In this document: in pieces, positions 1-64,000 of the stretch | Numbering within the stretch: position 1 is the first letter of the stretch | Layout: each line of letters starts with the position of its first letter | From: Streptomyces sp. NBC_00091 | Lineage (GTDB): Bacteria > Actinomycetota > Actinomycetes > Streptomycetales > Streptomycetaceae | Assembly (NCBI RefSeq): GCF_026343185.1 | Contig: NZ_JAPEMA010000001.1 | Location: 3,658,001 to 3,722,000 of the forward strand | DNA: 64,000 nucleotides | Direction: 5' to 3' | The notes under the pieces: generated by a model | Database searches by the model: none | What the model saw: only the letters and a program-made list of their open reading frames with translations | Told to the model about the DNA's origin: nothing | Translations under genes and position numbers: made by a program

Positions 1-1640
1 AATTTGGAGATCTGGAACTCGGCTTCGAGGTTTCCGCCATCCGGATCCTCGATCGTCGCGAACAGGCTCACGTGGGCGTCCCCGATGAGGTCACCGAAGG
101 CACCGACGCTGCACGAGGCGTAGGGGTTGGTTCCCAGAGCCCGCGGTTTGCGAGGCGGGTTGTTGTACTCGGTCTCGAGCGTGATCGTCTTGGGGTCGAA
201 GCGCTTCCACTGGAACACGTCGCCCTCGTTCGAGGCGTACAGGCCCAACGTCACGCTGGACCAGCCCTTGGAGGCGGACTCCTTCGCGGCCGCCGTCGCG
301 TCGAACTCGAGGTTGCCCTGCGCGCATCCCTCGTAGCCCTTGGCCGCGGTGACGGTCGCCAGCCGCGTGCCCTTGGTCGGCTGGTTGTTCCACGTGGTCT
401 TGGAGGAGATGGGACCGGTGGTCCACAGTTCCACCGGGGTGGCGGTGCAAGACCAGGACCAGGTCTCCTTCACGCGGAAGGTCGACTTCGAGACGAGAGC
501 CCCCTTGATGTTGGAAGTGTCCAACTGGAAGAAGGAACGGGAGAGCCCGTTGGTGTCGCTCTCGTACCCGACCCGGACGTCCTGCTTGGTGTTCCAGTAG
601 GAGTTGTTCGGCCAGCTGCGGTAGGCCCAGGCCCAGTTCTGACGCTCGCCCCAGGCGACCGAAGGGTCGATGTAGACGGGGTACTTCGTCTGCGCGCCGG
701 TCAACAGGGCCTGGTCCGGCTTGATCTCCAAGGTGTCGCCCGAGACCGCCGTGGGCATCTGCGCGTCCTTCGCCCCTGACGGCGCCACGAAGGCGTCGGA
801 GGGTGCGCCGGCACCGGTCCCCGGGTCTGCGGCAAGCGAGCGCGCTGCCGCGGACGAGCGAGCCTGGGGGGCCGCCGCTCCTGTGCTGGTCGAGTCCCAC
901 ATCATGGGCGCCGAGGCAGTGAAGACGTTCTGCCCGGCCGGGTTGACCGCGCTGAGCAGTCCGGTCGTCGGGTCGCTCGTGACGTTCAAGCCGACCGTGT
1001 CGAGCTTGAACCTCAGTAGAGCGAGGTCAGGGTGCTTCGCCGCTTCGGCGGTCTTGACCACCAGCAGCTGAGAGAAGCCCTCGACCTCGGCTTTCAGCTG
1101 GAGGTCCACGTCCGGCATGACGTTCGCGTAGGTGGCCACATTCCCGGCCAGCGTCGGCTTCGGCAGGGCCTTGGGCCAGGTCAGCGACAGCGTACGGCCG
1201 TCCTTGACCCCGGTCAGGAGGGGCGCGGTGCCGCCGCCGGAGAAGGCGATCGAGACGGCCGAGGCCTTGGGCGCCACCTTCCCGTCCAGGCCGAACTGGA
1301 GCGTTGGGTCGGTCGCGACCCAGACGCCACCCTGCCGCACCCGCACCGTCGTGCCGTACCGCTTCACGGACCACTTGCCGGTCGGCAGGGCCCAGGTGTC
1401 CGAGGAACCGGTCCGCGCGGACGTCAGCTCGTAAGGCTGCCCGGTCTCCTTGGCCTTGGCAAGAGCGAAGTCCTCCGCCCGCATCGAGCCGTCGGCAACT
1501 GGGTCGGCGGCCGCTGCCGCCGTGTCCGGCTGTAATACAGCCAAACCTGTGGTCGCTATTGAGCCAACCAGAGCGAAGGAAATGACTCCGCTTATCCTCC
1601 GCCCGCCTGACCTGCGGGAGAGTCTCTTTTTTGTCGTCAC
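1..1640 (-). CDS. secreted DNRLRE-type (TRX-like wall/exported) large protein, C-terminus outside window
   Basis: An uninterrupted minus-strand frame runs from a GTG at 1640 to the window edge, about 546 residues, with no stop. A GGAG ribosome site lies 5 nt before the GTG. The N-terminus is a classical signal peptide: basic [12 protein letters not shown], a hydrophobic stretch, then an AAAAADP cleavage region near residue 45. Around residue 320 is the YPVYIDPS motif, followed to about 480 by a beta-rich stretch typical of DNRLRE domains in large Streptomyces exported proteins. After NNPPRKP (about 492) a fibronectin-like segment begins. It is divergent from the Rhs gene at 1884 and shares its upstream region, a pairing I have seen for such proteins. 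Function is unknown; a cell-surface or co-exported partner of the Rhs protein is only inferred. Confidence 0.8.
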
Positions 1641-1883
1641 TCAAGCTCCAACCGTCTGATATTCGCGGCGACTGTACTCGACGCCTCAGGTTGAGTGCAC
1701 CCCTGTTGACCTGCACTTTTGGTGACAATTGGGTGCGATTATTACTTTTGCCCAGGAGTTAATCGACGCCATTGGTATTCGAATTTAAGCCATTGGTCGG
1801 CGTTTCGGACTCGCGAATTCGGGCTGTTATTCTGCGCCGATGAATTTCCTAGATATGTGGGGTGGGGTGTGAGAAGATCTCGC
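1641..1883. promoter_or_regulatory. AT-rich divergent intergenic region
   Basis: This 243-bp spacer between the divergent DNRLRE and Rhs genes is clearly richer in A/T than its surroundings (for example 1730-1760 and 1780-1850), so promoters for both genes are expected here. The reading frame is open upstream of the chosen Rhs start back to a TTG at 1719, but that extension has low-GC codons and no signal peptide, so I treat it as non-coding. No clear -10/-35 pair or operator can be assigned by eye. Confidence 0.4.
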
Positions 1884-4800
1884 ATGAGAAGGCTTTCTGT
1901 GGCAGTGGCCGCAGCAGTCCTTTCGGGCACGCTGCCAGGGGCTGTGGCCGTCGCCGACAGCAAAGACAGGCCGTCGCTGCCGCAGCTCAAGCAGCCGAAG
2001 GCCGTACCGGTGAAGCCGGTCCGTGCCGGTGGGACGAACAAGCCGGACGGTGCGGCGGACCACGCGTGGCGGGCTCCGAAGGTCACTTGGCCTGCGGCAG
2101 GCTCAGTCGAGGTGGATCTCGCCACAGGGACGGTTTCCAAGGCTTTCGCCTCTGGCGGGAGACAGGCTCCTGCCATCGGTTCCAGCTCGCATCAGGCGGG
2201 CAAGTTCCCGGTGGCGGTGTACGCGGCACCGGGTAAGGCGGCCGGGACCCCGGCCAGGATGAAGGTGGCTGTCGCCGCGCGGGACGCGGCGCGCAAAGCT
2301 GGCATCGATGGCGTGTTGCTGTCGGTGGGCCGCTCGGACGGTGGCCAGCAGTCGACCTCCGCCAAGGTCGAGGTCGACTACAACACCTTCCGCGCCGCGT
2401 ACGGCGGCGACTACGCCGCACGGCTGCACCTGGTCGAACTCCCGGCCTGCGCGCTGACGACCCCGGACCGTCCGGAATGCCGTACGCAGAAGTCGCTCGA
2501 GACCCGGAACGACACCCGCTCGGGCAAGCTCACGGCCGAGGTCACGACACCCGGCGCCTCGGCGCAGGAGGGCAAGTCGGCCGGGCTGTGGGCGAGGCCG
2601 GCACCTGCCGCCGCCCCTGCCGCGACGGTCCTGGCCGCAACGGCCGGTACTTCCGGTTCGACCGGCGACTACAAGGCGACATCACTGCAGCCCTCGGGCT
2701 CCTGGAACGCGGGCGGATCCACCGGCGCGTTCACCTGGTCGTACAACGTCGCGATGCCCCCCGTCCCGGGAGGTCTCGTGCCGAAGATCTCCCTCGACTA
2801 CAACTCGCAGTCGGTCGATGGCCGCACTGCCGCATCCAACACCCAGGCGTCCTGGATAGGTGACGGCTGGTCCTGGGAGCCGGGGTTCATCGAGCGCAAG
2901 TACAAGCCGTGCAACGACGACAAGACCGGCAGCACGAACACCGCGAAGGTGGGTGACCAGTGCTGGTTCAACGACAACGCCACACTGTCCCTGAACGGCA
3001 AGTCCACCGAGCTGGTCTTCGAACAGGGCAAGGGCTGGCACCCGGCGTCCGACTCCGGCGAGAAGGTGGAGAAGCTCACCGGCGCCACGAACGGCGACAA
3101 CGACGGTGAGCACTGGAAGATCACCACGACCGACGGCACCCAGTACTTCTTCGGCCTGAACCGCCTCCCGGGGTGGAAGGACGCGTCCACGCCCACGACG
3201 AACTCGACGTGGACCGTGCCCGTCTACGGCAACCAGGCCGGCGAACCGTGCTACAACGCCTCGTTCGCGAGCGCCTGGTGCCAGCAGGCCTGGAGGTGGC
3301 AGCTCGACTACGCGGTAGCCCCCGGCGGCAGCGCCATGGCCTACTACTGGAAGACGGAGACCAACAACTACGGGCGCAACGTCTCCCAGACCACCGGCAA
3401 GGGAACCGTCACTCCCTACATTCGATCGGGCTGGCTCGACCGCATCGACTACGGGCTTCGCGCCGATTCGGTCTACAGCGCCAAGGCCATGGGCCAGGTC
3501 TCCTTCAGCGCCTCGGAGCGGTGCCTCACCAACTGCGGAACCTTCGACGAGAGCAACGCCAAGAACTGGCCCGACTCTCCGTACGACCAGTTCTGCAAGG
3601 ACGGTTCCACCGAGTGCAAGAACCAGTTCTCGCCCACCTTCTGGTCGCGCATGCGACTGACGGGCATCAACACCAGGATCCTGACCGGCGGCGCCTACAA
3701 GGACGTCGACTCCTGGGCCCTGGAGCAGAGCTTTCCGCCGTCCGGTGACGGCATCTCCACTCCGCTGTGGCTGAAGTCCATCACCCGCACGGCGAAGGCC
3801 GGCGACGCCCCCGACATCACCCTCCCTCCGATCACCTTCGCGGGTGAGCAGAAGCCCAACCGTGTCGACAAGACCGGTGACGGCCTCGCCCCCTTCATCC
3901 GCCTGCGGATGTCCCAGGTGACCACCGAGTCCGGAGGCACGACAGGCGTCACCTACTCCCAGCCGGACTGCACCGTCGACACCCTGCCGGCTGCGGACGC
4001 TTCGAACACCAAGCGCTGCTACCCGGTGAAATGGGCGTTCGAGGGTGAGACGGCCAAGCTGGACTGGTTCAACACCTACGTCGTCGACAAGGTGCTGGAG
4101 GGCGACAACCTCGCCGACTCACCAGACAAGGTGACCTCGTACAGCTACCTGGGCGGAGCGGCCTGGGACAAGAGCACGGATGAGTTCACCAAGTCCGAGG
4201 ACCGGGTCCACTCCGTCGCCCGCGGCTACGAGCGCGTCCAGGTTCGTGCCGGCGCCGCCGACGAGCCGAAGTCCCTCACCGAGATGCGCTACTTCCGAGG
4301 CCTTGACGGCAAGGAGGTCAAGGACGGCGCAGGAGCGGCAGTCATCGACCGCCCGGAGTACGCCGGGCGCCCTCGGGAATCGGCCACTTACAACGGGGAC
4401 GACACCGACAAGCTCGTCACCGCGACCTCCAGCACACCCTGGCGCTCGGACATCGTGGCCAAGCGGGTCCGGCCCGGCCTTCCCGACCTGGTGTCGTACA
4501 AGACCGGAGTGGAGAAGGCCTCCACTCGCACCACGGTGACCGGCGGGACCCGCACGACCGAAGTCACCCGGCACTACGACGGCTACGGCATGGTCGAGTG
4601 GGAATCCCAGAGCGGTGACACCGCCACGACCGGCGACGAGGCCTGCACGACGAGCAGCTACGCCCGCAACACGACGAGCTGGATCCTGGACAAGGTGAGC
4701 CGGGTCGAGACGGTCGCGGTGCCCTGCGGCTCGACGGTCAACCGGCCGGTGGACGTCATCTCCGACAGCCGGACCTACTTCGACAACGGCGCGCTCGGCA

Positions 4801-7800
4801 CGGTCCCCGGCACTGGCCTGCTCACCAAGACCGAGACGATCAACGCGAAGGGGGACGGCTACGACACCCTCTCCTACATACCCAGCACCTGCGGCGTCTC
4901 CAAGGATCAGCTCTGCTACGACGCTTACGGGCGCCAGCTGGCCATTGCCGACCCGTACGGCAAGCTCACCACCATCGCACTGGCTCCTGCCGCTGGAGAG
5001 GTCGCGACCACCATGGTCGTGACGAATCCGAAGGGCCACGCCGCGTCCTCCGAGCTCGACCCGCTGCGTGGGCAGGCCACGAAGGTCACCGACCCCAACG
5101 GCAAGGTGACCACGACGACCTACGACGCCCTCGGGCGTACGTCGAAGGTCTGGCTGCCGAACTGGCCGGCCGCCACCAACCCCGACAAGCCGAGCCGCCT
5201 CTTCGAGTACACGATCCGCAACGACGGCCCGAACGTCGTCACCTCCAGGTCGCTGACCCACGATTACAAGTACGTAGTCAGCCACGCCATCCAGGACGGG
5301 CTTCTGCGTGATCGCCAGACCCAGACGCAGTCACCGGACCTGGCGGGACGTCTGATCTCCGAGACGTTCTACGACACGAAGGGCCAGCCCTGGCGGTCCT
5401 CGGGGACGTACTACGCCGACGGCGCCCCCGACGTTCAGCTGGTGTCCGGCCCGGAGAGCGCCTACCCGGCCTCTACCGACACGGTTTACGACGGAGCCGG
5501 CCGACCCACCGCGGTGATCTCCAAGCGCTTCGGGGTGGAGACGAAGCGGGCCACCACGAGCTACACCGGTGACACCACCACCGTCGTTCCGCCCCAAGGC
5601 GGGACCTCGGCGACCACCGTCGTGGACGCCTTCGGACGCACGGTCGAACTCAAGCAGTACACCGACGCCGGACGCATGACGTCGCAGTCCACTCGGTACG
5701 CGTACAACAGGCTCGGACGCCTGTCCCAGGTCACCGACCCGAGCGGCGCGCAGTGGACCTACACCTACGACGTACGCGGTTCCCAGATCGAGGCGAACGA
5801 CCCGGACAAGGGCACGACCAAGACCACGTACGACAGTGCGGGCAAGGCCACGGACGCGACCGACGCCCGCGGCATCACCCTGCACACCGACTACGACGAG
5901 CTCGGTCGCCCCACTGCGGTCAAGCAGGGCGCGACGGTCCTGACGTCGAACGTCTACGACACCGTGGCCAAGGGCCGGCTGAGCAAGTCGACCCGGTACA
6001 TCGACGGCCAGGCCTACGAGTCGGAAGTCACCGTCTACGACCACCTCTACCAGCCGCTGCAGACGCAGGTGACCGTCCCGGCGACGCCGGACACGGGCGC
6101 GCTCGCCGGTACGTACAAGTGGACCAACAGCTACAACATCACCGGGCAGCTGCTCACGACCAAGCAGCCGGCCATGGGGGACCTCCCCGCCGAAACGGTC
6201 GGCAGCACCTACAAGTCGGTCTCCGGCCTCCTCAACACCTTGGGCGCCGGCAGCAGCAGGCTCGTCTCGGCCATGACGTACGACCATTACGGCCGTGCCA
6301 CGCGCCAGGAGCTCGGAGCGCCCGGCCAGCGGGTGTTCACCTCGACCGAGTACGACGACCACACCGGAACCGTCACCCGCGCCTACAGGGACCGGGAGGT
6401 CGCACCGCAACGCCTCGAAGACACCCGCTACACCACCGACCCCGCGGGCAACCTGACGGCCATCGCCACGGCCAATGGCCAGGACGCGGAGCGCACCACC
6501 GACACCCAGTGCGTCAACCTTGACGCGCTGCGCCGCATCGTCGACGCCTGGACCAACAGGGGCGAAACCTGCGCAGCGGCGCCCGCCGAATCAGTCGTCG
6601 GCGGTCCGGACGCGTACTGGACCACGTACACCTACGACGCGGTCGGCAACCGCAAGACCGAGACCAAGCACAAGACCACTTCGGGCCCGGCATCTGACAC
6701 CGTCCGCACGTACGCGGCGTCGACGGCGGGCAAGCACGACCTGCCCAAGATCACGCAGTCGGGTACGGAGGGGCGGGACGAGGCCTTCACCTACGACGCA
6801 TCCGGCAACACCAAGACCCGAAAGATCGGAACGGAAGAGACCCAGTACCTGGAGTGGGACGCGGAGGGGCACCTCAAGACCCTCAACCAGGGAACGTCCA
6901 GCAACTCGTTCGCGTACGACACCGCCGGCCAGCGTCTGCTCCGCAAGGACTCGAGCGGCACCACCCTCTACCTTCCGGGCGGCAACGAGCTCAAGCTCGA
7001 CAAGTCCGGCAAGGTGACCGGGACCCGCTACTACGGCGGCGTCGCCATGCGCACGGGCGGCAAGCTCACCTTCACCCTGGCTGACCACCACGGCACCGGC
7101 ACCACGCAGATCAGCGCCGATGCCACGCAGACAGTCACCCGCCGCAAGACGGGAATCTTCGGTGAGGAACGCGGCACCCAGCCGACCGATTGGGCGGGTG
7201 AGGAGGGGTTCGTCGGCGGCACCAAGGACACCGACAGCGGCTTCACCCATCTGGGAGCCCGAGAGTACGACCCCCTGATCGGCCGCTTCATCTCTGTCGA
7301 CCCGCTCATGGACCTGTCCAACTCGCAGCAGCTCCACGGGTACGCGTACTCCAGCAACAACCCTGTCTCTCTCAGCGATCCCACGGGCGAGATCGAAAGG
7401 GACTGCTGGAACGGCAACTGCGGTGGTCACTACAACCCTCGTGACGACAAGCTGGCAGGCGATGACCCGCGTAGGCCGCACGGGATGTCGGGCGGCTACG
7501 ACAGCAGGCCGGAGACTTACGCGACCTTCAGGCCGACCGCCAACGACATCGTGTGGCTCGACAGGGAAGACAAGCCGCTCCGCCTTCCCAAGAAGGTCAC
7601 CCCGAAATTCCTCAAGGCATATCGGAAGCAGGTCGATAACGAATTCCGGTTCCTCGTCAATAATGAGCGCGGAACGATCTGGGTCGCGCAGACCACGGCG
7701 CTGCTAAATGCCTGCGAGGAGACTGACTGCCCTGAGCTCGGGTATTACACCATGCTCAACATGGATGCAAAGCTCGCGAATGGCGAGATTGCGCCGGCTG

Positions 7801-8600
7801 AGCTTCCCGGAGGGGGTGCTGGCGCAATAATGCCCCGAGCCGGGGGCAATACCAAACCCGTCAAGGGTGGCGGCTGCCAGTGCTTCCTGGCCGGCACGCG
7901 CGTCATGATGGCGGACGGCACCTCAAAGGCCATTGAAGAGATCGAGATCGGCGACGAAGTCATCGCTGCCGATCCCCGGTCGGGTGAAGCCGGAAAGCGT
8001 AAAGTAACGCGACTGATAGCTACCGAGGATGACAGGTTCTTCAACAAGCTGTCCATTGTGACAGGCGAGGGGATTGAAGAACTGGTCGCCACTCGCGAGC
8101 ACCCCTTCTGGTCGCCGTCACAGAATGCCTGGGTCGACGCTGGCGATCTGACGCCTGACATGTCCCTCACAACCGAGTCCGGTGGTACGGCAATCGTTGC
8201 CAGCAACGAGTCGTACACGGAGTACGCGAGGACCTACAACCTCACGATCGAAGACCTCCACACGTACTATGTGCTCGCGGGAGCCACGCCGGTACTCGTT
8301 CACAACAGCAACTGCCCGACAACCCCAGTTGGCGGGAGGGGTACGAACTTCCGCAATCTTTCGCCAAATGAGCCGGCAACAATCGCGGGGCGCGATTACA
8401 CCGGACATGCGATTGACCGGATGCAGGAGCGCGGTCTCATGCCGTCGGTAGTTGAAAACACAATTCGTGTCGGCGAAAAAATGGCAGGGAAGCGGGCCGG
8501 GACCACGGCCTACTACGAAGCGGAGAATCATGTGACGGTGATTACGGATACCGCAACTGGGCGGGTTGTCACCGTTAGCTCCGGAAGGATCAAGCAGTGA
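1884..8600 (+). CDS. secreted Rhs/YD-repeat polymorphic toxin with HINT domain and DUF4258-like toxin tip
   Basis: A 2238-residue protein. I chose ATG 1884 (GAGAAG 7 nt upstream; MRRLSVAVAAAVLSG signal peptide); GTG 1869 would add five residues. The N-terminal region (about 300-350) has the DYKATSLQPSGSW and PKISLDYNSQS motifs of actinobacterial exported Rhs proteins, then YD repeats (for example TYDALGRTSKV, TYDSAGKATD), ending in the Rhs core signature YDPLIGRFISVDPL near residue 1795. A linker leads to a HINT/intein-like domain: CFLAGTRV with its catalytic Cys at residue 2000, TREHPFW, and the terminal VLVHNSNC (His2140-Asn2141). The last about 95 residues (GHAIDRMQERGL ... TAYYEAENHVTVI) resemble DUF4258. 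Known logic: the Rhs shell carries the toxin and HINT cleaves it off. Codons become AT-richer after about 7560, suggesting an exchanged tip. The immunity gene overlaps the stop. Confidence 0.92.
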   Translation: MRRLSVAVAAAVLSGTLPGAVAVADSKDRPSLPQLKQPKAVPVKPVRAGGTNKPDGAADHAWRAPKVTWPAAGSVEVDLATGTVSKAFASGGRQAPAIGSSSHQAGKFPVAVYAAPGKAAGTPARMKVAVAARDAARKAGIDGVLLSVGRSDGGQQSTSAKVEVDYNTFRAAYGGDYAARLHLVELPACALTTPDRPECRTQKSLETRNDTRSGKLTAEVTTPGASAQEGKSAGLWARPAPAAAPAATVLAATAGTSGSTGDYKATSLQPSGSWNAGGSTGAFTWSYNVAMPPVPGGLVPKISLDYNSQSVDGRTAASNTQASWIGDGWSWEPGFIERKYKPCNDDKTGSTNTAKVGDQCWFNDNATLSLNGKSTELVFEQGKGWHPASDSGEKVEKLTGATNGDNDGEHWKITTTDGTQYFFGLNRLPGWKDASTPTTNSTWTVPVYGNQAGEPCYNASFASAWCQQAWRWQLDYAVAPGGSAMAYYWKTETNNYGRNVSQTTGKGTVTPYIRSGWLDRIDYGLRADSVYSAKAMGQVSFSASERCLTNCGTFDESNAKNWPDSPYDQFCKDGSTECKNQFSPTFWSRMRLTGINTRILTGGAYKDVDSWALEQSFPPSGDGISTPLWLKSITRTAKAGDAPDITLPPITFAGEQKPNRVDKTGDGLAPFIRLRMSQVTTESGGTTGVTYSQPDCTVDTLPAADASNTKRCYPVKWAFEGETAKLDWFNTYVVDKVLEGDNLADSPDKVTSYSYLGGAAWDKSTDEFTKSEDRVHSVARGYERVQVRAGAADEPKSLTEMRYFRGLDGKEVKDGAGAAVIDRPEYAGRPRESATYNGDDTDKLVTATSSTPWRSDIVAKRVRPGLPDLVSYKTGVEKASTRTTVTGGTRTTEVTRHYDGYGMVEWESQSGDTATTGDEACTTSSYARNTTSWILDKVSRVETVAVPCGSTVNRPVDVISDSRTYFDNGALGTVPGTGLLTKTETINAKGDGYDTLSYIPSTCGVSKDQLCYDAYGRQLAIADPYGKLTTIALAPAAGEVATTMVVTNPKGHAASSELDPLRGQATKVTDPNGKVTTTTYDALGRTSKVWLPNWPAATNPDKPSRLFEYTIRNDGPNVVTSRSLTHDYKYVVSHAIQDGLLRDRQTQTQSPDLAGRLISETFYDTKGQPWRSSGTYYADGAPDVQLVSGPESAYPASTDTVYDGAGRPTAVISKRFGVETKRATTSYTGDTTTVVPPQGGTSATTVVDAFGRTVELKQYTDAGRMTSQSTRYAYNRLGRLSQVTDPSGAQWTYTYDVRGSQIEANDPDKGTTKTTYDSAGKATDATDARGITLHTDYDELGRPTAVKQGATVLTSNVYDTVAKGRLSKSTRYIDGQAYESEVTVYDHLYQPLQTQVTVPATPDTGALAGTYKWTNSYNITGQLLTTKQPAMGDLPAETVGSTYKSVSGLLNTLGAGSSRLVSAMTYDHYGRATRQELGAPGQRVFTSTEYDDHTGTVTRAYRDREVAPQRLEDTRYTTDPAGNLTAIATANGQDAERTTDTQCVNLDALRRIVDAWTNRGETCAAAPAESVVGGPDAYWTTYTYDAVGNRKTETKHKTTSGPASDTVRTYAASTAGKHDLPKITQSGTEGRDEAFTYDASGNTKTRKIGTEETQYLEWDAEGHLKTLNQGTSSNSFAYDTAGQRLLRKDSSGTTLYLPGGNELKLDKSGKVTGTRYYGGVAMRTGGKLTFTLADHHGTGTTQISADATQTVTRRKTGIFGEERGTQPTDWAGEEGFVGGTKDTDSGFTHLGAREYDPLIGRFISVDPLMDLSNSQQLHGYAYSSNNPVSLSDPTGEIERDCWNGNCGGHYNPRDDKLAGDDPRRPHGMSGGYDSRPETYATFRPTANDIVWLDREDKPLRLPKKVTPKFLKAYRKQVDNEFRFLVNNERGTIWVAQTTALLNACEETDCPELGYYTMLNMDAKLANGEIAPAELPGGGAGAIMPRAGGNTKPVKGGGCQCFLAGTRVMMADGTSKAIEEIEIGDEVIAADPRSGEAGKRKVTRLIATEDDRFFNKLSIVTGEGIEELVATREHPFWSPSQNAWVDAGDLTPDMSLTTESGGTAIVASNESYTEYARTYNLTIEDLHTYYVLAGATPVLVHNSNCPTTPVGGRGTNFRNLSPNEPATIAGRDYTGHAIDRMQERGLMPSVVENTIRVGEKMAGKRAGTTAYYEAENHVTVITDTATGRVVTVSSGRIKQ

Positions 8601-8881
8601 GTGAGAGTTCTGATGTGCAGTGGTTGCGCGAAGGCGTACGTCAGTCGATTCAGAAATACCGTGCCGGTGAGATTGCGCTCCGGAGTCTGATCGACGACCT
8701 CGACTCGGTTTCGTCGAACCTTGAGGCATCTCCATTGGGCGAGGATCTTCGCTCACATTGGTGGGTCCTTGAGGAAATCTATGCTGTTGCTCTTGATCGA
8801 GGTGATCTTCGAGAATTGCCTCGCGAGGACGAACTGGCCATCGAGGAGACCCTCGATGCGTTGGAGCGGCTGCTGAGTTAG
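8597..8881 (+). CDS. probable cognate immunity protein of the Rhs toxin
   Basis: A 94-residue acidic protein starting at GTG 8597, which overlaps the Rhs stop by 4 nt (GTGA), so the two are translationally coupled. It is predicted mostly helical (LREGVRQSIQKYRAGEIALRSLIDDLDSV, abbreviated here as a helix-rich N-terminal half) with many Glu/Asp in the C-terminus (LPREDELAIEETLDALERLL). I recognise no family with certainty. Its assignment as immunity rests on position directly behind a polymorphic toxin tip, small size, acidity and the coupling. The GC content is lower than core genes, as for the toxin tip. Confidence 0.75.
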   Translation: MSESSDVQWLREGVRQSIQKYRAGEIALRSLIDDLDSVSSNLEASPLGEDLRSHWWVLEEIYAVALDRGDLRELPREDELAIEETLDALERLLS

Positions 8882-9016
8882 ATATGCCGTCGTGAGTAGA
8901 GGTATCACGACTGGACGCCCTGATAGGCCAATCGCACTTTTCGGTGCGGCTCTGTCGGTTCGCTTGAGCGAAGCAATAGGGCCATCGGATGGCCGGTATC
9001 AACCGTTATGTCGTTG

Positions 9017-9048
9017 CCTGACGGCAGTAGTTGACGGCAACGGCCGCG
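9017..9048. repeat. candidate attachment-site repeat, left copy
   Basis: CCTGACGGCAGTAG at 9017-9030 recurs exactly at 12051-12064, and the next 17-18 bases (containing GACGGCAAC and CCGCG) are also similar in both copies. This copy lies 38 bp beyond the 3' end of the recombinase gene, the usual place for an attachment site. TGACGGCA itself is a 13-bp-spaced tandem motif here. A weaker third relative (GGCAGCAATTGACGGCAAC) lies at 13200-13218. The attachment role is inferred. Confidence 0.5.
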
Positions 9049-9076
9049 AACACCAGAGGTGTTCACGGCCGTTGCC
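9036..9076. terminator. strong hairpin behind recombinase gene
   Basis: A 19-bp inverted repeat (9036-9054 against 9058-9076, one mismatch, loop AGA) lies directly after the stop of the minus-strand recombinase. It is positioned as its terminator and could also stop transcription coming from the immunity gene on the plus strand. It overlaps the candidate attachment repeat. Confidence 0.65.
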
Positions 9077-9085
9077 GTGCGTGTG

Positions 9086-10045
9086 TCAGGGGCGGTTGAG
9101 GGCGTCGCCGAGGACTGCCATCGCCTCCCGCTGCAGTCGTAGGCGTACGTGGGCGTAGACGGTGGCGGTGACGCCGATGTGGGCGTGACCCAACAGCTCT
9201 TTGATGACCACGAGTTCGACGCCTTGCTCAAGAAGCAGGGTGGCGGTGGTGTGTCGGAGATCGTGGAAGCGGATGCGGCGGAGGCCGGCCTTGCGGAGGA
9301 GAGTGCTGAAGGCGCGGGTGAGGTTGGTCGGGTCGATCGTTACCCCCTGGGGAGTGGTGAACACGTGTCCGCTTTGCTGCCACGTGGTGCCTGCGGCCTC
9401 CCGCTCGCGCTGCTGCCGTTCGCGGTGGAGCTTCAGCGACTGGGCACTGCGGGTAGGCAGGGCGATGCGGCGTTCGGAGGCCCGGGTCTTGGTCGGCAAC
9501 GTAGTGAGCCCGCCCGTGCTGGTGCGCTGCAAGGTGCGGCGGATAGCAGCGGTGCCAGAGTCGAGGTCGAGGTCTTCCCAGCGCAGGCCGAGGAGTTCGC
9601 CCTTGCGGAGTCCGGTGTGGAGAGCCAGCTCGAACAGTGCACACAGCCGGTGACCGTTCGCGGCGGTGAGGAACTGGCGGGCCTCGTCGGCGGTGAGGGG
9701 CTCGAAACGTCGGGGGCGGGGGGTGCCGGTGCGGACGTTGCGGGCGGCGTTGCGCGGGATCTCCTCTTCTCGGACGGCGTGCTCCAGGGCGGACTTGAGG
9801 ACGGAGTGGATGTACGCCAGTGTCCGCGGGGAGAGCCGCTTGGAGCAGCACGTTCCGGCGGCGCAGCAGCGGGGCTGGTCGCGCCGGGCGTCGCGGCCGC
9901 GCGTGCAGCACTGGCAGGTGGTGCGGAGCTGGTTGAGCCAGGTGCGGATGTCCTTGGCGGTGAGCTTGGTGAGCTTCTTCTTGCCCAGGCCGGGGATGAG
10001 GTATCGGTTGACGCAGGCGGTGTAGCGGGTGTGCTCGTCGCCCGG
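9086..10045 (-). pseudogene. tyrosine recombinase/integrase, N-terminally truncated
   Basis: The minus frame from 10045 to the stop at 9086 encodes a phage-type integrase lacking its beginning. It starts inside the core-binding domain (TRYTACVNRYLIPGLGKKKL, Cys-rich insert CQCC ... CCAAGTCC as in Streptomyces integrases) and continues through the catalytic domain: TGLRKGELLGLRWEDL (first Arg), the FHDLRHTTATLLLEQG box (His-x-x-Arg), LLGHAHIGVTATVYAHV (final His and Tyr). The catalytic residues look intact. However, an in-frame TGA at 10048-10046 precedes the open part, no ATG/GTG start follows for a long way, and the usual 60-80-residue arm-binding domain is absent. I therefore call it a remnant. 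A large inverted repeat begins 12 bp upstream of the break. Alternatively a frameshifted start could exist, but no plausible N-terminal domain is visible in other frames. Confidence 0.75.
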
Positions 10046-10056
10046 TCACCGGAGGC

Positions 10057-10138
10057 GTACCAGGAACCCCCGGGGGCCGCCAAGGCCAAGCGCAAGCGTC
10101 ACCGGTGAGCCTTGGCGGCCCCCGGAGAACCCTGGTAC
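10057..10138. repeat. 30-bp imperfect inverted repeat with 22-nt loop
   Basis: 10057-10086 and 10109-10138 are inverted copies (outer GTACCAGG and inner CGGGGGCCGCCAAGGC match; a few mismatches in between). The structure sits exactly where the recombinase N-terminus is missing and upstream of the XRE gene. It may be a deletion scar, a bidirectional terminator or a recombination site; I cannot tell which. Confidence 0.6.
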
Positions 10139-10316
10139 GGCGAAGCTGCCCGACCGACGAGGGACCCCTCCCGCTCAGGCCCCGATCCTGCCGGGGCCCA
10201 GCCTGTTTGCTCGGCACCAAGCCGGTGGTGGGTCACCGCTTCGGGCGGGTATCTGCCGGATAGCCCTCGGTTGGCTCGCCGGACCGGCGTACCGTGGCGC
10301 TGGAGGTGGTCAGCTG

Positions 10317-11564
10317 ATGACTACGGAACTGGCGGACAACGTCCGTAAGTACCGGCGTCGGGCCGGGATGAGCCAGGAAGAACTCGCATACGCCGCAGGC
10401 GTCTCGCCGGGGACCGTCCGCAAGGTCGAGCAGGGCGGCACGGTCCGCATGGAAACTCTTCACACCCTCGCCCGCGCGCTGAGGGTGACCACCGGCGCGC
10501 TCATGACGTCCGACGCCCCCGAACCCGTGGGCCGTACAGAGGAGCCGAACCGGGTCAACCTGATCCAGCTGCGCGCCGTACTCACCCCGGCTGTTGGGCT
10601 CGTGGACCAGGACCCCGAAGCGGTGGGCGAGGAACCCAACCTGCGTGCCTTCACCCGGACGGTGGGAGACGCGCGGGTCCTGTACTTCTCCGACAGCTAC
10701 AAGAGCGTCGCGACTCAACTGCCGGACCTGCTGCGCGATGCCGGAAGAGCCGTCGCCTACTACGACAGTGGAGACGAGCACCGGCAGGCCCTACTGGCCC
10801 GCGCGGAGGCGCTGCGCTTGGCCGGCACTTACCTCACCCAGGTCCGGCAGTACGACATCGCCTACACTGCCCTGGCCGGCGCGATCGCGGATGCCCGGCA
10901 GGCCGGGGACATGCTCGCGGCAGGATCCGGCGTCGGTGGCTTGTGCTGGCTGCTGGTGCGGCAGGGCCGGCTGGACGAGGCGGAGCGGATCGCCGCCCAG
11001 AGCATGGACGCGGTAGAACCGAAGATCACCGGGGCCGAGCTGGACCACTACGCAGTGTGGGGCGGACTGGCGATGGAGGCCGCAGCCGCAGCCGCCCGCA
11101 ACAACCGGCCGGATGAGGCCAAGGAATACCGGAAGGCAGCCCGGGTGGCGGCAGCCGCCGTTGGCACGTCGCACCGCAACGTCTCCCGGCACTGGTCCGT
11201 CTTCGGGCCAGTCACGGCGGCGATGAAGGCCCTCGAAGACTCTATGGTCGTTGGAGACGCGCGGGCCGTGGTGCGCAAGGCAGGCGAGCAAGAGGAGTTG
11301 TCACCCAAGGCGTGGAAGCGCTTGGGCAGGCCCAGCACGAACGACGGGAACCGCTTCACCCTCGACGTGGCGCGCGCCCACACACGGACCGGGGACCTGT
11401 CGGCCGCCATGGATGAACTGACCCGCGCCCGGTCGGCGGCCCCAGAGTGGCTGCGGCACCAGAACATGGCCGCCGAGACCATGCAGGAGATCCTGGGCAA
11501 GCGCAAGCGCACCCTCACGACGGAAATGCGCGAGTTGGCCGGCTACCTGGGCGTCGTCGGATAG
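10317..11564 (+). CDS. XRE-family helix-turn-helix regulator with TPR-like C-terminus
   Basis: 415 residues from ATG 10317 with GGAGG upstream. Residues 1-65 form a Cro/CI-type HTH (MSQEELAYAAGVSPGTVRKVEQG). The remainder (about 120-410) is an alpha-helical, Ala-rich tetratricopeptide-like region (ALAGAIADARQAGDMLAAG, GRLDEAERIA, RPDEAKEYRKAARVA). This layout is very common in Streptomyces regulators encoded next to small partner proteins or in mobile elements. It lies between the truncated recombinase and a small gene on the same strand, so it is probably the regulator of the residual element. Target genes are unknown. Confidence 0.85.
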   Translation: MTTELADNVRKYRRRAGMSQEELAYAAGVSPGTVRKVEQGGTVRMETLHTLARALRVTTGALMTSDAPEPVGRTEEPNRVNLIQLRAVLTPAVGLVDQDPEAVGEEPNLRAFTRTVGDARVLYFSDSYKSVATQLPDLLRDAGRAVAYYDSGDEHRQALLARAEALRLAGTYLTQVRQYDIAYTALAGAIADARQAGDMLAAGSGVGGLCWLLVRQGRLDEAERIAAQSMDAVEPKITGAELDHYAVWGGLAMEAAAAAARNNRPDEAKEYRKAARVAAAAVGTSHRNVSRHWSVFGPVTAAMKALEDSMVVGDARAVVRKAGEQEELSPKAWKRLGRPSTNDGNRFTLDVARAHTRTGDLSAAMDELTRARSAAPEWLRHQNMAAETMQEILGKRKRTLTTEMRELAGYLGVVG

Positions 11565-11689
11565 CTACCACGCAACGCGATACTTCTGGCACGCTCCGTC
11601 GCCAACTGGCATGCCTCACCGATGGAGTGACGGACAGTAGCCCCCTACGGTCGCCGTATTCCATTCGGCTACCCAGGTGGGGGTGAACG

Positions 11690-12055
11690 GTGAGTACATC
11701 CAGGACCGACGCGGACCGTATGCGCCGCAGGGAGTTGCACGACGCAGCGGCAGGCGTGACCGGCCCTCGCTTACTGCCATGGACCACTCAGGACGGGAAC
11801 CCCTGCTACCTCAGCACCGACGGCAAGGGCTACCTCTCCTCTCTCGCCGACAGCATCGAAGAAGTACAGCTCGATATGGGCGAGGAACTCCTGGCGTACG
11901 CCCGTAAGGTCGTGGCCCCTGGAGCGAGCGAGCTGTCGGCCGTCGAGTACCGGTGGCTCGCCTGCCGGCTGACCGAAGCCCTGGCGGACGCACTCCGGGT
12001 CGCCGAGTCACGCGGCGACCGCATCCCCGTCCCGCCCGAGAACCACGACTCCTGA
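11690..12055 (+). CDS. small hypothetical protein downstream of XRE regulator
   Basis: 121 residues, GTG start at 11690 preceded by GGTGGGGGTGAAC. I recognise no family. The N-terminus is basic (SRTDADRMRRRELHDAA), a short aromatic stretch follows (LLPWTTQDGNPCYLS), and the C-terminal half is an amphipathic helix region (YRWLACRLTEALADALRVAESRGD). The gene is 125 bp behind the XRE gene in the same direction, and its stop codon lies inside the second copy of the candidate attachment repeat, consistent with it being the last gene of the element. Confidence 0.65.
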   Translation: MSTSRTDADRMRRRELHDAAAGVTGPRLLPWTTQDGNPCYLSTDGKGYLSSLADSIEEVQLDMGEELLAYARKVVAPGASELSAVEYRWLACRLTEALADALRVAESRGDRIPVPPENHDS

Positions 12056-12082
12056 CGGCAGTAGCGACGGCAACAACCGCGG
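12051..12082. repeat. candidate attachment-site repeat, right copy
   Basis: CCTGACGGCAGTAG at 12051-12064 duplicates 9017-9030, followed by a diverged continuation with GACGGCAAC. If both copies are attachment sites they bound a 3.03-kb segment holding the recombinase remnant, XRE regulator and small gene. A 20-bp imperfect tandem (ACAACCGCGGA / ACAACCACGGA) follows at about 12073-12112. Confidence 0.5.
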
Positions 12083-12150
12083 ATTCAGGCGCACAACCAC
12101 GGACTCCGGTGGACCCTAAAACCCCTCCCTACCTGCATAAAAGCAGCTAG

Positions 12151-12516
12151 AGGAGGGCCCGCCAGCACACGTACTATGTGCTGGCCGGGACCACGCCAGT
12201 GCTCGTACACAACTCGAACTGTGGCATTCCGACAAAGACGGACAGGATAGCCGAGCATCTCACGTTCAGGGATCTGGATGCCGCTAAACGTGAACTCGGC
12301 GGTGAGGTTGTTGCGCGAAAGGCTGATGGAACTCCGTGGGATCACGTTAGCGAGGTGCGAGATGCTCAGACGGGTCTCCTGAACCACATGCATCAGATCA
12401 AGGTGCAGATGTCAAAGGCGGGTGTTGATCATCCGAGCTTCTCGTCACTCCAAAGTGAATTCAGTCAGGCCAGCAAGCTGCTCGACTGCTCAGAGAAATA
12501 CGTCCCGAGGCACTGA
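12151..12516 (+). pseudogene. orphan toxin tip: HINT tail plus Ntox28-like toxin domain
   Basis: The open frame begins after a TAG at 12148 and encodes HTYYVLAGTTPVLVHNSNC, the final strand of a HINT domain, then about 95 residues resembling polymorphic toxin type 28 (LDAAKRELGGEVVARKADGT, DHVSEVRDAQTGLLN, ASKLLDCSEKYVPR). The first 17 bases (12166-12182) are identical to 8259-8275 in the active Rhs gene, and similarity continues through VLVHNSNC. There is no sensible start with a ribosome site (a GTG exists at 12178) and no signal peptide, so this is a silent displaced Rhs tip. Its immunity gene overlaps the end. A stem-loop (CCCTCC/GGAGGG, about 12124-12158) stands just in front. Lower GC than core genes. 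Confidence 0.8.
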
Positions 12517-13091
12517 TGGCAGAATTTAGAGAAATGCTCAGTAAGGCGAAATCTGGGACGCTGAATGCCAGGGAACTCGGCGTTGCCGTGGAGGCAATTT
12601 CTAGGGGCCGGACAAGTCGGGGCGACCTGTATACGGCGTTGCATGTGGTTGGGCTGGCGGGCTCCCCTGCCCAAGCAGAGGTCGTCAGGCGGTATCTCCG
12701 TATACCTACGGACCCAATGCTGTCCCGCCTTGCCTTGCAGGTTCTTGGTGACTACTGGGGGATGTCTTCTGAGCTCCTCCCTGAGCTCCGCAGCTTCCTG
12801 GCTGGAGTCGATTGGGATATTGATGGCGATGTTCGAGATATCGCCATTTCCGTCACCGGCAGGCATCTTCGGAAGGCAGGCGGACCGGCCTACTTGGCGA
12901 AAATGTTGATGAATATCGCTGACGATGAGAGCGAGTTCGGTATTGTGCGAGAGGCTGCATTGCGGGCCTTGGCTGCCGGACTTGGGGACTCACTTCTCGA
13001 AACGTCTTCTGCTGCCGTCCGAGTGCACATTGGATCTGCGCAGGCTGTCAATGTCCTAGCCCGTGCTAGAAAAAGGTACACTGAGCAGTAG
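12516..13091 (+). CDS. probable immunity protein for the orphan Ntox28-like toxin
   Basis: 191 residues from ATG 12516, overlapping the last base of the toxin-tip stop (TGATG). It is helical and repetitive (YTALHVVGLAGSPAQAEVVRRYL, MLSRLALQVLGDYW, DVRDIAISVTGRHL, VREAALRALAAGLG, each shorter than a full repeat), resembling HEAT-like immunity proteins. Base composition is lower in GC than core genes, as for the toxin tip. Role inferred from its position directly behind the toxin. It may still be expressed from an internal promoter and protect against relatives carrying this toxin. Confidence 0.7.
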   Translation: MAEFREMLSKAKSGTLNARELGVAVEAISRGRTSRGDLYTALHVVGLAGSPAQAEVVRRYLRIPTDPMLSRLALQVLGDYWGMSSELLPELRSFLAGVDWDIDGDVRDIAISVTGRHLRKAGGPAYLAKMLMNIADDESEFGIVREAALRALAAGLGDSLLETSSAAVRVHIGSAQAVNVLARARKRYTEQ

Positions 13092-13124
13092 CTAGCATCG
13101 GGCAATGCAATCCCATGATTTGAG

Positions 13125-13175
13125 CGACAAGAAGCCCCGCCACGGCCCTGGAGGTCGTGTTGGGGCTTCTTGTCG
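13125..13175. terminator. terminator hairpin after second immunity gene
   Basis: A perfect 14-bp stem (13125-13138 with 13162-13175, ending in TTTC) follows the immunity stop at 13091 by 34 bp. Confidence 0.75.
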
Positions 13176-13226
13176 TTTCTTGTCGCTTCTTGCCGTCTTG
13201 GCGGCAGCAATTGACGGCAACTTCAG

Positions 13227-13466
13227 ATGGCGAGAGGCCGTGAGCGAAGGCGGTTCGTTGCTTTCGTTCTGCTGGGCCTTGGTGTTCGTTGCGCCGTCGA
13301 GGCCGGTGCTGAGGATGTTGTTGGCGTCCCGTTGGAGGTGGAGTCGGCCGTGGACGCGAAGTCCGAGCTGCCGAAGGGGCTTCAGCTGGTCCCGGTCACC
13401 TCGCTGACGGATGCGGTGAACGCTCTGCGGGGGCTGAACCGGGGCGAGACGGTTCCGTCCTGCTGA
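13227..13466 (+). pseudogene. possible C-terminal remnant of a Lon-like (S16/YlbL-type) protease domain
   Basis: A 79-codon frame whose second half (VEAGAEDVVGVPLEVESA, LPKGLQLVPVTSLTDAVNAL, ending TVPSC) looks like the last strand-helix of PDZ-S16 peptidases of the YlbL type. There is no ribosome site before ATG 13227, and the first 20 residues do not look like that family. The frame runs 71 bp into the 3' end of the convergent MFS remnant. It may be what is left of a core gene at the right border of the Rhs accessory region; the family match is from memory of the pattern and is weak. Confidence 0.35.
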
Positions 13467-14627
13467 CGGAAGGCTTCTTGTCCAGGCCCCGCCACGCCGG
13501 GAAGAGCAGCGGGGTGAGGGTGGTCAGGAGGTAGGCGGCGGCGAAGAGGAGGAGGGCCCGGGTCACTCCGAAGCCGTCGACCAGCAGGCCGGCCGCGAGG
13601 CCGCCCATGGGCATGGCCAGCTCGCTGCCCGCCGTGCTCACGCTCGAGACCCGGCTGCGCAGCTCCTCCGGCACGCTCTCGTGGACGACGGTGGTCAGGA
13701 TCGGGTTGAGCACGCCCGCGCCCAGGCCGGCCAGGGCCATGGTCACCGTGAGGGGCAGCGGGGTGTCGGTGACGGCGGCGACCACGTAGCGGGTGGCGCC
13801 GGAGACCAGGAAGGCTCCCGCGAAGACCGCCCGGCGGGGGAAGCGCTCGCCCCACATCCCGTAGAGCAGGGCGCCGAGGAGGGCGAAGCCGCCGAAGAGG
13901 GAGACCATCAGGCCGAGGGTGGTGGCCCCGCCGAGGTCCTCGCGGCCGTGTACCGGGAGGAGGACGGAGGACCAGCCCTGGTCCAGTCCGTTGGTCATCA
14001 TCACCATCAGGGTGATGCCCATGAGGAGGCGGGAGCGGGTCAGGAACCGCCAGCCCTCGGCGAGTTCGGTCCGGTAGGCGGCGAAGGAGGGCTTCTCGGT
14101 GGTGCGCTGCGGTTCGGCGGCCGGGACTCCGCGCAGGAAGGCGGTGACGAGGAGGGCGGATGCGGCGAAGGTGGCCGCGTCCAGGAGGAGGACGGTCTCG
14201 GCGCCGAAGGCTGCGATCAGTACGCCGGCCACCGCGGCCCCGGTCATCCGGGCCCCGCGCGAGACGGCGTCGTACAGGCTCGCCGCCCGGGCGACGGTGG
14301 TGCCGGCGTGCTCGGCGAGACTGGGCAGCAGGACGTAGCGGGCGGTCAGGCCCGGGGTGTGCACGAGGCCGCCGACGGCCATCAGCGCGCACAGCATCCA
14401 GAACTCCAGCAGGCCCGCGTAGTGCAGGAAGGGGATCGCGCCGACCGCCAGGCCGCAGATCAGGTCGGAGGCGGCGGAGACCCTCCGGCGGCCGATCCGG
14501 TCGATGACCGGGCCGCCGACGAGGGCGGCGACCACCACGGGCAGGGTGGCGCAGAAGGCGACGACCCCGGCCCGGCCGGCGCTGCCCGTGCTCTGGAGCA
14601 CGAACCACGGGACGCCGATGAGGGTGA
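13396..14627 (-). pseudogene. MFS transporter, C-terminal fragment (interrupted by tnpB element)
   Basis: The minus frame encodes transmembrane segments 1 (second half) to 12 of a major facilitator transporter: TLIGVPWFVLQSTG, GGPVIDRIGRRRVS (the segment 2-3 loop motif), and a long set of hydrophobic helices ending near 13480. It lacks a start: the preceding 21 codons lie at 16033-16096, beyond the inserted element. Joining 16096-16033 with 14627-13396 gives 1296 nt, exactly 432 codons, in frame. The gene was the last of an ArsR - small ORF - MFS operon, so a drug or metabolite efflux role under ArsR control is plausible. The interruption should abolish function unless the element excises precisely. 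Confidence 0.85.
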
Positions 14628-14790
14628 TTGAATCCTCCCCTCCCTAAAGGGAGGGGATTCCTGGCTCACGTCGGCTGTGGACCTGCGGTCCGTCAGCTCT
14701 TACACGATCAGCACCAGCCGGGTTGAGACCAGCCCGGACGAGCATGACGTGGGCGGAGTTCTTGTCCCTGGGGGACACGGCTCCGCACAC
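14628..14790 (-). ncRNA. predicted omega (right-end) RNA of the TnpB element
   Basis: In IS605-type elements the guide RNA derives from the tnpB 3' end and right end, with the guide reading into flanking DNA. Here the corresponding region is the last about 150 nt of tnpB plus the RE hairpin at 14637-14656. The adjacent guide would be MFS sequence from 14627 downwards. Only the location and terminal hairpin are visible; the 5' border is arbitrary. Confidence 0.35.
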
Positions 14791-15888
14791 GGTGCACGAG
14801 TAGGTTCGTTCTGAGAGAGGTAGTGCGTGCTTGGTTCTCGCTCCGCACGTGGCGCAGTCCATGGTGGTGTGCGCGGGGTGGACCAGGTGCACGGCACGGC
14901 CGTGCTTGCGGCCCATCTCGATCAAGGCCGTCTTCGTGGCGCCGATCGCCGCGTCTGCCGCCTTGCGGGCCATCGTCGACTTGGCGAGGAACTTCGGCTT
15001 GAAGTCCTCGATGGCGAGGGCGTCGTGGTCGCGGACCACCTTCTTGGCCCACTTGCGGGCGGTGTCCTGGCGCTGCCGGGCCACCTTCTTGTGCGCCTTG
15101 GCGGCCTGCCGCTGCGCTGCGCGGTAGCCCTTCGAGGGGGCCTTGCCCTTGGGCGTGCGGCGGCGGGCCATCATCCGCTGGTAGTGCGCCAGCCTGGCGG
15201 CGGCTTTCTTCCCGTGTTGGGCGTGGGGCAGGTCGTGGTCGGCGGACGTGGTGGTCGCGGTCTCCCTCACACCCCAGTCGATACCGATCACCGCACCCGT
15301 CGAGGGCAGCGCCTCGACGGTCGTGGGGACGACGAAGCTGGCGTACCAGTGGCCGAGGCTGTCGCGGTAGACGCGTACCGACGACGGCGGCTCGGGCAGG
15401 TTCCGCGACCAGACGACGGTCACGCTGATGTTCCCGGCCAGGTGCAGACGTCCGTCCTTGAGCCGGAAGCCGCGCTGCGTGTAGTTGAGCGTGGGAGCCG
15501 ACTCACGCTGCTTCTTGTGCTTCGGCATCCCGGCACGCTGCCGCACCGGCAACCGGGCCTTGATGTCCTTGAGGGCCTTCGCGCGGGACTTGGCGAAGTC
15601 CCGGATGATCTGCTGCTGCGGAACGCTGCTTCCTGCACGAAGCCACGCCATCGAGCGTCGGGCCCCGGTCAGCATCTTGTCGAGCTGCGACGGACCACAC
15701 GTCACCTGCTCGCCGGCCGTCTTGTTGTGGGTGTGGACCTTGCGGGACATGGCCACGCACTCGTTCCACACCCACCGGCACCGCGCCCACTCCGCCTCCA
15801 ACGCGGCGAGCGCGCTGGACGACACACGAAGCCGGAAGGTGTACCGGGCATGCCCGGCTTCCCCCTCGACCATCGCTGCTGTCGGCAT
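14644..15888 (-). CDS. tnpB: TnpB RNA-guided endonuclease (IS605/IS1341 family)
   Basis: 414 residues from ATG 15888 (GGGGAG just upstream; an in-frame ATG at 15951 is less likely because homologues begin near YTFRLRVSS). The RuvC-like triad appears intact: Asp204 in GIDWGVRE, Glu294 in ALAIEDFK, Asp375 in SPRDKNSAHV. The zinc finger has Cys345, Cys348, Cys365 and Cys368 (CATC ... CTVC). The N-terminal wedge region and the LNYTQRGFRLKDGRL segment are present, so length and motifs fit an active enzyme. The stop codon lies inside the right-end hairpin. By family knowledge TnpB binds a right-end RNA (omega RNA) and cuts DNA next to the target motif, promoting element retention. Confidence 0.95.
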   Translation of the reverse strand: MPTAAMVEGEAGHARYTFRLRVSSSALAALEAEWARCRWVWNECVAMSRKVHTHNKTAGEQVTCGPSQLDKMLTGARRSMAWLRAGSSVPQQQIIRDFAKSRAKALKDIKARLPVRQRAGMPKHKKQRESAPTLNYTQRGFRLKDGRLHLAGNISVTVVWSRNLPEPPSSVRVYRDSLGHWYASFVVPTTVEALPSTGAVIGIDWGVRETATTTSADHDLPHAQHGKKAAARLAHYQRMMARRRTPKGKAPSKGYRAAQRQAAKAHKKVARQRQDTARKWAKKVVRDHDALAIEDFKPKFLAKSTMARKAADAAIGATKTALIEMGRKHGRAVHLVHPAHTTMDCATCGARTKHALPLSERTYSCTVCGAVSPRDKNSAHVMLVRAGLNPAGADRVRADGPQVHSRREPGIPSL

Positions 15889-16032
15889 GCTCCCCAACCT
15901 AACCGCCCCCACTGACAACGAAAGAGAGCGCAGGTCACAGCAGATGCGCAACGAACTCCGCCGCTACGCGGCTTCGCCCCGAGGACCCATTCCTCCCCGG
16001 GCTGAAGCCCGGGGCTTCCCGGGAGAAATCCG

Positions 16033-16096
16033 GTGAACTCCCCGCTATGGAGATCGCGTTGGCGGCCAGGACCGCCGTGAAGGGCCGTCTGCTCAC
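16033..16096 (-). pseudogene. MFS transporter, N-terminal fragment
   Basis: GTG 16096 begins SRRPFTAVLAANAISIAGSS, the first half of transmembrane segment 1 of an MFS protein, and then meets the tnpB element at TTCAC (16037-16033). Its continuation is at 14627. The start overlaps the stop of the upstream small ORF by 4 nt (GTGA), showing the original operon coupling. Confidence 0.85.
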
Positions 16097-16314
16097 GCCG
16101 TGTGGCCGCCGAGGCGGGCGTGGATGTGGGCCGGCTGCATCAGGTGCATCCCGGCGGCGACCAGGGCCTCGCCGACCCGGTTGCGCAGGGCGGGTGCCGG
16201 GGGGAGGGGGGCGGCCTCGCGGGCGAGGTGCCAGGCGGCGGCCTCGGCGGCGAGTTCGGCGGTGCGGGCGGCGTGGCTCTGGGTGTGGATCTCGGCGGGC
16301 GGGAAGGCGTGCAC
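16093..16314 (-). CDS. small hypothetical protein in ArsR-MFS operon
   Basis: 73 residues from GTG 16314 with AAGGAG 7 nt upstream. The sequence is Ala/His-rich and helical (TAELAAEAAAWHLAREA, MHLMQPAHIHARLGGH), with seven histidines and no transmembrane segment. It lies between the ArsR regulator (43 bp upstream) and the MFS start (4-nt overlap). I recognise no family; the histidines could suggest metal binding but this is speculation. Confidence 0.6.
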   Translation of the reverse strand: MHAFPPAEIHTQSHAARTAELAAEAAAWHLAREAAPLPPAPALRNRVGEALVAAGMHLMQPAHIHARLGGHTA

Positions 16315-16357
16315 GGCAGGACTCCTTCTGGGAGGGGAGGGGAGGGGGGAGGGGCGG

Positions 16358-18813
<2,456 letters not shown>

Positions 18814-18929
18814 GTTGCGTGGCCCGGGGTGGGCGGGGTGACCGCACCGCCGCGGCTACTGGGCCGGGCCGGGGGCCGGGGGTTGCCGCTGCGCGGGCTG
18901 CTCCCCGCCCCGCCCTTCGCCCGTTCCCC

Positions 18930-18974
18930 CGGGGCTCCGCCCCGGACCCCGCGCCTCAAGCGCCGGCGGGGCTG
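18930..18974. repeat. dispersed Streptomyces intergenic repeat, copy A
   Basis: Contains GGGGCTCCGCCCC followed by GCGCCTCAAGCGCCGGCGGGG. The same unit recurs at about 29594-29680, inverted at 29722-29750 and at 54597-54650. The TGA of the neighbouring TPR gene (read on the minus strand) lies within the repeat. Confidence 0.7.
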
Positions 18975-20479
18975 GATTTCGGCTGCGGCTTCGCCGGGGC
19001 CGGCTTCGGGGCTGCCGGCTTCGGGGGATTCGGCTTCGGGAGTTCCGGGGCCACCCACGGGGTGCGCGGCTGCATGTTCTCCGGGCCGCCCGATGGGGGC
19101 TGGCCGATCGTGGACAGGGCCTCCTTCGCCAGGGGGCCCCGCACCGGGGAGAACACCGGGTTCGTCCGCAGCGCCTCCTGAAGGTGCCTGCGGGCACCCG
19201 CCTCGTCGCCCACAGCGCGCTCGATCAGCGCCCGGTGGTAGGCGAACTCCGCGCTGCGCAGCCCCAGGTCGGTCGCCTTCTGCGCGTACTCCAGCGCCTC
19301 CGCGTCCTCCCCGCCCCGGTGCAGGGCCCACCCCAGGGCGTCGGCCACCTGCACGCTCTTGTGCCGGGTCCACTCCGCCGAGAGGCGGCGTACGGCCACG
19401 GCCGGATCGCCGTGGTCCGCCTCGTACAGGCCGAGCACCACCTCGTCGTTGACCCCGTTCGCCCCGCCCGCCGCCGCCAGCACGGACAGCGACCGGTACT
19501 GCGCCCGCGCCTCCTCCGCCCGCCCCAGCGACTCCAGCAGCTCGCCCAGCTCCAGCGCCAGCCGCGGCACCGGGGTCCGCCCCAGCGCCAGCCGGTAGTC
19601 GCGCACGGCCTCCCCGCCCCGCCCCAGCGCGGCCAGCGCCCGGGCCCGCCCGCCCAGCGCCTCCGCCTGCGCCGGGTCGGTGCGCAGCGCGGCCTCGTAC
19701 TGGCGCAGCGCCTCGGCCGGATCGCCCCGCTCCCACGCCAGCTCCCCGAGCCGCAGCAGCACGTACGCCTTCTCCGCCGGAGACTTCGCCGCACCCCCCG
19801 CGTGCTCCAGGGCCACCACCGCGTCCTCGCGCCAGCCCCGGTCCCGGTACACCTGAGCGGCCCTCAGATGCGCGGCCAGGCCCGGCCGCAGCTCCATCAG
19901 CCGGTCCATCGCCCGCTGCGCGGCCTTGTAGTCGCCCAGGCCCGTGTACGCGTCCACGAGGACCGGGTACGCCGTCCAGCGCCGCGGCGCCTGCGCCCGT
20001 ACCAGCTCGCCCCACTTCTTCGCCGTCCCGAAGTCCCGCCGGGCGCCGGCCAGCGCGCCCATGCCCGTCATCGCGTCGAAGTTGCCCTTCTCGGCGGGGC
20101 GGACCTCCAGCGACCGTTTGAGGGCCTTCTCCGCCTTCGGGAACCAGGCGGAATCGGCCGTCCGCCGGGCCTGTTCCAGGTACGCCGAACCGAGCACCGC
20201 CCACGAAGCGTCGTCGTCCGCGTGCGCGGCGACCCACTTCTCCCGGTCCGCCACCAGCGCCGTCAGGTCCACCGCCGCCGCCGGGGCGCCCATCCCCACC
20301 GCCGACGCGGCCCGTTCGCTCGGCCCGGGCGGCCGCGCGTCGTCGCCGGTACGGGCCGGGCGGATCAGCAGGGCCCCGGCGATCAGGACCACCGCGACCG
20401 CGGCCGCCACGACCGTCTTGCGGCCGGTGAACGTCACGGGCGGCGCGGGCGCTTGCGTTTGCTCGTCGAAACCGTGCAT
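18956..20479 (-). CDS. membrane-anchored TPR-repeat protein
   Basis: 507 residues from ATG 20479 (MHGFDEQ). One transmembrane segment at about 18-40 (TVVAAAVAVVLIAGALLI) anchors an extracytoplasmic region made of tetratricopeptide units from about 85 to 465 (for example AWAVLGSAYLEQARRTADS-like, ALRQYEAALRTDPAQAEAL, ARAQYRSLSVLAA). The tail is Pro/Lys-rich (PKPNPPKPAAPKPAPAKP). It is probably a scaffold; partners are unknown. An in-frame ORF extends upstream to 20740 but runs across the divergent oxidase start and is unlikely. The start-to-start gap to the oxidase gene is 96 bp. Confidence 0.85.
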   Translation of the reverse strand: MHGFDEQTQAPAPPVTFTGRKTVVAAAVAVVLIAGALLIRPARTGDDARPPGPSERAASAVGMGAPAAAVDLTALVADREKWVAAHADDDASWAVLGSAYLEQARRTADSAWFPKAEKALKRSLEVRPAEKGNFDAMTGMGALAGARRDFGTAKKWGELVRAQAPRRWTAYPVLVDAYTGLGDYKAAQRAMDRLMELRPGLAAHLRAAQVYRDRGWREDAVVALEHAGGAAKSPAEKAYVLLRLGELAWERGDPAEALRQYEAALRTDPAQAEALGGRARALAALGRGGEAVRDYRLALGRTPVPRLALELGELLESLGRAEEARAQYRSLSVLAAAGGANGVNDEVVLGLYEADHGDPAVAVRRLSAEWTRHKSVQVADALGWALHRGGEDAEALEYAQKATDLGLRSAEFAYHRALIERAVGDEAGARRHLQEALRTNPVFSPVRGPLAKEALSTIGQPPSGGPENMQPRTPWVAPELPKPNPPKPAAPKPAPAKPQPKSSPAGA

Positions 20480-20575
20480 GCGCTCACTGTGCGTCAATAT
20501 GAAGAGCCCGCCGAGGTGTCCGAAGCCGGTCGCGGCCGTGTTCACACCGATGGCCTCAGCTGCCACTGTGGCCCC

Positions 20576-21946
20576 ATGGACGACGACCTCATAGCGCGGC
20601 TCCTCGAAGGACTCCCGGCCGAGTCGGTACTCACCGATCCACAGGTGACCGCCTCCTACGCCACCGACATGGCCGGCTTCTGCGCCGCCGGCACCCCGGC
20701 CGCCGTCGTCCTGCCGCGGACCGTGGAGCAGGTCCGGCACGTCATGCGCACCGCCACCGCCCTACGTGTCCCCGTGGTCCCGCAGGGCGCCCGTACGGGC
20801 CTCTCCGGGGCCGCCAACGCCTCCGACGGCTGCATCGTGCTGTCCCTGGTCAGGATGGACCGGATCCTGGAGATCTCCACCGTCGACCGGATCGCCGTCG
20901 TCGAGCCGGGCGTGGTCAACGCGGTCCTGTCGCGGGCCGTCGCCGAACAGGGCCTGTACTACCCGCCCGACCCCTCCAGCTGGGAGCAGTGCACCATCGG
21001 CGGCAACATCGGCACCGCCTCCGGCGGCCTGTGCTGCGTCAAGTACGGGGTCACCGCCGAGTACGTGCTCGGGCTCGACGTGGTCCTGGCCGACGGACGG
21101 CTGCTGCGCACGGGACGGCGTACCGCCAAGGGCGTCGCCGGGTACGACCTGACCCGGCTCTTCGTCGGCTCCGAGGGCACCCTCGGCGTGGTGGTCGGGG
21201 CCGTCCTCGCACTGCGGCCGGCGCCGCCCGGGCAGCTCGCGCTCGCCGCCGAGTTCCCCTCCGTCGCGGCCGCCTGCGAGGCCGTCTGCGCCGTCATGGA
21301 GGCGGGCCTGACGCCCTCGCTGCTGGAGCTGATGGACCGTACGACCGTCCGCGCCGTCAACGCCCTCGGCAGGATGGGCCTGCCCGAGACCACGGAGGCC
21401 CTGCTGCTCGCCGCCTTCGACACCCCCGACGCGCCCGCCGAGCTGGAGGCCGTCGGCCGGCTGTGCGCCGCCGCCGGGGCGAGCGCCGTCGTACCCGCCG
21501 AGGACGAGGCGGAGTCGGAACTGCTGCTCCAGGCCCGCCGGATGTCCCTGACCGCCCTGGAGGCGCTCCGGCCGGCGACGATGATCGACGACGTGTGCGT
21601 GCCGAGGTCGCGGCTCGCCGAGATGCTGGACGGTACGGCCGCCATCGCCACGGCGTACGACCTGCTCATCGGCGTCTGCGCGCACGCGGGCGACGGGAAC
21701 ACCCACCCGGTGGTCTGCTTCGACCCCGCGGACGAGGACGAGACGCGGCGGGCGCGGGAGTCCTTCGACGCGATCATGGCCCTGGGGCTGTCCCTGGGCG
21801 GGACGATCACCGGGGAGCACGGGGTCGGAGTGCTGAAGAAGGAGTGGCTGGCCCGGGAACTCGGGCCGGTCGGGCTGGAGGTGCAGCGCAGCGTCAAGCG
21901 GGCCTTCGACCCGCTCGGGCTGCTGAACCCCGGCAAGCTCTTCTGA
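20576..21946 (+). CDS. FAD-linked oxidase (GlcD-like glycolate/D-lactate dehydrogenase family)
   Basis: 456 residues from ATG 20576. The PCMH-type FAD-binding domain spans about 30-215 (VLPRTVEQVRHVM, VVPQGARTGLSGAA, GGNIGTASGGLCCVKYGVT, LFVGSEGTLGV). The FAD-oxidase C-terminal domain follows, with the metal/substrate motifs CAHAGDGNTHP and TGEHGVGVLKKEWL. Homologues oxidise 2-hydroxyacids and pass electrons to quinone or a partner; exact substrate cannot be read. Stand-alone gene, divergent from the TPR gene, convergent with ssgG. Confidence 0.92.
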   Translation: MDDDLIARLLEGLPAESVLTDPQVTASYATDMAGFCAAGTPAAVVLPRTVEQVRHVMRTATALRVPVVPQGARTGLSGAANASDGCIVLSLVRMDRILEISTVDRIAVVEPGVVNAVLSRAVAEQGLYYPPDPSSWEQCTIGGNIGTASGGLCCVKYGVTAEYVLGLDVVLADGRLLRTGRRTAKGVAGYDLTRLFVGSEGTLGVVVGAVLALRPAPPGQLALAAEFPSVAAACEAVCAVMEAGLTPSLLELMDRTTVRAVNALGRMGLPETTEALLLAAFDTPDAPAELEAVGRLCAAAGASAVVPAEDEAESELLLQARRMSLTALEALRPATMIDDVCVPRSRLAEMLDGTAAIATAYDLLIGVCAHAGDGNTHPVVCFDPADEDETRRARESFDAIMALGLSLGGTITGEHGVGVLKKEWLARELGPVGLEVQRSVKRAFDPLGLLNPGKLF

Positions 21947-21993
21947 GGTCCCTTCGCGGGCGCCGGCCGGGGTTCCTTCGTGCGGGGTGCGCA

Positions 21994-22473
21994 TCACAGG
22001 TCACCGTCCGCGGACTCGTCCGAGGGCCACGGGTCGCGCAGCCACAGCTCGTCGGCCGGGGTCGGGGTGAGCAGCTCGGCCAGGGCGTCGTCCAGGCCGA
22101 GCCGCTCCGCCTCCGTCCCCGGCGGGACCACGCGCAGGGTGCGCTCCAGCCAGGCCGACACCGAGCCGGCCGGGGCCTCCAGGAGGGCGTCGCCGTCGGG
22201 GGAGCTCAGCGCCATGCACAGTACGGACCTGTTGTCGATCTTCGTGGGCCAGATCCGGACGTCTCCGTGGCCGCACGGGCGGAACACCCCCTCGACGAGC
22301 AGTTCGCGGGCGAAGGTCCAGTTGACCGGGGCACTGGTGCCGGTGTGGAAGGTGACGTGGACGGCGTAGGGGTCGTCGGTGAGGTAGAGGAGCTTGGCGG
22401 GGACGGGGATGCTGCGCTCGGGGGACAGGACCAGCTTGAGTTCCAGCTCGCGCTCGATGACGGGGTGGTGCAT
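21994..22473 (-). CDS. ssgG: SsgA-like sporulation/cell-division protein (probably SsgG)
   Basis: 159 residues from ATG 22473 (MHHPVIERELELKLVLSPER); the frame is open to 22530 but homologues start here. The SALP core is clear: PVPAKLLYLTDDPYAVHVTFHTG, CGHGDVRIWP and SPDGDALLEAPAG, written in parts. SALPs guide septum placement, wall remodelling and spore separation during Streptomyces sporulation. The assignment to SsgG rests on its place near hppD and the RDD genes, recalled from S. coelicolor; the family call is secure, the subtype less so. Confidence 0.88.
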   Translation of the reverse strand: MHHPVIERELELKLVLSPERSIPVPAKLLYLTDDPYAVHVTFHTGTSAPVNWTFARELLVEGVFRPCGHGDVRIWPTKIDNRSVLCMALSSPDGDALLEAPAGSVSAWLERTLRVVPPGTEAERLGLDDALAELLTPTPADELWLRDPWPSDESADGDL

Positions 22474-22764
22474 GGCGGCCTCACTTCGGTGGGTTCGCTC
22501 GCGTACGCGGGACCGGTTCGTGCCCCGCAACCGGAGAGAGCCCCCTCGTGCCCGGGTATGACGCGACTTTCCGCGTGAAATTGGAGGTTGGCCGAAATCT
22601 GTCGGCTGACCGGAAACCGTCGGCTGGGGTGAGGGCGGGGCCAGGTTCGCCCGAAGGCTTGGAATCTCCCGTTACCGGACCTGCCGGGCAGGGGTTCTTG
22701 GCTATGGTCCTCCCCTTGGGTCCTCCCCTGCACAAGCCTCAAGCCACGATCGGAGTTGGGGACA
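22474..22764. other. intergenic region between ssgG and RDD gene
   Basis: 291 bp with promoters expected for both divergent genes. A short direct repeat (TGTCGGCTG at 22600-22608 and CGTCGGCTG at 22618-22626) is visible around 22600-22630. I see no coding sequence or hairpin of note. Confidence 0.4.
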
Positions 22765-24420
22765 TTGACGGCCTCCCCTGGTGACGGCGAGCACGCGGCC
22801 CGCGAGGGCTACTACCCCGATCCGTCCATCCCCGGGTACGTCCGGTACTGGAACGGCGCGTCCTGGGTTCCGGGTACGAGCCGTCCCGCCGCTCCGGCTG
22901 CGCCCGCCGCTTCCGCCGCTCCTGCCGTGGCCGCCGCGCCCGCTGCCGCTCGGGTGGAGGAGACGGGGCCGGTGTTCCTGGACGAGACCTCGATGACGGA
23001 GGCCCTGGCGGAGCCGGGGACCGCGTACGGCGCCGCCGGCCGGGGACCCGCACCGCAGCCCGTCTGGCAGCCGGCCCCCGTACCGGCACCGGCCCCCGCG
23101 CCGGGCCACACCCCGGGCTACGGCCCCGGCTACGGCACGGGCCGCGCGGCCGGTTCCGAGCCGGGCTACGACGCGGACCGGGGCTCCTGGCCCGAGCCGG
23201 GGCAGGGGTACGACGACCCGGGCCAGGGGGCGGGCCGGGGGCCGGGCCCCCAGGCCGGGCGCGGGCAGGAGTACGACGACCCGGGCCAGGGTGCGGGCGC
23301 CGGGGCGGGCGCCTTCCCCGACCCCCTTCCGGGCCTTGGGGCCGGGGCCGGGCACGAGGCGGGGGGTGCGCAGGCCGGCTGGCAGGTCGACCCCGTGCAC
23401 CAGGCGGGCTTCGGCGGCCCCCGCGACGTCCGGGTGTCCTGGGGCGACGCGGCGGAGCCCGAGCCCGCCCGGCCCGCCGGGATCTCCCTGGCCCGGCCCG
23501 CCGCGGCCGCTGCGGCCGCCGCCACCGCCCGGCGGCTCCCGGCGCAGGCCGCCGCCGAGAGCGTGGGCATCCTGTCGGCCCGCCCGCCGGCCTGGCCCGA
23601 CGCCCCCGGCGCCGGTACCTCGGGCCTCACCTCCAGCTGGCCGCAGACCGCACCCCCGGCCGCGCCCGAGCCCCCGCCGAGGCGGCGGGAGGCCGAGGCC
23701 GCGCCCCCGGCCCCGGCCGCGCCCCCGGCCCCGGCCCCGGCCCCGGTACCGCAGCCGGAGGCGCCCGCGCCCGCCACGTCCCGCGCGAGTGCCCCCGTAC
23801 CGTCGCCGGAGGCGCCGGCGCCGGGCCGGACCCGCGAGGCCGCCCCCGCATCACCGCCGGAGGCCCCGGCGCCCGCCCCCGTACCCGCCCCCGTGCCCGT
23901 GCCGGCCCGCGAGGGCAGCCGGGCCGTGTTCGAGCGGATGGCGGCGGAACGGGCCGTGCGGCCCGCCGGGCTGGTGCGGCGCGGGCTGGCGCGGGTCCTG
24001 GACTCCCTCGTGCACGCCGGGGTCGCGGCGGCCGTCGCGCTGCCCCTCCTCCCCGAGGTGACGGCCCATCTGGAGGCGAAGGTGGACGCGGCCCGGGCGA
24101 GCGGGCGCACCACCACCGTGTGGCTGCTCGACGCCACCACCGCAGGCCGCCTCGGCCTCGTACTCGGCGCCGTCCTGCTCTTCGGGGTGCTCTACGAGGT
24201 CCTGCCCACCGCCCGCTGGGGCCGCACCCCGGGCAAGAAGCTGCTGGGCGTGCGCGTCCTGGCCACCGCCACGCTCCGGCCGCCCGGCTTCGGCGCGGCC
24301 CTGCGCCGCTGGCTCGTGTACGTCTTCCTCGGGCTGCCGGGCAGCCTGTGGTGCCTGGTGGACCGCCCGCGCCGGCGGGGCTGGCACGACCGGGCCGCCG
24401 GGACGTACGTGGCGCGCTGA
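22765..24420 (+). CDS. DUF2510 - Pro/Ala-rich linker - RDD membrane protein
   Basis: 551 residues if TTG 22765 is used (GGAG 9 nt upstream); the TTG at 22756 lacks room for a ribosome site. The N-terminus is a DUF2510 motif (GYYPDPSIPGYVRYWNGASW). Residues about 45-400 are low-complexity Pro/Ala/Gly, probably disordered. From about 395 an RDD domain follows: PAGLVRRGLARVLDSLVHAG with the Arg/Asp pair, two to three membrane segments (LGLVLGAVLLFGVLYEVL), RWGRTPGKKLLGVRV and the final DRPRRRGWHDRAAGTYV. The role of RDD proteins is mostly unknown; some relatives act as ion exchangers. Followed by a second RDD gene 76 bp downstream. Confidence 0.85.
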   Translation: MTASPGDGEHAAREGYYPDPSIPGYVRYWNGASWVPGTSRPAAPAAPAASAAPAVAAAPAAARVEETGPVFLDETSMTEALAEPGTAYGAAGRGPAPQPVWQPAPVPAPAPAPGHTPGYGPGYGTGRAAGSEPGYDADRGSWPEPGQGYDDPGQGAGRGPGPQAGRGQEYDDPGQGAGAGAGAFPDPLPGLGAGAGHEAGGAQAGWQVDPVHQAGFGGPRDVRVSWGDAAEPEPARPAGISLARPAAAAAAAATARRLPAQAAAESVGILSARPPAWPDAPGAGTSGLTSSWPQTAPPAAPEPPPRRREAEAAPPAPAAPPAPAPAPVPQPEAPAPATSRASAPVPSPEAPAPGRTREAAPASPPEAPAPAPVPAPVPVPAREGSRAVFERMAAERAVRPAGLVRRGLARVLDSLVHAGVAAAVALPLLPEVTAHLEAKVDAARASGRTTTVWLLDATTAGRLGLVLGAVLLFGVLYEVLPTARWGRTPGKKLLGVRVLATATLRPPGFGAALRRWLVYVFLGLPGSLWCLVDRPRRRGWHDRAAGTYVAR

Positions 24421-24496
24421 CCAGCGGCGCGGCGCCCGTACCCCGGACGGACGCGGTCGCGTTGCGGGGCGGGCGGGCCCGGGTTCGACTCGGGCC

Positions 24497-25225
24497 ATGA
24501 GTACCGATCAGCCGCCGCCGGGCGAGCCGCCCGAGGACGACCCGTTCCTCAAGAAGCCCCAGGAACCGACGCCTCCGTCGGGCGGTTCGCCGTACGGCTC
24601 GCCGCCCCCCGGGGGCGGCGGCTACCCCCCGCCCCCGCCCCCCGGCGGAGGCGGCGGGGGATACCCGCCACCGCCCCCGCCCCCGTACGGCGGCGGGCCC
24701 GGAGACCCCGGCGGAGGCGGCTACGGCATGCCCGATCCGCTCGCCGGAATGCCCCCGCTCGCCGACTTCGGCAAGCGGCTCGTCGCGCGCGTCATCGACC
24801 TGCTGCTCGTCGGAGTGCCGCTGTTCCTCATCCAACTGCCGTTCGGCACGAAGCGGTACGTGGTCGACTCGAGCAAGGGGGAGGACGTCACCGAGGTCAT
24901 CACGAAGTCGTACGGCGGCACCGGCCTGCTGTGGACGCTGATCTCGATCGTCGCGTACGTCGGCTACGACTGGTGGTTCACGCAGAAGAACGGCCAGACC
25001 GTGGGCAAGAAGGCCATGGGCCTGCGCGTCGCGATGCTCAACGACGGCAGCGTGCCCGTCTCCGGTCCCGCGCTCGGCCGGGCCGCCGTGCTCTGGGTGC
25101 CGACGCTGGTGTGCTGCTTCTGCCTGTGGCCGCTCGCGCTGATCGTGTCGATGCTCGTCGACAAGCCGTACAAGCAGGGCCTGCACGACAAGGTGGCCAA
25201 GACGGTCGTGGTCACCTCGACCTAG
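24497..25225 (+). CDS. RDD-family membrane protein
   Basis: 242 residues from ATG 24497. The first about 80 residues are Pro/Gly-rich (PPPGGGGYPPPPPP type). The RDD domain starts at ADFGKRLVARVIDLLLVGVPLFLI, with further membrane segments at about 135-155 and 190-215, and the motifs KNGQTVGKKAMGLRV and KPYKQGLHDKVAKTVVV. It is tandem with the RDD gene upstream and probably a diverged duplicate; the two may form a complex. Confidence 0.88.
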   Translation: MSTDQPPPGEPPEDDPFLKKPQEPTPPSGGSPYGSPPPGGGGYPPPPPPGGGGGGYPPPPPPPYGGGPGDPGGGGYGMPDPLAGMPPLADFGKRLVARVIDLLLVGVPLFLIQLPFGTKRYVVDSSKGEDVTEVITKSYGGTGLLWTLISIVAYVGYDWWFTQKNGQTVGKKAMGLRVAMLNDGSVPVSGPALGRAAVLWVPTLVCCFCLWPLALIVSMLVDKPYKQGLHDKVAKTVVVTST

Positions 25226-25248
25226 ACCCACAGTCGCGTACGCGTCCA

Positions 25249-25290
25249 CGCGCGGGCGGCCGTCCCCTCCGGGGGGTGGCCGCCCGCGCG
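25249..25290. terminator. bidirectional terminator hairpin
   Basis: A 13-bp perfect stem (25249-25261 with 25278-25290) sits between the convergent RDD gene and the small membrane protein gene. Confidence 0.75.
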
Positions 25291-25300
25291 GGCGTCCGGC

Positions 25301-25627
25301 TCAGTGGTGGACGGGGTGCTCGGCGGAGGCCGTCCTGGGTTCGGGCACCCGGGGGCCGTCCGCGCCCGCCGTCGGCCCGGGCTGCCCGGCGGGCTGGCCG
25401 GTGGCCTGGCCGGCCGGCCGACCGGCGGAACGCCGCGCGGCGTGGCGGCCGCGGCGGCGCGGGATCGGCACGGTGAGGGCGACCAGCAGCCCGAGGGCGA
25501 GCGCGGCGGCGGAGATGACGGCGACCCCGAGGCCCGTGCTCGTCTGCGAGAGCAGCAGCATGGCGATCGTCGACACGACGACGGTGGCGGACCCGTAGGC
25601 GAGCTGTGCGGCAGTCGGACGCGGCAT
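25301..25627 (-). CDS. small membrane protein, unknown function
   Basis: 108 residues from ATG 25627 (MPRPTAAQLAYGSATVV). Two hydrophobic segments (about 10-32 and 35-52: TVVVSTIAMLLLSQ, VISAAALALGLLVALTV) precede a basic patch (PRRRGRHAARRSAGR) and a Pro/Gly-rich tail. No family recognised. The longer open frame upstream to 25891 lacks support. Confidence 0.65.
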   Translation of the reverse strand: MPRPTAAQLAYGSATVVVSTIAMLLLSQTSTGLGVAVISAAALALGLLVALTVPIPRRRGRHAARRSAGRPAGQATGQPAGQPGPTAGADGPRVPEPRTASAEHPVHH

Positions 25628-26041
25628 GACGGTTTCCGTCCTCAAGGCGGGTGAGGGGGAGTCGCCCAACAGATCGCGCGCGTCAAGTGACTCCAGTACG
25701 GCATGCCCGGACGGAGCAACAGGTAAGCGTGACCTTACCCACGGTGCCGGAGCACGGAGGGGCGCACGGCGCAGCACGGCCGGTCGCAAGGCCCGCGGGC
25801 GTCGACGTCGGAGGCCGAGGACGGGGGCGTTCGCCCCGGATGACCCCGTATGGCGGGGGAACGTCCGAATAGCGGAACTCGCTGACCGCATAGTGCAGTT
25901 GTAAGGAAGAAGTCAAGGTCTGTCTTTTCTTTAGACTCTCCGGTCAAATGTCGTCACTTGAGACGCGCGCCGCGCGGAACCCCCCGCTCCTATGGAGACG
26001 TTCCGACCTACGTTGCGGCCGCGGGAGGGGAACGACATCAA
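25628..26041. other. gene-free promoter region before M6 protease
   Basis: 414 bp without a convincing gene. It contains the inverted repeat GGTAAG(N6)CTTACC at about 25722-25739, moderately similar to actinobacterial iron boxes, and an AT-richer stretch at 25895-25945 that probably holds the protease promoter. Confidence 0.4.
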
Positions 26042-28453
26042 GTGACCGGCAACTCAGCAAGGCGTCGCGCGCTGCGCGCCGCCGCAGTCGGCGTGACCAT
26101 GGCCGCGACCGCGGCCTCCGGCGCCTTCTTCACCACGGCCCAGGCCGACACCAGTTGGGGCGACGCTCCGGCCGCCGACCGCCAGGACCCGACCGCTCCC
26201 GCCAAGGAGCAGGTCCAGCACAACCTCGAAGGTCCGTTCAGCAAGCAGCAGGCGCAGCAGCGCGAGGCCGCCCTTGACCAGGTGCTGACGGGCAAGAAGG
26301 GCGTCGAGCAGCGCGGTGCCTCGAAGGTCGTCAAGCTCGACGACAAGAAGTACGTCGAGCTGGGCCGTGAGAAGACCGACAAGATCTTCACCATCCTCGT
26401 CGAGTTCGGCGACCAGGTCGACAACACGACCATGATCGACCCGGACGGTCCCGAGGGCCCGAAGCCGGCCGAGCCGAAGTACGGCGGCACCCCCGGCCCG
26501 CTGCACAACACGATCCAGCAGCCGGACCGCGCGTCGAACAACAGCACCGCCTGGCGCAAGGACTTCAGCCGTGACTACTTCCAGGACCTGTACTTCGCTA
26601 CCGGCCAGGGCAAGGACTCGCTGAAGACCTACTACGAGAAGACCTCCTCGGGCCGCTACTCCGTCGAGGGCGAGGTCGCCGACTGGGTCAAGGTCCCGTA
26701 CAACGAGGGCCGTTACGGCTCGAACTTCTGCGGCCAGACCAACTGCTCCAACGTGTGGGACACCGTCCGCGACGGCGTCACCGCGTGGACGGAGGCCCAG
26801 AAGAAGGCCGGCAAGACCGACGCCCAGATCAAGGCCCAGCTGGCCCAGTACGACCAGTGGGACCGCAACGACTTCGACGGCGACGGCAACTTCAACGAGC
26901 CCGACGGCTACATCGACCACTTCCAGATCGTCCACGCGGGCGAGGACGAGTCGGCCGGCGGCGGCGCGCAGGGCAAGACCGCGCTGTGGGCGCACCGCTG
27001 GTACGCGTACGGCACCGACGTGGGCAAGACCGGCCCGGAGAACAACAAGGCCGGCGGCACCCAGATCGGCGACACCGGCATCTGGGTCGGCGACTACACG
27101 ATGCAGCCCGAGAACGGCGGCCTCGGCGTCTTCGCGCACGAGTACGGCCACGACCTCGGTCTGCCGGACCTCTACGACACCACCGGCGCCGGCGAGAACT
27201 CGGTCGGTTTCTGGTCCCTGATGTCGGCCGGTTCCTGGCTCGGCCAGGGCAAGGACTCCATAGGCGACCTCCCGGGCGACATGACGGCCTGGGACAAGCT
27301 CCAGCTGGGCTGGCTGAACTACGACACGGCCAAGGCCGCGACGAAGTCCACCCACAAGCTGGGCGTGTCGGAGTACAACACCAAGGACAAGCAGGCGCTG
27401 GTCGTCGAGCTGCCGAAGAAGCAGGTCCGTACGGACATCGTCGCTCCCGCCGAGGGTTCCTCGCAGTGGTGGAGCCAGATGGGTGACGACCTCAAGAACA
27501 CCCTGACCCGCTCCGTCGACCTGACGGGCAAGAAGTCCGCCGCCCTTTCCCTCAAGGGCTGGTGGGACATCGAGGCCGACTACGACTTCCTCTACACCGA
27601 GGTGTCCACGGACGGCGGCGCCACCTGGACCGCCCTGGCCGGCACCGCCGACGGCGCGGCGCTCCCCGTCGACGCCTCCGGCAGCCCGTCGCTGACCGGT
27701 GTCTCCGGCGCCTGGAAGTCCCTGAACTTCCCGCTCGACGCCTACGCGGGCAAGAAGGTCGACCTCCGCTTCCGCTACCAGACGGACGGCGGCGCGGGCG
27801 GCAAGGGCTTCACCGCCGACGCCGTCACCCTCACCGCGGACGGCTCCGCGCTGTTCACCGACGGCGCCGAGAACGGCGACAACGGCTGGACCGGCAAGGG
27901 CTTCTCCCGCATCGGCGCCGGCTTCACCAAGGACTACCCGCAGTACTACATCGCGGAGAACCGCCGCTACGTGTCGTACGACTCCACCCTCAAGGTGGGC
28001 CCGTACAACTTCGGCTGGGCCAACTCGAAGCCGGGCTGGGTCGAGCACTACCCGTACCAGGACGGTCTGCTGATCTGGCTCTGGGACAAGTCCCAGAAGG
28101 ACAACAACACCAGCCAGCACCCGGGCCAGGGCCTGATCCTGCCGGTCGACGCCAACGCCAAGCCGATGAAGTGGTCGGACGGCACCCTGCTGCGGAACAA
28201 GATCCAGCCGTACGACGCCCCGTTCAGCGCGTACTCGACGGACGCGTTCACCCTGCACAAGAACGGCGAGTCGCTCTTCGTCAAGCCGAAGCCCGCGAAC
28301 CTGGTCTTCGACGACCACAAGGGCAAGTACTACTACGACGAGAACCCGACCGGCTCGGTGAAGGTCACTGACACCAACACCAAGATCAAGATCGCGAAGG
28401 AGACCTACGACGGCCTCCAGATGACGATCGAGGTCGGCCCCGCCGCCAAGTAG
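26042..28453 (+). CDS. secreted M6-family metalloprotease (immune inhibitor A-like)
   Basis: 803 residues from GTG 26042 (GGGAGGGG upstream; the upstream ATG-like extension to 25958 lacks a signal). A signal peptide (RRRALRAAAVGVTMAATAASGAFF, shown in part) is followed by a propeptide and the M6 catalytic domain. The zinc motif is His366-Glu367-x-x-His370 in HEYGHDLGLPDLYD. The Ca-type loop RNDFDGDGNFNEPDGYIDH stands before it. The C-terminal region carries MAM/jelly-roll-like and VEG-type domains (FTDGAENGDNGW). It is exported and degrades proteins outside the cell. Monocistronic, followed by a terminator. Confidence 0.93.
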   Translation: MTGNSARRRALRAAAVGVTMAATAASGAFFTTAQADTSWGDAPAADRQDPTAPAKEQVQHNLEGPFSKQQAQQREAALDQVLTGKKGVEQRGASKVVKLDDKKYVELGREKTDKIFTILVEFGDQVDNTTMIDPDGPEGPKPAEPKYGGTPGPLHNTIQQPDRASNNSTAWRKDFSRDYFQDLYFATGQGKDSLKTYYEKTSSGRYSVEGEVADWVKVPYNEGRYGSNFCGQTNCSNVWDTVRDGVTAWTEAQKKAGKTDAQIKAQLAQYDQWDRNDFDGDGNFNEPDGYIDHFQIVHAGEDESAGGGAQGKTALWAHRWYAYGTDVGKTGPENNKAGGTQIGDTGIWVGDYTMQPENGGLGVFAHEYGHDLGLPDLYDTTGAGENSVGFWSLMSAGSWLGQGKDSIGDLPGDMTAWDKLQLGWLNYDTAKAATKSTHKLGVSEYNTKDKQALVVELPKKQVRTDIVAPAEGSSQWWSQMGDDLKNTLTRSVDLTGKKSAALSLKGWWDIEADYDFLYTEVSTDGGATWTALAGTADGAALPVDASGSPSLTGVSGAWKSLNFPLDAYAGKKVDLRFRYQTDGGAGGKGFTADAVTLTADGSALFTDGAENGDNGWTGKGFSRIGAGFTKDYPQYYIAENRRYVSYDSTLKVGPYNFGWANSKPGWVEHYPYQDGLLIWLWDKSQKDNNTSQHPGQGLILPVDANAKPMKWSDGTLLRNKIQPYDAPFSAYSTDAFTLHKNGESLFVKPKPANLVFDDHKGKYYYDENPTGSVKVTDTNTKIKIAKETYDGLQMTIEVGPAAK

Positions 28454-28479
28454 TCCAGTAAAACCGCAGGTCAAAGCAT

Positions 28480-28515
28480 GATCGGCCGTCGCCCTCTAGC
28501 GGGCGGCGGCCGATC
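28480..28515. terminator. terminator hairpin of M6 protease
   Basis: 15-bp stem with one mismatch (28480-28494 with 28501-28515), 27 bp after the protease stop. Confidence 0.75.
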
Positions 28516-28565
28516 GCGTTTAGATGCGGGGGCGACTGTTCTTATTGACGGGGGAGCTGAAGATC

Positions 28566-28880
28566 ATGCCCGGTGGAGGTTTCGTCAGATTGCCAGGCGG
28601 CAGCGTGGTGGTCGCGCTCACGCTGCCGCGGCCGCCGTCCGGTGAGGGCGGCAGCGACGGAAACGTGCGCGTACTGGTGCACGCCGCGAACCGGGCCCGC
28701 GCCCTGACCAGGCTGCGGAACCTCGGCATGCGGGCCGTGTACCTGCGGGGCAACGCGCAGCCCCCCACCCCGGACGAGGTCACCGCCGTCCTCCACCACC
28801 CCGACGGCCTCCTGTGGCGCTGCGCCCCGGACCGCGCGGAAGAACTCTGGCACCCCATCCGCGCCCTGCTGGGCCGCTAG
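28566..28880 (+). CDS. conserved hypothetical protein
   Basis: 104 residues from ATG 28566 (GGGGGAG upstream at about 28550). A small, probably globular protein: GGSVVVALTLPRPPS, VRVLVHAANRARALTRLRNLG, MRAVYLRGNAQPPTPDEV, HHPDGLLWR. No signal peptide or membrane segment. I recognise it as a type common in Streptomyces near the M6 protease but know no function. Convergent with pncA, 14 bp apart. Confidence 0.75.
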   Translation: MPGGGFVRLPGGSVVVALTLPRPPSGEGGSDGNVRVLVHAANRARALTRLRNLGMRAVYLRGNAQPPTPDEVTAVLHHPDGLLWRCAPDRAEELWHPIRALLGR

Positions 28881-28894
28881 CCGCGCTAACAGCG

Positions 28895-29479
28895 CTAGCC
28901 GCCGACCAGGGTCACGCCGGCCGCCCGGAGCTCCTCCAGCGCCTTCTCGGCGGTGTGGGGGGCCACGGCGGCCGTCAGGTCCAGCAGCACGCGGGTGGCG
29001 AAGCCGGCGCGGGCGGCGTCGAGGGCGGTGGCCCTGACGCAGTGGTCGGTGGCGATGCCGACCACGTCCACCTCGCTCACGTGCCGGTCGCGCAGCCACT
29101 GGGCGAGGGTCGCGCCGTTCTCGTCGGCGCCCTCGAAACCGCTGTACGCGGCCTCGTACGCACCCTTGTCGAAGACGGCGGCGACCGCGCCGGAGGCGAC
29201 GGCGGGAGCGAAGTTCGGGTGGAACCCGACGCCCTCGGTCCCGGCGACGCAGTGCACCGGCCAGGAGGTCTCGTAGTCCGGCTCGGCCGGGGGCCGCGCG
29301 AAGTGGGACCCGGGGTCGATGTGGTGGTCCCGCGTCGCCACGACGTGCCGGTAGCCGGGGGTGCTCTGCCCGATCAGCTCCGTGATCGCGGCGGCGACGT
29401 CGGCTCCGCCGGTGACCGCGAGGCTGCCGCCTTCGCAGAAGTCGTTCTGTACGTCGACGACGATCAGTGCGCGGTGCAT
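28895..29479 (-). CDS. pncA: nicotinamidase
   Basis: 194 residues from ATG 29479. Isochorismatase-fold hydrolase that deamidates nicotinamide to nicotinate for NAD salvage. The catalytic triad is visible as Asp9 (VVDVQNDF), Lys105 (FDKGAYEAAYSGF) and Cys147 (ATDHCVRATALDA). The metal-binding stretch is DHHIDPGSHF with TSWPVHCVAGT. pncB, the next enzyme of the pathway, is on the same strand 600 bp upstream behind a repeat-rich spacer. Confidence 0.95.
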   Translation of the reverse strand: MHRALIVVDVQNDFCEGGSLAVTGGADVAAAITELIGQSTPGYRHVVATRDHHIDPGSHFARPPAEPDYETSWPVHCVAGTEGVGFHPNFAPAVASGAVAAVFDKGAYEAAYSGFEGADENGATLAQWLRDRHVSEVDVVGIATDHCVRATALDAARAGFATRVLLDLTAAVAPHTAEKALEELRAAGVTLVGG

Positions 29480-29589
29480 GTCGCGTGTCCTTCGGCTTGG
29501 TGTGTGTGGTGGTCGTGCGGTACGTCGGACCCTGCGGGTGCTCTTCCCCCACCCCGCCCCTTCCCGAAACTGGAGGCCCCACCCCCAGC

Positions 29590-30075
29590 CCCCCGCGCGC
29601 CTCAAACGCCGGCGGGGCCGGCCGCACCGGCCTCCCTGGGGCTCCGCCCCAGACCCCGCGCCTCAAACGCCGGCGGGGCTGGGTTTCCGCCTGGCGGTGC
29701 TGGAGTGCGCGCAGCGCACTTCCAGCCCCGCCGGCGCTTGAGGCGCGGGCGCGGAGCGCCGTGTAGTGAGCCGCGCCGGCGTCTGAGGCTGGGGGTCCCC
29801 CCGGACGGAGTCTGGGGGAGAACGGTGGAAGGGCGGGTAGGGGACTTGCCCCGCGCAGCGGCCCACGCGCCGCAGGCGGCGGCCGGACCCCAGCCCGGGC
29901 CCGTGGCCCCGCCCAGCCACCGGCGGACGGAGTTCGCCGCAGCGGCGCGAAGCCGGAGAGGCGCCCTGGCGCCGAGCCGCGCGAGCGGCGCGTCGGAAAT
30001 TGGGCCTGGCGCAGCGGGCCGAAGCCCGGGAGGCCGCCTGCGGCCGAGCGGTGCGAGGGTCGCGTCAAGAAGGGC
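29590..30075. repeat. repeat-rich spacer between pncB and pncA
   Basis: About 600 bp without a gene. It holds at least three copies of the dispersed unit CGCCTCAAACGCCGGCGGGG: about 29594-29619, 29641-29681 (with GGGGCTCCGCCCC in front) and inverted at 29722-29750, plus a diverged copy at about 29773-29790. A second repeat type with GAGCGGCGCGTCGGA at about 29981-29995 has a relative at about 36313-36333. The inverted pair 29656/29726 can fold into a large hairpin. Confidence 0.7.
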
Positions 30076-30080
30076 TCCCG

Positions 30081-31410
30081 CTACGCGTACTCCGTCGGGA
30101 TCACGGCCTCGCCGCGCGACAGCTGCGTCGCGGACAGCGGCAGCCCACCCCGCGCCCCGCGGTGACGGTCCCGCGCGGCCTCCAGCGGCTCTCGGGCCAC
30201 GACCTCGCCCGCCTTCACCAGCTGGACCAGCAGCTGCGCGTCGGCCAGCGCGGCCGGCACCGGCCCGGTGCCGACGACCTCCGCCTCCGCGACCCCCTCC
30301 GCGTCCACCCGCCGCGCCGCCCACTTGCGGCCGCCGATGGACGTCTTGCCGCCCGTGGCCTTCTTCGCCACCGGCACCAGCGGCGCCTTCGGGTCCGCCG
30401 ACGCCGCCCGCGCGACCAGCTTGTAGACCATCGAGCACGTCGGGTGCCCGCTGCCGGTCACCAGCTGGGTGCCCACCCCGTACGCGTCCACCGGCGCCGC
30501 CGCCAGCGAGGCGATGGCGTACTCGTCCAGGTCGGAGGTGACCACGATCCGCGTGCCCGTCGCGCCCAGCTCGTCGAGCTGCTGCCGCACCCGGTGCGCC
30601 ACCAGCAGCAGGTCGCCGGAGTCGATGCGCACCGCGCCCAGGCCCGTGCCGGCGACCTCCACCGCCGTGCGGACCGCCTCGGCGACGTCGTACGTGTCCA
30701 CCAGCAGGGTGGTCCCGCTGCCCAGCGAGGCCACCTGCGCGGTGAAGGCGTCCCGCTCGCTGTCGTGCACGAGCGTGAAGGCGTGCGCGCTGGTGCCGAC
30801 CGTCGGGATTCCGTACCGGAACCCGGCCGCGAGGTCCGAGGTGGAGGTGAAGCCGCCGACGTACGCGGCCCGTGAGGCCGCGACCGCCGCCAGCTCGTGG
30901 GTGCGGCGCGCCCCCATCTCGATCAGCGGCCGGTCGCCGGCGGCCGAGGCCATCCGGGAGGCGGCCGCCGCGATGGCGGAGTCGTGGTTGAGGATCGAGA
31001 GGATCACGGTCTCCAGCAGCACGCACTCGGCGAAGCTGCCCTCGACCCGCAGGATCGGCGAGCCGGGGAAGTAGACCTCCCCCTCCGGGTAGCCCCAGAT
31101 GTCACCCGAGAAGCGGTACGACGCCAGCCAGTCGAGCGTCCGCATGTCGACCACGGCCCGCTCCCGCAGGAACTCCAGCACCGCGCTGTCGAACCGGAAG
31201 TTCTCCACGGCGTCCAGGACGCGCCCGGTACCGGCCACCACCCCGTAGCGCCGCCCTTCGGGCAGTCGCCGGGTGAAGACCTCGAAGACCGAACGGCGGT
31301 CGGCGGTGCCGTTGGCCAGGGCGGCCTGCAGCATCGTGAGCTCGTAATGGTCCGTGAAGAGCGCTGTCGACGGCACGTCGACCGGCAGGCCCAGGTCCGC
31401 AGGGTTCATG
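30081..31410 (-). CDS. pncB: nicotinate phosphoribosyltransferase
   Basis: 442 residues from ATG 31410. Forms nicotinate mononucleotide from nicotinate and PRPP. Family motifs: [16 protein letters not shown] at the N-terminus, [18 protein letters not shown], the active-site-loop segment [22 protein letters not shown] (read in parts), [16 protein letters not shown], and the PRPP-side [13 protein letters not shown]. It feeds from pncA, encoded downstream on the same strand. Divergent from clpS with an 80-bp spacer that contains the AT-rich repeat ATCTCGTCAAAGTGACGAGAT at 31429-31449, a possible operator. Confidence 0.94.
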
Positions 31411-31428
31411 TCACGGATGCTAGCGCAC

Positions 31429-31450
31429 ATCTCGTCAAAGTGACGAGATG
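31429..31450. promoter_or_regulatory. palindrome between pncB and clpS
   Basis: ATCTCGTCA and TGACGAGAT (31429-31437 and 31441-31449) form a 9-bp inverted repeat around AAG, 19 bp upstream of the pncB start and 42 bp before clpS. It is a good candidate operator for NAD-salvage control; the regulator is unknown. Confidence 0.55.
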
Positions 31451-31490
31451 TAGGGGCCCGTTTGTGCGACCGGCCCTCCGCAGTGGCAGC

Positions 31491-31805
31491 ATGGGACAAG
31501 TGAGTGTTGCTCCCATTGAGATCGAACGCACCGAATCGGCCGAGGAGACCTTCGCGGTCCCCGAACCTGACGTCCCGTGGGTGACCCTGGTGCACAACGA
31601 CCCGGTCAACCTCATGAGCTACGTGACGTACGTGTTCCAGGCGTACTTCGGCTACCCCAAGGACAAGGCGACCAGGCTGATGCTCGACGTCCACAACAAG
31701 GGCAGGGCCGTCGTCTCCAGCGGCACCCGCGAGGAGATGGAGCGGGACGTGCAGGCCATGCACGGCTACGGGCTCTGGGCGACCCTCTCGCAGGACCGCA
31801 ACTGA
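31491..31805 (+). CDS. clpS: ATP-dependent Clp protease adaptor ClpS
   Basis: 104 residues from ATG 31491 (a GTG at 31500 is an alternative start). The ClpS core is unmistakable: [53 protein letters not shown]. It delivers N-degron substrates to ClpA/ClpC-type unfoldases. The DUF2017 gene starts at its last base (TGATG), as in other actinobacteria. Confidence 0.96.
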
Positions 31806-32404
31806 TGGGCGGCGTGTTCGAGCCCCGGAAGGGCGGCGGGGCCGCCGTCGCGCTGGACGAGATCGAGATCTCCATCCTGCGCTCCCTCGCCGTGCAGCTG
31901 CTGGAGCTGATCGGCCCGGGCGAGCCGGAGCCCGCCGCGGACGCCGACCCGCTGGCCGTGCTGTTCGCCTCCGACGGCCCCACCGAGCCGCCGTCGGACC
32001 CGGCGCTGGCCCGGCTCTTCCCGGACGCCTACGGAGGCCCCGGCGCGGGTTCCGGGGAGGATCCCGAGGAGCTGCGGGAGCGCTCGGCGGAGTTCCGCCG
32101 CTTCACCGAGAAGGACCTGCGCACCCGCAAGCGGGAGGACGCGCTGGCCGTCGTACGCAGCCTCGACTCCCTCACCCCGGCCGGCGACGGGGCGGCGGTG
32201 CTGGAGCTGACCGGGGAGCTGCCGCTGCGCTGGCTCGGCGCGCTCAACGACCTGCGGCTGACCATCGCGGCCCGGCTCGACATCACCGAGGACGACGAGA
32301 GTGCGGTGCTGTTCCGGCTCCCGGACGACGACCCGCGCAAGCCGATGGTGATGGCGTACCTCTGGCTGGGCGGCCTCCAGGAGACGCTCATCGAGACCCT
32401 GTGA
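31805..32404 (+). CDS. DUF2017 domain protein
   Basis: 199 residues from ATG 31805, sharing one base with the clpS stop. Mostly helical: IEISILRSLAVQLLELIG near the N-terminus, then an acidic variable stretch (40-85), FRRFTEKDLRTRKREDALAVVRSL, and the C-terminal LRWLGALNDLRLTIAARLDI with MVMAYLWLGGLQETLIETL. The constant clpS-DUF2017 coupling suggests a role in Clp-dependent proteolysis, but no activity is known to me. Confidence 0.92.
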   Translation: MGGVFEPRKGGGAAVALDEIEISILRSLAVQLLELIGPGEPEPAADADPLAVLFASDGPTEPPSDPALARLFPDAYGGPGAGSGEDPEELRERSAEFRRFTEKDLRTRKREDALAVVRSLDSLTPAGDGAAVLELTGELPLRWLGALNDLRLTIAARLDITEDDESAVLFRLPDDDPRKPMVMAYLWLGGLQETLIETL

Positions 32405-32768
32405 CCGGCCGACGGACCGGTCGGCGGACCGGCTGACGCCCGGCTCGCGAACGTCAAGGGCGTGTGGCTGTTCGCTCAGCGGACGCTCAAATCCGGATAA
32501 CGATCAGATCACCGCCATGCGGTGATCTGATCCATTCCTGGCCATATGTCCTGATATCACCGCGCCGTGGGTCGTATTTGCGCCCTTTTCCCGCCCCGTG
32601 GGCACGTGATAGATCTTCACGACCGCCGACGGGACGCCACCCATGTCCCCCGGCCTGCTTGAACCGGCTGATCGCCGGCGTGCAACTCCATCCGTATCCG
32701 GGGGGATCGAGGACCCGGTCCGCAGTCGTCAAAGGCGCGGATCGGCGTGGAGAAAGGCGCACCAAGAC
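32405..32768. promoter_or_regulatory. spacer with perfect 14-bp palindrome before permease
   Basis: 364 bp without a gene. A perfect inverted repeat with 14-bp arms (32502-32515 and 32519-32532; GATCAGATCACCGC and its complement, loop CAT) could end the clpS operon or be an operator; no T-tract follows. The stretch 32555-32620 is AT-richer and likely holds the permease promoter. Confidence 0.55.
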
Positions 32769-34214
32769 ATGACCTCTGTGCAGGTCGAGCAGCACGACAG
32801 GACGCCCGGCGAGGGCGCGCAGGGCGAGGGCGACGGGGAGGGTTACCACCGGGCGCTCGGAGCCCGCCAGATCCAGATGATCGCGATCGGCGGAGCCATC
32901 GGCACCGGCCTGTTCCTGGGCGCGGGCAAGGCGATCTCGAAGGCCGGACCGAGCCTGATCCTGGCCTACGCCATCGCCGGACTGGTCATCTTCTTCATCA
33001 TGCGGGCCCTGGGCGAGCTGCTCATGTACCGGCCCGTCTCCGGTTCCTTCTCGGACTACGCCCGCGAGTTCCTGGGCCCGTTCTGGGGTTACGCGACCGG
33101 CTGGACGTACTGGCTGTTCTGGGTGGTCACCGGCATCACCGAGGTCACCGCCGCGGCGAAGTACATGTCGTACTGGACGAACGACAGCTTCCCGCAGTGG
33201 GCCTACGCGCTGATCTTCACCGTGATCCTCTACGCCGCCAACCTGATCTCCGTGAAGCTCTTCGGCGAGCTGGAGTTCTGGTTCTCCATGGTCAAGGTCA
33301 CCGCCATCGTCGGCATGATCCTGATCTGCGCCGGCATCCTCACCATCGGCTTCTCCGATGCCGCCGCCACCGCCTCCGTCTCCAACCTGTGGAACGACCG
33401 CGGCTTCTTCCCCAACGGCATCGGCGAGACGCTGATGACCCTGCAGATCGTGATGTTCGCCTTCCTCGCGGTCGAGCTGGTCGGCGTCACCGCCGGCGAG
33501 TCCAAGGACCCCGCGAAGACCCTGCCCAAGGCCATCAACACCGTGCCGTGGCGGATCGCCGTCTTCTACGTCGGCGCGCTCATCATGATCATGTCGGTCA
33601 TCCCGTGGTCCAACTTCAAGGCCGGCGAGAGCCCCTTCGTGCTCGCCTTCGAGAAGATGGGCCTGGGCGTCGGCGCCGCGATCGTCAACTTCGTCGTCCT
33701 GACCGCCGCCCTGTCCTCCTGCAACTCGGGCATGTACTCCACCGGCCGCATGCTGCGCGACCTCGCGCTCAACGGCCAGGGCCCGAAGTTCTTCACCAAG
33801 CTCACGAAGAACGGCACCCCGCTGGCCGGCACCACCTTCTCCGCCGCGCTGATGCTGGTGGGCGTCTGGATCAACTACGTCGCCCCGGGCAAGGCCTTCG
33901 ACTACGTCGTCTCCTTCGCCACCATCTCCGGCATGTGGGCCTGGATCATGATCCTGGTCTGCCAGATCCGCTACCGCGCCAAGGCGGACCGCGGCGAACT
34001 GCCCCAGTCCGCCTTCCGCGCCCCCGGCGCCCCGTGGAGCAGCTGGTTCGCCCTGCTGTTCATCGGCATGGTCATCGTGATGATGGGCATCGACAAGGAC
34101 TCCCGCGTCTCGCTGTACTGCGCCCCGCTGTGGGGTCTGATCCTCGGCGTGTCCTACCTGGTGCTGAAGGCCCGCAACCCGCGCGGCGCCGCCTTCAACA
34201 AGGTCACCCGCTGA
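32769..34214 (+). CDS. APC-superfamily amino acid permease
   Basis: 481 residues from ATG 32769 (GGAGAAAGG upstream). Twelve membrane helices of the amino-acid transporter (AAT) type. The signature ALGARQIQMIAIGGAIGTGLFLGAG begins helix 1, with GPSLILAYAIAGLVIFFIMRALGEL after it (parts shown) and the GYATGWTYWLFWV, VTAGESKDPAKTLPKA and SSCNSGMYSTGRML motifs. The family includes GABA, proline, D-Ala/D-Ser and aromatic amino-acid permeases; the substrate cannot be decided. Stand-alone with its own terminator. Confidence 0.93.
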   Translation: MTSVQVEQHDRTPGEGAQGEGDGEGYHRALGARQIQMIAIGGAIGTGLFLGAGKAISKAGPSLILAYAIAGLVIFFIMRALGELLMYRPVSGSFSDYAREFLGPFWGYATGWTYWLFWVVTGITEVTAAAKYMSYWTNDSFPQWAYALIFTVILYAANLISVKLFGELEFWFSMVKVTAIVGMILICAGILTIGFSDAAATASVSNLWNDRGFFPNGIGETLMTLQIVMFAFLAVELVGVTAGESKDPAKTLPKAINTVPWRIAVFYVGALIMIMSVIPWSNFKAGESPFVLAFEKMGLGVGAAIVNFVVLTAALSSCNSGMYSTGRMLRDLALNGQGPKFFTKLTKNGTPLAGTTFSAALMLVGVWINYVAPGKAFDYVVSFATISGMWAWIMILVCQIRYRAKADRGELPQSAFRAPGAPWSSWFALLFIGMVIVMMGIDKDSRVSLYCAPLWGLILGVSYLVLKARNPRGAAFNKVTR

Positions 34215-34299
34215 CCCTGCGCACGTGAGTCCCGGCCGCCTGCCACGGCCGGGAACCGCACCCCGCGACCCCGCCCCCAGGGCGGTGTGTCCACCATTC

Positions 34300-34336
34300 G
34301 GGCCCTCCCGTACCACTCCTCGGTACGGGAGGGCCC
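34300..34336. terminator. terminator hairpin after permease
   Basis: Perfect 15-bp stem (34300-34314 with 34322-34336), 7-nt loop, 86 bp after the permease stop and just before the JAMM peptidase gene. Confidence 0.75.
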
Positions 34337-34356
34337 GTCTGCTTATCCTGTCGCTC

Positions 34357-34779
34357 ATGCTGACCCTCACCCAGGCCCTGTACGACCAGATCGTCGAGCA
34401 CGCCCGCAAGGACCACCCCGACGAGGCGTGCGGTGTCGTGGCCGGCCCGGCGGGCACCGGCCGCCCCGAGCGGTTCATCCCCATGCTCAACGCGGCGCGC
34501 TCGCCCACCTTCTACGAGTTCGACTCGAAGGATCTGCTCAAGCTCTACCGCGAGATGGACGACCGGGACGAGGAACCCGTGATCGTCTACCACTCGCACA
34601 CCGCCACCGAGGCCTACCCCTCGCGCACGGACATCACGTACGCGAACGAGCCCGGGGCGCACTACGTCCTCGTCTCCACGGCCGACCACGACGGCCTCGG
34701 CGAGTTCCAGTTCCGCTCCTACCGGATCGTCGAAGGTGTGATCACGGAGGAAGAAGTGCAGGTCGTAGCCGCCTACTGA
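34357..34779 (+). CDS. mec: JAMM/MPN (Mov34) metallopeptidase, Mec-like
   Basis: 140 residues from ATG 34357. The JAB1/MPN zinc signature is complete: Glu in DEACGVV, then YHSHTATEAYPSRTD (HxH...SxxD). In mycobacteria the orthologue Mec releases cysteine from the CysO-cysteine adduct. The gene precedes cysO and cysM, so it should complete the O-phosphoserine-dependent cysteine pathway here. The longer frame starting at 34225 crosses the terminator and is rejected. Confidence 0.9.
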   Translation: MLTLTQALYDQIVEHARKDHPDEACGVVAGPAGTGRPERFIPMLNAARSPTFYEFDSKDLLKLYREMDDRDEEPVIVYHSHTATEAYPSRTDITYANEPGAHYVLVSTADHDGLGEFQFRSYRIVEGVITEEEVQVVAAY

Positions 34780-34856
34780 CCACCATGTGAGCGGTCGGCG
34801 TCCACGATGCGGGATCACACTCCAAACGGGGGACCGGGAATCGTTAACATGACCGC

Positions 34857-34964
34857 ATGGTTTCCCACGACGTGAGCATCGAGACGCCCGGCAGGCTGCT
34901 GCTCGTGGCGCGGCTGCACGTCGACCTGTGCCGCCTCGCCAGCGCCATCTGTCCTGCCGCCTGA
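34857..34964 (+). CDS. short leader peptide (Cys-containing) upstream of cysO
   Basis: 35 codons from ATG 34857 to TGA 34964. It ends LHVDLCRLASAICPAA, the R-x-H-x-D-L-x-R-x-x-S-A-x-C pattern of actinobacterial putative leader peptides found before sulfur-assimilation genes. Two cysteines near the C-terminus suggest that ribosome pausing on low Cys-tRNA controls the cysO-cysM mRNA, 85 nt downstream. The pattern and position are seen; the control mechanism is inferred from work on cysteine-responsive leaders in mycobacteria. Confidence 0.75.
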   Translation: MVSHDVSIETPGRLLLVARLHVDLCRLASAICPAA

Positions 34965-36278
<1,314 letters not shown>

Positions 36279-36341
36279 GGCCGCCCTTTTTGACGCGCCG
36301 CTCGCGGCCGGGCCGTGCGGGCGGCGCGTCGGACAATGCGG

Positions 36342-36758
36342 TCACCCCCCACCGCCCCCCAGCCCCTTGGCCTCGTCCCACAGCGTCGGGTCCAGCGTCC
36401 CCACCCGCGTGCGGAACTCCCACAGCGACACCTCCTCCGGCCGGTCCGCCTCCAGGAAGCCGGCCCGCCCCTGGGTGCCGACCACCCCCGGCGGCAGCGG
36501 GATCACCCCGGCCCGCCGGTCGTCGTACTTCCCGGTGATCCACGCCACCCGCGCCCGCTCCCGGTGCGTCCGTACCGCCAGCACCAGGCACGGCCGGCCG
36601 TCCGCCAGGCACCACAGCTCTCCGGGCCGCACCCGCGGCGGCGGCCCCAGCCCGTGCGGCGGGGGCGCCGCCACCACCGTCGTGGCCCGCCGGGGGAGCA
36701 GCACCACCACCGTCACGGCGAGCGCCGCCAGTACGGCGGGCCACCACGACGTGTCCAT
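36342..36758 (-). CDS. membrane-anchored PemK/MazF-like protein
   Basis: 138 residues from ATG 36758. One membrane helix at 4-21 (WWPAVLAALAVTVVVLL) is followed by a PemK/MazF-like barrel: RVRPGELWCLADGRPCLVLAVRTH, ARVAWITGKYDD, GVIPLPPGVVG, VGTLDPTLWDEA (parts). Such membrane-tethered relatives without an obvious antitoxin are conserved in Streptomyces, so a classic toxin role is doubtful. No antitoxin-like gene is adjacent. The sequence ends in a Gly run. Confidence 0.75.
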   Translation of the reverse strand: MDTSWWPAVLAALAVTVVVLLPRRATTVVAAPPPHGLGPPPRVRPGELWCLADGRPCLVLAVRTHRERARVAWITGKYDDRRAGVIPLPPGVVGTQGRAGFLEADRPEEVSLWEFRTRVGTLDPTLWDEAKGLGGGGG

Positions 36759-36953
36759 ATTCCGACCGTAGCCGCGCGCGCGGCCCCCGGCGCGGCAACG
36801 CCTGTGCCCCTCGTCGCTCCCCTGGGTGACACCACAGGTGATTCCCCCCACAACGGCCTGCCGCGGAGGAGCGACCGGAGGTTTCGCGCCTTACGCTCGA
36901 CGCACGCACGGCCCGCATTCCGTCCACGGACCGTCCCCGGAGGTTCACGCTCC

Positions 36954-37706
36954 ATGAAGCTCACCGTCGTCGGCTGTTCGGGGTCCTTCCCGGCCGCGGA
37001 TTCGGCATGTTCGAGCTATCTCGTCGAGGCCGACGGCTTCCGGCTGCTCCTCGACATGGGCAACGGCTCCCTCGGCTCCCTCCAGCGCCACTGCGGTCTC
37101 TACGACCTCGACGCGATCTTCCTGAGCCACCTGCACGCCGACCACTGCATCGACATGTGCGCGTACTTCGTGGCCCGCTACTACCGGCACGAGGGCGGCC
37201 GCTGCGGAACCATCCCGGTCTACGGCCCGGAGGGCACCGAGCAGCGCCTGACCACGGCGTACGAGGACGTCCCCGACGAGCGCTCGATGAGCGAGGTCTT
37301 CGACTTCCGCACCCTGAAGTCCGGCAGCTTCGAGATCGGCCCGTTCACGGTCCGTACGGAGAAGGTCTGCCACCCGGTCGAGTCGTACGGCATCCGCGTC
37401 GAGCACGAGGGGCGGGTGCTGGCGTACTCGGGTGACACCGGGGTCTGCCCCGAGCTGGGGATGCTGGCGGAGGGGGCGGACCTCTTCCTGTGCGAGGCCT
37501 CCTTCACGCACGGCAAGGAGGACATCCCCGACCTGCACCTCAACGGCCGCGAGGCGGGCGAGTACGCGCGCGGCGGCCGGGTCGGACGGCTCGTGCTGAC
37601 GCACATCCCGCCGTGGACGGACGCGGAGCAGAACCTGGCGGACGCCCGCGCGGTCTACGACGGCCGGGTCGACCTCGCGTACGCGGGCGCCGTGTACGAG
37701 GTCTGA
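36954..37706 (+). CDS. MBL-fold metallo-hydrolase
   Basis: 250 residues from ATG 36954 (GGAGG upstream). Metallo-beta-lactamase fold with HLHADHCIDM (metal site), DMGNGSLGSL, LAYSGDTGVCPEL (metal-bridging Asp) and VLTHIPPW (last His). Length and motifs resemble RNase Z-like or cyclic phosphodiesterase members of the family. Conserved beside cysM in actinobacteria, but the substrate is not known to me. Confidence 0.9.
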   Translation: MKLTVVGCSGSFPAADSACSSYLVEADGFRLLLDMGNGSLGSLQRHCGLYDLDAIFLSHLHADHCIDMCAYFVARYYRHEGGRCGTIPVYGPEGTEQRLTTAYEDVPDERSMSEVFDFRTLKSGSFEIGPFTVRTEKVCHPVESYGIRVEHEGRVLAYSGDTGVCPELGMLAEGADLFLCEASFTHGKEDIPDLHLNGREAGEYARGGRVGRLVLTHIPPWTDAEQNLADARAVYDGRVDLAYAGAVYEV

Positions 37707-37728
37707 CCTCCCCGAACACGCCGGAACG

Positions 37729-37774
37729 CGACGAAGCCCCCGCCCTCCCTTCCGGGAGAGCGGGGGCTTCGTCG
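37729..37774. terminator. bidirectional terminator between MBL gene and nagE2
   Basis: Perfect 15-bp stem (37729-37743 with 37760-37774) enclosing a smaller CTCCC/GGGAG hairpin, between two convergent genes. Confidence 0.85.
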
Positions 37775-37791
37775 TACGGCCGCGGGAAGGC

Positions 37792-39048
<1,257 letters not shown>

Positions 39049-39142
39049 GGGTTCCTCCAGAGGACAAGGCGCTGCCTGGGACAGGGGAAAATGGGGGTGG
39101 CGGCGTCTCGGAAAAGGGGGACCACGAGCTGCTCGGCAGGCG

Positions 39143-39158
39143 CATGGTCTACACCATT
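39143..39158. promoter_or_regulatory. dre (DasR-responsive element), distal copy upstream of nagE2
   Basis: CATGGTCTACACCATT matches the DasR consensus ACTGGTCTAGACCAGT in its core TGGTCTACACCA. It lies 95 bp before nagE2, one base from the second site. DasR represses GlcNAc uptake genes until glucosamine-6-phosphate accumulates. Confidence 0.88.
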
Positions 39159-39159
39159 C

Positions 39160-39175
39160 GGTGGTGTAGACCAGT
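39160..39175. promoter_or_regulatory. dre (DasR-responsive element), second copy
   Basis: GGTGGTGTAGACCAGT, core TGGTGTAGACCA, next to the first dre, so two DasR dimers can bind side by side. Confidence 0.88.
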
Positions 39176-39238
39176 TGTAGCACGGTCGGGGTTAGATAAG
39201 GAACCTTCGTTTTCCTGTGGCCTGGACCACATGACGAA

Positions 39239-39268
39239 GGGCCCCCGGATCGAAGGATCCGAGGGCCC
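39239..39268. terminator. terminator hairpin of nagE1
   Basis: Stem GGGCCC-C-CGGATC against GATCCG-A-GGGCCC (39239-39251 and 39256-39268), 68 bp after the nagE1 stop and upstream of nagE2 on the same strand. Confidence 0.75.
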
Positions 39269-39335
39269 GTCGGGCCCGGGGCGGAAGGCCCCGGGGCTGC
39301 CGCGCCTTGGTGTTACCTGGCGTTACGCGTGGGTG

Positions 39336-40637
39336 TTACGCCTTCGTGTTCTCGGCCTGCATCGCGGCGATCTCCTCGTCCGACTCCCGGCCCGGCGTCG
39401 GGATGTCGAACCTGGTGATCGCGAAGCGGAAGACCGCGTAGTACACGACGGCGAAGCACAGCCCGATGGGGATGATCAGCCAGGGCTTGGTCGCCAGGCC
39501 CCAGTTGATGACGTAGTCGATCAGGCCCGCGGAGAAGCTGAACCCGTCGTGGACGCCCAGCGCCCAGGTCACCGCCATCGACACACCCGTCAGCACCGCG
39601 TGGATCACGTACAGCGCCGGCGCCACGAAGAGGAAGGAGTACTCCAGCGGCTCCGTGATGCCCGTGACGAAGGAGGTCAGGCCCACCGACAGCATCAGCC
39701 CGCCGACCTCCTTGCGCCGCTGCGGCTTCGCGCAGTGCGCGATCGCCAGTGCGGCCGCCGGCAGGGCGAACATCATGATGGGGAAGAACCCGCTCAGGAA
39801 CAGCCCGGCGTCCGGGTCGCCCGCCAGGAACATGTTGATGTCGCCGTGCTTGACCTGGCCCTCCGGTGTGGTGAAGGTGCCGAACTGGAACCACACCGGC
39901 ACGTTCAGGAACTGGTGCAGGCCGATCACCAGCAGCGCGCGGTTCGCGACGCCGAAGATGCCCGCACCCCAGGCGCCCAGACCCACCAGCCAGTCGGAGA
40001 AGCTCTCCAGCGCGTCACCGACCGGCGGCCAGATCCACAGGCACAGCGCGGCGAAGGCGATCGCGACGAACGACATGATGATCGGGACGAGCCGGCGGCC
40101 GTTGAAGAAGCCCAGCCAGTCCACCAGCTTCACCCGGTGGTAGCGCTGCCAGAACCAGGCCGTGAGCAGGCCCATGACGATCCCGCCGAAGACCCCCGGG
40201 TTCTGGTACGCGTACCCGGCGAAGGTGTCCGTCGGGGTCAGGCAGCCGCCCCCGATGTCCTTCGTGCCCGGCGGGCAGTCCTTGGGGAAGGCGTGCAGCA
40301 CGCCCCGGTACACGAGGAACCCCGCCACCGCCGCGAGCGCGGTCGAGCCGTCCGCCTTCTTGGCCATGCCGATCGCGACGCCCACGCAGAACAGCAGCGG
40401 CAGGCCGAGGTCGGCGTCCAGCAGGGCCCCGCCCGCGCCGGCCATCACCCGGGCGACGGCGCTCCAGTCCAGGCCGTCCTTGCCGAAGACGTCCGGCTGC
40501 CCGAGCCGGTTCAGGATGCCCGCGGCGGGCAGCACGGCGATGGGCAGCTGAAGGCTGCGCCCCATCTTCTGCAACCCCTGGAACAGGCCGTTCCACCACT
40601 GCTTCCGTGGCACTGCTGCGGCGCTGCTCGCGCTCAT
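39336..40637 (-). CDS. nagE1: PTS EIIC permease, NagE2 paralogue (NagE1)
   Basis: 433 residues from ATG 40637. Same architecture as nagE2: LQLPIAVLPAAGILNRLG, MAKKADGSTALAAVAGFLVY, GVANRALLVIGLHQFLNVPVWF, TGITEPLEYSFLFVAPALY. It has a small insertion with Cys residues (DCPPGTKDIGGGCL) in an extracytoplasmic loop that nagE2 lacks. Divergent from nagF, with a dre between them serving both. Confidence 0.92.
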   Translation of the reverse strand: MSASSAAAVPRKQWWNGLFQGLQKMGRSLQLPIAVLPAAGILNRLGQPDVFGKDGLDWSAVARVMAGAGGALLDADLGLPLLFCVGVAIGMAKKADGSTALAAVAGFLVYRGVLHAFPKDCPPGTKDIGGGCLTPTDTFAGYAYQNPGVFGGIVMGLLTAWFWQRYHRVKLVDWLGFFNGRRLVPIIMSFVAIAFAALCLWIWPPVGDALESFSDWLVGLGAWGAGIFGVANRALLVIGLHQFLNVPVWFQFGTFTTPEGQVKHGDINMFLAGDPDAGLFLSGFFPIMMFALPAAALAIAHCAKPQRRKEVGGLMLSVGLTSFVTGITEPLEYSFLFVAPALYVIHAVLTGVSMAVTWALGVHDGFSFSAGLIDYVINWGLATKPWLIIPIGLCFAVVYYAVFRFAITRFDIPTPGRESDEEIAAMQAENTKA

Positions 40638-40688
40638 CCGCGTCCTCCCTCGACCGGCCCGTTTTGGCAGTCGCAGTACGTGCGGCAC

Positions 40689-40704
40689 ACTGGTGTAGAC
40701 CAGT
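40689..40704. promoter_or_regulatory. dre between nagE1 and nagF
   Basis: ACTGGTGTAGACCAGT, a near-perfect palindromic match to the DasR consensus, 52 bp before nagE1 and 169 bp before nagF. Confidence 0.92.
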
Positions 40705-40872
40705 TGTGGGCAGGCTGCTGCTGATCGTCATCCTTCGGCAGGCGCCCGGCCTGCGCTCGCGTAGATAGGCCAACCGTGAGCTGCGTGAGCTACCGTGACA
40801 AAGCGGACGCAGCGGGTAACCGGCCCCACGGCCGCAGGCACTCGTTCTTCGGACACACTCAGGGAGAAACAC

Positions 40873-41106
40873 ATGGCCACCAAGGCTGAGAAGATCGTCG
40901 CCGGGCTCGGCGGCATCGACAACATCGAAGAGGTCGAGGGCTGCATCACCCGCCTGCGCACCGAGGTCGCCAACCCGGACCTCGTCGACGAAGTCGCCCT
41001 CAAGGCCGCCGGCGCCCACGGCGTCGTCAAGATGGGCACCGCCATCCAGGTCGTCATCGGCACCGACGCCGACCCGATCGCCGGCGAGATCGAAGACATG
41101 ATGTGA
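40873..41106 (+). CDS. nagF: PTS EIIB component for N-acetylglucosamine (NagF)
   Basis: 77 residues from ATG 40873 (AGGGAG upstream). Phosphorylated Cys24 sits in the IIB motif [31 protein letters not shown] completes the domain. Passes phosphate from EIIA to GlcNAc bound by NagE2/NagE1. In streptomycetes the IIB is a separate protein, as here. Confidence 0.94.
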
Positions 41107-41138
41107 GCTGAGCCCACCGGCTCACCACGGCACTACGA

Positions 41139-41170
41139 GGACCCCGTACCGGGCACACCGGACGGGGTCC
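41139..41170. terminator. terminator hairpin after nagF
   Basis: 9-bp stem (41139-41147 with 41162-41170), 33 bp after the nagF stop and 34 bp before rph. Confidence 0.65.
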
Positions 41171-41203
41171 ACGCGTACCCCCGCACCGACTAGGCTCACA
41201 GCC

Positions 41204-41938
<735 letters not shown>

Positions 41939-42030
41939 CAACCGGCGGGCGCGAGCCCACGTCTACGCAGGTACGGGCGCACGGTGTCAGAGCCGCGCGC
42001 CCGTCCACGTATCCGAGCCCTGGGGGACCC

Positions 42031-42465
42031 ATGAAGCCGACCGAGCCGACCGAGCCGACCACGCCGAACAAGCCGGCGACCAAGGCAAAGCTCCGCATCG
42101 CCGCCGTGGCCCTGGCCGCCGCGCTCACCGTCCCGGCCCTGACCTCCTGCGACGCGATCTCCACCGCCATGGACTGCGCCAACACGGCCGTCGCCATCGC
42201 GGACAGCGTGAACGACCTCCAGCAGGCCGTCTCCAACGCGGGCAACAGCATCCAGGACACCCAGAACGCGCTCGACAAGATCGACACCAACCTGAAGAAG
42301 ATCAAGGACCAGACGGGCAACGCCGACCTCGGCAAGGCCGTCGACTCCATGACCACCGCCGTCAAGAACGTCCGCACCGCCGTCGACAACGGGGACACCA
42401 CCCCCGACGTCAAGCCGGTCGCCGACGCCGCCGCGGAGATCTCCAAGGTCTGCACCCCGGGATAA
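42031..42465 (+). CDS. small lipoprotein, coiled-coil
   Basis: 144 residues from ATG 42031. A Pro/Thr-rich start precedes a hydrophobic segment and lipobox VPALTSC (lipidated Cys at 40). The mature part is a long amphipathic helix region (SVNDLQQAVSNAGNSIQDTQ, LDKIDTNLKKIKDQTG) typical of a coiled coil, then AAAEISKVCTPG, giving one or two further Cys. Function unknown. It lies between rph and rdgB, overlapping or abutting the latter. Confidence 0.85.
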   Translation: MKPTEPTEPTTPNKPATKAKLRIAAVALAAALTVPALTSCDAISTAMDCANTAVAIADSVNDLQQAVSNAGNSIQDTQNALDKIDTNLKKIKDQTGNADLGKAVDSMTTAVKNVRTAVDNGDTTPDVKPVADAAAEISKVCTPG

Positions 42466-42473
42466 TGGGGGAC

Positions 42474-43076
42474 ATGACCCGCCTGATCCTCGCGACCCGC
42501 AACGCGGGCAAAGTCACCGAACTCCGCGCGATCCTGTCCGACGCCGGCCTGCCCCACGAGCTGGTCGGCGCGGACGCGTACCCCGAGATCCCGGACGTCA
42601 AGGAAACCGGCGTCACCTTCGCCGAGAACGCCCTCCTCAAGGCGCACGCCCTGGCCCGCGCCACCGGCCTGCCGGCCGTCGCGGACGACTCCGGGCTCTG
42701 CGTCGACGTCCTGAACGGCGCCCCCGGCATCTTCTCGGCCCGCTGGGCCGGCGCCCACGGCGACGACAGGGCCAACCTGGACCTCCTGCTGGCCCAGCTG
42801 GGGGACATCCCCTCCGAGCACCGCGGCGCCCACTTCTTCTGCGCGGCCGCCCTGGCCCTCCCGGACGGCACCGAACGCGTCGTCGAGGGCCGCCTCCTGG
42901 GCACCCTGCGCCACACCCCGGTGGGCGGCGGCGGCTTCGGCTACGACCCGATCCTCCAGCCCCTGGGCGAGTCCCGCACCTGCGCCGAACTCACCCCGGC
43001 GGAAAAGAACGCCATCTCCCACCGAGGCCAGGCCTTCCGCGCCCTGATCCCGGTGGTCCGGGAACTGCTGGGCTGA
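42474..43076 (+). CDS. rdgB: XTP/dITP diphosphatase (RdgB/HAM1)
   Basis: 200 residues from ATG 42474 (MTRLILATRNAGKVTEL, the conserved start); an ATG at 42465, overlapping the lipoprotein stop, adds three residues. Removes non-canonical purine nucleotides: LATRNAGKVTELRAIL, TFAENALLKAHALA, VADDSGLCVDVLNGAPGIFSAR, GGFGYDPIL and AEKNAISHRGQA are the family motifs. Last gene of the rph operon, followed by a strong terminator. Confidence 0.95.
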   Translation: MTRLILATRNAGKVTELRAILSDAGLPHELVGADAYPEIPDVKETGVTFAENALLKAHALARATGLPAVADDSGLCVDVLNGAPGIFSARWAGAHGDDRANLDLLLAQLGDIPSEHRGAHFFCAAALALPDGTERVVEGRLLGTLRHTPVGGGGFGYDPILQPLGESRTCAELTPAEKNAISHRGQAFRALIPVVRELLG

Positions 43077-43090
43077 CGCCGGGCACGCCG

Positions 43091-43125
43091 ACGGCCGGTC
43101 ACCTCGTGACGAGGTGACCGGCCGT
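43091..43125. terminator. strong terminator between rdgB and tRNA
   Basis: Perfect 16-bp stem (43091-43106 with 43110-43125), loop TGA, followed by TT; serves convergent rdgB and the minus-strand tRNA. Confidence 0.88.
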
Positions 43126-43131
43126 TTGCCG

Positions 43132-43207
43132 TGGGCCCGGTGGGACTCGAACCCACGACACACCGGACCTAAACCGGCGCCCTCTTGGCCAGCTGGGGTA
43201 CGGACCC
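43132..43207 (-). tRNA. tRNA with UAG anticodon (formally Leu) but class-I shape
   Basis: On the minus strand a full cloverleaf can be drawn: acceptor GGGTCCG/CGGGCCC with discriminator A, T8-A9, a D-arm with G18-G19, anticodon stem GCCGG/CCGGT with loop TTTAGGT (U33, anticodon UAG), a 5-nt variable loop GTGTC, and T-arm GTGGG-TTCGAGT-CCCAC. CCA is not encoded. By the code UAG reads CUA (Leu), yet bacterial tRNA-Leu normally has a long variable arm, which is missing. It lies 12 bp after the HNH genes on the same strand. The gene is certain in structure; its amino acid is not. Confidence 0.85.
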
Positions 43208-43219
43208 GCGCTCACTACC

Positions 43220-44089
43220 TTACTGGTCTCCGAAGGCTCGTTGTGAAGGGATGGCCGGCCTTGATCGTTTGGCGAAGGTCGGCGTCTGGCTGTGGCAGGA
43301 AGGGCAGAGGTAGCGGAGGTTTTCCCGCCGGTTGTCGAGCCTGTCGCCGTTGACGTGATCGATCTCCAGGACGAGCCGGCGGCCTCGCCAGTTGTCTCCC
43401 GTACCGCACTCCGCGCACTGGTGTGGCACTCCGAGGTCGTCCAGGGCTCGGCGCAGCGTCGCCGTCTTCGTACGGGCGGAGCCGACTTCGAGTCGCGTCA
43501 GGATCTCCTCCGGTGACTTGCGGGCAGGGGAGGGGCGGCCGATGGTGTGTCCCTGGCCGGTGAAGTGCTCTGTCGACAGCCCGTATTCCTCGATACTCCG
43601 CCTGGCTTTGGCGCGTGCGGCCCCGTCGAAGGGGTGGTGGCCTAGCGCGCGCATGACCCCCGCCATGCTCTTCGAGTCGGCGACCACGGGTGAGATCTCC
43701 TCGCGGACGAAGAAGCGGCGTGACGAAGGAGCGTCTCGACCGGGGAAGTGCGACGTGTCTATCCCGAACCGTTCGAGGAGCTTGGCGATATGGACGTGGG
43801 CACTGTTGTACGGCTCGACACCCATGTAGGCGAGCATCTCGGTGATGCTGTCCGAGCAGGCGGCCGCTTCGCGGAGCCGCTCCTCCGTATAGCGCTGCCG
43901 GACCCGGACGGGAAGCGGCTCGTCGGCGAAGTGGGATGTGTCGATGCCGTAGTGAGCCAGCCTGTCACGCACGTACCGGCGAGGGCCGGCCAGCAGTGGG
44001 ACGTCCAGAAGTCTCATGAGGTCGACCAGGCTGGTGGCCAGCGGCGCGGTTCGGCTCAGCAGGTCCCGGGTGTACCTGACCTGGCTCAT
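43220..44089 (-). CDS. HNH endonuclease with repeated GIDTSHF modules (second of pair)
   Basis: 289 residues from ATG 44089, overlapping the upstream paralogue by 4 nt (ATGA). About four modules of 45-55 residues end in HYGIDTSHF, RFGIDTSHF and EYGLSTEHF; each has a helix-turn-helix-like core and may bind DNA or structure RNA. The C-terminal HNH nuclease has CAECG, LEIDHVNGDRLDNRRENLRYL and CPSCHS. Such modular HNH proteins behave as homing or phage-type nucleases. It is directly followed by the unusual tRNA. Moderately lower GC than neighbours. Confidence 0.88.
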   Translation of the reverse strand: MSQVRYTRDLLSRTAPLATSLVDLMRLLDVPLLAGPRRYVRDRLAHYGIDTSHFADEPLPVRVRQRYTEERLREAAACSDSITEMLAYMGVEPYNSAHVHIAKLLERFGIDTSHFPGRDAPSSRRFFVREEISPVVADSKSMAGVMRALGHHPFDGAARAKARRSIEEYGLSTEHFTGQGHTIGRPSPARKSPEEILTRLEVGSARTKTATLRRALDDLGVPHQCAECGTGDNWRGRRLVLEIDHVNGDRLDNRRENLRYLCPSCHSQTPTFAKRSRPAIPSQRAFGDQ

Positions 44090-44712
44090 GCGGCCCACCT
44101 CGCCTTGCGGCCTCGGTACGTGTCCGTGGTCGCGTGGCAGTTGGGGCACAGGATCCGAAGGTTTTCCTGCCGGTTGTCCCACCACTCGCCGTTGATGTGA
44201 TCGACCTCGTGCCGAAGTGGTCTGTTGTTCCACTCCGGACCGACCCCGCACTCGGCGCATTCCTCGGGAACGCCGACCTTCAGCAGCTCTCGCCGCAGGC
44301 GCTCGCCGGGGACTCTGCCGTCCTGCGGATCCCTGAGCGAGAGCGTCGGTCCCAGAGCCCCCTTGGGGCGAGGCCTCCGGGTGGTGACGAAATGCGATGT
44401 GTCGATGCCAAGAGCCGAGATCCGCCGGGCGATGTGCGCCTGGTTGCCGCCGACGTTGCTGATGCCGAGGCGGCTGACCACCTCCGAGATGGAGATGGAC
44501 TCGGCTACAAGCTCCCGGAGTCGCTCTTCCGTGTGCCGTGCCCATTTCGTGGGGAAGTGGGAACAGTCGATTCCGGTTTCCCGCATCTTCGCGCGCAGAT
44601 AGCGCCTGCTGCCGCTGCTCGGCGTACCGCCGCACCATCGGACGGCGTCGTCCCAGTTGTTCGTCTCGCGAGCTGCGGCTTCCAGCAGCTCGCGCGTGTA
44701 TCGGACCGTCAT
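44086..44712 (-). CDS. HNH endonuclease, modular (first of pair)
   Basis: 208 residues from ATG 44712. Two N-terminal modules end in TGIDCSHF and LGIDTSHF, and the HNH domain is intact (CAECGVGP, EVDHINGEWWDNRQENLRIL, CPNCHA). It resembles the downstream gene throughout, so the two arose by duplication; the second gained modules. Together they form a two-gene operon ending in a tRNA. Target DNA is unknown. Confidence 0.88.
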   Translation of the reverse strand: MTVRYTRELLEAAARETNNWDDAVRWCGGTPSSGSRRYLRAKMRETGIDCSHFPTKWARHTEERLRELVAESISISEVVSRLGISNVGGNQAHIARRISALGIDTSHFVTTRRPRPKGALGPTLSLRDPQDGRVPGERLRRELLKVGVPEECAECGVGPEWNNRPLRHEVDHINGEWWDNRQENLRILCPNCHATTDTYRGRKARWAA

Positions 44713-44803
44713 TGCTCTCCATTCCCGGCCGCCCGTGCGGCCCTCGTACGGAGTAACGGGTCGATAGTCGGACGGTTACGGGATATTTCGTCCGATAAGC
44801 GGA

Positions 44804-44830
44804 ACGGCCCGCACCGGAGGTGCGGGCCGT
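44804..44830. terminator. terminator hairpin of bcp
   Basis: Perfect 12-bp stem (44804-44815 with 44819-44830), loop GGA, between bcp and the HNH operon start region. Confidence 0.8.
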
Positions 44831-44854
44831 GGGGTGGTGTGGGTGGGGCGGGGG

Positions 44855-45322
44855 TCAGATGGCGAGGTCCTTGATGATCTTCGCTACGTGGCCGGTCGCC
44901 TTGACGTTGTAGAAGGCGTGCTCGACCTTGCCCTCCTCGTCGACGACCACCGTGGAGCGGATGACCCCGGTGACCGTCTTGCCGTACAGCTTCTTCTCGC
45001 CGAACGCGCCGTACGCCGTCAGGGTCTCCTTCTCCGGGTCCCCGACCAGGGTGACCTTCAGGTGCTCCTGCTCGCGGAACTTCGCGAGCTTCTCCGGCTT
45101 GTCCGGGGAGACGCCGATGACGTCGTAGCCGGCCGTGGCCAGGACGTCCAGGTTGTCGGTGAAGTCGCAGGCCTGCTTGGTGCAGCCCGGGGTCAGGGCC
45201 GCCGGGTAGAAGTACACGATCACCTTGCGGCCCTTGTGGTCGGCAAGCGAGACCTGGTTGCCGTCCGCGTCGGGCAGGGTGAAGGCGGGGGCGATGTCGC
45301 CCGGCTGGAGTCGCTCGCTCAT
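44855..45322 (-). CDS. bcp: peroxiredoxin Bcp (thiol peroxidase)
   Basis: 155 residues from ATG 45322. AhpC/TSA-family: IAPAFTLPDADGNQVSL, YFYPAALTPGCTKQACDF with peroxidatic Cys47 and resolving Cys52, VIGVSPDKPEKLAKF, and KTVTGVIRSTVVVDEEGKV. The Thr usually seen before the active Cys is Thr44, followed by Pro-Gly. It reduces peroxides with thioredoxin. Divergent from the DUF3618 gene. Confidence 0.95.
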   Translation of the reverse strand: MSERLQPGDIAPAFTLPDADGNQVSLADHKGRKVIVYFYPAALTPGCTKQACDFTDNLDVLATAGYDVIGVSPDKPEKLAKFREQEHLKVTLVGDPEKETLTAYGAFGEKKLYGKTVTGVIRSTVVVDEEGKVEHAFYNVKATGHVAKIIKDLAI

Positions 45323-45390
45323 CTCAACAGTCTCCTCGGAATGGGATCGGTACGGAATGAGCCTAAGCTGACGTCACTGACAGACTGTTC

Positions 45391-45747
45391 ATGACGGATC
45401 ACACGGATCACAACGACGGAGGCAGCGCGGTGCCGGAAGCCAGGACCCCCGCACAGATCGAGGCGGACATCGTCCGCCGCCGCGAGCAGCTCGCCGAGAC
45501 GCTCGACGAGATCGGCGTGCGCATGCACCCGAAGACGATCATCGGGGACGCGAAGGCCCGGGTCGCCTCGACGGTGGACCACACGGCCGGCCGGGCCTGC
45601 GTCGCGGTGAACCGGCTCGTCACCGACCTGAAGGACGGCCTGCGCCACGAGGACGGCGCCCCGCGCGTCGAGCGGATCGTGCCGGTCGCGCTGCTCGCGG
45701 TCGGGGTGGTCGGGCTGCTCGTGGTCTCGGCGCGCCGCAAGCGGTGA
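45391..45747 (+). CDS. DUF3618 membrane protein
   Basis: 118 residues from ATG 45391. DUF3618 motif RTPAQIEADIVRRREQLAETLDEIG near residue 20, then DAKARVASTVDHTAG, and one C-terminal membrane segment (IVPVALLAVGVVGLLVVS) before a basic end. Common small actinobacterial membrane protein of unknown role. Same direction as the GroES-like gene 46 bp downstream. Confidence 0.9.
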   Translation: MTDHTDHNDGGSAVPEARTPAQIEADIVRRREQLAETLDEIGVRMHPKTIIGDAKARVASTVDHTAGRACVAVNRLVTDLKDGLRHEDGAPRVERIVPVALLAVGVVGLLVVSARRKR

Positions 45748-45793
45748 CCACCCTCCGGCGTACAGGGCGGGCGGCGGCAGGTAGGTTCGGGTC

Positions 45794-46135
45794 GTGAGCG
45801 AGAACACCACCCACGACAAGCTGCCCATCCGCATGCTCCACGACCGCGTGCTCGTGAAGTCCGACACGCCCGAGGGCGAGCGGCGCTCGGGCGGCGGCAT
45901 CCTGATTCCGGCGACGGCCGCGGTGGGCAAGCGCCTCGCCTGGGCCGAGGTGGTCGCGGTCGGGCAGAACGTACGGAGCATCGAGCCGGGCGACCGCGTC
46001 CTGTACGACCCCGAGGACCGCGCCGAGGTCGAGGTGCGGGGGGCGACGTACGTGCTGATGCGCGAGCGGGACCTGCACGCCGTGGCCGCGGAGCGGCTGG
46101 AGGGGTCGAAGGACTCCACGGGGCTGTACCTCTGA
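45794..46135 (+). CDS. GroES-like co-chaperonin
   Basis: 113 residues from GTG 45794. The chaperonin-10 fold is recognisable: IRMLHDRVLVKSD, ERRSGGGILIPATAAVGKRLAWAEVVAVGQ (mobile loop region ERRSGGGILIP), GDRVLYDPEDRAEVEV and YVLMRERDLHAV. It is a second GroES-type protein, not next to a groEL, with an unusual C-terminal extension LEGSKDSTGLYL. It may tune a GroEL or have a separate role. Confidence 0.88.
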   Translation: MSENTTHDKLPIRMLHDRVLVKSDTPEGERRSGGGILIPATAAVGKRLAWAEVVAVGQNVRSIEPGDRVLYDPEDRAEVEVRGATYVLMRERDLHAVAAERLEGSKDSTGLYL

Positions 46136-46158
46136 CGCTCTGACGTGATGAGCTGCGG

Positions 46159-46191
46159 AAAGGGCCGGTGACCGGGGTCACCGGCCCTTTT
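46159..46191. terminator. terminator hairpin after GroES-like gene
   Basis: Stem AAAGGGCCGGTGACC/GGTCACCGGCCCTTT (46159-46173 with 46176-46190) followed by T, 24 bp after the stop. Confidence 0.85.
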
Positions 46192-46220
46192 GCGTTCCCT
46201 TTGCTACGGTGGTGGGGAAC

Positions 46221-46268
46221 CCCCGACGAGACGCGCCGTACCGGGTTGCAGGACGCAAAGACGACGCA
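46221..46268 (+). promoter_or_regulatory. guanidine-III riboswitch (ykkC-III)
   Basis: CGACGAG, then GCGCCGTACCGGG, then AGGACGCAAAGACGACGC closely follow the guanidine-III aptamer known from Thermobifida fusca: CCG/CGG P1, the GCGCCGT segment pairing with the 3' ACGACGC as pseudoknot (one mismatch), and the conserved CGACGAG and AAGACG. It lies 35 bp upstream of the SMR gene, the known partner of this class, and should turn on export when guanidinium binds. Confidence 0.85.
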
Positions 46269-46302
46269 CCCCCGTTCCGTTCTCGTCCCGGAGGTGCCTG
46301 TC

Positions 46303-46623
46303 ATGGCCTGGGTTCTTCTTCTCCTCGCCGGTCTGCTCGAAGTCGGCTGGTCGATCGGCATGAAGTTCACCGAGGGCTTCACCCGGCTGTGGCCGTCGCT
46401 CTTCACCGGCGCCGGGATCGTCGCCAGCATGGTGCTGCTGTCCTACGCGGCCAAGACCCTGCCCATCGGTACGGCGTACGGGGTCTGGGTGGGCATCGGC
46501 GCGGCCGGCGCGGCCGTGCTCGGCATGGCGGTGCTGGGGGAGCCCGTCACCGCCGCCCGGATCTTCTTCATCTGCCTGCTGCTGGTCGCGGTGGTGGGGC
46601 TGAAGGCCACCTCCGGCCACTGA
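46303..46623 (+). CDS. sugE: SMR-family guanidinium exporter (Gdx/SugE)
   Basis: 106 residues from ATG 46303 (GGAGGTG upstream). Four membrane helices of the small multidrug resistance type. Glu13 in LLAGLLEVGWSIGMK is the coupling acid, and GWSIGMKFTEGFT plus AYGVWVGIGAAGAAVLGM match the Gdx subgroup rather than EmrE. With the guanidine-III riboswitch in front, it very likely exports guanidinium in exchange for protons. Confidence 0.94.
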   Translation: MAWVLLLLAGLLEVGWSIGMKFTEGFTRLWPSLFTGAGIVASMVLLSYAAKTLPIGTAYGVWVGIGAAGAAVLGMAVLGEPVTAARIFFICLLLVAVVGLKATSGH

Positions 46624-46632
46624 CCCCGGCGC

Positions 46633-49077
46633 CTATTCGAGGAACTCGGCCGGTGGGCGGCGCCGGCCGGGGGTGGTACCGCCCTGGGTGGCGCCGCCCG
46701 TGGTCTGGTCTCCGGTGGTTTCGCCTCCGGTGGTCTGGCCGCCCGTGGTCTGGCCCCCGGTGGTTTCGCCTCCGGTGGTCTGGCCCCCGGTCGTCTCGCC
46801 TCCGGTGGTCTGGCCGCCGTTCGTCTGCCCGCCCGTGGTCTGGCCTCCGGTGGTTTCGCCGCCCGTGGTCTGGCCCCCGTTGGTCTGGCCGCCGTTGGTC
46901 TGGCCACCGTTCGGCGGGGTGGGCGGGCCCGGCGGGGTCGGCCGGTCGGGCCGCTGCCACGGCGGGCGGCTGCCCTCGGGCTGCTGCGGGAAGCTGGGCT
47001 GTACCGGGGGCGGGGGCGGGGGCTGAGCCGCGCCCGGCTGGAGTTCCAGGTCGAAGTCCACCGGGTCCGTGGCCTGGAGGGCCTCTTTCGTGTAGGCCGC
47101 CCAGATCCGCGCCGGGTAGCCGCCGCCGCCCACGCGGGTCTCTCCCAGCGCCCCGTACAGGGACTGGAGCGTGCCCGTGTCCGGGTCCTGGCCCATGATC
47201 GAGACCACCGTGACCAGGTCCGGGGTGTACGCCGCGAACCAGGCCGAGCGGTCCAGCTCGGCGGTGCCCGTCTTGCCGGCCGCCGGGTGGCCGGCCGCGA
47301 GCGCCTCCGTACCGGTGCCGTTGTCCACGACGCTGACCAGCATGGACGTGGTCGTGTCGGCGGCTTCCCGGCTGACGGCCTGGCGTGGGGTGCGGTCGGG
47401 GAGGGTGAGGTTCTCGCCGTCCTTGGAGATCTTCTCCAGGAAGGTGTACGGGGTGTGCCGGCCGTGGTCGGCCAGGGTCGCGTAGGCCTGGGTCATGTCC
47501 AGGACGCTGGCCTGCATGGTGCCGAGCGCCATGGCCGGGCCCACGACGAAGTTCGGGGTGTTCTCGGGGATGCCGAGGTCGATCGCGGTCCGCTTGACCT
47601 TCTCGGTGCCGACGTCGACGACCATCTGGGCGAAGACGGCGTTGACGGAGAGGTCGGTGGCGGTGTTGACGGTGATGTTCCCGTACGACTGCTGGCCCTC
47701 GTTCTCCGGGTTGTACGGGATCCGGGTGCCGACGACGCGGCGCTTGTTGTCGCCGTTGTAGAGGGTGTTCGGGGTGATCCGGCGGCCGTCCTGGGTGCGG
47801 GAGTCGTTCTGGACGGCCGAGGCGAAGACGAACGGCTTGAAGGTGGAGGCGACCTGGTAGTCGTGCCGGGTCGCGTTGTTCACGTACTGCTTGGTGTAGT
47901 CGATGCCGCCGTAGAGGGCGACGACCTTGCCGGTGGCCGGGTCGATGGAGACCCCGCCGGCCCGTACCAGGCGGTCCTCCGGGCGCGCCGCGGGGTCGAG
48001 CTTGTCGACCATCTCCTTCTGGACGGCTTCGACGAAGGCGCCCTGGCGGCGCTTGTCGATGGTGGTGGTGATCCGGTAGCCGCCCTCGGCGAGGGTCTTG
48101 TCGTCGAGGATCTTGTTCTCGCTGATGTAGTCCTTGACGGCTTCGACGAGGTAGCCGCGCTGCCCGGACAGGCCGGCGGCCGTGCGTACCTTGCCGGGCT
48201 CGGGGAAGGCGACGGCGGCGCGCTCCGCGGCGGTCATCCACTTCTTCTTCACCATGCCGTCGAGCACGTAGTTCCAGCGGGCGACGGCGCGGTCGCGGCT
48301 CTGGGGGTGGGAGACGACGTCGAAGGCGCTGGGGGAGTTGAGGAGGGTGGCGAGGTAGGCGCCCTCGGCCGTGGTGAGCTTGCCGACGTCCTTGCCGTAG
48401 TAGGCCTGGGAGGCGGCCTGGATGCCGTAGGCGTTGCGGCCGAAGTAACTGGTGTTCAGGTACCCCTCGAGGATGTAGTCCTTCGACTTCTCGCGGCCGA
48501 GTTTGATCGCGATGAAGAACTCCTTGACCTTCCGTTTGATCGTCTGTTCCTGGCCCAGGTAGTAGTTCTTGACGTACTGCTGGGTGATGGTCGAACCGGA
48601 CTGGGTGCCCTTGCCGGTCGCCGTGTTCCAGGCGGCGCGGATCATCGCCTTGGGGTCCACGGCCCGTTCGGAGTAGAAGTCCCGGTCCTCGGCGGCCAGT
48701 ACGGCTTCCTGGACGCCCAGGGGGATCTGTGACAGCGGGACGTTGACGCGGTTGACCTCGCCGTCGCGGGCGAGCTGGGAACCGTCGGCGTAGAGGTAGA
48801 CGTTGGACTGGGCGGTGGCGGCCGCGTTGGCCGGGGGGATGTCGACCAGCAGGTAGCCGGCGACGAGCGCGCCGCCGAGCAGCAGGGCGAGCAGCAGCAG
48901 GCCGCCGAGGACCATGCGCCAGGTGGGGACGAAGCGGCGCCATCCGGTGCGCGGGCGCCTGCCCTTGGCGTTGCTGTTCTGGTTGCCGTGCGCCGTCTTG
49001 GGTGGGCCCGACGGCGGTTGCTCCGGGGTGTCCGGGTCACGAGGGGTCCAGCCCGGTGGTGGTGACTGGTCGCTCAT
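46633..49077 (-). CDS. bifunctional penicillin-binding protein (class A PBP) with Gly-Gln-Thr repeat tail
   Basis: 814 residues from ATG 49077. Cytoplasmic Pro/basic region 1-53, one membrane helix (about 55-80), glycosyltransferase domain (Glu130 in AAEDRDFYSERAVDP; STITQQYVKN), then a transpeptidase domain with Ser411-x-x-Lys414 (ASTFKPF), Ser477-Val-Asn (DLSVNAVF) and Lys602-Thr-Gly (GKTGTAELD). It polymerises and cross-links peptidoglycan. The tail (about 718-800) is Pro-rich followed by about 14 tandem GGQTT/GGETT-type units. Convergent with sugE, 9 bp apart; divergent from the ABC-2 operon. Confidence 0.95.
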   Translation of the reverse strand: MSDQSPPPGWTPRDPDTPEQPPSGPPKTAHGNQNSNAKGRRPRTGWRRFVPTWRMVLGGLLLLALLLGGALVAGYLLVDIPPANAAATAQSNVYLYADGSQLARDGEVNRVNVPLSQIPLGVQEAVLAAEDRDFYSERAVDPKAMIRAAWNTATGKGTQSGSTITQQYVKNYYLGQEQTIKRKVKEFFIAIKLGREKSKDYILEGYLNTSYFGRNAYGIQAASQAYYGKDVGKLTTAEGAYLATLLNSPSAFDVVSHPQSRDRAVARWNYVLDGMVKKKWMTAAERAAVAFPEPGKVRTAAGLSGQRGYLVEAVKDYISENKILDDKTLAEGGYRITTTIDKRRQGAFVEAVQKEMVDKLDPAARPEDRLVRAGGVSIDPATGKVVALYGGIDYTKQYVNNATRHDYQVASTFKPFVFASAVQNDSRTQDGRRITPNTLYNGDNKRRVVGTRIPYNPENEGQQSYGNITVNTATDLSVNAVFAQMVVDVGTEKVKRTAIDLGIPENTPNFVVGPAMALGTMQASVLDMTQAYATLADHGRHTPYTFLEKISKDGENLTLPDRTPRQAVSREAADTTTSMLVSVVDNGTGTEALAAGHPAAGKTGTAELDRSAWFAAYTPDLVTVVSIMGQDPDTGTLQSLYGALGETRVGGGGYPARIWAAYTKEALQATDPVDFDLELQPGAAQPPPPPPVQPSFPQQPEGSRPPWQRPDRPTPPGPPTPPNGGQTNGGQTNGGQTTGGETTGGQTTGGQTNGGQTTGGETTGGQTTGGETTGGQTTGGQTTGGETTGDQTTGGATQGGTTPGRRRPPAEFLE
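46680..46915. repeat. tandem DNA repeat encoding PBP tail
   Basis: A 15-bp unit (variants of GGTGGTCTGGCCGCC and GGTGGTTTCGCCTCC) recurs about 14 times within the 3' end of the PBP gene. It encodes the Thr-Gly-Gly-Gln/Glu-Thr motif and is likely to change copy number by slippage. Confidence 0.85.
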
Positions 49078-49251
49078 CTCCGGGACTCCTTGTGACCGTG
49101 GGAAATATCCACATTTTTACCTCATGCTGTCTACCCGATCGCCGGTGATTCTGCGCCGGACGGGCATAAAACGGTCGCGTGGCTCGCCCCTCCGTACTAA
49201 GCTCGCGCGCTTTGGCCGACGTAGGAACGACGTGGGAAACGGAGGGATACG

Positions 49252-50055
49252 GTGCGGCTCTACCTGGCCGTCGCGGCCGGCGGATTCCGCCGCTACGCCA
49301 CCTACGGGACGGCCACCGCCGCGGGGGTGTTCACCAACACCGTCTTCGGGTTCATCGTCGCGTACACGTACATCGCGCTGTGGGACGAGCGCCCTGGCCT
49401 CGGCGGCTACGACCAGGCACAGGCCCTCACCTTCGTATGGGTCAGCCAGTCCCTGCTGGCGGCCGGCGCGCTCCTGGGGGGCGGCTTCCAGGACGAGCTC
49501 CAGGAGCGCGTCCGTACGGGTGACATCGCGGTCGACCTGTACCGCCCGGCGGACCTCCAGCTGTGGTGGCTCGCCGCCGACCTGGGCCGGTCGGGCTTCC
49601 AGCTCCTGGGGCGCGGGGCGGTGCCGTTGGCGGCCGGGGCGCTGGCGTTCCGGCTGGCGTTGCCGTCCGATCCGCTGCGCTGGCTGCTGTTCCTGGTGTC
49701 GGTGGCGCTCGGGCTGGTGGTCAGCTTCGCGCTGCGCTACCTGCTGGGGCTGACGGCGTTCTGGCTGATGGACGGCGCCGGGATCAACATGATGGCCCAC
49801 GTCGTGAACGTCTTCTTCTCGGGGATGCTGCTCCCGCTGACGGTGTTCCCCGGCGGCTTCGGTGACCTGGTGCGGGTGCTGCCGTGGGCGGCGATGCTCC
49901 AGCTGCCGATGGACGTACTGCTCGGGACGCACACGGGGGCGGGGAACGCCGCCCGGGCGCTGGGGCTCCAGGTGTGCTGGGCGGTGGTCCTGCTGGGCGC
50001 GGGCCGGCTGGTGCAGTCGGCGGCGACGCGGAAGGTGGTGGTCCAGGGTGGCTGA
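49252..50055 (+). CDS. ABC-2 type transporter permease subunit 1
   Basis: 267 residues from GTG 49252 (ACGGAGGGATACG upstream). Six predicted helices: FTNTVFGFIVAYTYIALW, TFVWVSQSLLAAGALLG, LLFLVSVALGLVVSFALRYLLG, MMAHVVNVFFSGMLLPL. The RTGDIAVDLYRPADLQ loop is typical of the ABC-2 permeases sometimes annotated DUF990. First of a three-gene exporter operon; substrate unknown. Confidence 0.9.
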   Translation: MRLYLAVAAGGFRRYATYGTATAAGVFTNTVFGFIVAYTYIALWDERPGLGGYDQAQALTFVWVSQSLLAAGALLGGGFQDELQERVRTGDIAVDLYRPADLQLWWLAADLGRSGFQLLGRGAVPLAAGALAFRLALPSDPLRWLLFLVSVALGLVVSFALRYLLGLTAFWLMDGAGINMMAHVVNVFFSGMLLPLTVFPGGFGDLVRVLPWAAMLQLPMDVLLGTHTGAGNAARALGLQVCWAVVLLGAGRLVQSAATRKVVVQGG

Positions 50056-50887
50056 GGGGGCTCTGACGCGGCGCGGGGGCCGGGTCCGCGAGGGGCTGCG
50101 CGGGTACGGGCTGATCGTGCGGATGTGGATCCGGTCGACGATGACCTACCGGACGTCGTTCCTGCTGGCCACCTTCGCGAACGCGGCGATCTCGCTGCTC
50201 GACTTCGTCGCGGTCTACATCATGTTCTCGCACGTCGACGTGCTGGGCGGGTTCACGCTTCCCGAGATCGCGCTGCTGTACGGGTCCTGCTCGGCCTCCC
50301 TGGGGCTGGCGGACCTGATCCTGGGCAACACCGACCGGATCGGCGCACGGATCCGCGACGGCTCGCTCGACACCATGCTGGTGCGCCCGGTCCCGGTGCT
50401 CGCGCAGGTCGCGGCGGACCGGTTCGCGCTGCGCCGGCTGGGGCGGGTCGTCCAGGGGCTGGGGGTGCTCGGCTGGGCGGTGGCGGCGCTGGACGTGGAC
50501 TGGACGGCCGCGAAGGTGCTGCTGGTGCCGGTGATGATCGTGGCCGGGGCGGGGATCTTCGGGGCGGTGATGGTGGCCGGCGCGGCCTTCCAGTTCGTCG
50601 CCGGGGACGCGGCGGAGGTGCAGAACTCCTTCACGTACGGGGGCTGCGCCATGCTCCAGTACCCGCCGACGGTGTTCGCGACGGAGCTGCTGCGCGGGGT
50701 GACCTTCGTCGTCCCGCTGGCCTTCGTCAACTGGCTGCCCGCGCTGTACGTGCTGGGGCGGCCCGACCCGCTGGGCCTGCCGGGGTGGGCCGCGTTCCTG
50801 AGCCCGCTGGTGGCCTTCGCGGTGTTCCTGCCCGCGTCGCTGGCGTGGCGCGCGGGAGTCCGTTCGTACCGAAGCACGGGGAGCTAG
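50048..50887 (+). CDS. ABC-2 type transporter permease subunit 2
   Basis: 279 residues from GTG 50048, overlapping the first permease by 8 nt. Related in topology to it (IRDGSLDTMLVRPVPVLAQV corresponds to the DLYRPADLQ loop; VVPLAFVNWLPALYVLGRP near the end). The start is set by the overlap and by VAEGALTRRGGRVREG matching family N-termini. Forms a heterodimeric channel with subunit 1. Confidence 0.9.
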   Translation: MAEGALTRRGGRVREGLRGYGLIVRMWIRSTMTYRTSFLLATFANAAISLLDFVAVYIMFSHVDVLGGFTLPEIALLYGSCSASLGLADLILGNTDRIGARIRDGSLDTMLVRPVPVLAQVAADRFALRRLGRVVQGLGVLGWAVAALDVDWTAAKVLLVPVMIVAGAGIFGAVMVAGAAFQFVAGDAAEVQNSFTYGGCAMLQYPPTVFATELLRGVTFVVPLAFVNWLPALYVLGRPDPLGLPGWAAFLSPLVAFAVFLPASLAWRAGVRSYRSTGS

Positions 50888-50889
50888 AT

Positions 50890-51855
50890 GTGGTGGATGC
50901 TCTGATCTCCTTGGACGGGGTCGAGAAGGTCTTCGACGTACGGCGTCGGGTGGGGCTGATGCGCCGGGAGAAACGCCAGGTCAGGGCGGTGGATGGGATC
51001 AGCTTCGAGGTGGCGCGGGGCGAGGTCGTCGGCTACATCGGGCCCAACGGTGCCGGGAAGTCGACCACGATCAAGATGCTGACCGGGATCCTGACGCCGA
51101 GCGGCGGCCGGCTGCGGGTGGCGGGCATCGACCCGGCGCGGGAGCGGATGCGGCTCGCGCACCGGATCGGGGTGGTGTTCGGGCAGCGCACCACGCTGTG
51201 GTGGGACCTGCCGCTGAAGGACTCGTACGGGCTGATGCGCAGGATGTACCGGATCCCGGCGGCGCGCTTCGCGGAGAACATGGAGCGCTGCGTGGACCGT
51301 CTCGACCTGGCCGAGCTGCTCGACGTACCGGTACGGCAGTTGTCCCTGGGGCAGCGGATGCGCGGGGACATCGCGGCGGCGCTGCTGCACGATCCGGAGG
51401 TGCTGTACCTGGACGAGCCGACGATCGGGCTGGACGTGGTGAGCAAGGTGAAGGTACGGGGCTTCCTGCGGCAGTTGAACGAGGAACTCGGCACCACGGT
51501 GCTGCTGACCACCCACGACCTCCAGGACATCGAGCAGCTGTGCGAGCGGGTGATGGTGATCGACCACGGGCGGCTGATGTACGACGGGGCGCTGGGCGGG
51601 CTGCACGCAATGGGGGAGGGGGAGGGGGAGCGGACGCTGGTGGTGGACCTGGAGCGGGAGCTCGCGCCGATCGAGGTCGAGGGGGCGCGGGTGGTGAAGG
51701 TGGACGGGCCTCGGCAGTGGCTGGCGTTCCCGGCGGGGGAGTCGGCGGCGCCGCTGGTGGCGGCGGTGGCGGCGCGGTACCCGCTGCTGGACCTGTCGGT
51801 GCGGGATCCGGACATCGAGGACGTGATCGCGCGGATGTACGCGGGGCGGGGGTGA
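50890..51855 (+). CDS. ABC transporter ATP-binding protein
   Basis: 321 residues from GTG 50890 (GGGGAG 6 nt upstream; GTG 50893 also possible). Walker A GPNGAGKST, Q-loop GVVFGQRTTLWWDLP, signature LSLGQRMRGDIAAALLHDPE, Walker B VLYLDEPTIGLDVVSKVKV and H-loop TTHDLQD. The C-terminal about 80 residues form a small beta domain (DLERELAPIEVEGARVV). Energises the two permeases upstream; only 2 bp separate it from them. Confidence 0.95.
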   Translation: MVDALISLDGVEKVFDVRRRVGLMRREKRQVRAVDGISFEVARGEVVGYIGPNGAGKSTTIKMLTGILTPSGGRLRVAGIDPARERMRLAHRIGVVFGQRTTLWWDLPLKDSYGLMRRMYRIPAARFAENMERCVDRLDLAELLDVPVRQLSLGQRMRGDIAAALLHDPEVLYLDEPTIGLDVVSKVKVRGFLRQLNEELGTTVLLTTHDLQDIEQLCERVMVIDHGRLMYDGALGGLHAMGEGEGERTLVVDLERELAPIEVEGARVVKVDGPRQWLAFPAGESAAPLVAAVAARYPLLDLSVRDPDIEDVIARMYAGRG

Positions 51856-51960
51856 GGCGGGGGGCGGGGCCGAGGTCGGGGGCCGGGGCCGAGGTCGGGG
51901 GCCGGGTAGGGGGTCGGGTAGGGGGGAAATCAGGGTCCGGGCTCGGGGTGGTGCCCGGGG
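51856..51960. repeat. G-rich short direct repeats after ABC operon
   Basis: GGGGCCGAGGTCGGGGGCC occurs twice in tandem (51876-51906), then GGGTAGGGGGTCGGGTAG. The non-coding plus strand is almost free of C/T pairs here and could form G-quadruplexes; probably the operon end. Confidence 0.5.
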
Positions 51961-52003
51961 CGGGGCGTTCAACTGCGCCCTGTCTCTGCATAGGGTGGGC
52001 CAC

Positions 52004-52774
52004 ATGAGTGACGAGCGGCCGGAGCAGCCGTTGCCGGAGGAGCAGGTGCCGGAGACCTCGCCGGAGAAGACCTCGCTGGAGAAGGCCCCGCTGGAGAAGG
52101 CGCCGGCGTTGAGGGCGTCGGATGCCGACCGCGAGCGGGTGGTGGACCGGCTGCGGGACGCCGTCGCCGAGGGCCGCCTCGACATGGAGGAGTTCGAGGA
52201 ACGGCTGGAGGCGGCGTACAAGTCCCGTACGTACGCGGAGCTCGAACCCCTGACCCGCGACCTTCCGGCGGACCCCTCGGCGCTCCCGCCGGCGGCCGTC
52301 TCTGCTGCCTCCGTCCCGTCCTCTTCCTCCACCTCCTCCACGTCCTGGCCGGCCCGGATCGGCGGCACGGGGACCTCGGCCACGGCGGTCGCCGTCATGT
52401 CGGGGTTCCAGCGCAAGGGCCGCTGGACGGTACCCGCACGCTTCAACGCGGTGGCCTTCTGGGGCGGCGGTGAGCTGGACCTGCGCGAGGCGGACTTCGC
52501 GGAGCGCGAGGTCGTCATCACCTGCGTGGCCGTCATGGGCGGCATCGAGATCACGGTCCCGCCGGGCGTCGAGGTCGACGTACGGGGCGTCGGCGTCATG
52601 GGCGCCTTCGACCAGAGCGGCGACCAGGTCCGGCCGGAGCCGGGCGCTCCGCGGGTGATCGTGAACGGCCTCGCCTTCTGGGGCGGGGTGGCGGTCAAGG
52701 TCAAGCCCCCGAAGGGTTCGAAGCCGAAGGGATCGCAGCCGCTGGACGGCGGGACCCCGCGCAAGGAGCTGTAG
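52004..52774 (+). CDS. DUF1707 - LiaF-like membrane-stress protein
   Basis: 256 residues from ATG 52004. The SHOCT-like DUF1707 motif LRASDADRERVVDRLRDAVAEGRLDMEEFEERLEAAY (read in parts) sits at about 35-75, a Ser/Pro-rich linker follows, and from about 125 a LiaF/cell-wall-active-antibiotic-response-type beta domain (FNAVAFWGGGELDLREADF, VVITCVAVMGGIEITVPPGVEVDVRG). No membrane segment is visible, so it acts in the cytoplasm or at its face. Probably a sensor or scaffold in envelope stress. Confidence 0.88.
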   Translation: MSDERPEQPLPEEQVPETSPEKTSLEKAPLEKAPALRASDADRERVVDRLRDAVAEGRLDMEEFEERLEAAYKSRTYAELEPLTRDLPADPSALPPAAVSAASVPSSSSTSSTSWPARIGGTGTSATAVAVMSGFQRKGRWTVPARFNAVAFWGGGELDLREADFAEREVVITCVAVMGGIEITVPPGVEVDVRGVGVMGAFDQSGDQVRPEPGAPRVIVNGLAFWGGVAVKVKPPKGSKPKGSQPLDGGTPRKEL

Positions 52775-52873
52775 CCGGAGCGGCTTCAGCGGCGCGCCGG
52801 GAACTCCCGGGGCCTCCCAGGAGTCGGATGCTATGCAGACAAAACCGGCCATGGGGGAAGGCAGGAGCAGCAC

Positions 52874-54205
52874 GTGAACAGCGTGGACAGCCTGGAAGAC
52901 CGTACGGAGGCGCCGTCACCACCGCCTCCCACCCGGGGCGCTTTCGTGTTCAGCGCGGCGGACGAGGAGCGGCGGCGCGGGGTCCGCCGGATGAAGACCA
53001 CCGCGACGGGGCTGCTGATCCTGGTCGCGGTCGTCTACGTACTGGCCAAGTGCGCCCAGAACGCGTGGGGCGCGGGCGGCTGGTCCGGGTACGTCGCCGC
53101 CGCGGCCGAGGCCGGCATGGTCGGCGCGCTCGCGGACTGGTTCGCCGTGACCGCCCTCTTCCGGCGGCCGCTGGGCCTGCCGATCCCGCACACCGCGATC
53201 ATCCCGACCAAGAAGGACCAGCTCGGCGTCTCCCTCGGGGAGTTCGTCGGCGAGAACTTCCTCTCCTCGGACGTGGTGCGCGCCCGGCTCCACGCGCTCG
53301 GCATCGGCGGGCGGCTCGGCGCCTGGCTGGCCGAGCCCGCGCACGCCGACCGGGTCACGGCGGAGCTGGCCACGGCGCTGCGCGGGGCCCTGACCGTGCT
53401 GCGGGACTCCGATGTGCAGGCCGTGGTGGGCGAGGCGATCACGCGGAGGGCGGAGGCGGCGGAGATCGCCCCGGGCATCGGCAAGACCCTGGAACGGGTC
53501 GTCGCCGACGGGGGCCACCACCGCGCCGTCGACCTGGTGTGCGCCAAGGCCCACGACTGGCTGGTCACCCACGGGGACTCGGTCATGGACGCGGTCCAGG
53601 GCGGCGCCCCCGGCTGGACGCCGCGCTTCGTCGACCGCAAGATCGGCGACCGCGTGTACAAGGAGCTGCTGCGCTTCGTCACGGAGATGCGGGACATGCC
53701 CGGGCATCCGGCGCGCGGGGCGGTGGACCGTTTCCTGCGCGACTTCGCGGGCGACCTCCAGTCGGACACCGAGACGCGGGCGCGGGTGGAGCGGCTGAAG
53801 TCCGAGATACTGGCGCGGGACGAGATCCAGGACGTGATCGCGTCGGCCTGGTCCGCGATCCGTAGGTTGATCATCTCGGCGGCGGAGGACGAGCGGAGCG
53901 AGCTGCGCCTGCGGGTGCGGTCCTCCCTGATGTCGCTGGGCGCCCGGCTGGCCACGGACGGCCGCCTCCAGCGGAAGGTGGAGGGCTGGATCGAGGGCGC
54001 GGTGGTCTACGTGGTCACCACCTACCGGACGGAGATCACCTCGCTGATCACGGACACGGTGGCGGCCTGGGACGCCGAGCACACCTCCCGCAAGATCGAG
54101 GCCCACATCGGCCGCGACCTGCAGTTCATCCGCATCAACGGCACGGTGGTGGGCGCCCTGGCGGGCCTGCTGATCTACACGGTGTCGCGGGCGCTGGGAG
54201 GCTAG
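52874..54205 (+). CDS. DUF445 family membrane protein
   Basis: 443 residues from GTG 52874 (GGAGCAG upstream). DUF445 (YheB/YjiN) layout: two N-terminal membrane segments (GLLILVAVVYVLAKCA, AAAEAGMVGALADWFAVTALFRRPLG with the conserved ADWFAVTALFR), a long helical middle and a C-terminal membrane segment (VVGALAGLLIYTVSRAL). Function unknown. Stand-alone gene followed by a 700-bp repeat-rich spacer. Confidence 0.92.
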   Translation: MNSVDSLEDRTEAPSPPPPTRGAFVFSAADEERRRGVRRMKTTATGLLILVAVVYVLAKCAQNAWGAGGWSGYVAAAAEAGMVGALADWFAVTALFRRPLGLPIPHTAIIPTKKDQLGVSLGEFVGENFLSSDVVRARLHALGIGGRLGAWLAEPAHADRVTAELATALRGALTVLRDSDVQAVVGEAITRRAEAAEIAPGIGKTLERVVADGGHHRAVDLVCAKAHDWLVTHGDSVMDAVQGGAPGWTPRFVDRKIGDRVYKELLRFVTEMRDMPGHPARGAVDRFLRDFAGDLQSDTETRARVERLKSEILARDEIQDVIASAWSAIRRLIISAAEDERSELRLRVRSSLMSLGARLATDGRLQRKVEGWIEGAVVYVVTTYRTEITSLITDTVAAWDAEHTSRKIEAHIGRDLQFIRINGTVVGALAGLLIYTVSRALGG

Positions 54206-54596
54206 GGGCTGGGCGGTCTCAGGGCTGGTTTGGGGGTTTCCCGTCAGTCCCATCGTCCTTCCGGTTCGGGCCGGCCTGTCAAGGGCGCTCCCTGCGGTCG
54301 CGTCGCTTCGCGATGGCCTTCGGCCACCCTTGACCGACCGTCCCGCCCCGGAAAGACAAAGGACTGCCGGGAAGCCCCCAAAGGAACGGTCACGGGGCAG
54401 GAGGGGAGGGGCGGGTCCGTCAGCGATGAGGCGAGGGGCCGGGCCTTGGCCCGCCGGGCATCCGGGCCCGCGTATCCGTGATTCCGGGCCGGCGGCGGCT
54501 CTACCTGCCCCAAGCGACGACCAGAGCGCTGTGCGGAGCACCCAAGCGCATCAGATCGCTACGCGCTCCTCGGATCTCGGCGTCCGGCGGCCGCCT
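54206..54596. repeat. intergenic region with foldback element
   Basis: Contains GTCAAGGG (54278-54285) and CCCTTGAC (54327-54334) enclosing nested hairpins (CGCGTCGC-TTC-GCGATGG), a dispersed Streptomyces sequence I have met in other genomes, followed by GACCGTCCCGCCCCGGAAAG. No gene is supported; frames on both strands are shadows. Confidence 0.6.
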
Positions 54597-54650
54597 CACC
54601 TCAGCCTCGCCGGCGTTTGAGGCGCGGGGGTCTGGGGGCGGAGCCCCCAG
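54597..54650. repeat. dispersed intergenic repeat, copy E
   Basis: GCCGGCGTTTGAGGCGCGGGG followed by GGGGGCGGAGCCCCC, the same unit as at 18930 and 29594-29750. It ends just before a second repeat family. Confidence 0.75.
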
Positions 54651-54686
54651 GGAACGGAGGAAGGGCGGGGCGGGGAGCAACGCCGC

Positions 54687-54915
54687 GCAGCGGGACGGCC
54701 ACAGGGCCGACGTGGCCGGCCTCGCACCCACCCGGGAGGGAAGGGCCGCGCAGCGGGACGGCCGCAGCCACCGGGGGTGCCGGGGGTCGACCCCCGGCGG
54801 CCGGGCGCCCGGCGGGCGGCTCCGGCACCCACCCCGGGAGGGAAGGGGCAGCGGGATGGCCGCAGGGCCGACGGGGCCGGCCCCGTCGACCCCGCACCCA
54901 CCCGGGAGGGAAGGG
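54687..54915. repeat. triplicated intergenic repeat before small membrane gene
   Basis: Three imperfect units: GCAGCGGGA at 54687, 54750 and 54849, each followed by GGCCACAGG/GGCCGCAGC/GGCCGCAGG, and each ending in CACCCACCC(C)GGGAGGGAAGGG at 54725, 54826 and 54895. The last unit abuts the stop of the minus-strand gene. Confidence 0.7.
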
Positions 54916-55215
54916 TCAGCCCCGGTCGGCGACAGCCCAGGACGCGGCGGCCACGACCCCCGCCGCCCCGACGACGGCCGGCCACGCGCCGACCTTCTTG
55001 GCCAGCGGGTGCGCCCCCGCGAAGCCGGCGAGGTACAGCGCCCCCAGCCCGGCCGCCGCCGGGACGCCGCCCTGTCGGTGCCACTCCCGGCCGGCGACGA
55101 GCCCGGCGGCGCCGAGCACGACACCGCCCAGCGGCCGCTTCTTGGTCCAGCGGGCGACGGCGTAACCGCCGACCAGCCCGGCTGCCGCCACCACGGAACT
55201 CGGTACCCGCACCAT
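54916..55215 (-). CDS. small multi-pass membrane protein
   Basis: 99 residues from ATG 55215. About four short hydrophobic segments: VVAAAGLVGGYAVARW, LGGVVLGAAGLVAG, PAAAGLGALYLAGFAGAH, AVVGAAGVVAAASWAVA, separated by basic or His loops. Conserved-looking but no known family to me. The stop lies in the repeat unit. Confidence 0.75.
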   Translation of the reverse strand: MVRVPSSVVAAAGLVGGYAVARWTKKRPLGGVVLGAAGLVAGREWHRQGGVPAAAGLGALYLAGFAGAHPLAKKVGAWPAVVGAAGVVAAASWAVADRG

Positions 55216-55334
55216 GTCGAACTCCCTCGTTGGTCTTGCTTTCCGATGATCTGATCTACCGTCGAGTCGGCGCCAAAGCCAAACCCCGACACCTCAACGC
55301 CCCACGTCCTGCGCCCCCGACGGCCGCTACGAGG

Positions 55335-55517
55335 CTAACGCGGCCCTCTCGACGCCCGCCGGACCCCCACCGCCCCGAGCACGAGCACCGCCCCGCCGAC
55401 CACCGCGTCCGGCAGCGCCTCCCGCACCGCGCGCGGCAGCAGCGCGACGACCCCGAGGACGAGGAGGAAGGCGAGCGCGCACCGCCCCGCCGCCCGCAGC
55501 AGTCTGTCCGTGTTCAC
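55335..55517 (-). CDS. tiny single-/double-helix membrane protein
   Basis: 60 residues from GTG 55517 (VNTDRLLRAAGRCALAF). Two hydrophobic stretches (ALAFLLVLGVVALLP, VVGGAVLVLGAVGV) and basic ends (GVRRASRGPR). It is in the same direction as the preceding small membrane gene, 119 bp away. Unknown function; the longer frame to 55580 is less likely. Confidence 0.55.
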   Translation of the reverse strand: MNTDRLLRAAGRCALAFLLVLGVVALLPRAVREALPDAVVGGAVLVLGAVGVRRASRGPR

Positions 55518-55681
55518 GGGTTGCTCAACGCCCCACCCCGGCGCGCGACACGGACGACGCGGAGGCGATTTGTCGCACACTCGCCGTTTCTGCGGCCCGC
55601 CGGGTCAGGGAACCTCATGGGCGTAGATTCGGTCTTCCAGGGGAAAACCCACCCAACTCACCGCCACCGGGAGTCGACACC

Positions 55682-56224
55682 GTGATCTCTTACGGACGTA
55701 CCGTCCTCGACCTCCAGGCCGAGCTGGTCGACGTCTACGCCGACGTCTTTTCCGCCCCGCCCTGGAACGAAGGCGAAGAAACCATTCGCCAGTTCTCGAC
55801 CCGCCTGCAGACGGACGTCCGGCGTCAGGGCTTCCGTATCGCCTTCGCCCAGTCCGCGACCGGCGTCGACGGCTTCGCCACCGGCTGGCTGACCCAGGCA
55901 CCCTTCCCGCAGCACCGCGCCTACCCCCAGGTCGCCGCCCAGCTCGGCCCCGAGCGGGTGCGGGAGCTGCTCGTCGGGGCGCTGGAGATCGACGAACTCG
56001 CCGTACGGGCCTACGCGCGCGGGCGCGGCACCGGCCGGGCGCTGCTCGCCGAGATCACCGAGGACGCCCCGCAGCGGCGCGCCTGGCTGCTGACCTCGAG
56101 GCTGGCCACGGACACGGTGGCCACGTACCGGCGCCTCGGCTGGCACGAAGTACCCGCGCTCCCCGGCACGCAGACGGGCGTGGTCGTCTTCCTCGCCCCG
56201 GACCACCCCGGCCGTCCGGGGTAG
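55682..56224 (+). CDS. GNAT-family acetyltransferase
   Basis: 180 residues from GTG 55682. GNAT core: VDVYADVFSAPPWNEGEE, IAFAQSATGVDGFATGW, LEIDELAVRAYARGRGTGRALLAEI (acetyl-CoA loop RGRGTG) and TSRLATDTVATYRRLGW. Substrate unknown. Followed 30 bp later by the AbiEi/nuclease-like gene. Confidence 0.88.
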   Translation: MISYGRTVLDLQAELVDVYADVFSAPPWNEGEETIRQFSTRLQTDVRRQGFRIAFAQSATGVDGFATGWLTQAPFPQHRAYPQVAAQLGPERVRELLVGALEIDELAVRAYARGRGTGRALLAEITEDAPQRRAWLLTSRLATDTVATYRRLGWHEVPALPGTQTGVVVFLAPDHPGRPG

Positions 56225-56254
56225 CCGGCCCCCGCTCCCGGGCATACCCGGGCC

Positions 56255-57301
56255 ATGATCACGCCCGGAACGACCAAAGTGGCCCGCCGCCAGCTCGGCC
56301 TCGCCACCCGCCACCAACTCACCACCACAGCCGGGATCCCGGACGCCACCGTCACCTCCCGCACCCGCTCGGGCGGCCCCTGGCAACGCCTGCTGCCCCG
56401 GGTGTACCTCCTCCAGACCGGCCCCCCGGACCACCGCCAACGGGCCCTGGCCGCCGTCCTGTACGCCGCCGAGCCGACGGCGGACCCGCTGTCCGGCGAG
56501 ACCGCCGCCCTCACCGGCGCGGCAGCCCTCTCCCTCCTGGGCATCGGCGACACCCCGCCCACCCCCGCCGACGTACTGATCCGCGCGCCGCGACGGCTCA
56601 CCGGGACCCCGGAGGTCCGGCCCCTGACGACCTCCCGCTGGCCGCGCACCATCACCGTCTCCGGCGTCCCCAGCGCCCGGCCGGTGCGCGCCGCCGCCGA
56701 CTTCGCCGCCCGCACCGGCCCCGACGCGCACCCCGACCGGATCCGCTCCGTCCTGGCCCAGGTCGTCCAGGCCGGCTGGTGCCACCCGCAGGACCTCCAC
56801 GCCGAACTCCGCGCCTCCCGCCTCCTGCGCCGCCCCGCCATCCGCGAGGCGGCGGCGGAACTCCTGGCCGGGGTCCGCTCGGTCGCCGAAGCCCGCGCCC
56901 GCGACGCCCTCACCGGCACCGACCTCCCGACCCCGCTGTGGAACGCCCGCCTCTACACCCCGGACGGCACCTTCCTGGCCAGCCCGGACGCCTACTGGCC
57001 CGACGAGGGCGTGGCCCTGGAGATCGACTCGGCGGAGTACCACTACACCCGCGACGCCTGGCAGGCCACCCTCCGCCGCCGCCTCCGCCTGGAGTCCCAC
57101 GGCATCCTGGTGGTGAGCGCAACCCCGTCGATGATCCGCGACACCCCGACGGAGGTCCTCGCAGCCCTCCGCACCCTCCTCACCCTCACCACCCCGCGCC
57201 CCACCCCACCCACAGCCCTGGCCCGCGGCCACCAACAGCTCACGCTGCCCATGCGGTTCCTAGGTCAGAAGGGGGTGTCTGGCGCTGAAGTTCCAGGCTG
57301 A
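56255..57301 (+). CDS. AbiEi-like N-terminus with Vsr/DUF559-type nuclease fold
   Basis: 348 residues from ATG 56255. N-terminal helix-turn-helix typical of AbiEi-related antitoxins (TRHQLTTTAGIPDATVTSRTRSGGPWQRLLPRVY, abbreviated), a middle domain, and from about 220 a PD-(D/E)xK-like region: ARARDALTGTDLPTPLWNARLY, SPDAYWPDEGVALEIDSAEYHY (Asp, Glu-x-Asp) and LRRRLRLESHGILVV. These proteins are very common in actinobacteria with no proven role. The final residues LGQKGVSGAEVPG read past the usual end, perhaps from the junction with the inserted DUF262 gene. Confidence 0.8.
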   Translation: MITPGTTKVARRQLGLATRHQLTTTAGIPDATVTSRTRSGGPWQRLLPRVYLLQTGPPDHRQRALAAVLYAAEPTADPLSGETAALTGAAALSLLGIGDTPPTPADVLIRAPRRLTGTPEVRPLTTSRWPRTITVSGVPSARPVRAAADFAARTGPDAHPDRIRSVLAQVVQAGWCHPQDLHAELRASRLLRRPAIREAAAELLAGVRSVAEARARDALTGTDLPTPLWNARLYTPDGTFLASPDAYWPDEGVALEIDSAEYHYTRDAWQATLRRRLRLESHGILVVSATPSMIRDTPTEVLAALRTLLTLTTPRPTPPTALARGHQQLTLPMRFLGQKGVSGAEVPG

Positions 57302-57322
57302 CAGTGGGGCGGGGGAGACGAC

Positions 57323-59044
57323 TCAGTGGCTTCCTTCGCGCTGAATCGTCTTCCCTGTGGCCTCTTCGATGAGTTGGATGACGATTTCCAATCGTTCATC
57401 CAGGAACGCCGTGTAGTTGTCCTCGAGGAGGCCGCTGGCCGGTTGGCTCGCGATGGCATGGGACGCCAGCACGTCCGCTAGCCTCTGTTCGCCATACGCT
57501 GCCTTCATCTTCTCGATGTACGAACTTGGGGCGTGGCTCCCTATGATTCGATTCGTCTCCCCATCGATGAGGGAGCGGTTGAGCATGAGTTCCGAACTCT
57601 CCGAATTTTGCTGCCTGGCTAGGTATGCCTTCGGGAAGATGTGGTGCGATTCCGCTTCGTGCGCACTGGTTGCTGTCATGCTCTGTCCGGTGTGGAAGTC
57701 GGCGGCCTTGTTCTTGACGAGCAGGCAAATCAAACCCGAATACAGAGCTTTGCGTCGCACTGTGGCCGTGCGCAGGGTTGTCGCGTTGATCTGCAGGTCA
57801 TTGATGACTTCAGGTGCTTCGCCCTCGCCGGCGGTGATCCACTTGGAGAGGCGCGAGTAGTCGGCGCCCATTTGGCTGTTGGCACCCTGGTCGTAATTGG
57901 TCGTGAACGTGCTCGCCCAGAAGAACTGCTGGATTCGACGCAACGCCTGGGGGCGTTCCAGTGGTTTCAGCGCCTTCAGTTGGTCCCAAACGGCCGCCAT
58001 GGGAGTGAGGAGCATCCCGTAGGGGAGCCACTTTTGAGAGGTGACGCCACAATCTGACTGAATCATGTCGATCACGCCGGCGAAGCCGGATGTCGCGCTC
58101 TCCCAGTGGGCCTTAATGTCATCCCCGCTAAGCTTTTTGAGGACGTCTGAGCGTTGTGCGCTGCCCCGGACTCGAAGGCAAATGGCCTGGAGTACGTTGT
58201 AGGGATCGATTCGGAACTCTTTGAGGGCCTTATGGTTTGCCTCGGCGTCGTCCCAGAGGTCTCGAAGATTAACCCCCTGGGGGAAGAAGCGTGCGGTAAG
58301 GAGTTCGAAGGGTCCAAGTGGCTTTCCCGTCCGATTTAGCGTTTCGAAGATGGTGCAGACGGCGTCCATGGACGTTGAACTGGGAAGGGTGAGAACAGGC
58401 AGGCCGTACGTCTTCAGTGGGCTGATGTATTTGTCGCGCATTTCTCGATAGAGGCTCTTTGCCTGCCTTGCGGTGAGTGGCAACTGATGGTCGTCCCCTA
58501 TCGCGTCCGCGTAGTCGTCCAACCAGTCGTCGAACTTGTGGACTTCGGCGATAGGGAGGTGGGATGGCGTTAGCGTCTGGCTGCGACGGCCTGGTTTGCT
58601 AACTGCGGGCATGGAGAAGATTGCCTTCTCGAAGTCCACGTCTGGTACTTCGCGTACTGTCCGAGACGGAATATCGACGAACTCGTCGACCTTGATGAAA
58701 TACCGTTCGTCTCCCGATCCGGTCAAAGCCTGGTAGAGAGAGGTGAGACGCTGCTGTCCGTCGAGTACCAGTACCGATGGCGGATTGTTGGAGGAGCTTG
58801 GGGCGCCGTCGAAGCTTCGGCTTGCGAAGTCCTGACCTTCACCCTGCTCCCAGAAGAGAAGTGTGCCCACAGGATATCGCGACATGATGGAACCGAGAAG
58901 CTCTGCGGTGCGAGTGGAATCCCAAACGAAGTCGCGCTGAAAATCTGGAAGAGCGATCTCCCGGCTTTGGATGCGGGTCACAATATTCAGTACCTGGAGT
59001 GGGTTGGTCTGAAAGATTGGATCCGACTCGTATGCGCTGGTCAT
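57323..59044 (-). CDS. DUF262 / HNH (GmrSD-like) defence-type protein
   Basis: 573 residues from ATG 59044 (AAGGA 5 nt upstream). The N-terminal DUF262 (GmrS-like, ParB-related NTPase) shows DFQRDFVWD and VLDGQQRLTSL (Asp95-Gly-Gln-Gln-Arg99). The C-terminal DUF1524/HNH part has SHHIFPKAYL (His467-His468) and MLNRSLIDGETN. Such proteins are type IV restriction enzymes against modified phage DNA (GmrSD) or related systems. Codon use is clearly lower in GC than the flanking genes, with C-poor third positions, and it stands on the opposite strand to the preceding gene, indicating recent acquisition. No partner gene is adjacent. Confidence 0.9.
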   Translation of the reverse strand: MTSAYESDPIFQTNPLQVLNIVTRIQSREIALPDFQRDFVWDSTRTAELLGSIMSRYPVGTLLFWEQGEGQDFASRSFDGAPSSSNNPPSVLVLDGQQRLTSLYQALTGSGDERYFIKVDEFVDIPSRTVREVPDVDFEKAIFSMPAVSKPGRRSQTLTPSHLPIAEVHKFDDWLDDYADAIGDDHQLPLTARQAKSLYREMRDKYISPLKTYGLPVLTLPSSTSMDAVCTIFETLNRTGKPLGPFELLTARFFPQGVNLRDLWDDAEANHKALKEFRIDPYNVLQAICLRVRGSAQRSDVLKKLSGDDIKAHWESATSGFAGVIDMIQSDCGVTSQKWLPYGMLLTPMAAVWDQLKALKPLERPQALRRIQQFFWASTFTTNYDQGANSQMGADYSRLSKWITAGEGEAPEVINDLQINATTLRTATVRRKALYSGLICLLVKNKAADFHTGQSMTATSAHEAESHHIFPKAYLARQQNSESSELMLNRSLIDGETNRIIGSHAPSSYIEKMKAAYGEQRLADVLASHAIASQPASGLLEDNYTAFLDERLEIVIQLIEEATGKTIQREGSH

Positions 59045-59097
59045 GGGTTCCTTCATGATGAAAATGGGCTATCGACTGGCAGCTGGCCAGTTCTCTC

Positions 59098-60099
59098 TCA
59101 TTCGGCGGTGCCGTGGCACTCCGCGTAGGGCTTGGTTGAGGTGCACCAGCAGGGGGAGGTGGGGGTGGGGGGCCAGGGGGTGGCTTTGCCGCGGGCGGCG
59201 AGGGTGGTGGCGTATTCGGGGAGGAGGGCCGGGGAGGCCGGGGAGGTTTTCTCCGAGGCCGCGAAGGCTTCGTAGGAGGGGACGCTGCCCGTGACGATGC
59301 CGAGGTTGGTGGTGCCCGAGGCGGCCAGGGCGCGGAGGGAGGATTCCACGCCGGCGAGGTGGGTCTCGTGGGAGGGGTACTCCGTCGCGAGGGTCGGGTA
59401 GCTGGTGAGGAGCTCGGCCAGTTCGCGCTGGGGCCAGTGGAGGATGGCCACCGGGAAGGGGCGCGAGAGGGCGGCGCGGCGGTCGCCCAGTTCGGCGCGC
59501 AGGCGGGCGATCTCGGCGCGGAGTTCGGCCGGGTCGTTGGAGCCCAGGGCCCAGATGCGCTTCGGGTCGTGGAGCTCGTCCAGCGGGATCGGGCCGATGT
59601 GGCGGGTGTCGGCGACCATGTCCCAGTCGTCGTGGGGGAGGGCGAGGAGGCGGCGTACCCGGTGGCGGCCCGTGAGGAGGGCGGTGGTGGCCTGGGTGAG
59701 GGGGGCGGACTCCGGGATCAGGAGGGTCGCCGCCTCGGTGAAGCAGTCGAGGGAGGCCTCCAGCTCGTCGTGGGATTCGAGGGCTTCCGCGATCACCTCC
59801 CAGGGCGCCGGGTCCGTCGGGCCGGCCGCGCGGATGCCCGAGATGAGGGCGCGGGCCTCGGCCTCGTGGCCGTACTCCCACAGGTTCGCGGCCTGGAGGG
59901 CCTTGATGAGGTGGGGGTTGGCGGGGGTGGAGGACAGGAGTCGGTCGTAGAGGGCGCTCGCGCGGTCCCGGGCATCGGCCAGTTCGAGGTGGGCCGCGGC
60001 CTGGAGGAGCAAGGGCTCCTGGTCCTCGGGGTAGCGGGTTGCCGTGCGGATGAGGCGCTCGGCTTCGGCGATGTGCTCGGCAGGCGTGTCGGGGCGCAT
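59098..60099 (-). CDS. SEC-C motif protein with TPR-like N-terminus
   Basis: 333 residues from ATG 60099. N-terminal TPR-like helices (HIAEAERLIRTATRYPEDQEPLLLQAA in parts, ALYDRLLSSTPANPHL), a middle globular region, and a C-terminal SEC-C zinc motif CWCTSTKPYAECHG (C-x-C...C-H). Found in Streptomyces as a stand-alone gene; function unknown. Separated by 53 bp from the DUF262 gene and divergent from the sortase gene. Confidence 0.88.
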   Translation of the reverse strand: MRPDTPAEHIAEAERLIRTATRYPEDQEPLLLQAAAHLELADARDRASALYDRLLSSTPANPHLIKALQAANLWEYGHEAEARALISGIRAAGPTDPAPWEVIAEALESHDELEASLDCFTEAATLLIPESAPLTQATTALLTGRHRVRRLLALPHDDWDMVADTRHIGPIPLDELHDPKRIWALGSNDPAELRAEIARLRAELGDRRAALSRPFPVAILHWPQRELAELLTSYPTLATEYPSHETHLAGVESSLRALAASGTTNLGIVTGSVPSYEAFAASEKTSPASPALLPEYATTLAARGKATPWPPTPTSPCWCTSTKPYAECHGTAE

Positions 60100-60146
60100 G
60101 GTTCACACCGTACTGCTGCTGGTCAGTTGAGGGGGGAGGTCTTAGG

Positions 60147-61019
60147 GTGCGGCCCGTGCGGGATCGGGTGCGTGTGGTGGTGCAGGGAGGCGGCCGGCGG
60201 GGGCGTCGGGCCGGTCTCGCGTGGCTGTTGTGGGTGGGCGCCGAGGCGATCACCACCCTGGGTGTGGTGGTGGCCTTGCTGGTGGTGCATCAAGTGTGGT
60301 GGACCAACCGGCAGGCCGTCGCCGCCGCGCAGGAGCAGGTGGAGGCGCTGGAGCGGGGGTGGGGAGCCGCCGAGGAGGGGGGAGGGGGTGCTCCTGTTGT
60401 CGGGGAGGGTGAGGGGGGTGGCGGGGGTGAGGATCCATTCGTTGTCGAGGGGGATTCGAGTGGGGTGGTGCCTTCCGGTGGTCCGGTGCCGGGGGTTTCG
60501 CGGGCCGTGCCTTCGGCCGCGCCCTCTGTGAAGCCCGCGCCGCCGGGCAAGGCGCCGGCGCGTGACGAGGCGTACGCCGTGCTGCGCGTGCCGCGGCTCG
60601 GGCTCGCCGTGCCCGTCGCGCAGGGCGTCGACAAGCGGGCCGTGCTGGACAAGGGGTACGCCGGCCACTACCCGGGGACCGCGCAGCCCGGCGCGCGGGG
60701 GAACTTCGCGCTGGCCGGGCACCGCAATACGCACGGGGAGCCCTTCCGGTACCTGAACCGGCTGCGGGAGGGTGACGAGCTGCTCGTCGATGTGCGGGGG
60801 CGCCGGTACGTGTACGTGGTGGGGAAGGTGCTGCCCGAGACCACGGCGGGGGACGTCGGGGTGATCGCGCCCGTGCCGCGCAGTGCGGTGAAGCCCGGGT
60901 ACGGGTACGGCGAGGCCGGCTCGTACATCACGCTGACGACGTGTACGCCCGAGTACACCTCCAAGTACCGGCTGGTGGTTTGGGGGGCCCTCAAGACCGT
61001 TGTCAGTGTGGGCCGTTAG
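60147..61019 (+). CDS. class E sortase
   Basis: 290 residues from GTG 60147. A membrane helix at about 23-47 (LAWLLWVGAEAITTLGVVVALLVV) anchors it. A Gly/Glu-rich variable linker (70-120) precedes the sortase barrel: catalytic His192 (FALAGHRNTH), Cys266 (ITLTTCTPEYTSKYRLVVWG) and Arg275. The TLTTCTPEYTSKYR signature is class E. These enzymes attach LAxTG proteins to peptidoglycan; one such protein is encoded at 63264. Followed 86 bp later by a DUF6412 gene. Confidence 0.95.
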   Translation: MRPVRDRVRVVVQGGGRRGRRAGLAWLLWVGAEAITTLGVVVALLVVHQVWWTNRQAVAAAQEQVEALERGWGAAEEGGGGAPVVGEGEGGGGGEDPFVVEGDSSGVVPSGGPVPGVSRAVPSAAPSVKPAPPGKAPARDEAYAVLRVPRLGLAVPVAQGVDKRAVLDKGYAGHYPGTAQPGARGNFALAGHRNTHGEPFRYLNRLREGDELLVDVRGRRYVYVVGKVLPETTAGDVGVIAPVPRSAVKPGYGYGEAGSYITLTTCTPEYTSKYRLVVWGALKTVVSVGR

Positions 61020-61104
61020 GATCGGTTGTGCGGGTGGATGTGAGTTTGGCCCGCGAGTTGGCCGTGAGTTGGGTTTGGGTCGGTTGAGTGAGGGGGTGGG
61101 GTGG

Positions 61105-61434
61105 GTGGTGCGTTCGTTTTTCTCCTTGCTGTCCCGCCTCGGTTCCTCGCGGGCTGCCCGGCTGCTCGTCACCCTGTTGCTGGTCGGCGGGTTCCTCGGA
61201 CTGTTGTCGGGGGAGGCCGGACTGGCCGCCGGTGTGGTCGTCCTGGCCGCGGCCGTCGCCGTGGGGGCCGCCGCGCTGGCCGCGTGCCTCGTACGGCCCG
61301 TGCCGCCGCACCGAATACGCACCGCGATCCGTGATCGCGAGCAGCGCACGGCGTTCCTGCCGCAGCGCGATCCCGACGCTTCGGGCCGGTCGCGGCCCAG
61401 GGCGCCCGGCCGTCTCGTCCTGACGGCCGCGTAG
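61105..61434 (+). CDS. DUF6412 membrane protein
   Basis: 109 residues from GTG 61105 (GAGGGGG upstream; TTG 61084 and GTG 61108 are alternatives). Two hydrophobic helices (AARLLVTLLLVGGFLGLLSG and AAGVVVLAAAVAVGAAALAA) precede a conserved cytoplasmic tail RIRTAIRDREQRTAFLPQRDPDASGRSRPRAPG, read in parts, which marks DUF6412. It is always next to the YidC paralogue in my memory of Streptomyces, and is so here. Confidence 0.85.
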   Translation: MVRSFFSLLSRLGSSRAARLLVTLLLVGGFLGLLSGEAGLAAGVVVLAAAVAVGAAALAACLVRPVPPHRIRTAIRDREQRTAFLPQRDPDASGRSRPRAPGRLVLTAA

Positions 61435-61538
61435 GGGCGCGCAGTACCGCCTGCCTCAGCACTGTTGTCGTCCCTCGTGGGTCGTCACGCCGAAATGCAT
61501 CTCTTTCGACGTTCGACGAGACCCCTCGGAGGGCCCGC

Positions 61539-62201
61539 GTGTCCGTATTCACTGATCTTGTCATCGAGCTGGGCCGGCTCCTGGAGCCGGTGCTGGCCGA
61601 GTCCGCGACCGCTGCCGCGATCGTGCTGTTCACCCTGCTCGTACGGCTCGCGCTGTACCCGCTGGGCCGTGCCGCGTTCCGTGCGGCGACCCCGGCGGCC
61701 GGCTGCCTGCCGATGCTCTTGCAGCTCCCCGTGTTCTTCCTGATGTACCAGTCCTTCTCCTCGGGCGGTGAGCTGCTGGGGCACCGGCTCTTCGCCGCGC
61801 CGCTCGGGGCCCGGTGGACCGAGGCGCTGGGGGAGGGCGGCCCGTTCGGGGCGCAGGGGCTGGTGTTCCTCGGGCTGTTCGCGGCGATCGCGGGCGTGGC
61901 CGCCTGGAGCGCGGTGCGGGGGCGGCGGGCGGCCGCGGCCGCACCGGCCGCCGCCGTGCCCGTGGTGGTGCCGCGCGGGGGCAAGGGGGCTACGGCCGCC
62001 GCACCGAGCCCCGAGCAGCTCGCCGCGATGCGCAAGCTGGGCGGCGTACTGCCCCTGCTGTCGTTCGGGACGCTGATCACGGCCGCCGTGGTGCCGCTGG
62101 CCGCCGGGCTGTACCTGCTGACCACCACCGCCTGGTCCGTAGCCGAGCGGGCGTGGCTCCAGCGGCGGGCGGCCGGCGGAGCAGCGCGTTCCACCCTGTG
62201 A
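61539..62201 (+). CDS. YidC/Oxa1-family membrane insertase paralogue
   Basis: 220 residues from GTG 61539. YidC core without the large periplasmic domain: FTDLVIELGRLLEP, LLVRLALYPLGRAAFRAA (helix 2 with the cytoplasmic Arg), LPMLLQLPVFFLMYQSF, MRKLGGVLPLLSFGTLIT and LAAGLYLLTTTAWSVAERAWL. The conserved groove Arg corresponds to VRLALYP. It is not the main YidC near rnpA, so a secondary insertase; substrate unknown. Confidence 0.9.
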   Translation: MSVFTDLVIELGRLLEPVLAESATAAAIVLFTLLVRLALYPLGRAAFRAATPAAGCLPMLLQLPVFFLMYQSFSSGGELLGHRLFAAPLGARWTEALGEGGPFGAQGLVFLGLFAAIAGVAAWSAVRGRRAAAAAPAAAVPVVVPRGGKGATAAAPSPEQLAAMRKLGGVLPLLSFGTLITAAVVPLAAGLYLLTTTAWSVAERAWLQRRAAGGAARSTL

Positions 62202-62214
62202 ACAGGGTCTTGCG

Positions 62215-62247
62215 GATTGGTCGGACATCTTGGAGGATCGACCAATC
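62215..62247. promoter_or_regulatory. inverted repeat upstream of FAH gene
   Basis: GATTGGTCG (62215-62223) and CGACCAATC (62239-62247) are perfect 9-bp inverted copies. The second arm is also part of a GGAGGAT/ATCCTCC hairpin (62232-62251). About 80 bp before the FAH start, it is a likely operator, for example of a GntR-type regulator. Confidence 0.6.
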
Positions 62248-62324
62248 CTCCGATGGCCGCAACCCATCGGCCGGCCCCTGGGCATGCCCATGGGCCGACC
62301 ACCCACGACCACGGGAGAATGCCC

Positions 62325-63182
62325 ATGAAGCTGCTGCGTGTCGGACCCGTCGGGTCGGAGCGCCCCGCGCTGCTCGACCAGGACGGGACCCTGCGGGACC
62401 TGTCCGGCCTGATCACGGATGTGGACGGCGCCCTGCTGTCCGACGATTCCGTGCTGTCCCGGGTACGTGAGGCCGTGGCGGGCGGCGAGCTGCCGGTCCT
62501 GGACGCGGAAGGGCTGCGGATCGGCTCGCCGGTCGGCCGGATCGGCAAGGTCGTGGGCATCGGGCTGAACTACTTCGGGCACGCGGCCGAGATCGGCGCG
62601 GAGCCGCCGGCCGAGCCGATCCTGTTCCTGAAGGCCCCGGACACCGTCGTCGGCCCCGACGACACCGTGCTCATCCCGCGCGGCAGCGTGAAGACCGACT
62701 GGGAGGCCGAGCTCGGCGTCGTCATCGGCAGCACCGCCCGCTACCTGGGCTCCGCCGAGGAGGGCCTCGCGCACGTCGGCGGCTACACGCTGGTCAACGA
62801 CGTCTCGGAGCGCGAGTTCCAGATCGAGCGCGGCGGCACCTGGGACAAGGGCAAGAACTGCGAGACCTTCACCCCGCTCGGCCCCTGGCTGGTCACGGCC
62901 GACGAGATCCCGGACCCGCAGGTCCTGGACGTCAGGCTGTGGGTCAACGGCGAGCTCAAGCAGGACGGCAACACCTCGGACCAGATCTTCCCGGTCGGCG
63001 AGGTCGTGCGGTACCTGAGCCAGTTCATGACCCTGTACCCCGGTGACGTCATCGTCACCGGCACCCCGGCGGGCGTGGCCATGGGCCAGCCGGAGCCGAA
63101 GCCGTACCTGCGGGCCGGTGATGTCGTCGAGGTGGAGATCGAGGGCCTCGGGCGGCAGCGCCAGGAGTTCAAGAGCGCGTAG
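62325..63182 (+). CDS. fumarylacetoacetate hydrolase (FAH)-family protein
   Basis: 285 residues from ATG 62325 (GGGAG 7 nt upstream). FAH domain from about 70: GIGLNYFGHAAEIGAEPPAEPILFLKAP, DWEAELGVVIG (metal-binding Glu residues), YTLVNDVSEREFQ, GKNCETFTPLGPWLV, VIVTGTPAGVAMGQ. Metal-dependent C-C hydrolase or decarboxylase of 2-oxo acids or ureidoglycolate-type substrates; exact substrate open. The upstream inverted repeat suggests ligand-dependent control. Confidence 0.93.
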   Translation: MKLLRVGPVGSERPALLDQDGTLRDLSGLITDVDGALLSDDSVLSRVREAVAGGELPVLDAEGLRIGSPVGRIGKVVGIGLNYFGHAAEIGAEPPAEPILFLKAPDTVVGPDDTVLIPRGSVKTDWEAELGVVIGSTARYLGSAEEGLAHVGGYTLVNDVSEREFQIERGGTWDKGKNCETFTPLGPWLVTADEIPDPQVLDVRLWVNGELKQDGNTSDQIFPVGEVVRYLSQFMTLYPGDVIVTGTPAGVAMGQPEPKPYLRAGDVVEVEIEGLGRQRQEFKSA

Positions 63183-63210
63183 TCACCACATGTGTAGTCA
63201 CCACATATGA

Positions 63211-63245
63211 GGAGGGGCGGGCTGCCGCCGGCAGCCCGCCCCTCC
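63211..63245. terminator. bidirectional terminator hairpin
   Basis: Perfect 16-bp stem (63211-63226 with 63230-63245), loop GCC, followed by TTG, between FAH and the ALF-repeat gene. Just before it TAGTCACCACAT occurs twice in tandem (63180-63205). Confidence 0.9.
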
Positions 63246-63263
63246 TTGCGTTCGTGGCGGCGG

Positions 63264-64000
63264 TCAGCCCTCGGCCGAGGCGCGGCGGCGGCGGTTGGCG
63301 ACCACCAGGCCGGCGCCCGCGGCGAGCGCGGCGGCGCCGGTGCCCGCGATCCACACGTTCTCGGAACCGGCGCCCGTGCTGGCGAGCGGGCCGGAGGCGG
63401 AGGCGGAGCCGCCCGCCGGGGTCACGTTCGTGTTCCCGCCGGTGCCCTTGGCGGTGGCCGGCTGTGCAGCGGTGCCGCTGCCAGTGCCGGTGCTGCCGGT
63501 GCCGCCCTTGCCCGCGTCCGGCGTGCCGGTCTGCCCGCCGGTGCCCTGGTCCTTGGCGCGCGCCACGTGCTGGCCGGTCTTCAGGAACGCGGCGCGGTCC
63601 TCGGGCGTGCCCTTGAGGGCGGCGAGAGCGGCCTTCTTCAGCTCCGGGCCGGCCTTGTTGACGATCTTCGAGATCAGGACCTCGTTGTCGACGTCGCGCA
63701 GCACGTGCTGCTCGGTCTTGACGAACGCGCGCAGCTGCGCGGGGGTCGGGTTGCCTTCGAGGAGCTTGACGATCCCCTCCTTCAGGCCCGGCCCGGCGTC
63801 CTTCAGCATGCCGAGCAGCGCGACCCGGTCGTCCTCGGCGCGGACCTTGTGCTGGCCGTTCGCGACGAACTCCCGGATCTGCTCGCGCGTGCCGTGGCTC
63901 ATGAGGTCGTTGACGGCCTGGGTGATGCCCCTGCCGGCCCCGGCCAGCATGCGCATCATCTCGACGCGGTCGTCCTGGAGGCGGGCGGCGTGCTGCCCGT
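63264..64000 (-). CDS. ALF-repeat cell-wall protein with LAxTG sorting signal, N-terminus outside window
   Basis: The minus frame from the right edge to TGA 63264 gives the last 245 residues. At least three ALF (short repeats of unknown function) units are visible: DDRVALLGMLKDAGPGLKEG, NEVLISKIVNKAGPELKKAAL, and EDRAAFLKTGQHVARAKD, each with the R-x-F-x-x-T/N-G-Q/E-H pattern. A Gly/Thr/Ala-rich spacer follows, then LASTG, a hydrophobic helix (VWIAGTGAAALAAGAGLVVA) and NRRRRASAEG: a sortase sorting signal of the LAxTG type used by class E sortases. It should be cell-wall anchored. Its sortase may be the one encoded at 60147. Confidence 0.9.
   Translation of the reverse strand, partial: GQHAARLQDDRVEMMRMLAGAGRGITQAVNDLMSHGTREQIREFVANGQHKVRAEDDRVALLGMLKDAGPGLKEGIVKLLEGNPTPAQLRAFVKTEQHVLRDVDNEVLISKIVNKAGPELKKAALAALKGTPEDRAAFLKTGQHVARAKDQGTGGQTGTPDAGKGGTGSTGTGSGTAAQPATAKGTGGNTNVTPAGGSASASGPLASTGAGSENVWIAGTGAAALAAGAGLVVANRRRRASAEG

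Follow-up and report, generated by a model that had tools for sequence, protein, structure and literature searches.

The Rhs toxin gene of Streptomyces sp. NBC_00091 is followed by a second toxin tip that was most likely displaced when a conjugative element inserted at one exact spot within that gene, bringing its own toxin and antidote. From the sequences compared here, we consider it highly probable that a family of actinomycete integrative and conjugative elements (AICEs) inserts into Rhs HINT tails, fuses its own toxin in frame and displaces the old tip. The window is the whole stretch of DNA analysed, 64,000 nt of NZ_JAPEMA010000001.1 (positions 3,658,001-3,722,000, forward strand).

The Rhs gene and its two tips

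The features of the locus, in window coordinates, are:

1884..8600, + strand: Rhs polymorphic toxin gene (shell, PT-HINT and toxin tip 1); RHS_repeat E 2.4e-15, PT-HINT E 1.3e-19
7908..8309, + strand: PT-HINT domain, residues 2064-2197 of the Rhs ORF
8259..8275, + strand: putative attL core CACACGTACTATGTGCT, start of HTYYVLAG; recognized from the repeat, relatives and codon freeze
8316..8600, + strand: toxin tip 1, DUF4258-like, in-frame fusion; E 6e-5, 23.6 bits, below the Pfam cut-off of 25
8597..8881, + strand: putative immunity gene 1, 94 aa, no family; role suggested by position
9019..9041, + strand: integrase-side arm-like repeat TGACGGCAGTAGTTGACGGCAAC; same repeat beside int in many relatives
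9089..10045, - strand: tyrosine integrase fragment lacking about 97 N-terminal residues; Phage_integrase E 3.3e-29
10017..10034, no strand: internal deletion junction; alignments to full elements stop at 10033 and resume at 10017 or 10034
10317..11564, + strand: XRE regulator with TPR, right-end module; near-attR gene in L068 (90% aa) and L041 (69% aa)
11690..12055, + strand: small ORF, 121 aa, right-end module; 74-87% in L018, L041 and L068, 69% in L070
12052..12165, + strand: putative attR left arm, TGACGGCAGTAG-CGACGGCAACA ... hairpin-like block; conserved in relatives
12166..12182, + strand: putative attR core, second copy of the 17-base repeat
12166..12516, + strand: headless HINT tail and Ntox28 toxin (displaced tip); Ntox28 E 8.8e-24
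12516..13091, + strand: putative immunity gene 2, 191 aa; HEAT_2 match below cut-off
13199..13356 (about), - strand: arm repeat and integrase 3' end, remnant of an older element; tblastn to int residues 394-428 E 1e-4, blastn 71% over 160 bp

The Rhs reading frame is open from a TTG at 1719 (1719-8600, 2293 aa), with a probable start at ATG 1884, where the encoded N-terminus, judged by eye, appears to resemble a signal peptide. The gene has the RHS repeats, pretoxin HINT domain, variable C-terminal toxin and downstream immunity gene (role by position) of a polymorphic toxin. A preliminary description of this DNA had listed a DUF4258-like tip with its immunity gene, then a headless HINT tail, an Ntox28 toxin and a second immunity-sized gene, all of which are present, and had claimed a lower GC content for both tips, which we confirm (0.571 and 0.566 for tips plus immunity genes vs 0.665 in the shell).

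In the displaced Ntox28 tip an in-frame stop is followed by 5 codons and then the core. The same tip is joined to a Rhs shell in Actinacidiphila bryophytorum (L001; tip 91% aa), where the gene adjoining the toxin is 87% identical in aa to immunity gene 2; DNA identity with the window is 83%, starting 4 bases before the core and continuing onward. This fusion, which the preliminary description had proposed to look for in relatives, bears out its view that the locus holds a displaced alternative tip and that tips get exchanged. Across the loci gathered, the same tips occur both fused and orphan in 31 pairs, and the same tip sits on different shells in 83 non-independent pairs, with median identities of 91% in the tip and 43% in the left flank.

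A conserved core site and arm block

The 17 bases that the preliminary description had noted in both HINT tails are indeed shared, and occur in the window only at 8259 and 12166; they lie within a 56-nt repeat (82% identical) that begins exactly at their first base. Arm-like repeats are found in the window at 9019 and 12053, and a third at 13199. Among headless HINT tails, 17/18 carry one conserved arm block directly left of the core, the exception (L050) looking like a broken shell, and the GACGGCA motif of the arm block is present in 41/42 non-redundant orphans. Silent positions of the core are frozen, with ACG in 64/64 (usage 0.27) and TAT in 63/64 (usage 0.09), while host codons left of the core vary. 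From this change in codon behaviour at the core, the PT-HINT domain through 8258 would belong to the host shell and its final 17 residues would be supplied by the element. The exact core is absent in 237/392 genomes, and the loci gathered include 91 tip clusters at the core site.

A role for the 17 bases as a substrate of homologous replacement, as first proposed, is therefore unsupported: the boundary coinciding with the core, the arm block, the silent-site freeze and the integrase or AICE genes bracketed by cores in relatives instead argue for site-specific insertion, in which the 17 bases behave as a recombinase core site present twice, as attL and as attR. The displaced tip then reads as the attR side of an insertion, not as the 'spare cassette' held for use that had been suggested.

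A decayed element between the cores

Between the cores lie toxin tip 1, immunity gene 1, a truncated tyrosine integrase, the XRE regulator and the small ORF. The preliminary description had missed the last three, the arm-like repeats and the older integrase remnant near 13199. The integrase fragment corresponds to residues 98-414 of the 435-aa integrase of L068 (86%). No match to xis, RepSA, Spd, Tra or GntR was found in this stretch, and together with the truncation of int this indicates a decayed element, not a working AICE. By its gene content, then, the stretch between the cores is a decayed AICE, whose integrase N-terminus, xis, rep, spd, tra and gntR would have been deleted at the internal junction. 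The older remnant downstream of immunity gene 2 probably brought the Ntox28 tip.

Complete elements in relatives

The full element in relatives adds xis, RepSA, Spd, FtsK/Tra and GntR. L068 carries an integrase (Phage_integrase E 2.6e-29), an upstream xis-like HTH ORF named from sequence (its counterparts in L137 and L138 are annotated 'helix-turn-helix domain-containing protein'), a RepSA (PF20199 E 6.4e-154; 582 bits on the NCBIfam RepSA model, below its cut-off of 700), an FtsK/SpoIIIE-type Tra (PF01580 E 2.4e-8) and a Spd-like DUF2637 protein (E 2.7e-7). An int of nearly full length, xis and RepSA, whole or in part, lie between cores in 18/26 fetched regions, the majority of which were chosen as core pairs. 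Half of these 18 elements (9) gave no Tra match, and regions with one numbered 9/26, so many copies appear to be without Tra. The features of the AICE class are present in these relatives: integrase and excisionase, RepSA, Tra and Spd, direct-repeat att sites and an empty site.

Integrase homology is found within 4 kb downstream of 40/61 fused cores, and none upstream of these in 536 kb; the remaining 21/61 have no integrase match within 4 kb. Control HINT genes, defined as those without the 20-base core at up to 1 mismatch, have an integrase match in 2/15 cases, both with a near-core (Fisher p 3e-4). Pieces of integrase do precede a later copy in L131, L132 and L154. A PLSDB search for a free circular form returned a 14-kb S. 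longwoodensis plasmid with a related integrase (45%) but a backbone of the DUF3631/primase-polymerase kind. Searching plasmids with the L143 orphan stretch returned mostly an IS630 transposase contained in the query, and phage records gave no match to a HINT-tail piece.

Empty and occupied alleles

Streptomyces goshikiensis provides both allelic states. In NBC_01191, 26,271 bp of stacked elements lie exactly between the Rhs shell and a tip that is fused directly to the shell in NBC_00909 and in CGMCC 4.1796, whose allele is likewise empty. The flanks align nearly perfectly (NBC_01191 5640-15043 vs NBC_00909 1-9404, 99.75%; 41274-45072 vs 9364-13162, 99.84%). Three integrase genes lie within the insertion, and four cores are present in the locus. 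At core position 3 the NBC_01191 attL has T and both empty alleles have C, a difference that simple central crossing-over does not predict unless mutation or conversion intervened. Among five near-identical shells there are four tips. The L143/L139 pair is less clean, with shells at 84-89% and three tips with different first residues. The boundary, the repeat, the gene content of relatives and the empty and occupied alleles are direct observations, and the NBC_01191 insertion together with shells bearing differing tips suggests that the elements insert in the HINT tail, fuse their toxin and displace the old tip.

Alternative explanations

Homologous recombination between HINT tails might instead have put in the new tip and moved the old one aside, the integrase being an unrelated neighbour. 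Tip replacement by homologous recombination has reportedly been described in Salmonella rhs. The 56-nt repeat is compatible with such an exchange, and recombination of orphans into rhs is described in the available text of PMC4927057 and PMC5361080. Moreover, L130 and L132 carry tandem tips whose later copies keep 72-145 open codons left of the core, with nearly the same left flank; integrase pieces are present there, and xis, rep and tra are not. Homologous exchange thus seems to act in some other loci too. As the sole mechanism for this element class, however, we reject it: an orphan boundary at the same base in 17/18 headless tails with a common arm block, the silent-site freeze, AICE genes between cores in 18/26 regions (chosen as pairs) and a clean 26-kb insertion with empty sister alleles largely refute it, and as an account of the window we regard it as highly improbable.

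We give equally little credence to a mobile unit spanning 9019-12165, ending at the arm repeat past the immunity gene, with tip and immunity gene placed by other means and the AICE merely beside them. The GACGGCA arm repeat does occur at both 9019 and 12053, and integrase genes usually adjoin attP. Yet the S. goshikiensis insertion begins at the core and not after the immunity gene, the fused tips of its occupied and empty alleles are different tips (19% identity), and each of the three later cores in NBC_01191 is followed by its own tip. It is also improbable, if somewhat less so, that the downstream tip, independent and with a start of its own, is an intracellular toxin-antitoxin pair serving as an addiction module, a reading compatible with the insertion model. 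A GTG at 12178, inside the core, could open a 112-aa ORF with an immunity-sized gene next to it; against this, we see by eye no ribosome-binding site at the usual spacing, 38/42 orphans have an in-frame stop ahead of the core, at a distance of 0 or 5 codons, and some orphans are truncated (73 codons in L033 vs 126 in L079).

A model for tip displacement

From this evidence we infer that the integrase is the catalyst, that the elements excise and transfer by conjugation, that the toxins kill and orphan tips stay silent, and also in which order the events in the window took place. In the insertion model, the AICE family would have its attachment site in Rhs toxin genes, in the DNA that encodes the HINT domain end (HTYYVLAG), and the element's own copy of the core would be adjoined by a HINT-domain end, a toxin and an immunity gene. 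Recombination at the core by the integrase would join the element's tip in frame to the resident shell and leave the former tip and its immunity gene headless beyond attR. Reversal by excision is expected where int and xis are intact, and with repeated insertions tips would pile up at a single locus. One point against the model is the spacing of the integrase-side arm repeat, which at about 760 bp from the core is farther off than the arms of typical attP sites. In the window, an element with the Ntox28 tip may have arrived first, leaving its integrase remnant; an element with the DUF4258 tip would next have inserted at the core and afterwards lost its int N-terminus, xis, rep and tra, a loss that would have frozen the new tip in place.

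We also lean, by a narrow margin, towards a broader reading in which Streptomyces Rhs genes are a receiving platform and dedicated conjugative elements are transmissible warheads for the HINT tail. Toxins would be expressed only once fused, older warheads would be stacked behind as a last-in-first-out archive reopened by excision, and tip segments, delimited at one end by the core and at the other by the conserved integrase end, would swap between element backbones. Since any sibling losing the element's immunity gene should be killed by the fused toxin, the weapon would also enforce retention of the element.

Significance and comparison with known systems

It has been an open question how polymorphic toxins come by unrelated tips and still retain the old one downstream: homologous recombination explains replacement and not displacement. 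The insertion model would explain a one-step change of warhead in Rhs weapons and would link conjugation with bacterial competition. With the element, att core, arm block and both empty and occupied alleles in hand, the question becomes directly testable in Streptomyces, and the core site offers a DNA signature for locating toxin-immunity pairs. Our literature search returned no report of elements that insert in Rhs HINT tails and swap tips.

In integrons, displaced cassettes are stacked site-specifically behind an expressed first position. The displaced tips would resemble them in this respect; we rejected an integron as such, since the integrase scores 54 bits against a cut-off of 265 on the integron integrase model and every stacked unit comes with an integrase of its own. 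Orphan CdiA-CT/CdiI and Rhs-CT modules, as presented in the available text of PMC4927057 and PMC5361080, are the same kind of headless toxin-immunity pair displaced behind an active gene; intervening integrase and transposase genes were noted there and site-specific recombination suggested, with PMC5361080 stating no evidence that an integrase facilitated insertion. In those portions, unlike here, neither an att site nor an element nor an empty allele is defined. In Vibrio cholerae Aux3, T6SS effector-immunity genes similarly move between att sites by site-specific recombination, but attB is intergenic and whole genes are inserted, with no in-frame replacement of a toxin domain in the text available (PMC7721734). 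Polymorphic toxin-immunity cargo of Mycobacterium abscessus prophages adjoins attL or attR, as here, yet according to the accessible part of PMC8092301 it consists of complete toxin genes with their own WXG-100 head, and the host gene gains no toxin.

A close likeness is to AICEs such as pSAM2, of the RepSA type (PMC3218068, PMC9513070), which have the same tyrosine integrase with a Xis-like gene, RepSA, DUF2637 (Spd-like), FtsK/SpoIIIE Tra and GntR and SCO3933-family regulators, and for which the text available likewise describes accretion at one site and frequent decay. The word Rhs is absent from the main text of both surveys, and the sites counted in the part of PMC9513070 available comprise 36 tRNA, 14 protein-coding and 1 intergenic. 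The elements described here differ in that their att site lies in a Rhs toxin gene, not a tRNA gene, and in that the element supplies a new C-terminus, so that integration would alter the toxin of the Rhs protein, adding to AICEs an attachment site that is both protein-coding and protein-altering.

The core in the window and in relatives

Every feature named in the preliminary description is present. The Rhs gene contains a PT-HINT domain and ends in a DUF4258-like tip; an immunity-sized gene follows it, and 3.3 kb further come a headless HINT tail with an Ntox28 toxin (E 8.8e-24) and another gene of immunity size. The gap between the two tips, which that description passed over, holds a minus-strand tyrosine integrase fragment, an XRE-TPR regulator and a 121-aa ORF. 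The repeat common to both HINT tails has its first base exactly at CACACGTACTATGTGCT, and the sequences on its left side are unrelated to each other.

Features of the window locus
8259: core, attL, preceded by HINT coding sequence
9019: TGACGGCAGTAG-type repeat
10034-10161: 53-nt inverted repeat
12053: TGACGGCAGTAG-type repeat
12166: core, attR, preceded by a repeat-bearing block
13199: third, weaker TGACGGCAGTAG-type repeat

Flanked by the integrase fragment and the XRE gene, the inverted repeat (77% complementary) falls in a stretch conserved in the Streptomyces locus L068 (83%) and is possibly a terminator or a transfer site.

The orphan tip served as query for a scan of species-representative genomes, in which 167 relatives were confirmed; the best 80 of these make up a set of 79 loci. 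By a motif script these loci contain 81 HINT tails: 63 follow an open frame of 60 codons or more, and 18 do not. One block of ~110 bp stands directly left of the core in 17 of these 18; the exception, L050, has HINT-like sequence there and looks like a broken shell. Within a larger locus set, 41 of 42 non-redundant orphans carry a GACGGCA motif left of the core, and 38 of the 42 an in-frame stop 0 or 5 codons ahead of it.

On the evidence of its spelling, the core is conserved as DNA. The T-Y-Y codons of 64 fused tails (window included) are ACG in 64, TAC in 64 and TAT in 63; in the shells, for comparison, ACG makes up 27% of Thr codons and TAT 9% of Tyr codons. Coreless HINT genes in core-bearing genomes encode the same peptide in another spelling (CACACCTACTACGTG in L157). 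Codons left of the core vary, and those to its right, which came with the element, are biased, though less strictly. Of 392 genomes of the genus of G017 (Streptomyces by the title of L068), 155 contain the exact 20-mer, and the reversed control pattern had no hit among the matches listed for the same genomes. Tyrosine recombinase cores form imperfect inverted repeats, and the CACA-7-TGTG of this core is one; the placement of the overlap is putative.

Association with integrase and AICE genes

Of 61 fused cores (one per locus, leaving out the window and the second copies in L015 and L075), 40 have integrase homology in the 4 kb downstream, in every case but one on the minus strand; no such homology was found in 535,822 bp upstream of fused cores. 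That no integrase was detected within 4 kb of the other 21 is a weak point. As a control we took 12 core-bearing genomes with 32 PT-HINT matches, 17 with the 20-base core (at most one mismatch, by coordinates) and 15 others. Integrase matches turned up in the fetched stretches of two of these 15, L152 and L154; L152 holds a near-core, and L154, with its match upstream of the HINT domain, has a near-core in its tail as well (L078:9735). The difference between 40/61 and 2/15 is significant (Fisher's test, p 3e-4), the two groups coming from different genomes. As judged from gene neighbourhood, the core belongs to the integrase and the AICE.

A whole element of 10,565 bp is present in L068/L110.

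Gene order of the L068/L110 element
First half: fused tip, gap at the expected immunity gene place, int, xis, RepSA, DUF2637
Second half: FtsK/Tra, SCO3933 family, GntR, XRE, small ORF, arm block, core, orphan tip

At least two cores occur in 24 of 26 fetched regions, and in 18 of the 26 the stretch between cores holds near-full-length int, xis and RepSA in whole or in part (int matched in two pieces in L126, RepSA partial in L113); most regions were chosen for closely spaced core pairs, and these fractions are not prevalences. Tra is also present in nine of these 18, divergent (26-32%) in L119, L121 and L122. A further weak point is the long distance between the core and the integrase-side arm. 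The right-end module next to attR differs among elements (L044, L049, L051, L061, L137, L138): XRE with a small ORF, XRE with NUDIX, an asparagine-synthase-like gene with a methyltransferase, or ORFs resembling PIN/VapC by sequence.

Mobility of tips

Among 83 fused-tip pairs (at least 60% alike; non-independent), median identity is 91% for tips and 43% for left flanks, the latter below 60% in 69 pairs; a further 31 pairs, also non-independent, match a fused tip to an orphan. L110 and L111 share 85% DNA identity over int-rep-tra, and the alignment of their fused genes ends 56 nt beyond the core start, the tips being 17% alike. Tips thus appear to move INDEPENDENTLY of shells and backbones. They form 91 clusters, 13 both fused and orphan, and match 25 Pfam families, with 1 to 3 of the 91 per family; among them are nucleases, deaminases and ADP-ribosyltransferase-like families. 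An immunity protein in L138 is of the Barstar family (E 5e-15). GC is below that of the shell in 103 of 106 fused tips (means 0.569 and 0.643; overlapping loci kept in the count).

One Rhs shell on plasmids of S. goshikiensis is found both empty and filled. In NBC_01191 (NZ_CP108578 190000-239000, L142) three elements are stacked in a single Rhs gene; the locus has three integrase genes and four toxin tips, only the first fused.

Cores in the S. goshikiensis alleles
NBC_01191 (L142): attL 15003; further cores 24611, 30981; attR 41274
NBC_00909: single core, L144:9364

The left side of NBC_00909 corresponds to NBC_01191 5640-15043 (99.75%) and its right side to 41274-45072 (99.84%); the fused tip of NBC_00909 and CGMCC 4.1796 is the last orphan tip of NBC_01191 (99% aa). 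The alleles differ by C/T at core position 3, which calls for an extra event and is another weak point. The shell also bears other tips, in NBC_00283 and S. sp. ADI95-16 (identity 99-100% over the left 300 aa, 15-40% between differing tips). ADI95-16 retains a 3.4-kb remnant: its HTH gene codes for 415 aa, and it also has a small ORF and an attR resembling the window's. At a second S. goshikiensis Rhs locus (NZ_CP115937, L143; NZ_CP108769, L139), one strain has a complete AICE and the other an integrase remnant alone, with tips unlike in their first residues. A 56-base HINT-tail piece matches 87 plasmid records, 84 from Streptomyces, which implies many such Rhs loci on plasmids.

The preliminary description had proposed homologous tip replacement through the shared 17 bases. 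In the tandem Rhs tips of L130 and L132 (also L075), an open HINT-like frame of 72-145 codons and a near-same left flank remain in the later copies, and integrase pieces lie between the tips without xis, rep or tra. Such tandem tips suggest that ordinary exchange occurs too, a weak point for insertion at the core; homologous displacement likely coexists there with the element route.

Probable history of the window copy and proposed mechanism

The check suggested earlier, a search for the Ntox28 tip joined to a shell, succeeded in L001 (Actinacidiphila bryophytorum), where the fusion is followed by an integrase end and 83% of bases match window 12162-13356. A weak integrase 3' remnant (tblastn E 1e-4) also follows the second immunity gene of the window, so an older element probably delivered the Ntox28 tip. 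The core would later have taken up a second element, from which, to judge by full elements, a deletion at 10017-10034 would then have removed xis, rep, spd, tra, gntR and the first ~97 residues of int. Elements in L133, L128 and L134 are also shortened, with different end points. Self-movement of the window copy cannot be expected.

Under AICE insertion at the core, a single integration event would swap both the toxin and the last ~17 HINT residues and bring in the immunity gene that goes with the new tip. With an in-frame stop to the left of the element's core, the tip should be silent in the circle and in the orphan position, int/xis excision would restore the older tip, and loss of the element would mean loss of immunity to siblings. 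We infer all these steps (fusion, tip silencing, excision and retention) from sequence.

Among the matches listed, titles and abstract starts in the open-licence literature gave no AICE or integrative element with an attachment site in an Rhs/HINT tail; priority is uncertain. AICEs of the pSLS integrase subfamily are described as the exception to tRNA integration (PMC3218068), and CDI is reported to stabilise plasmids through sibling immunity (PMC4927057).
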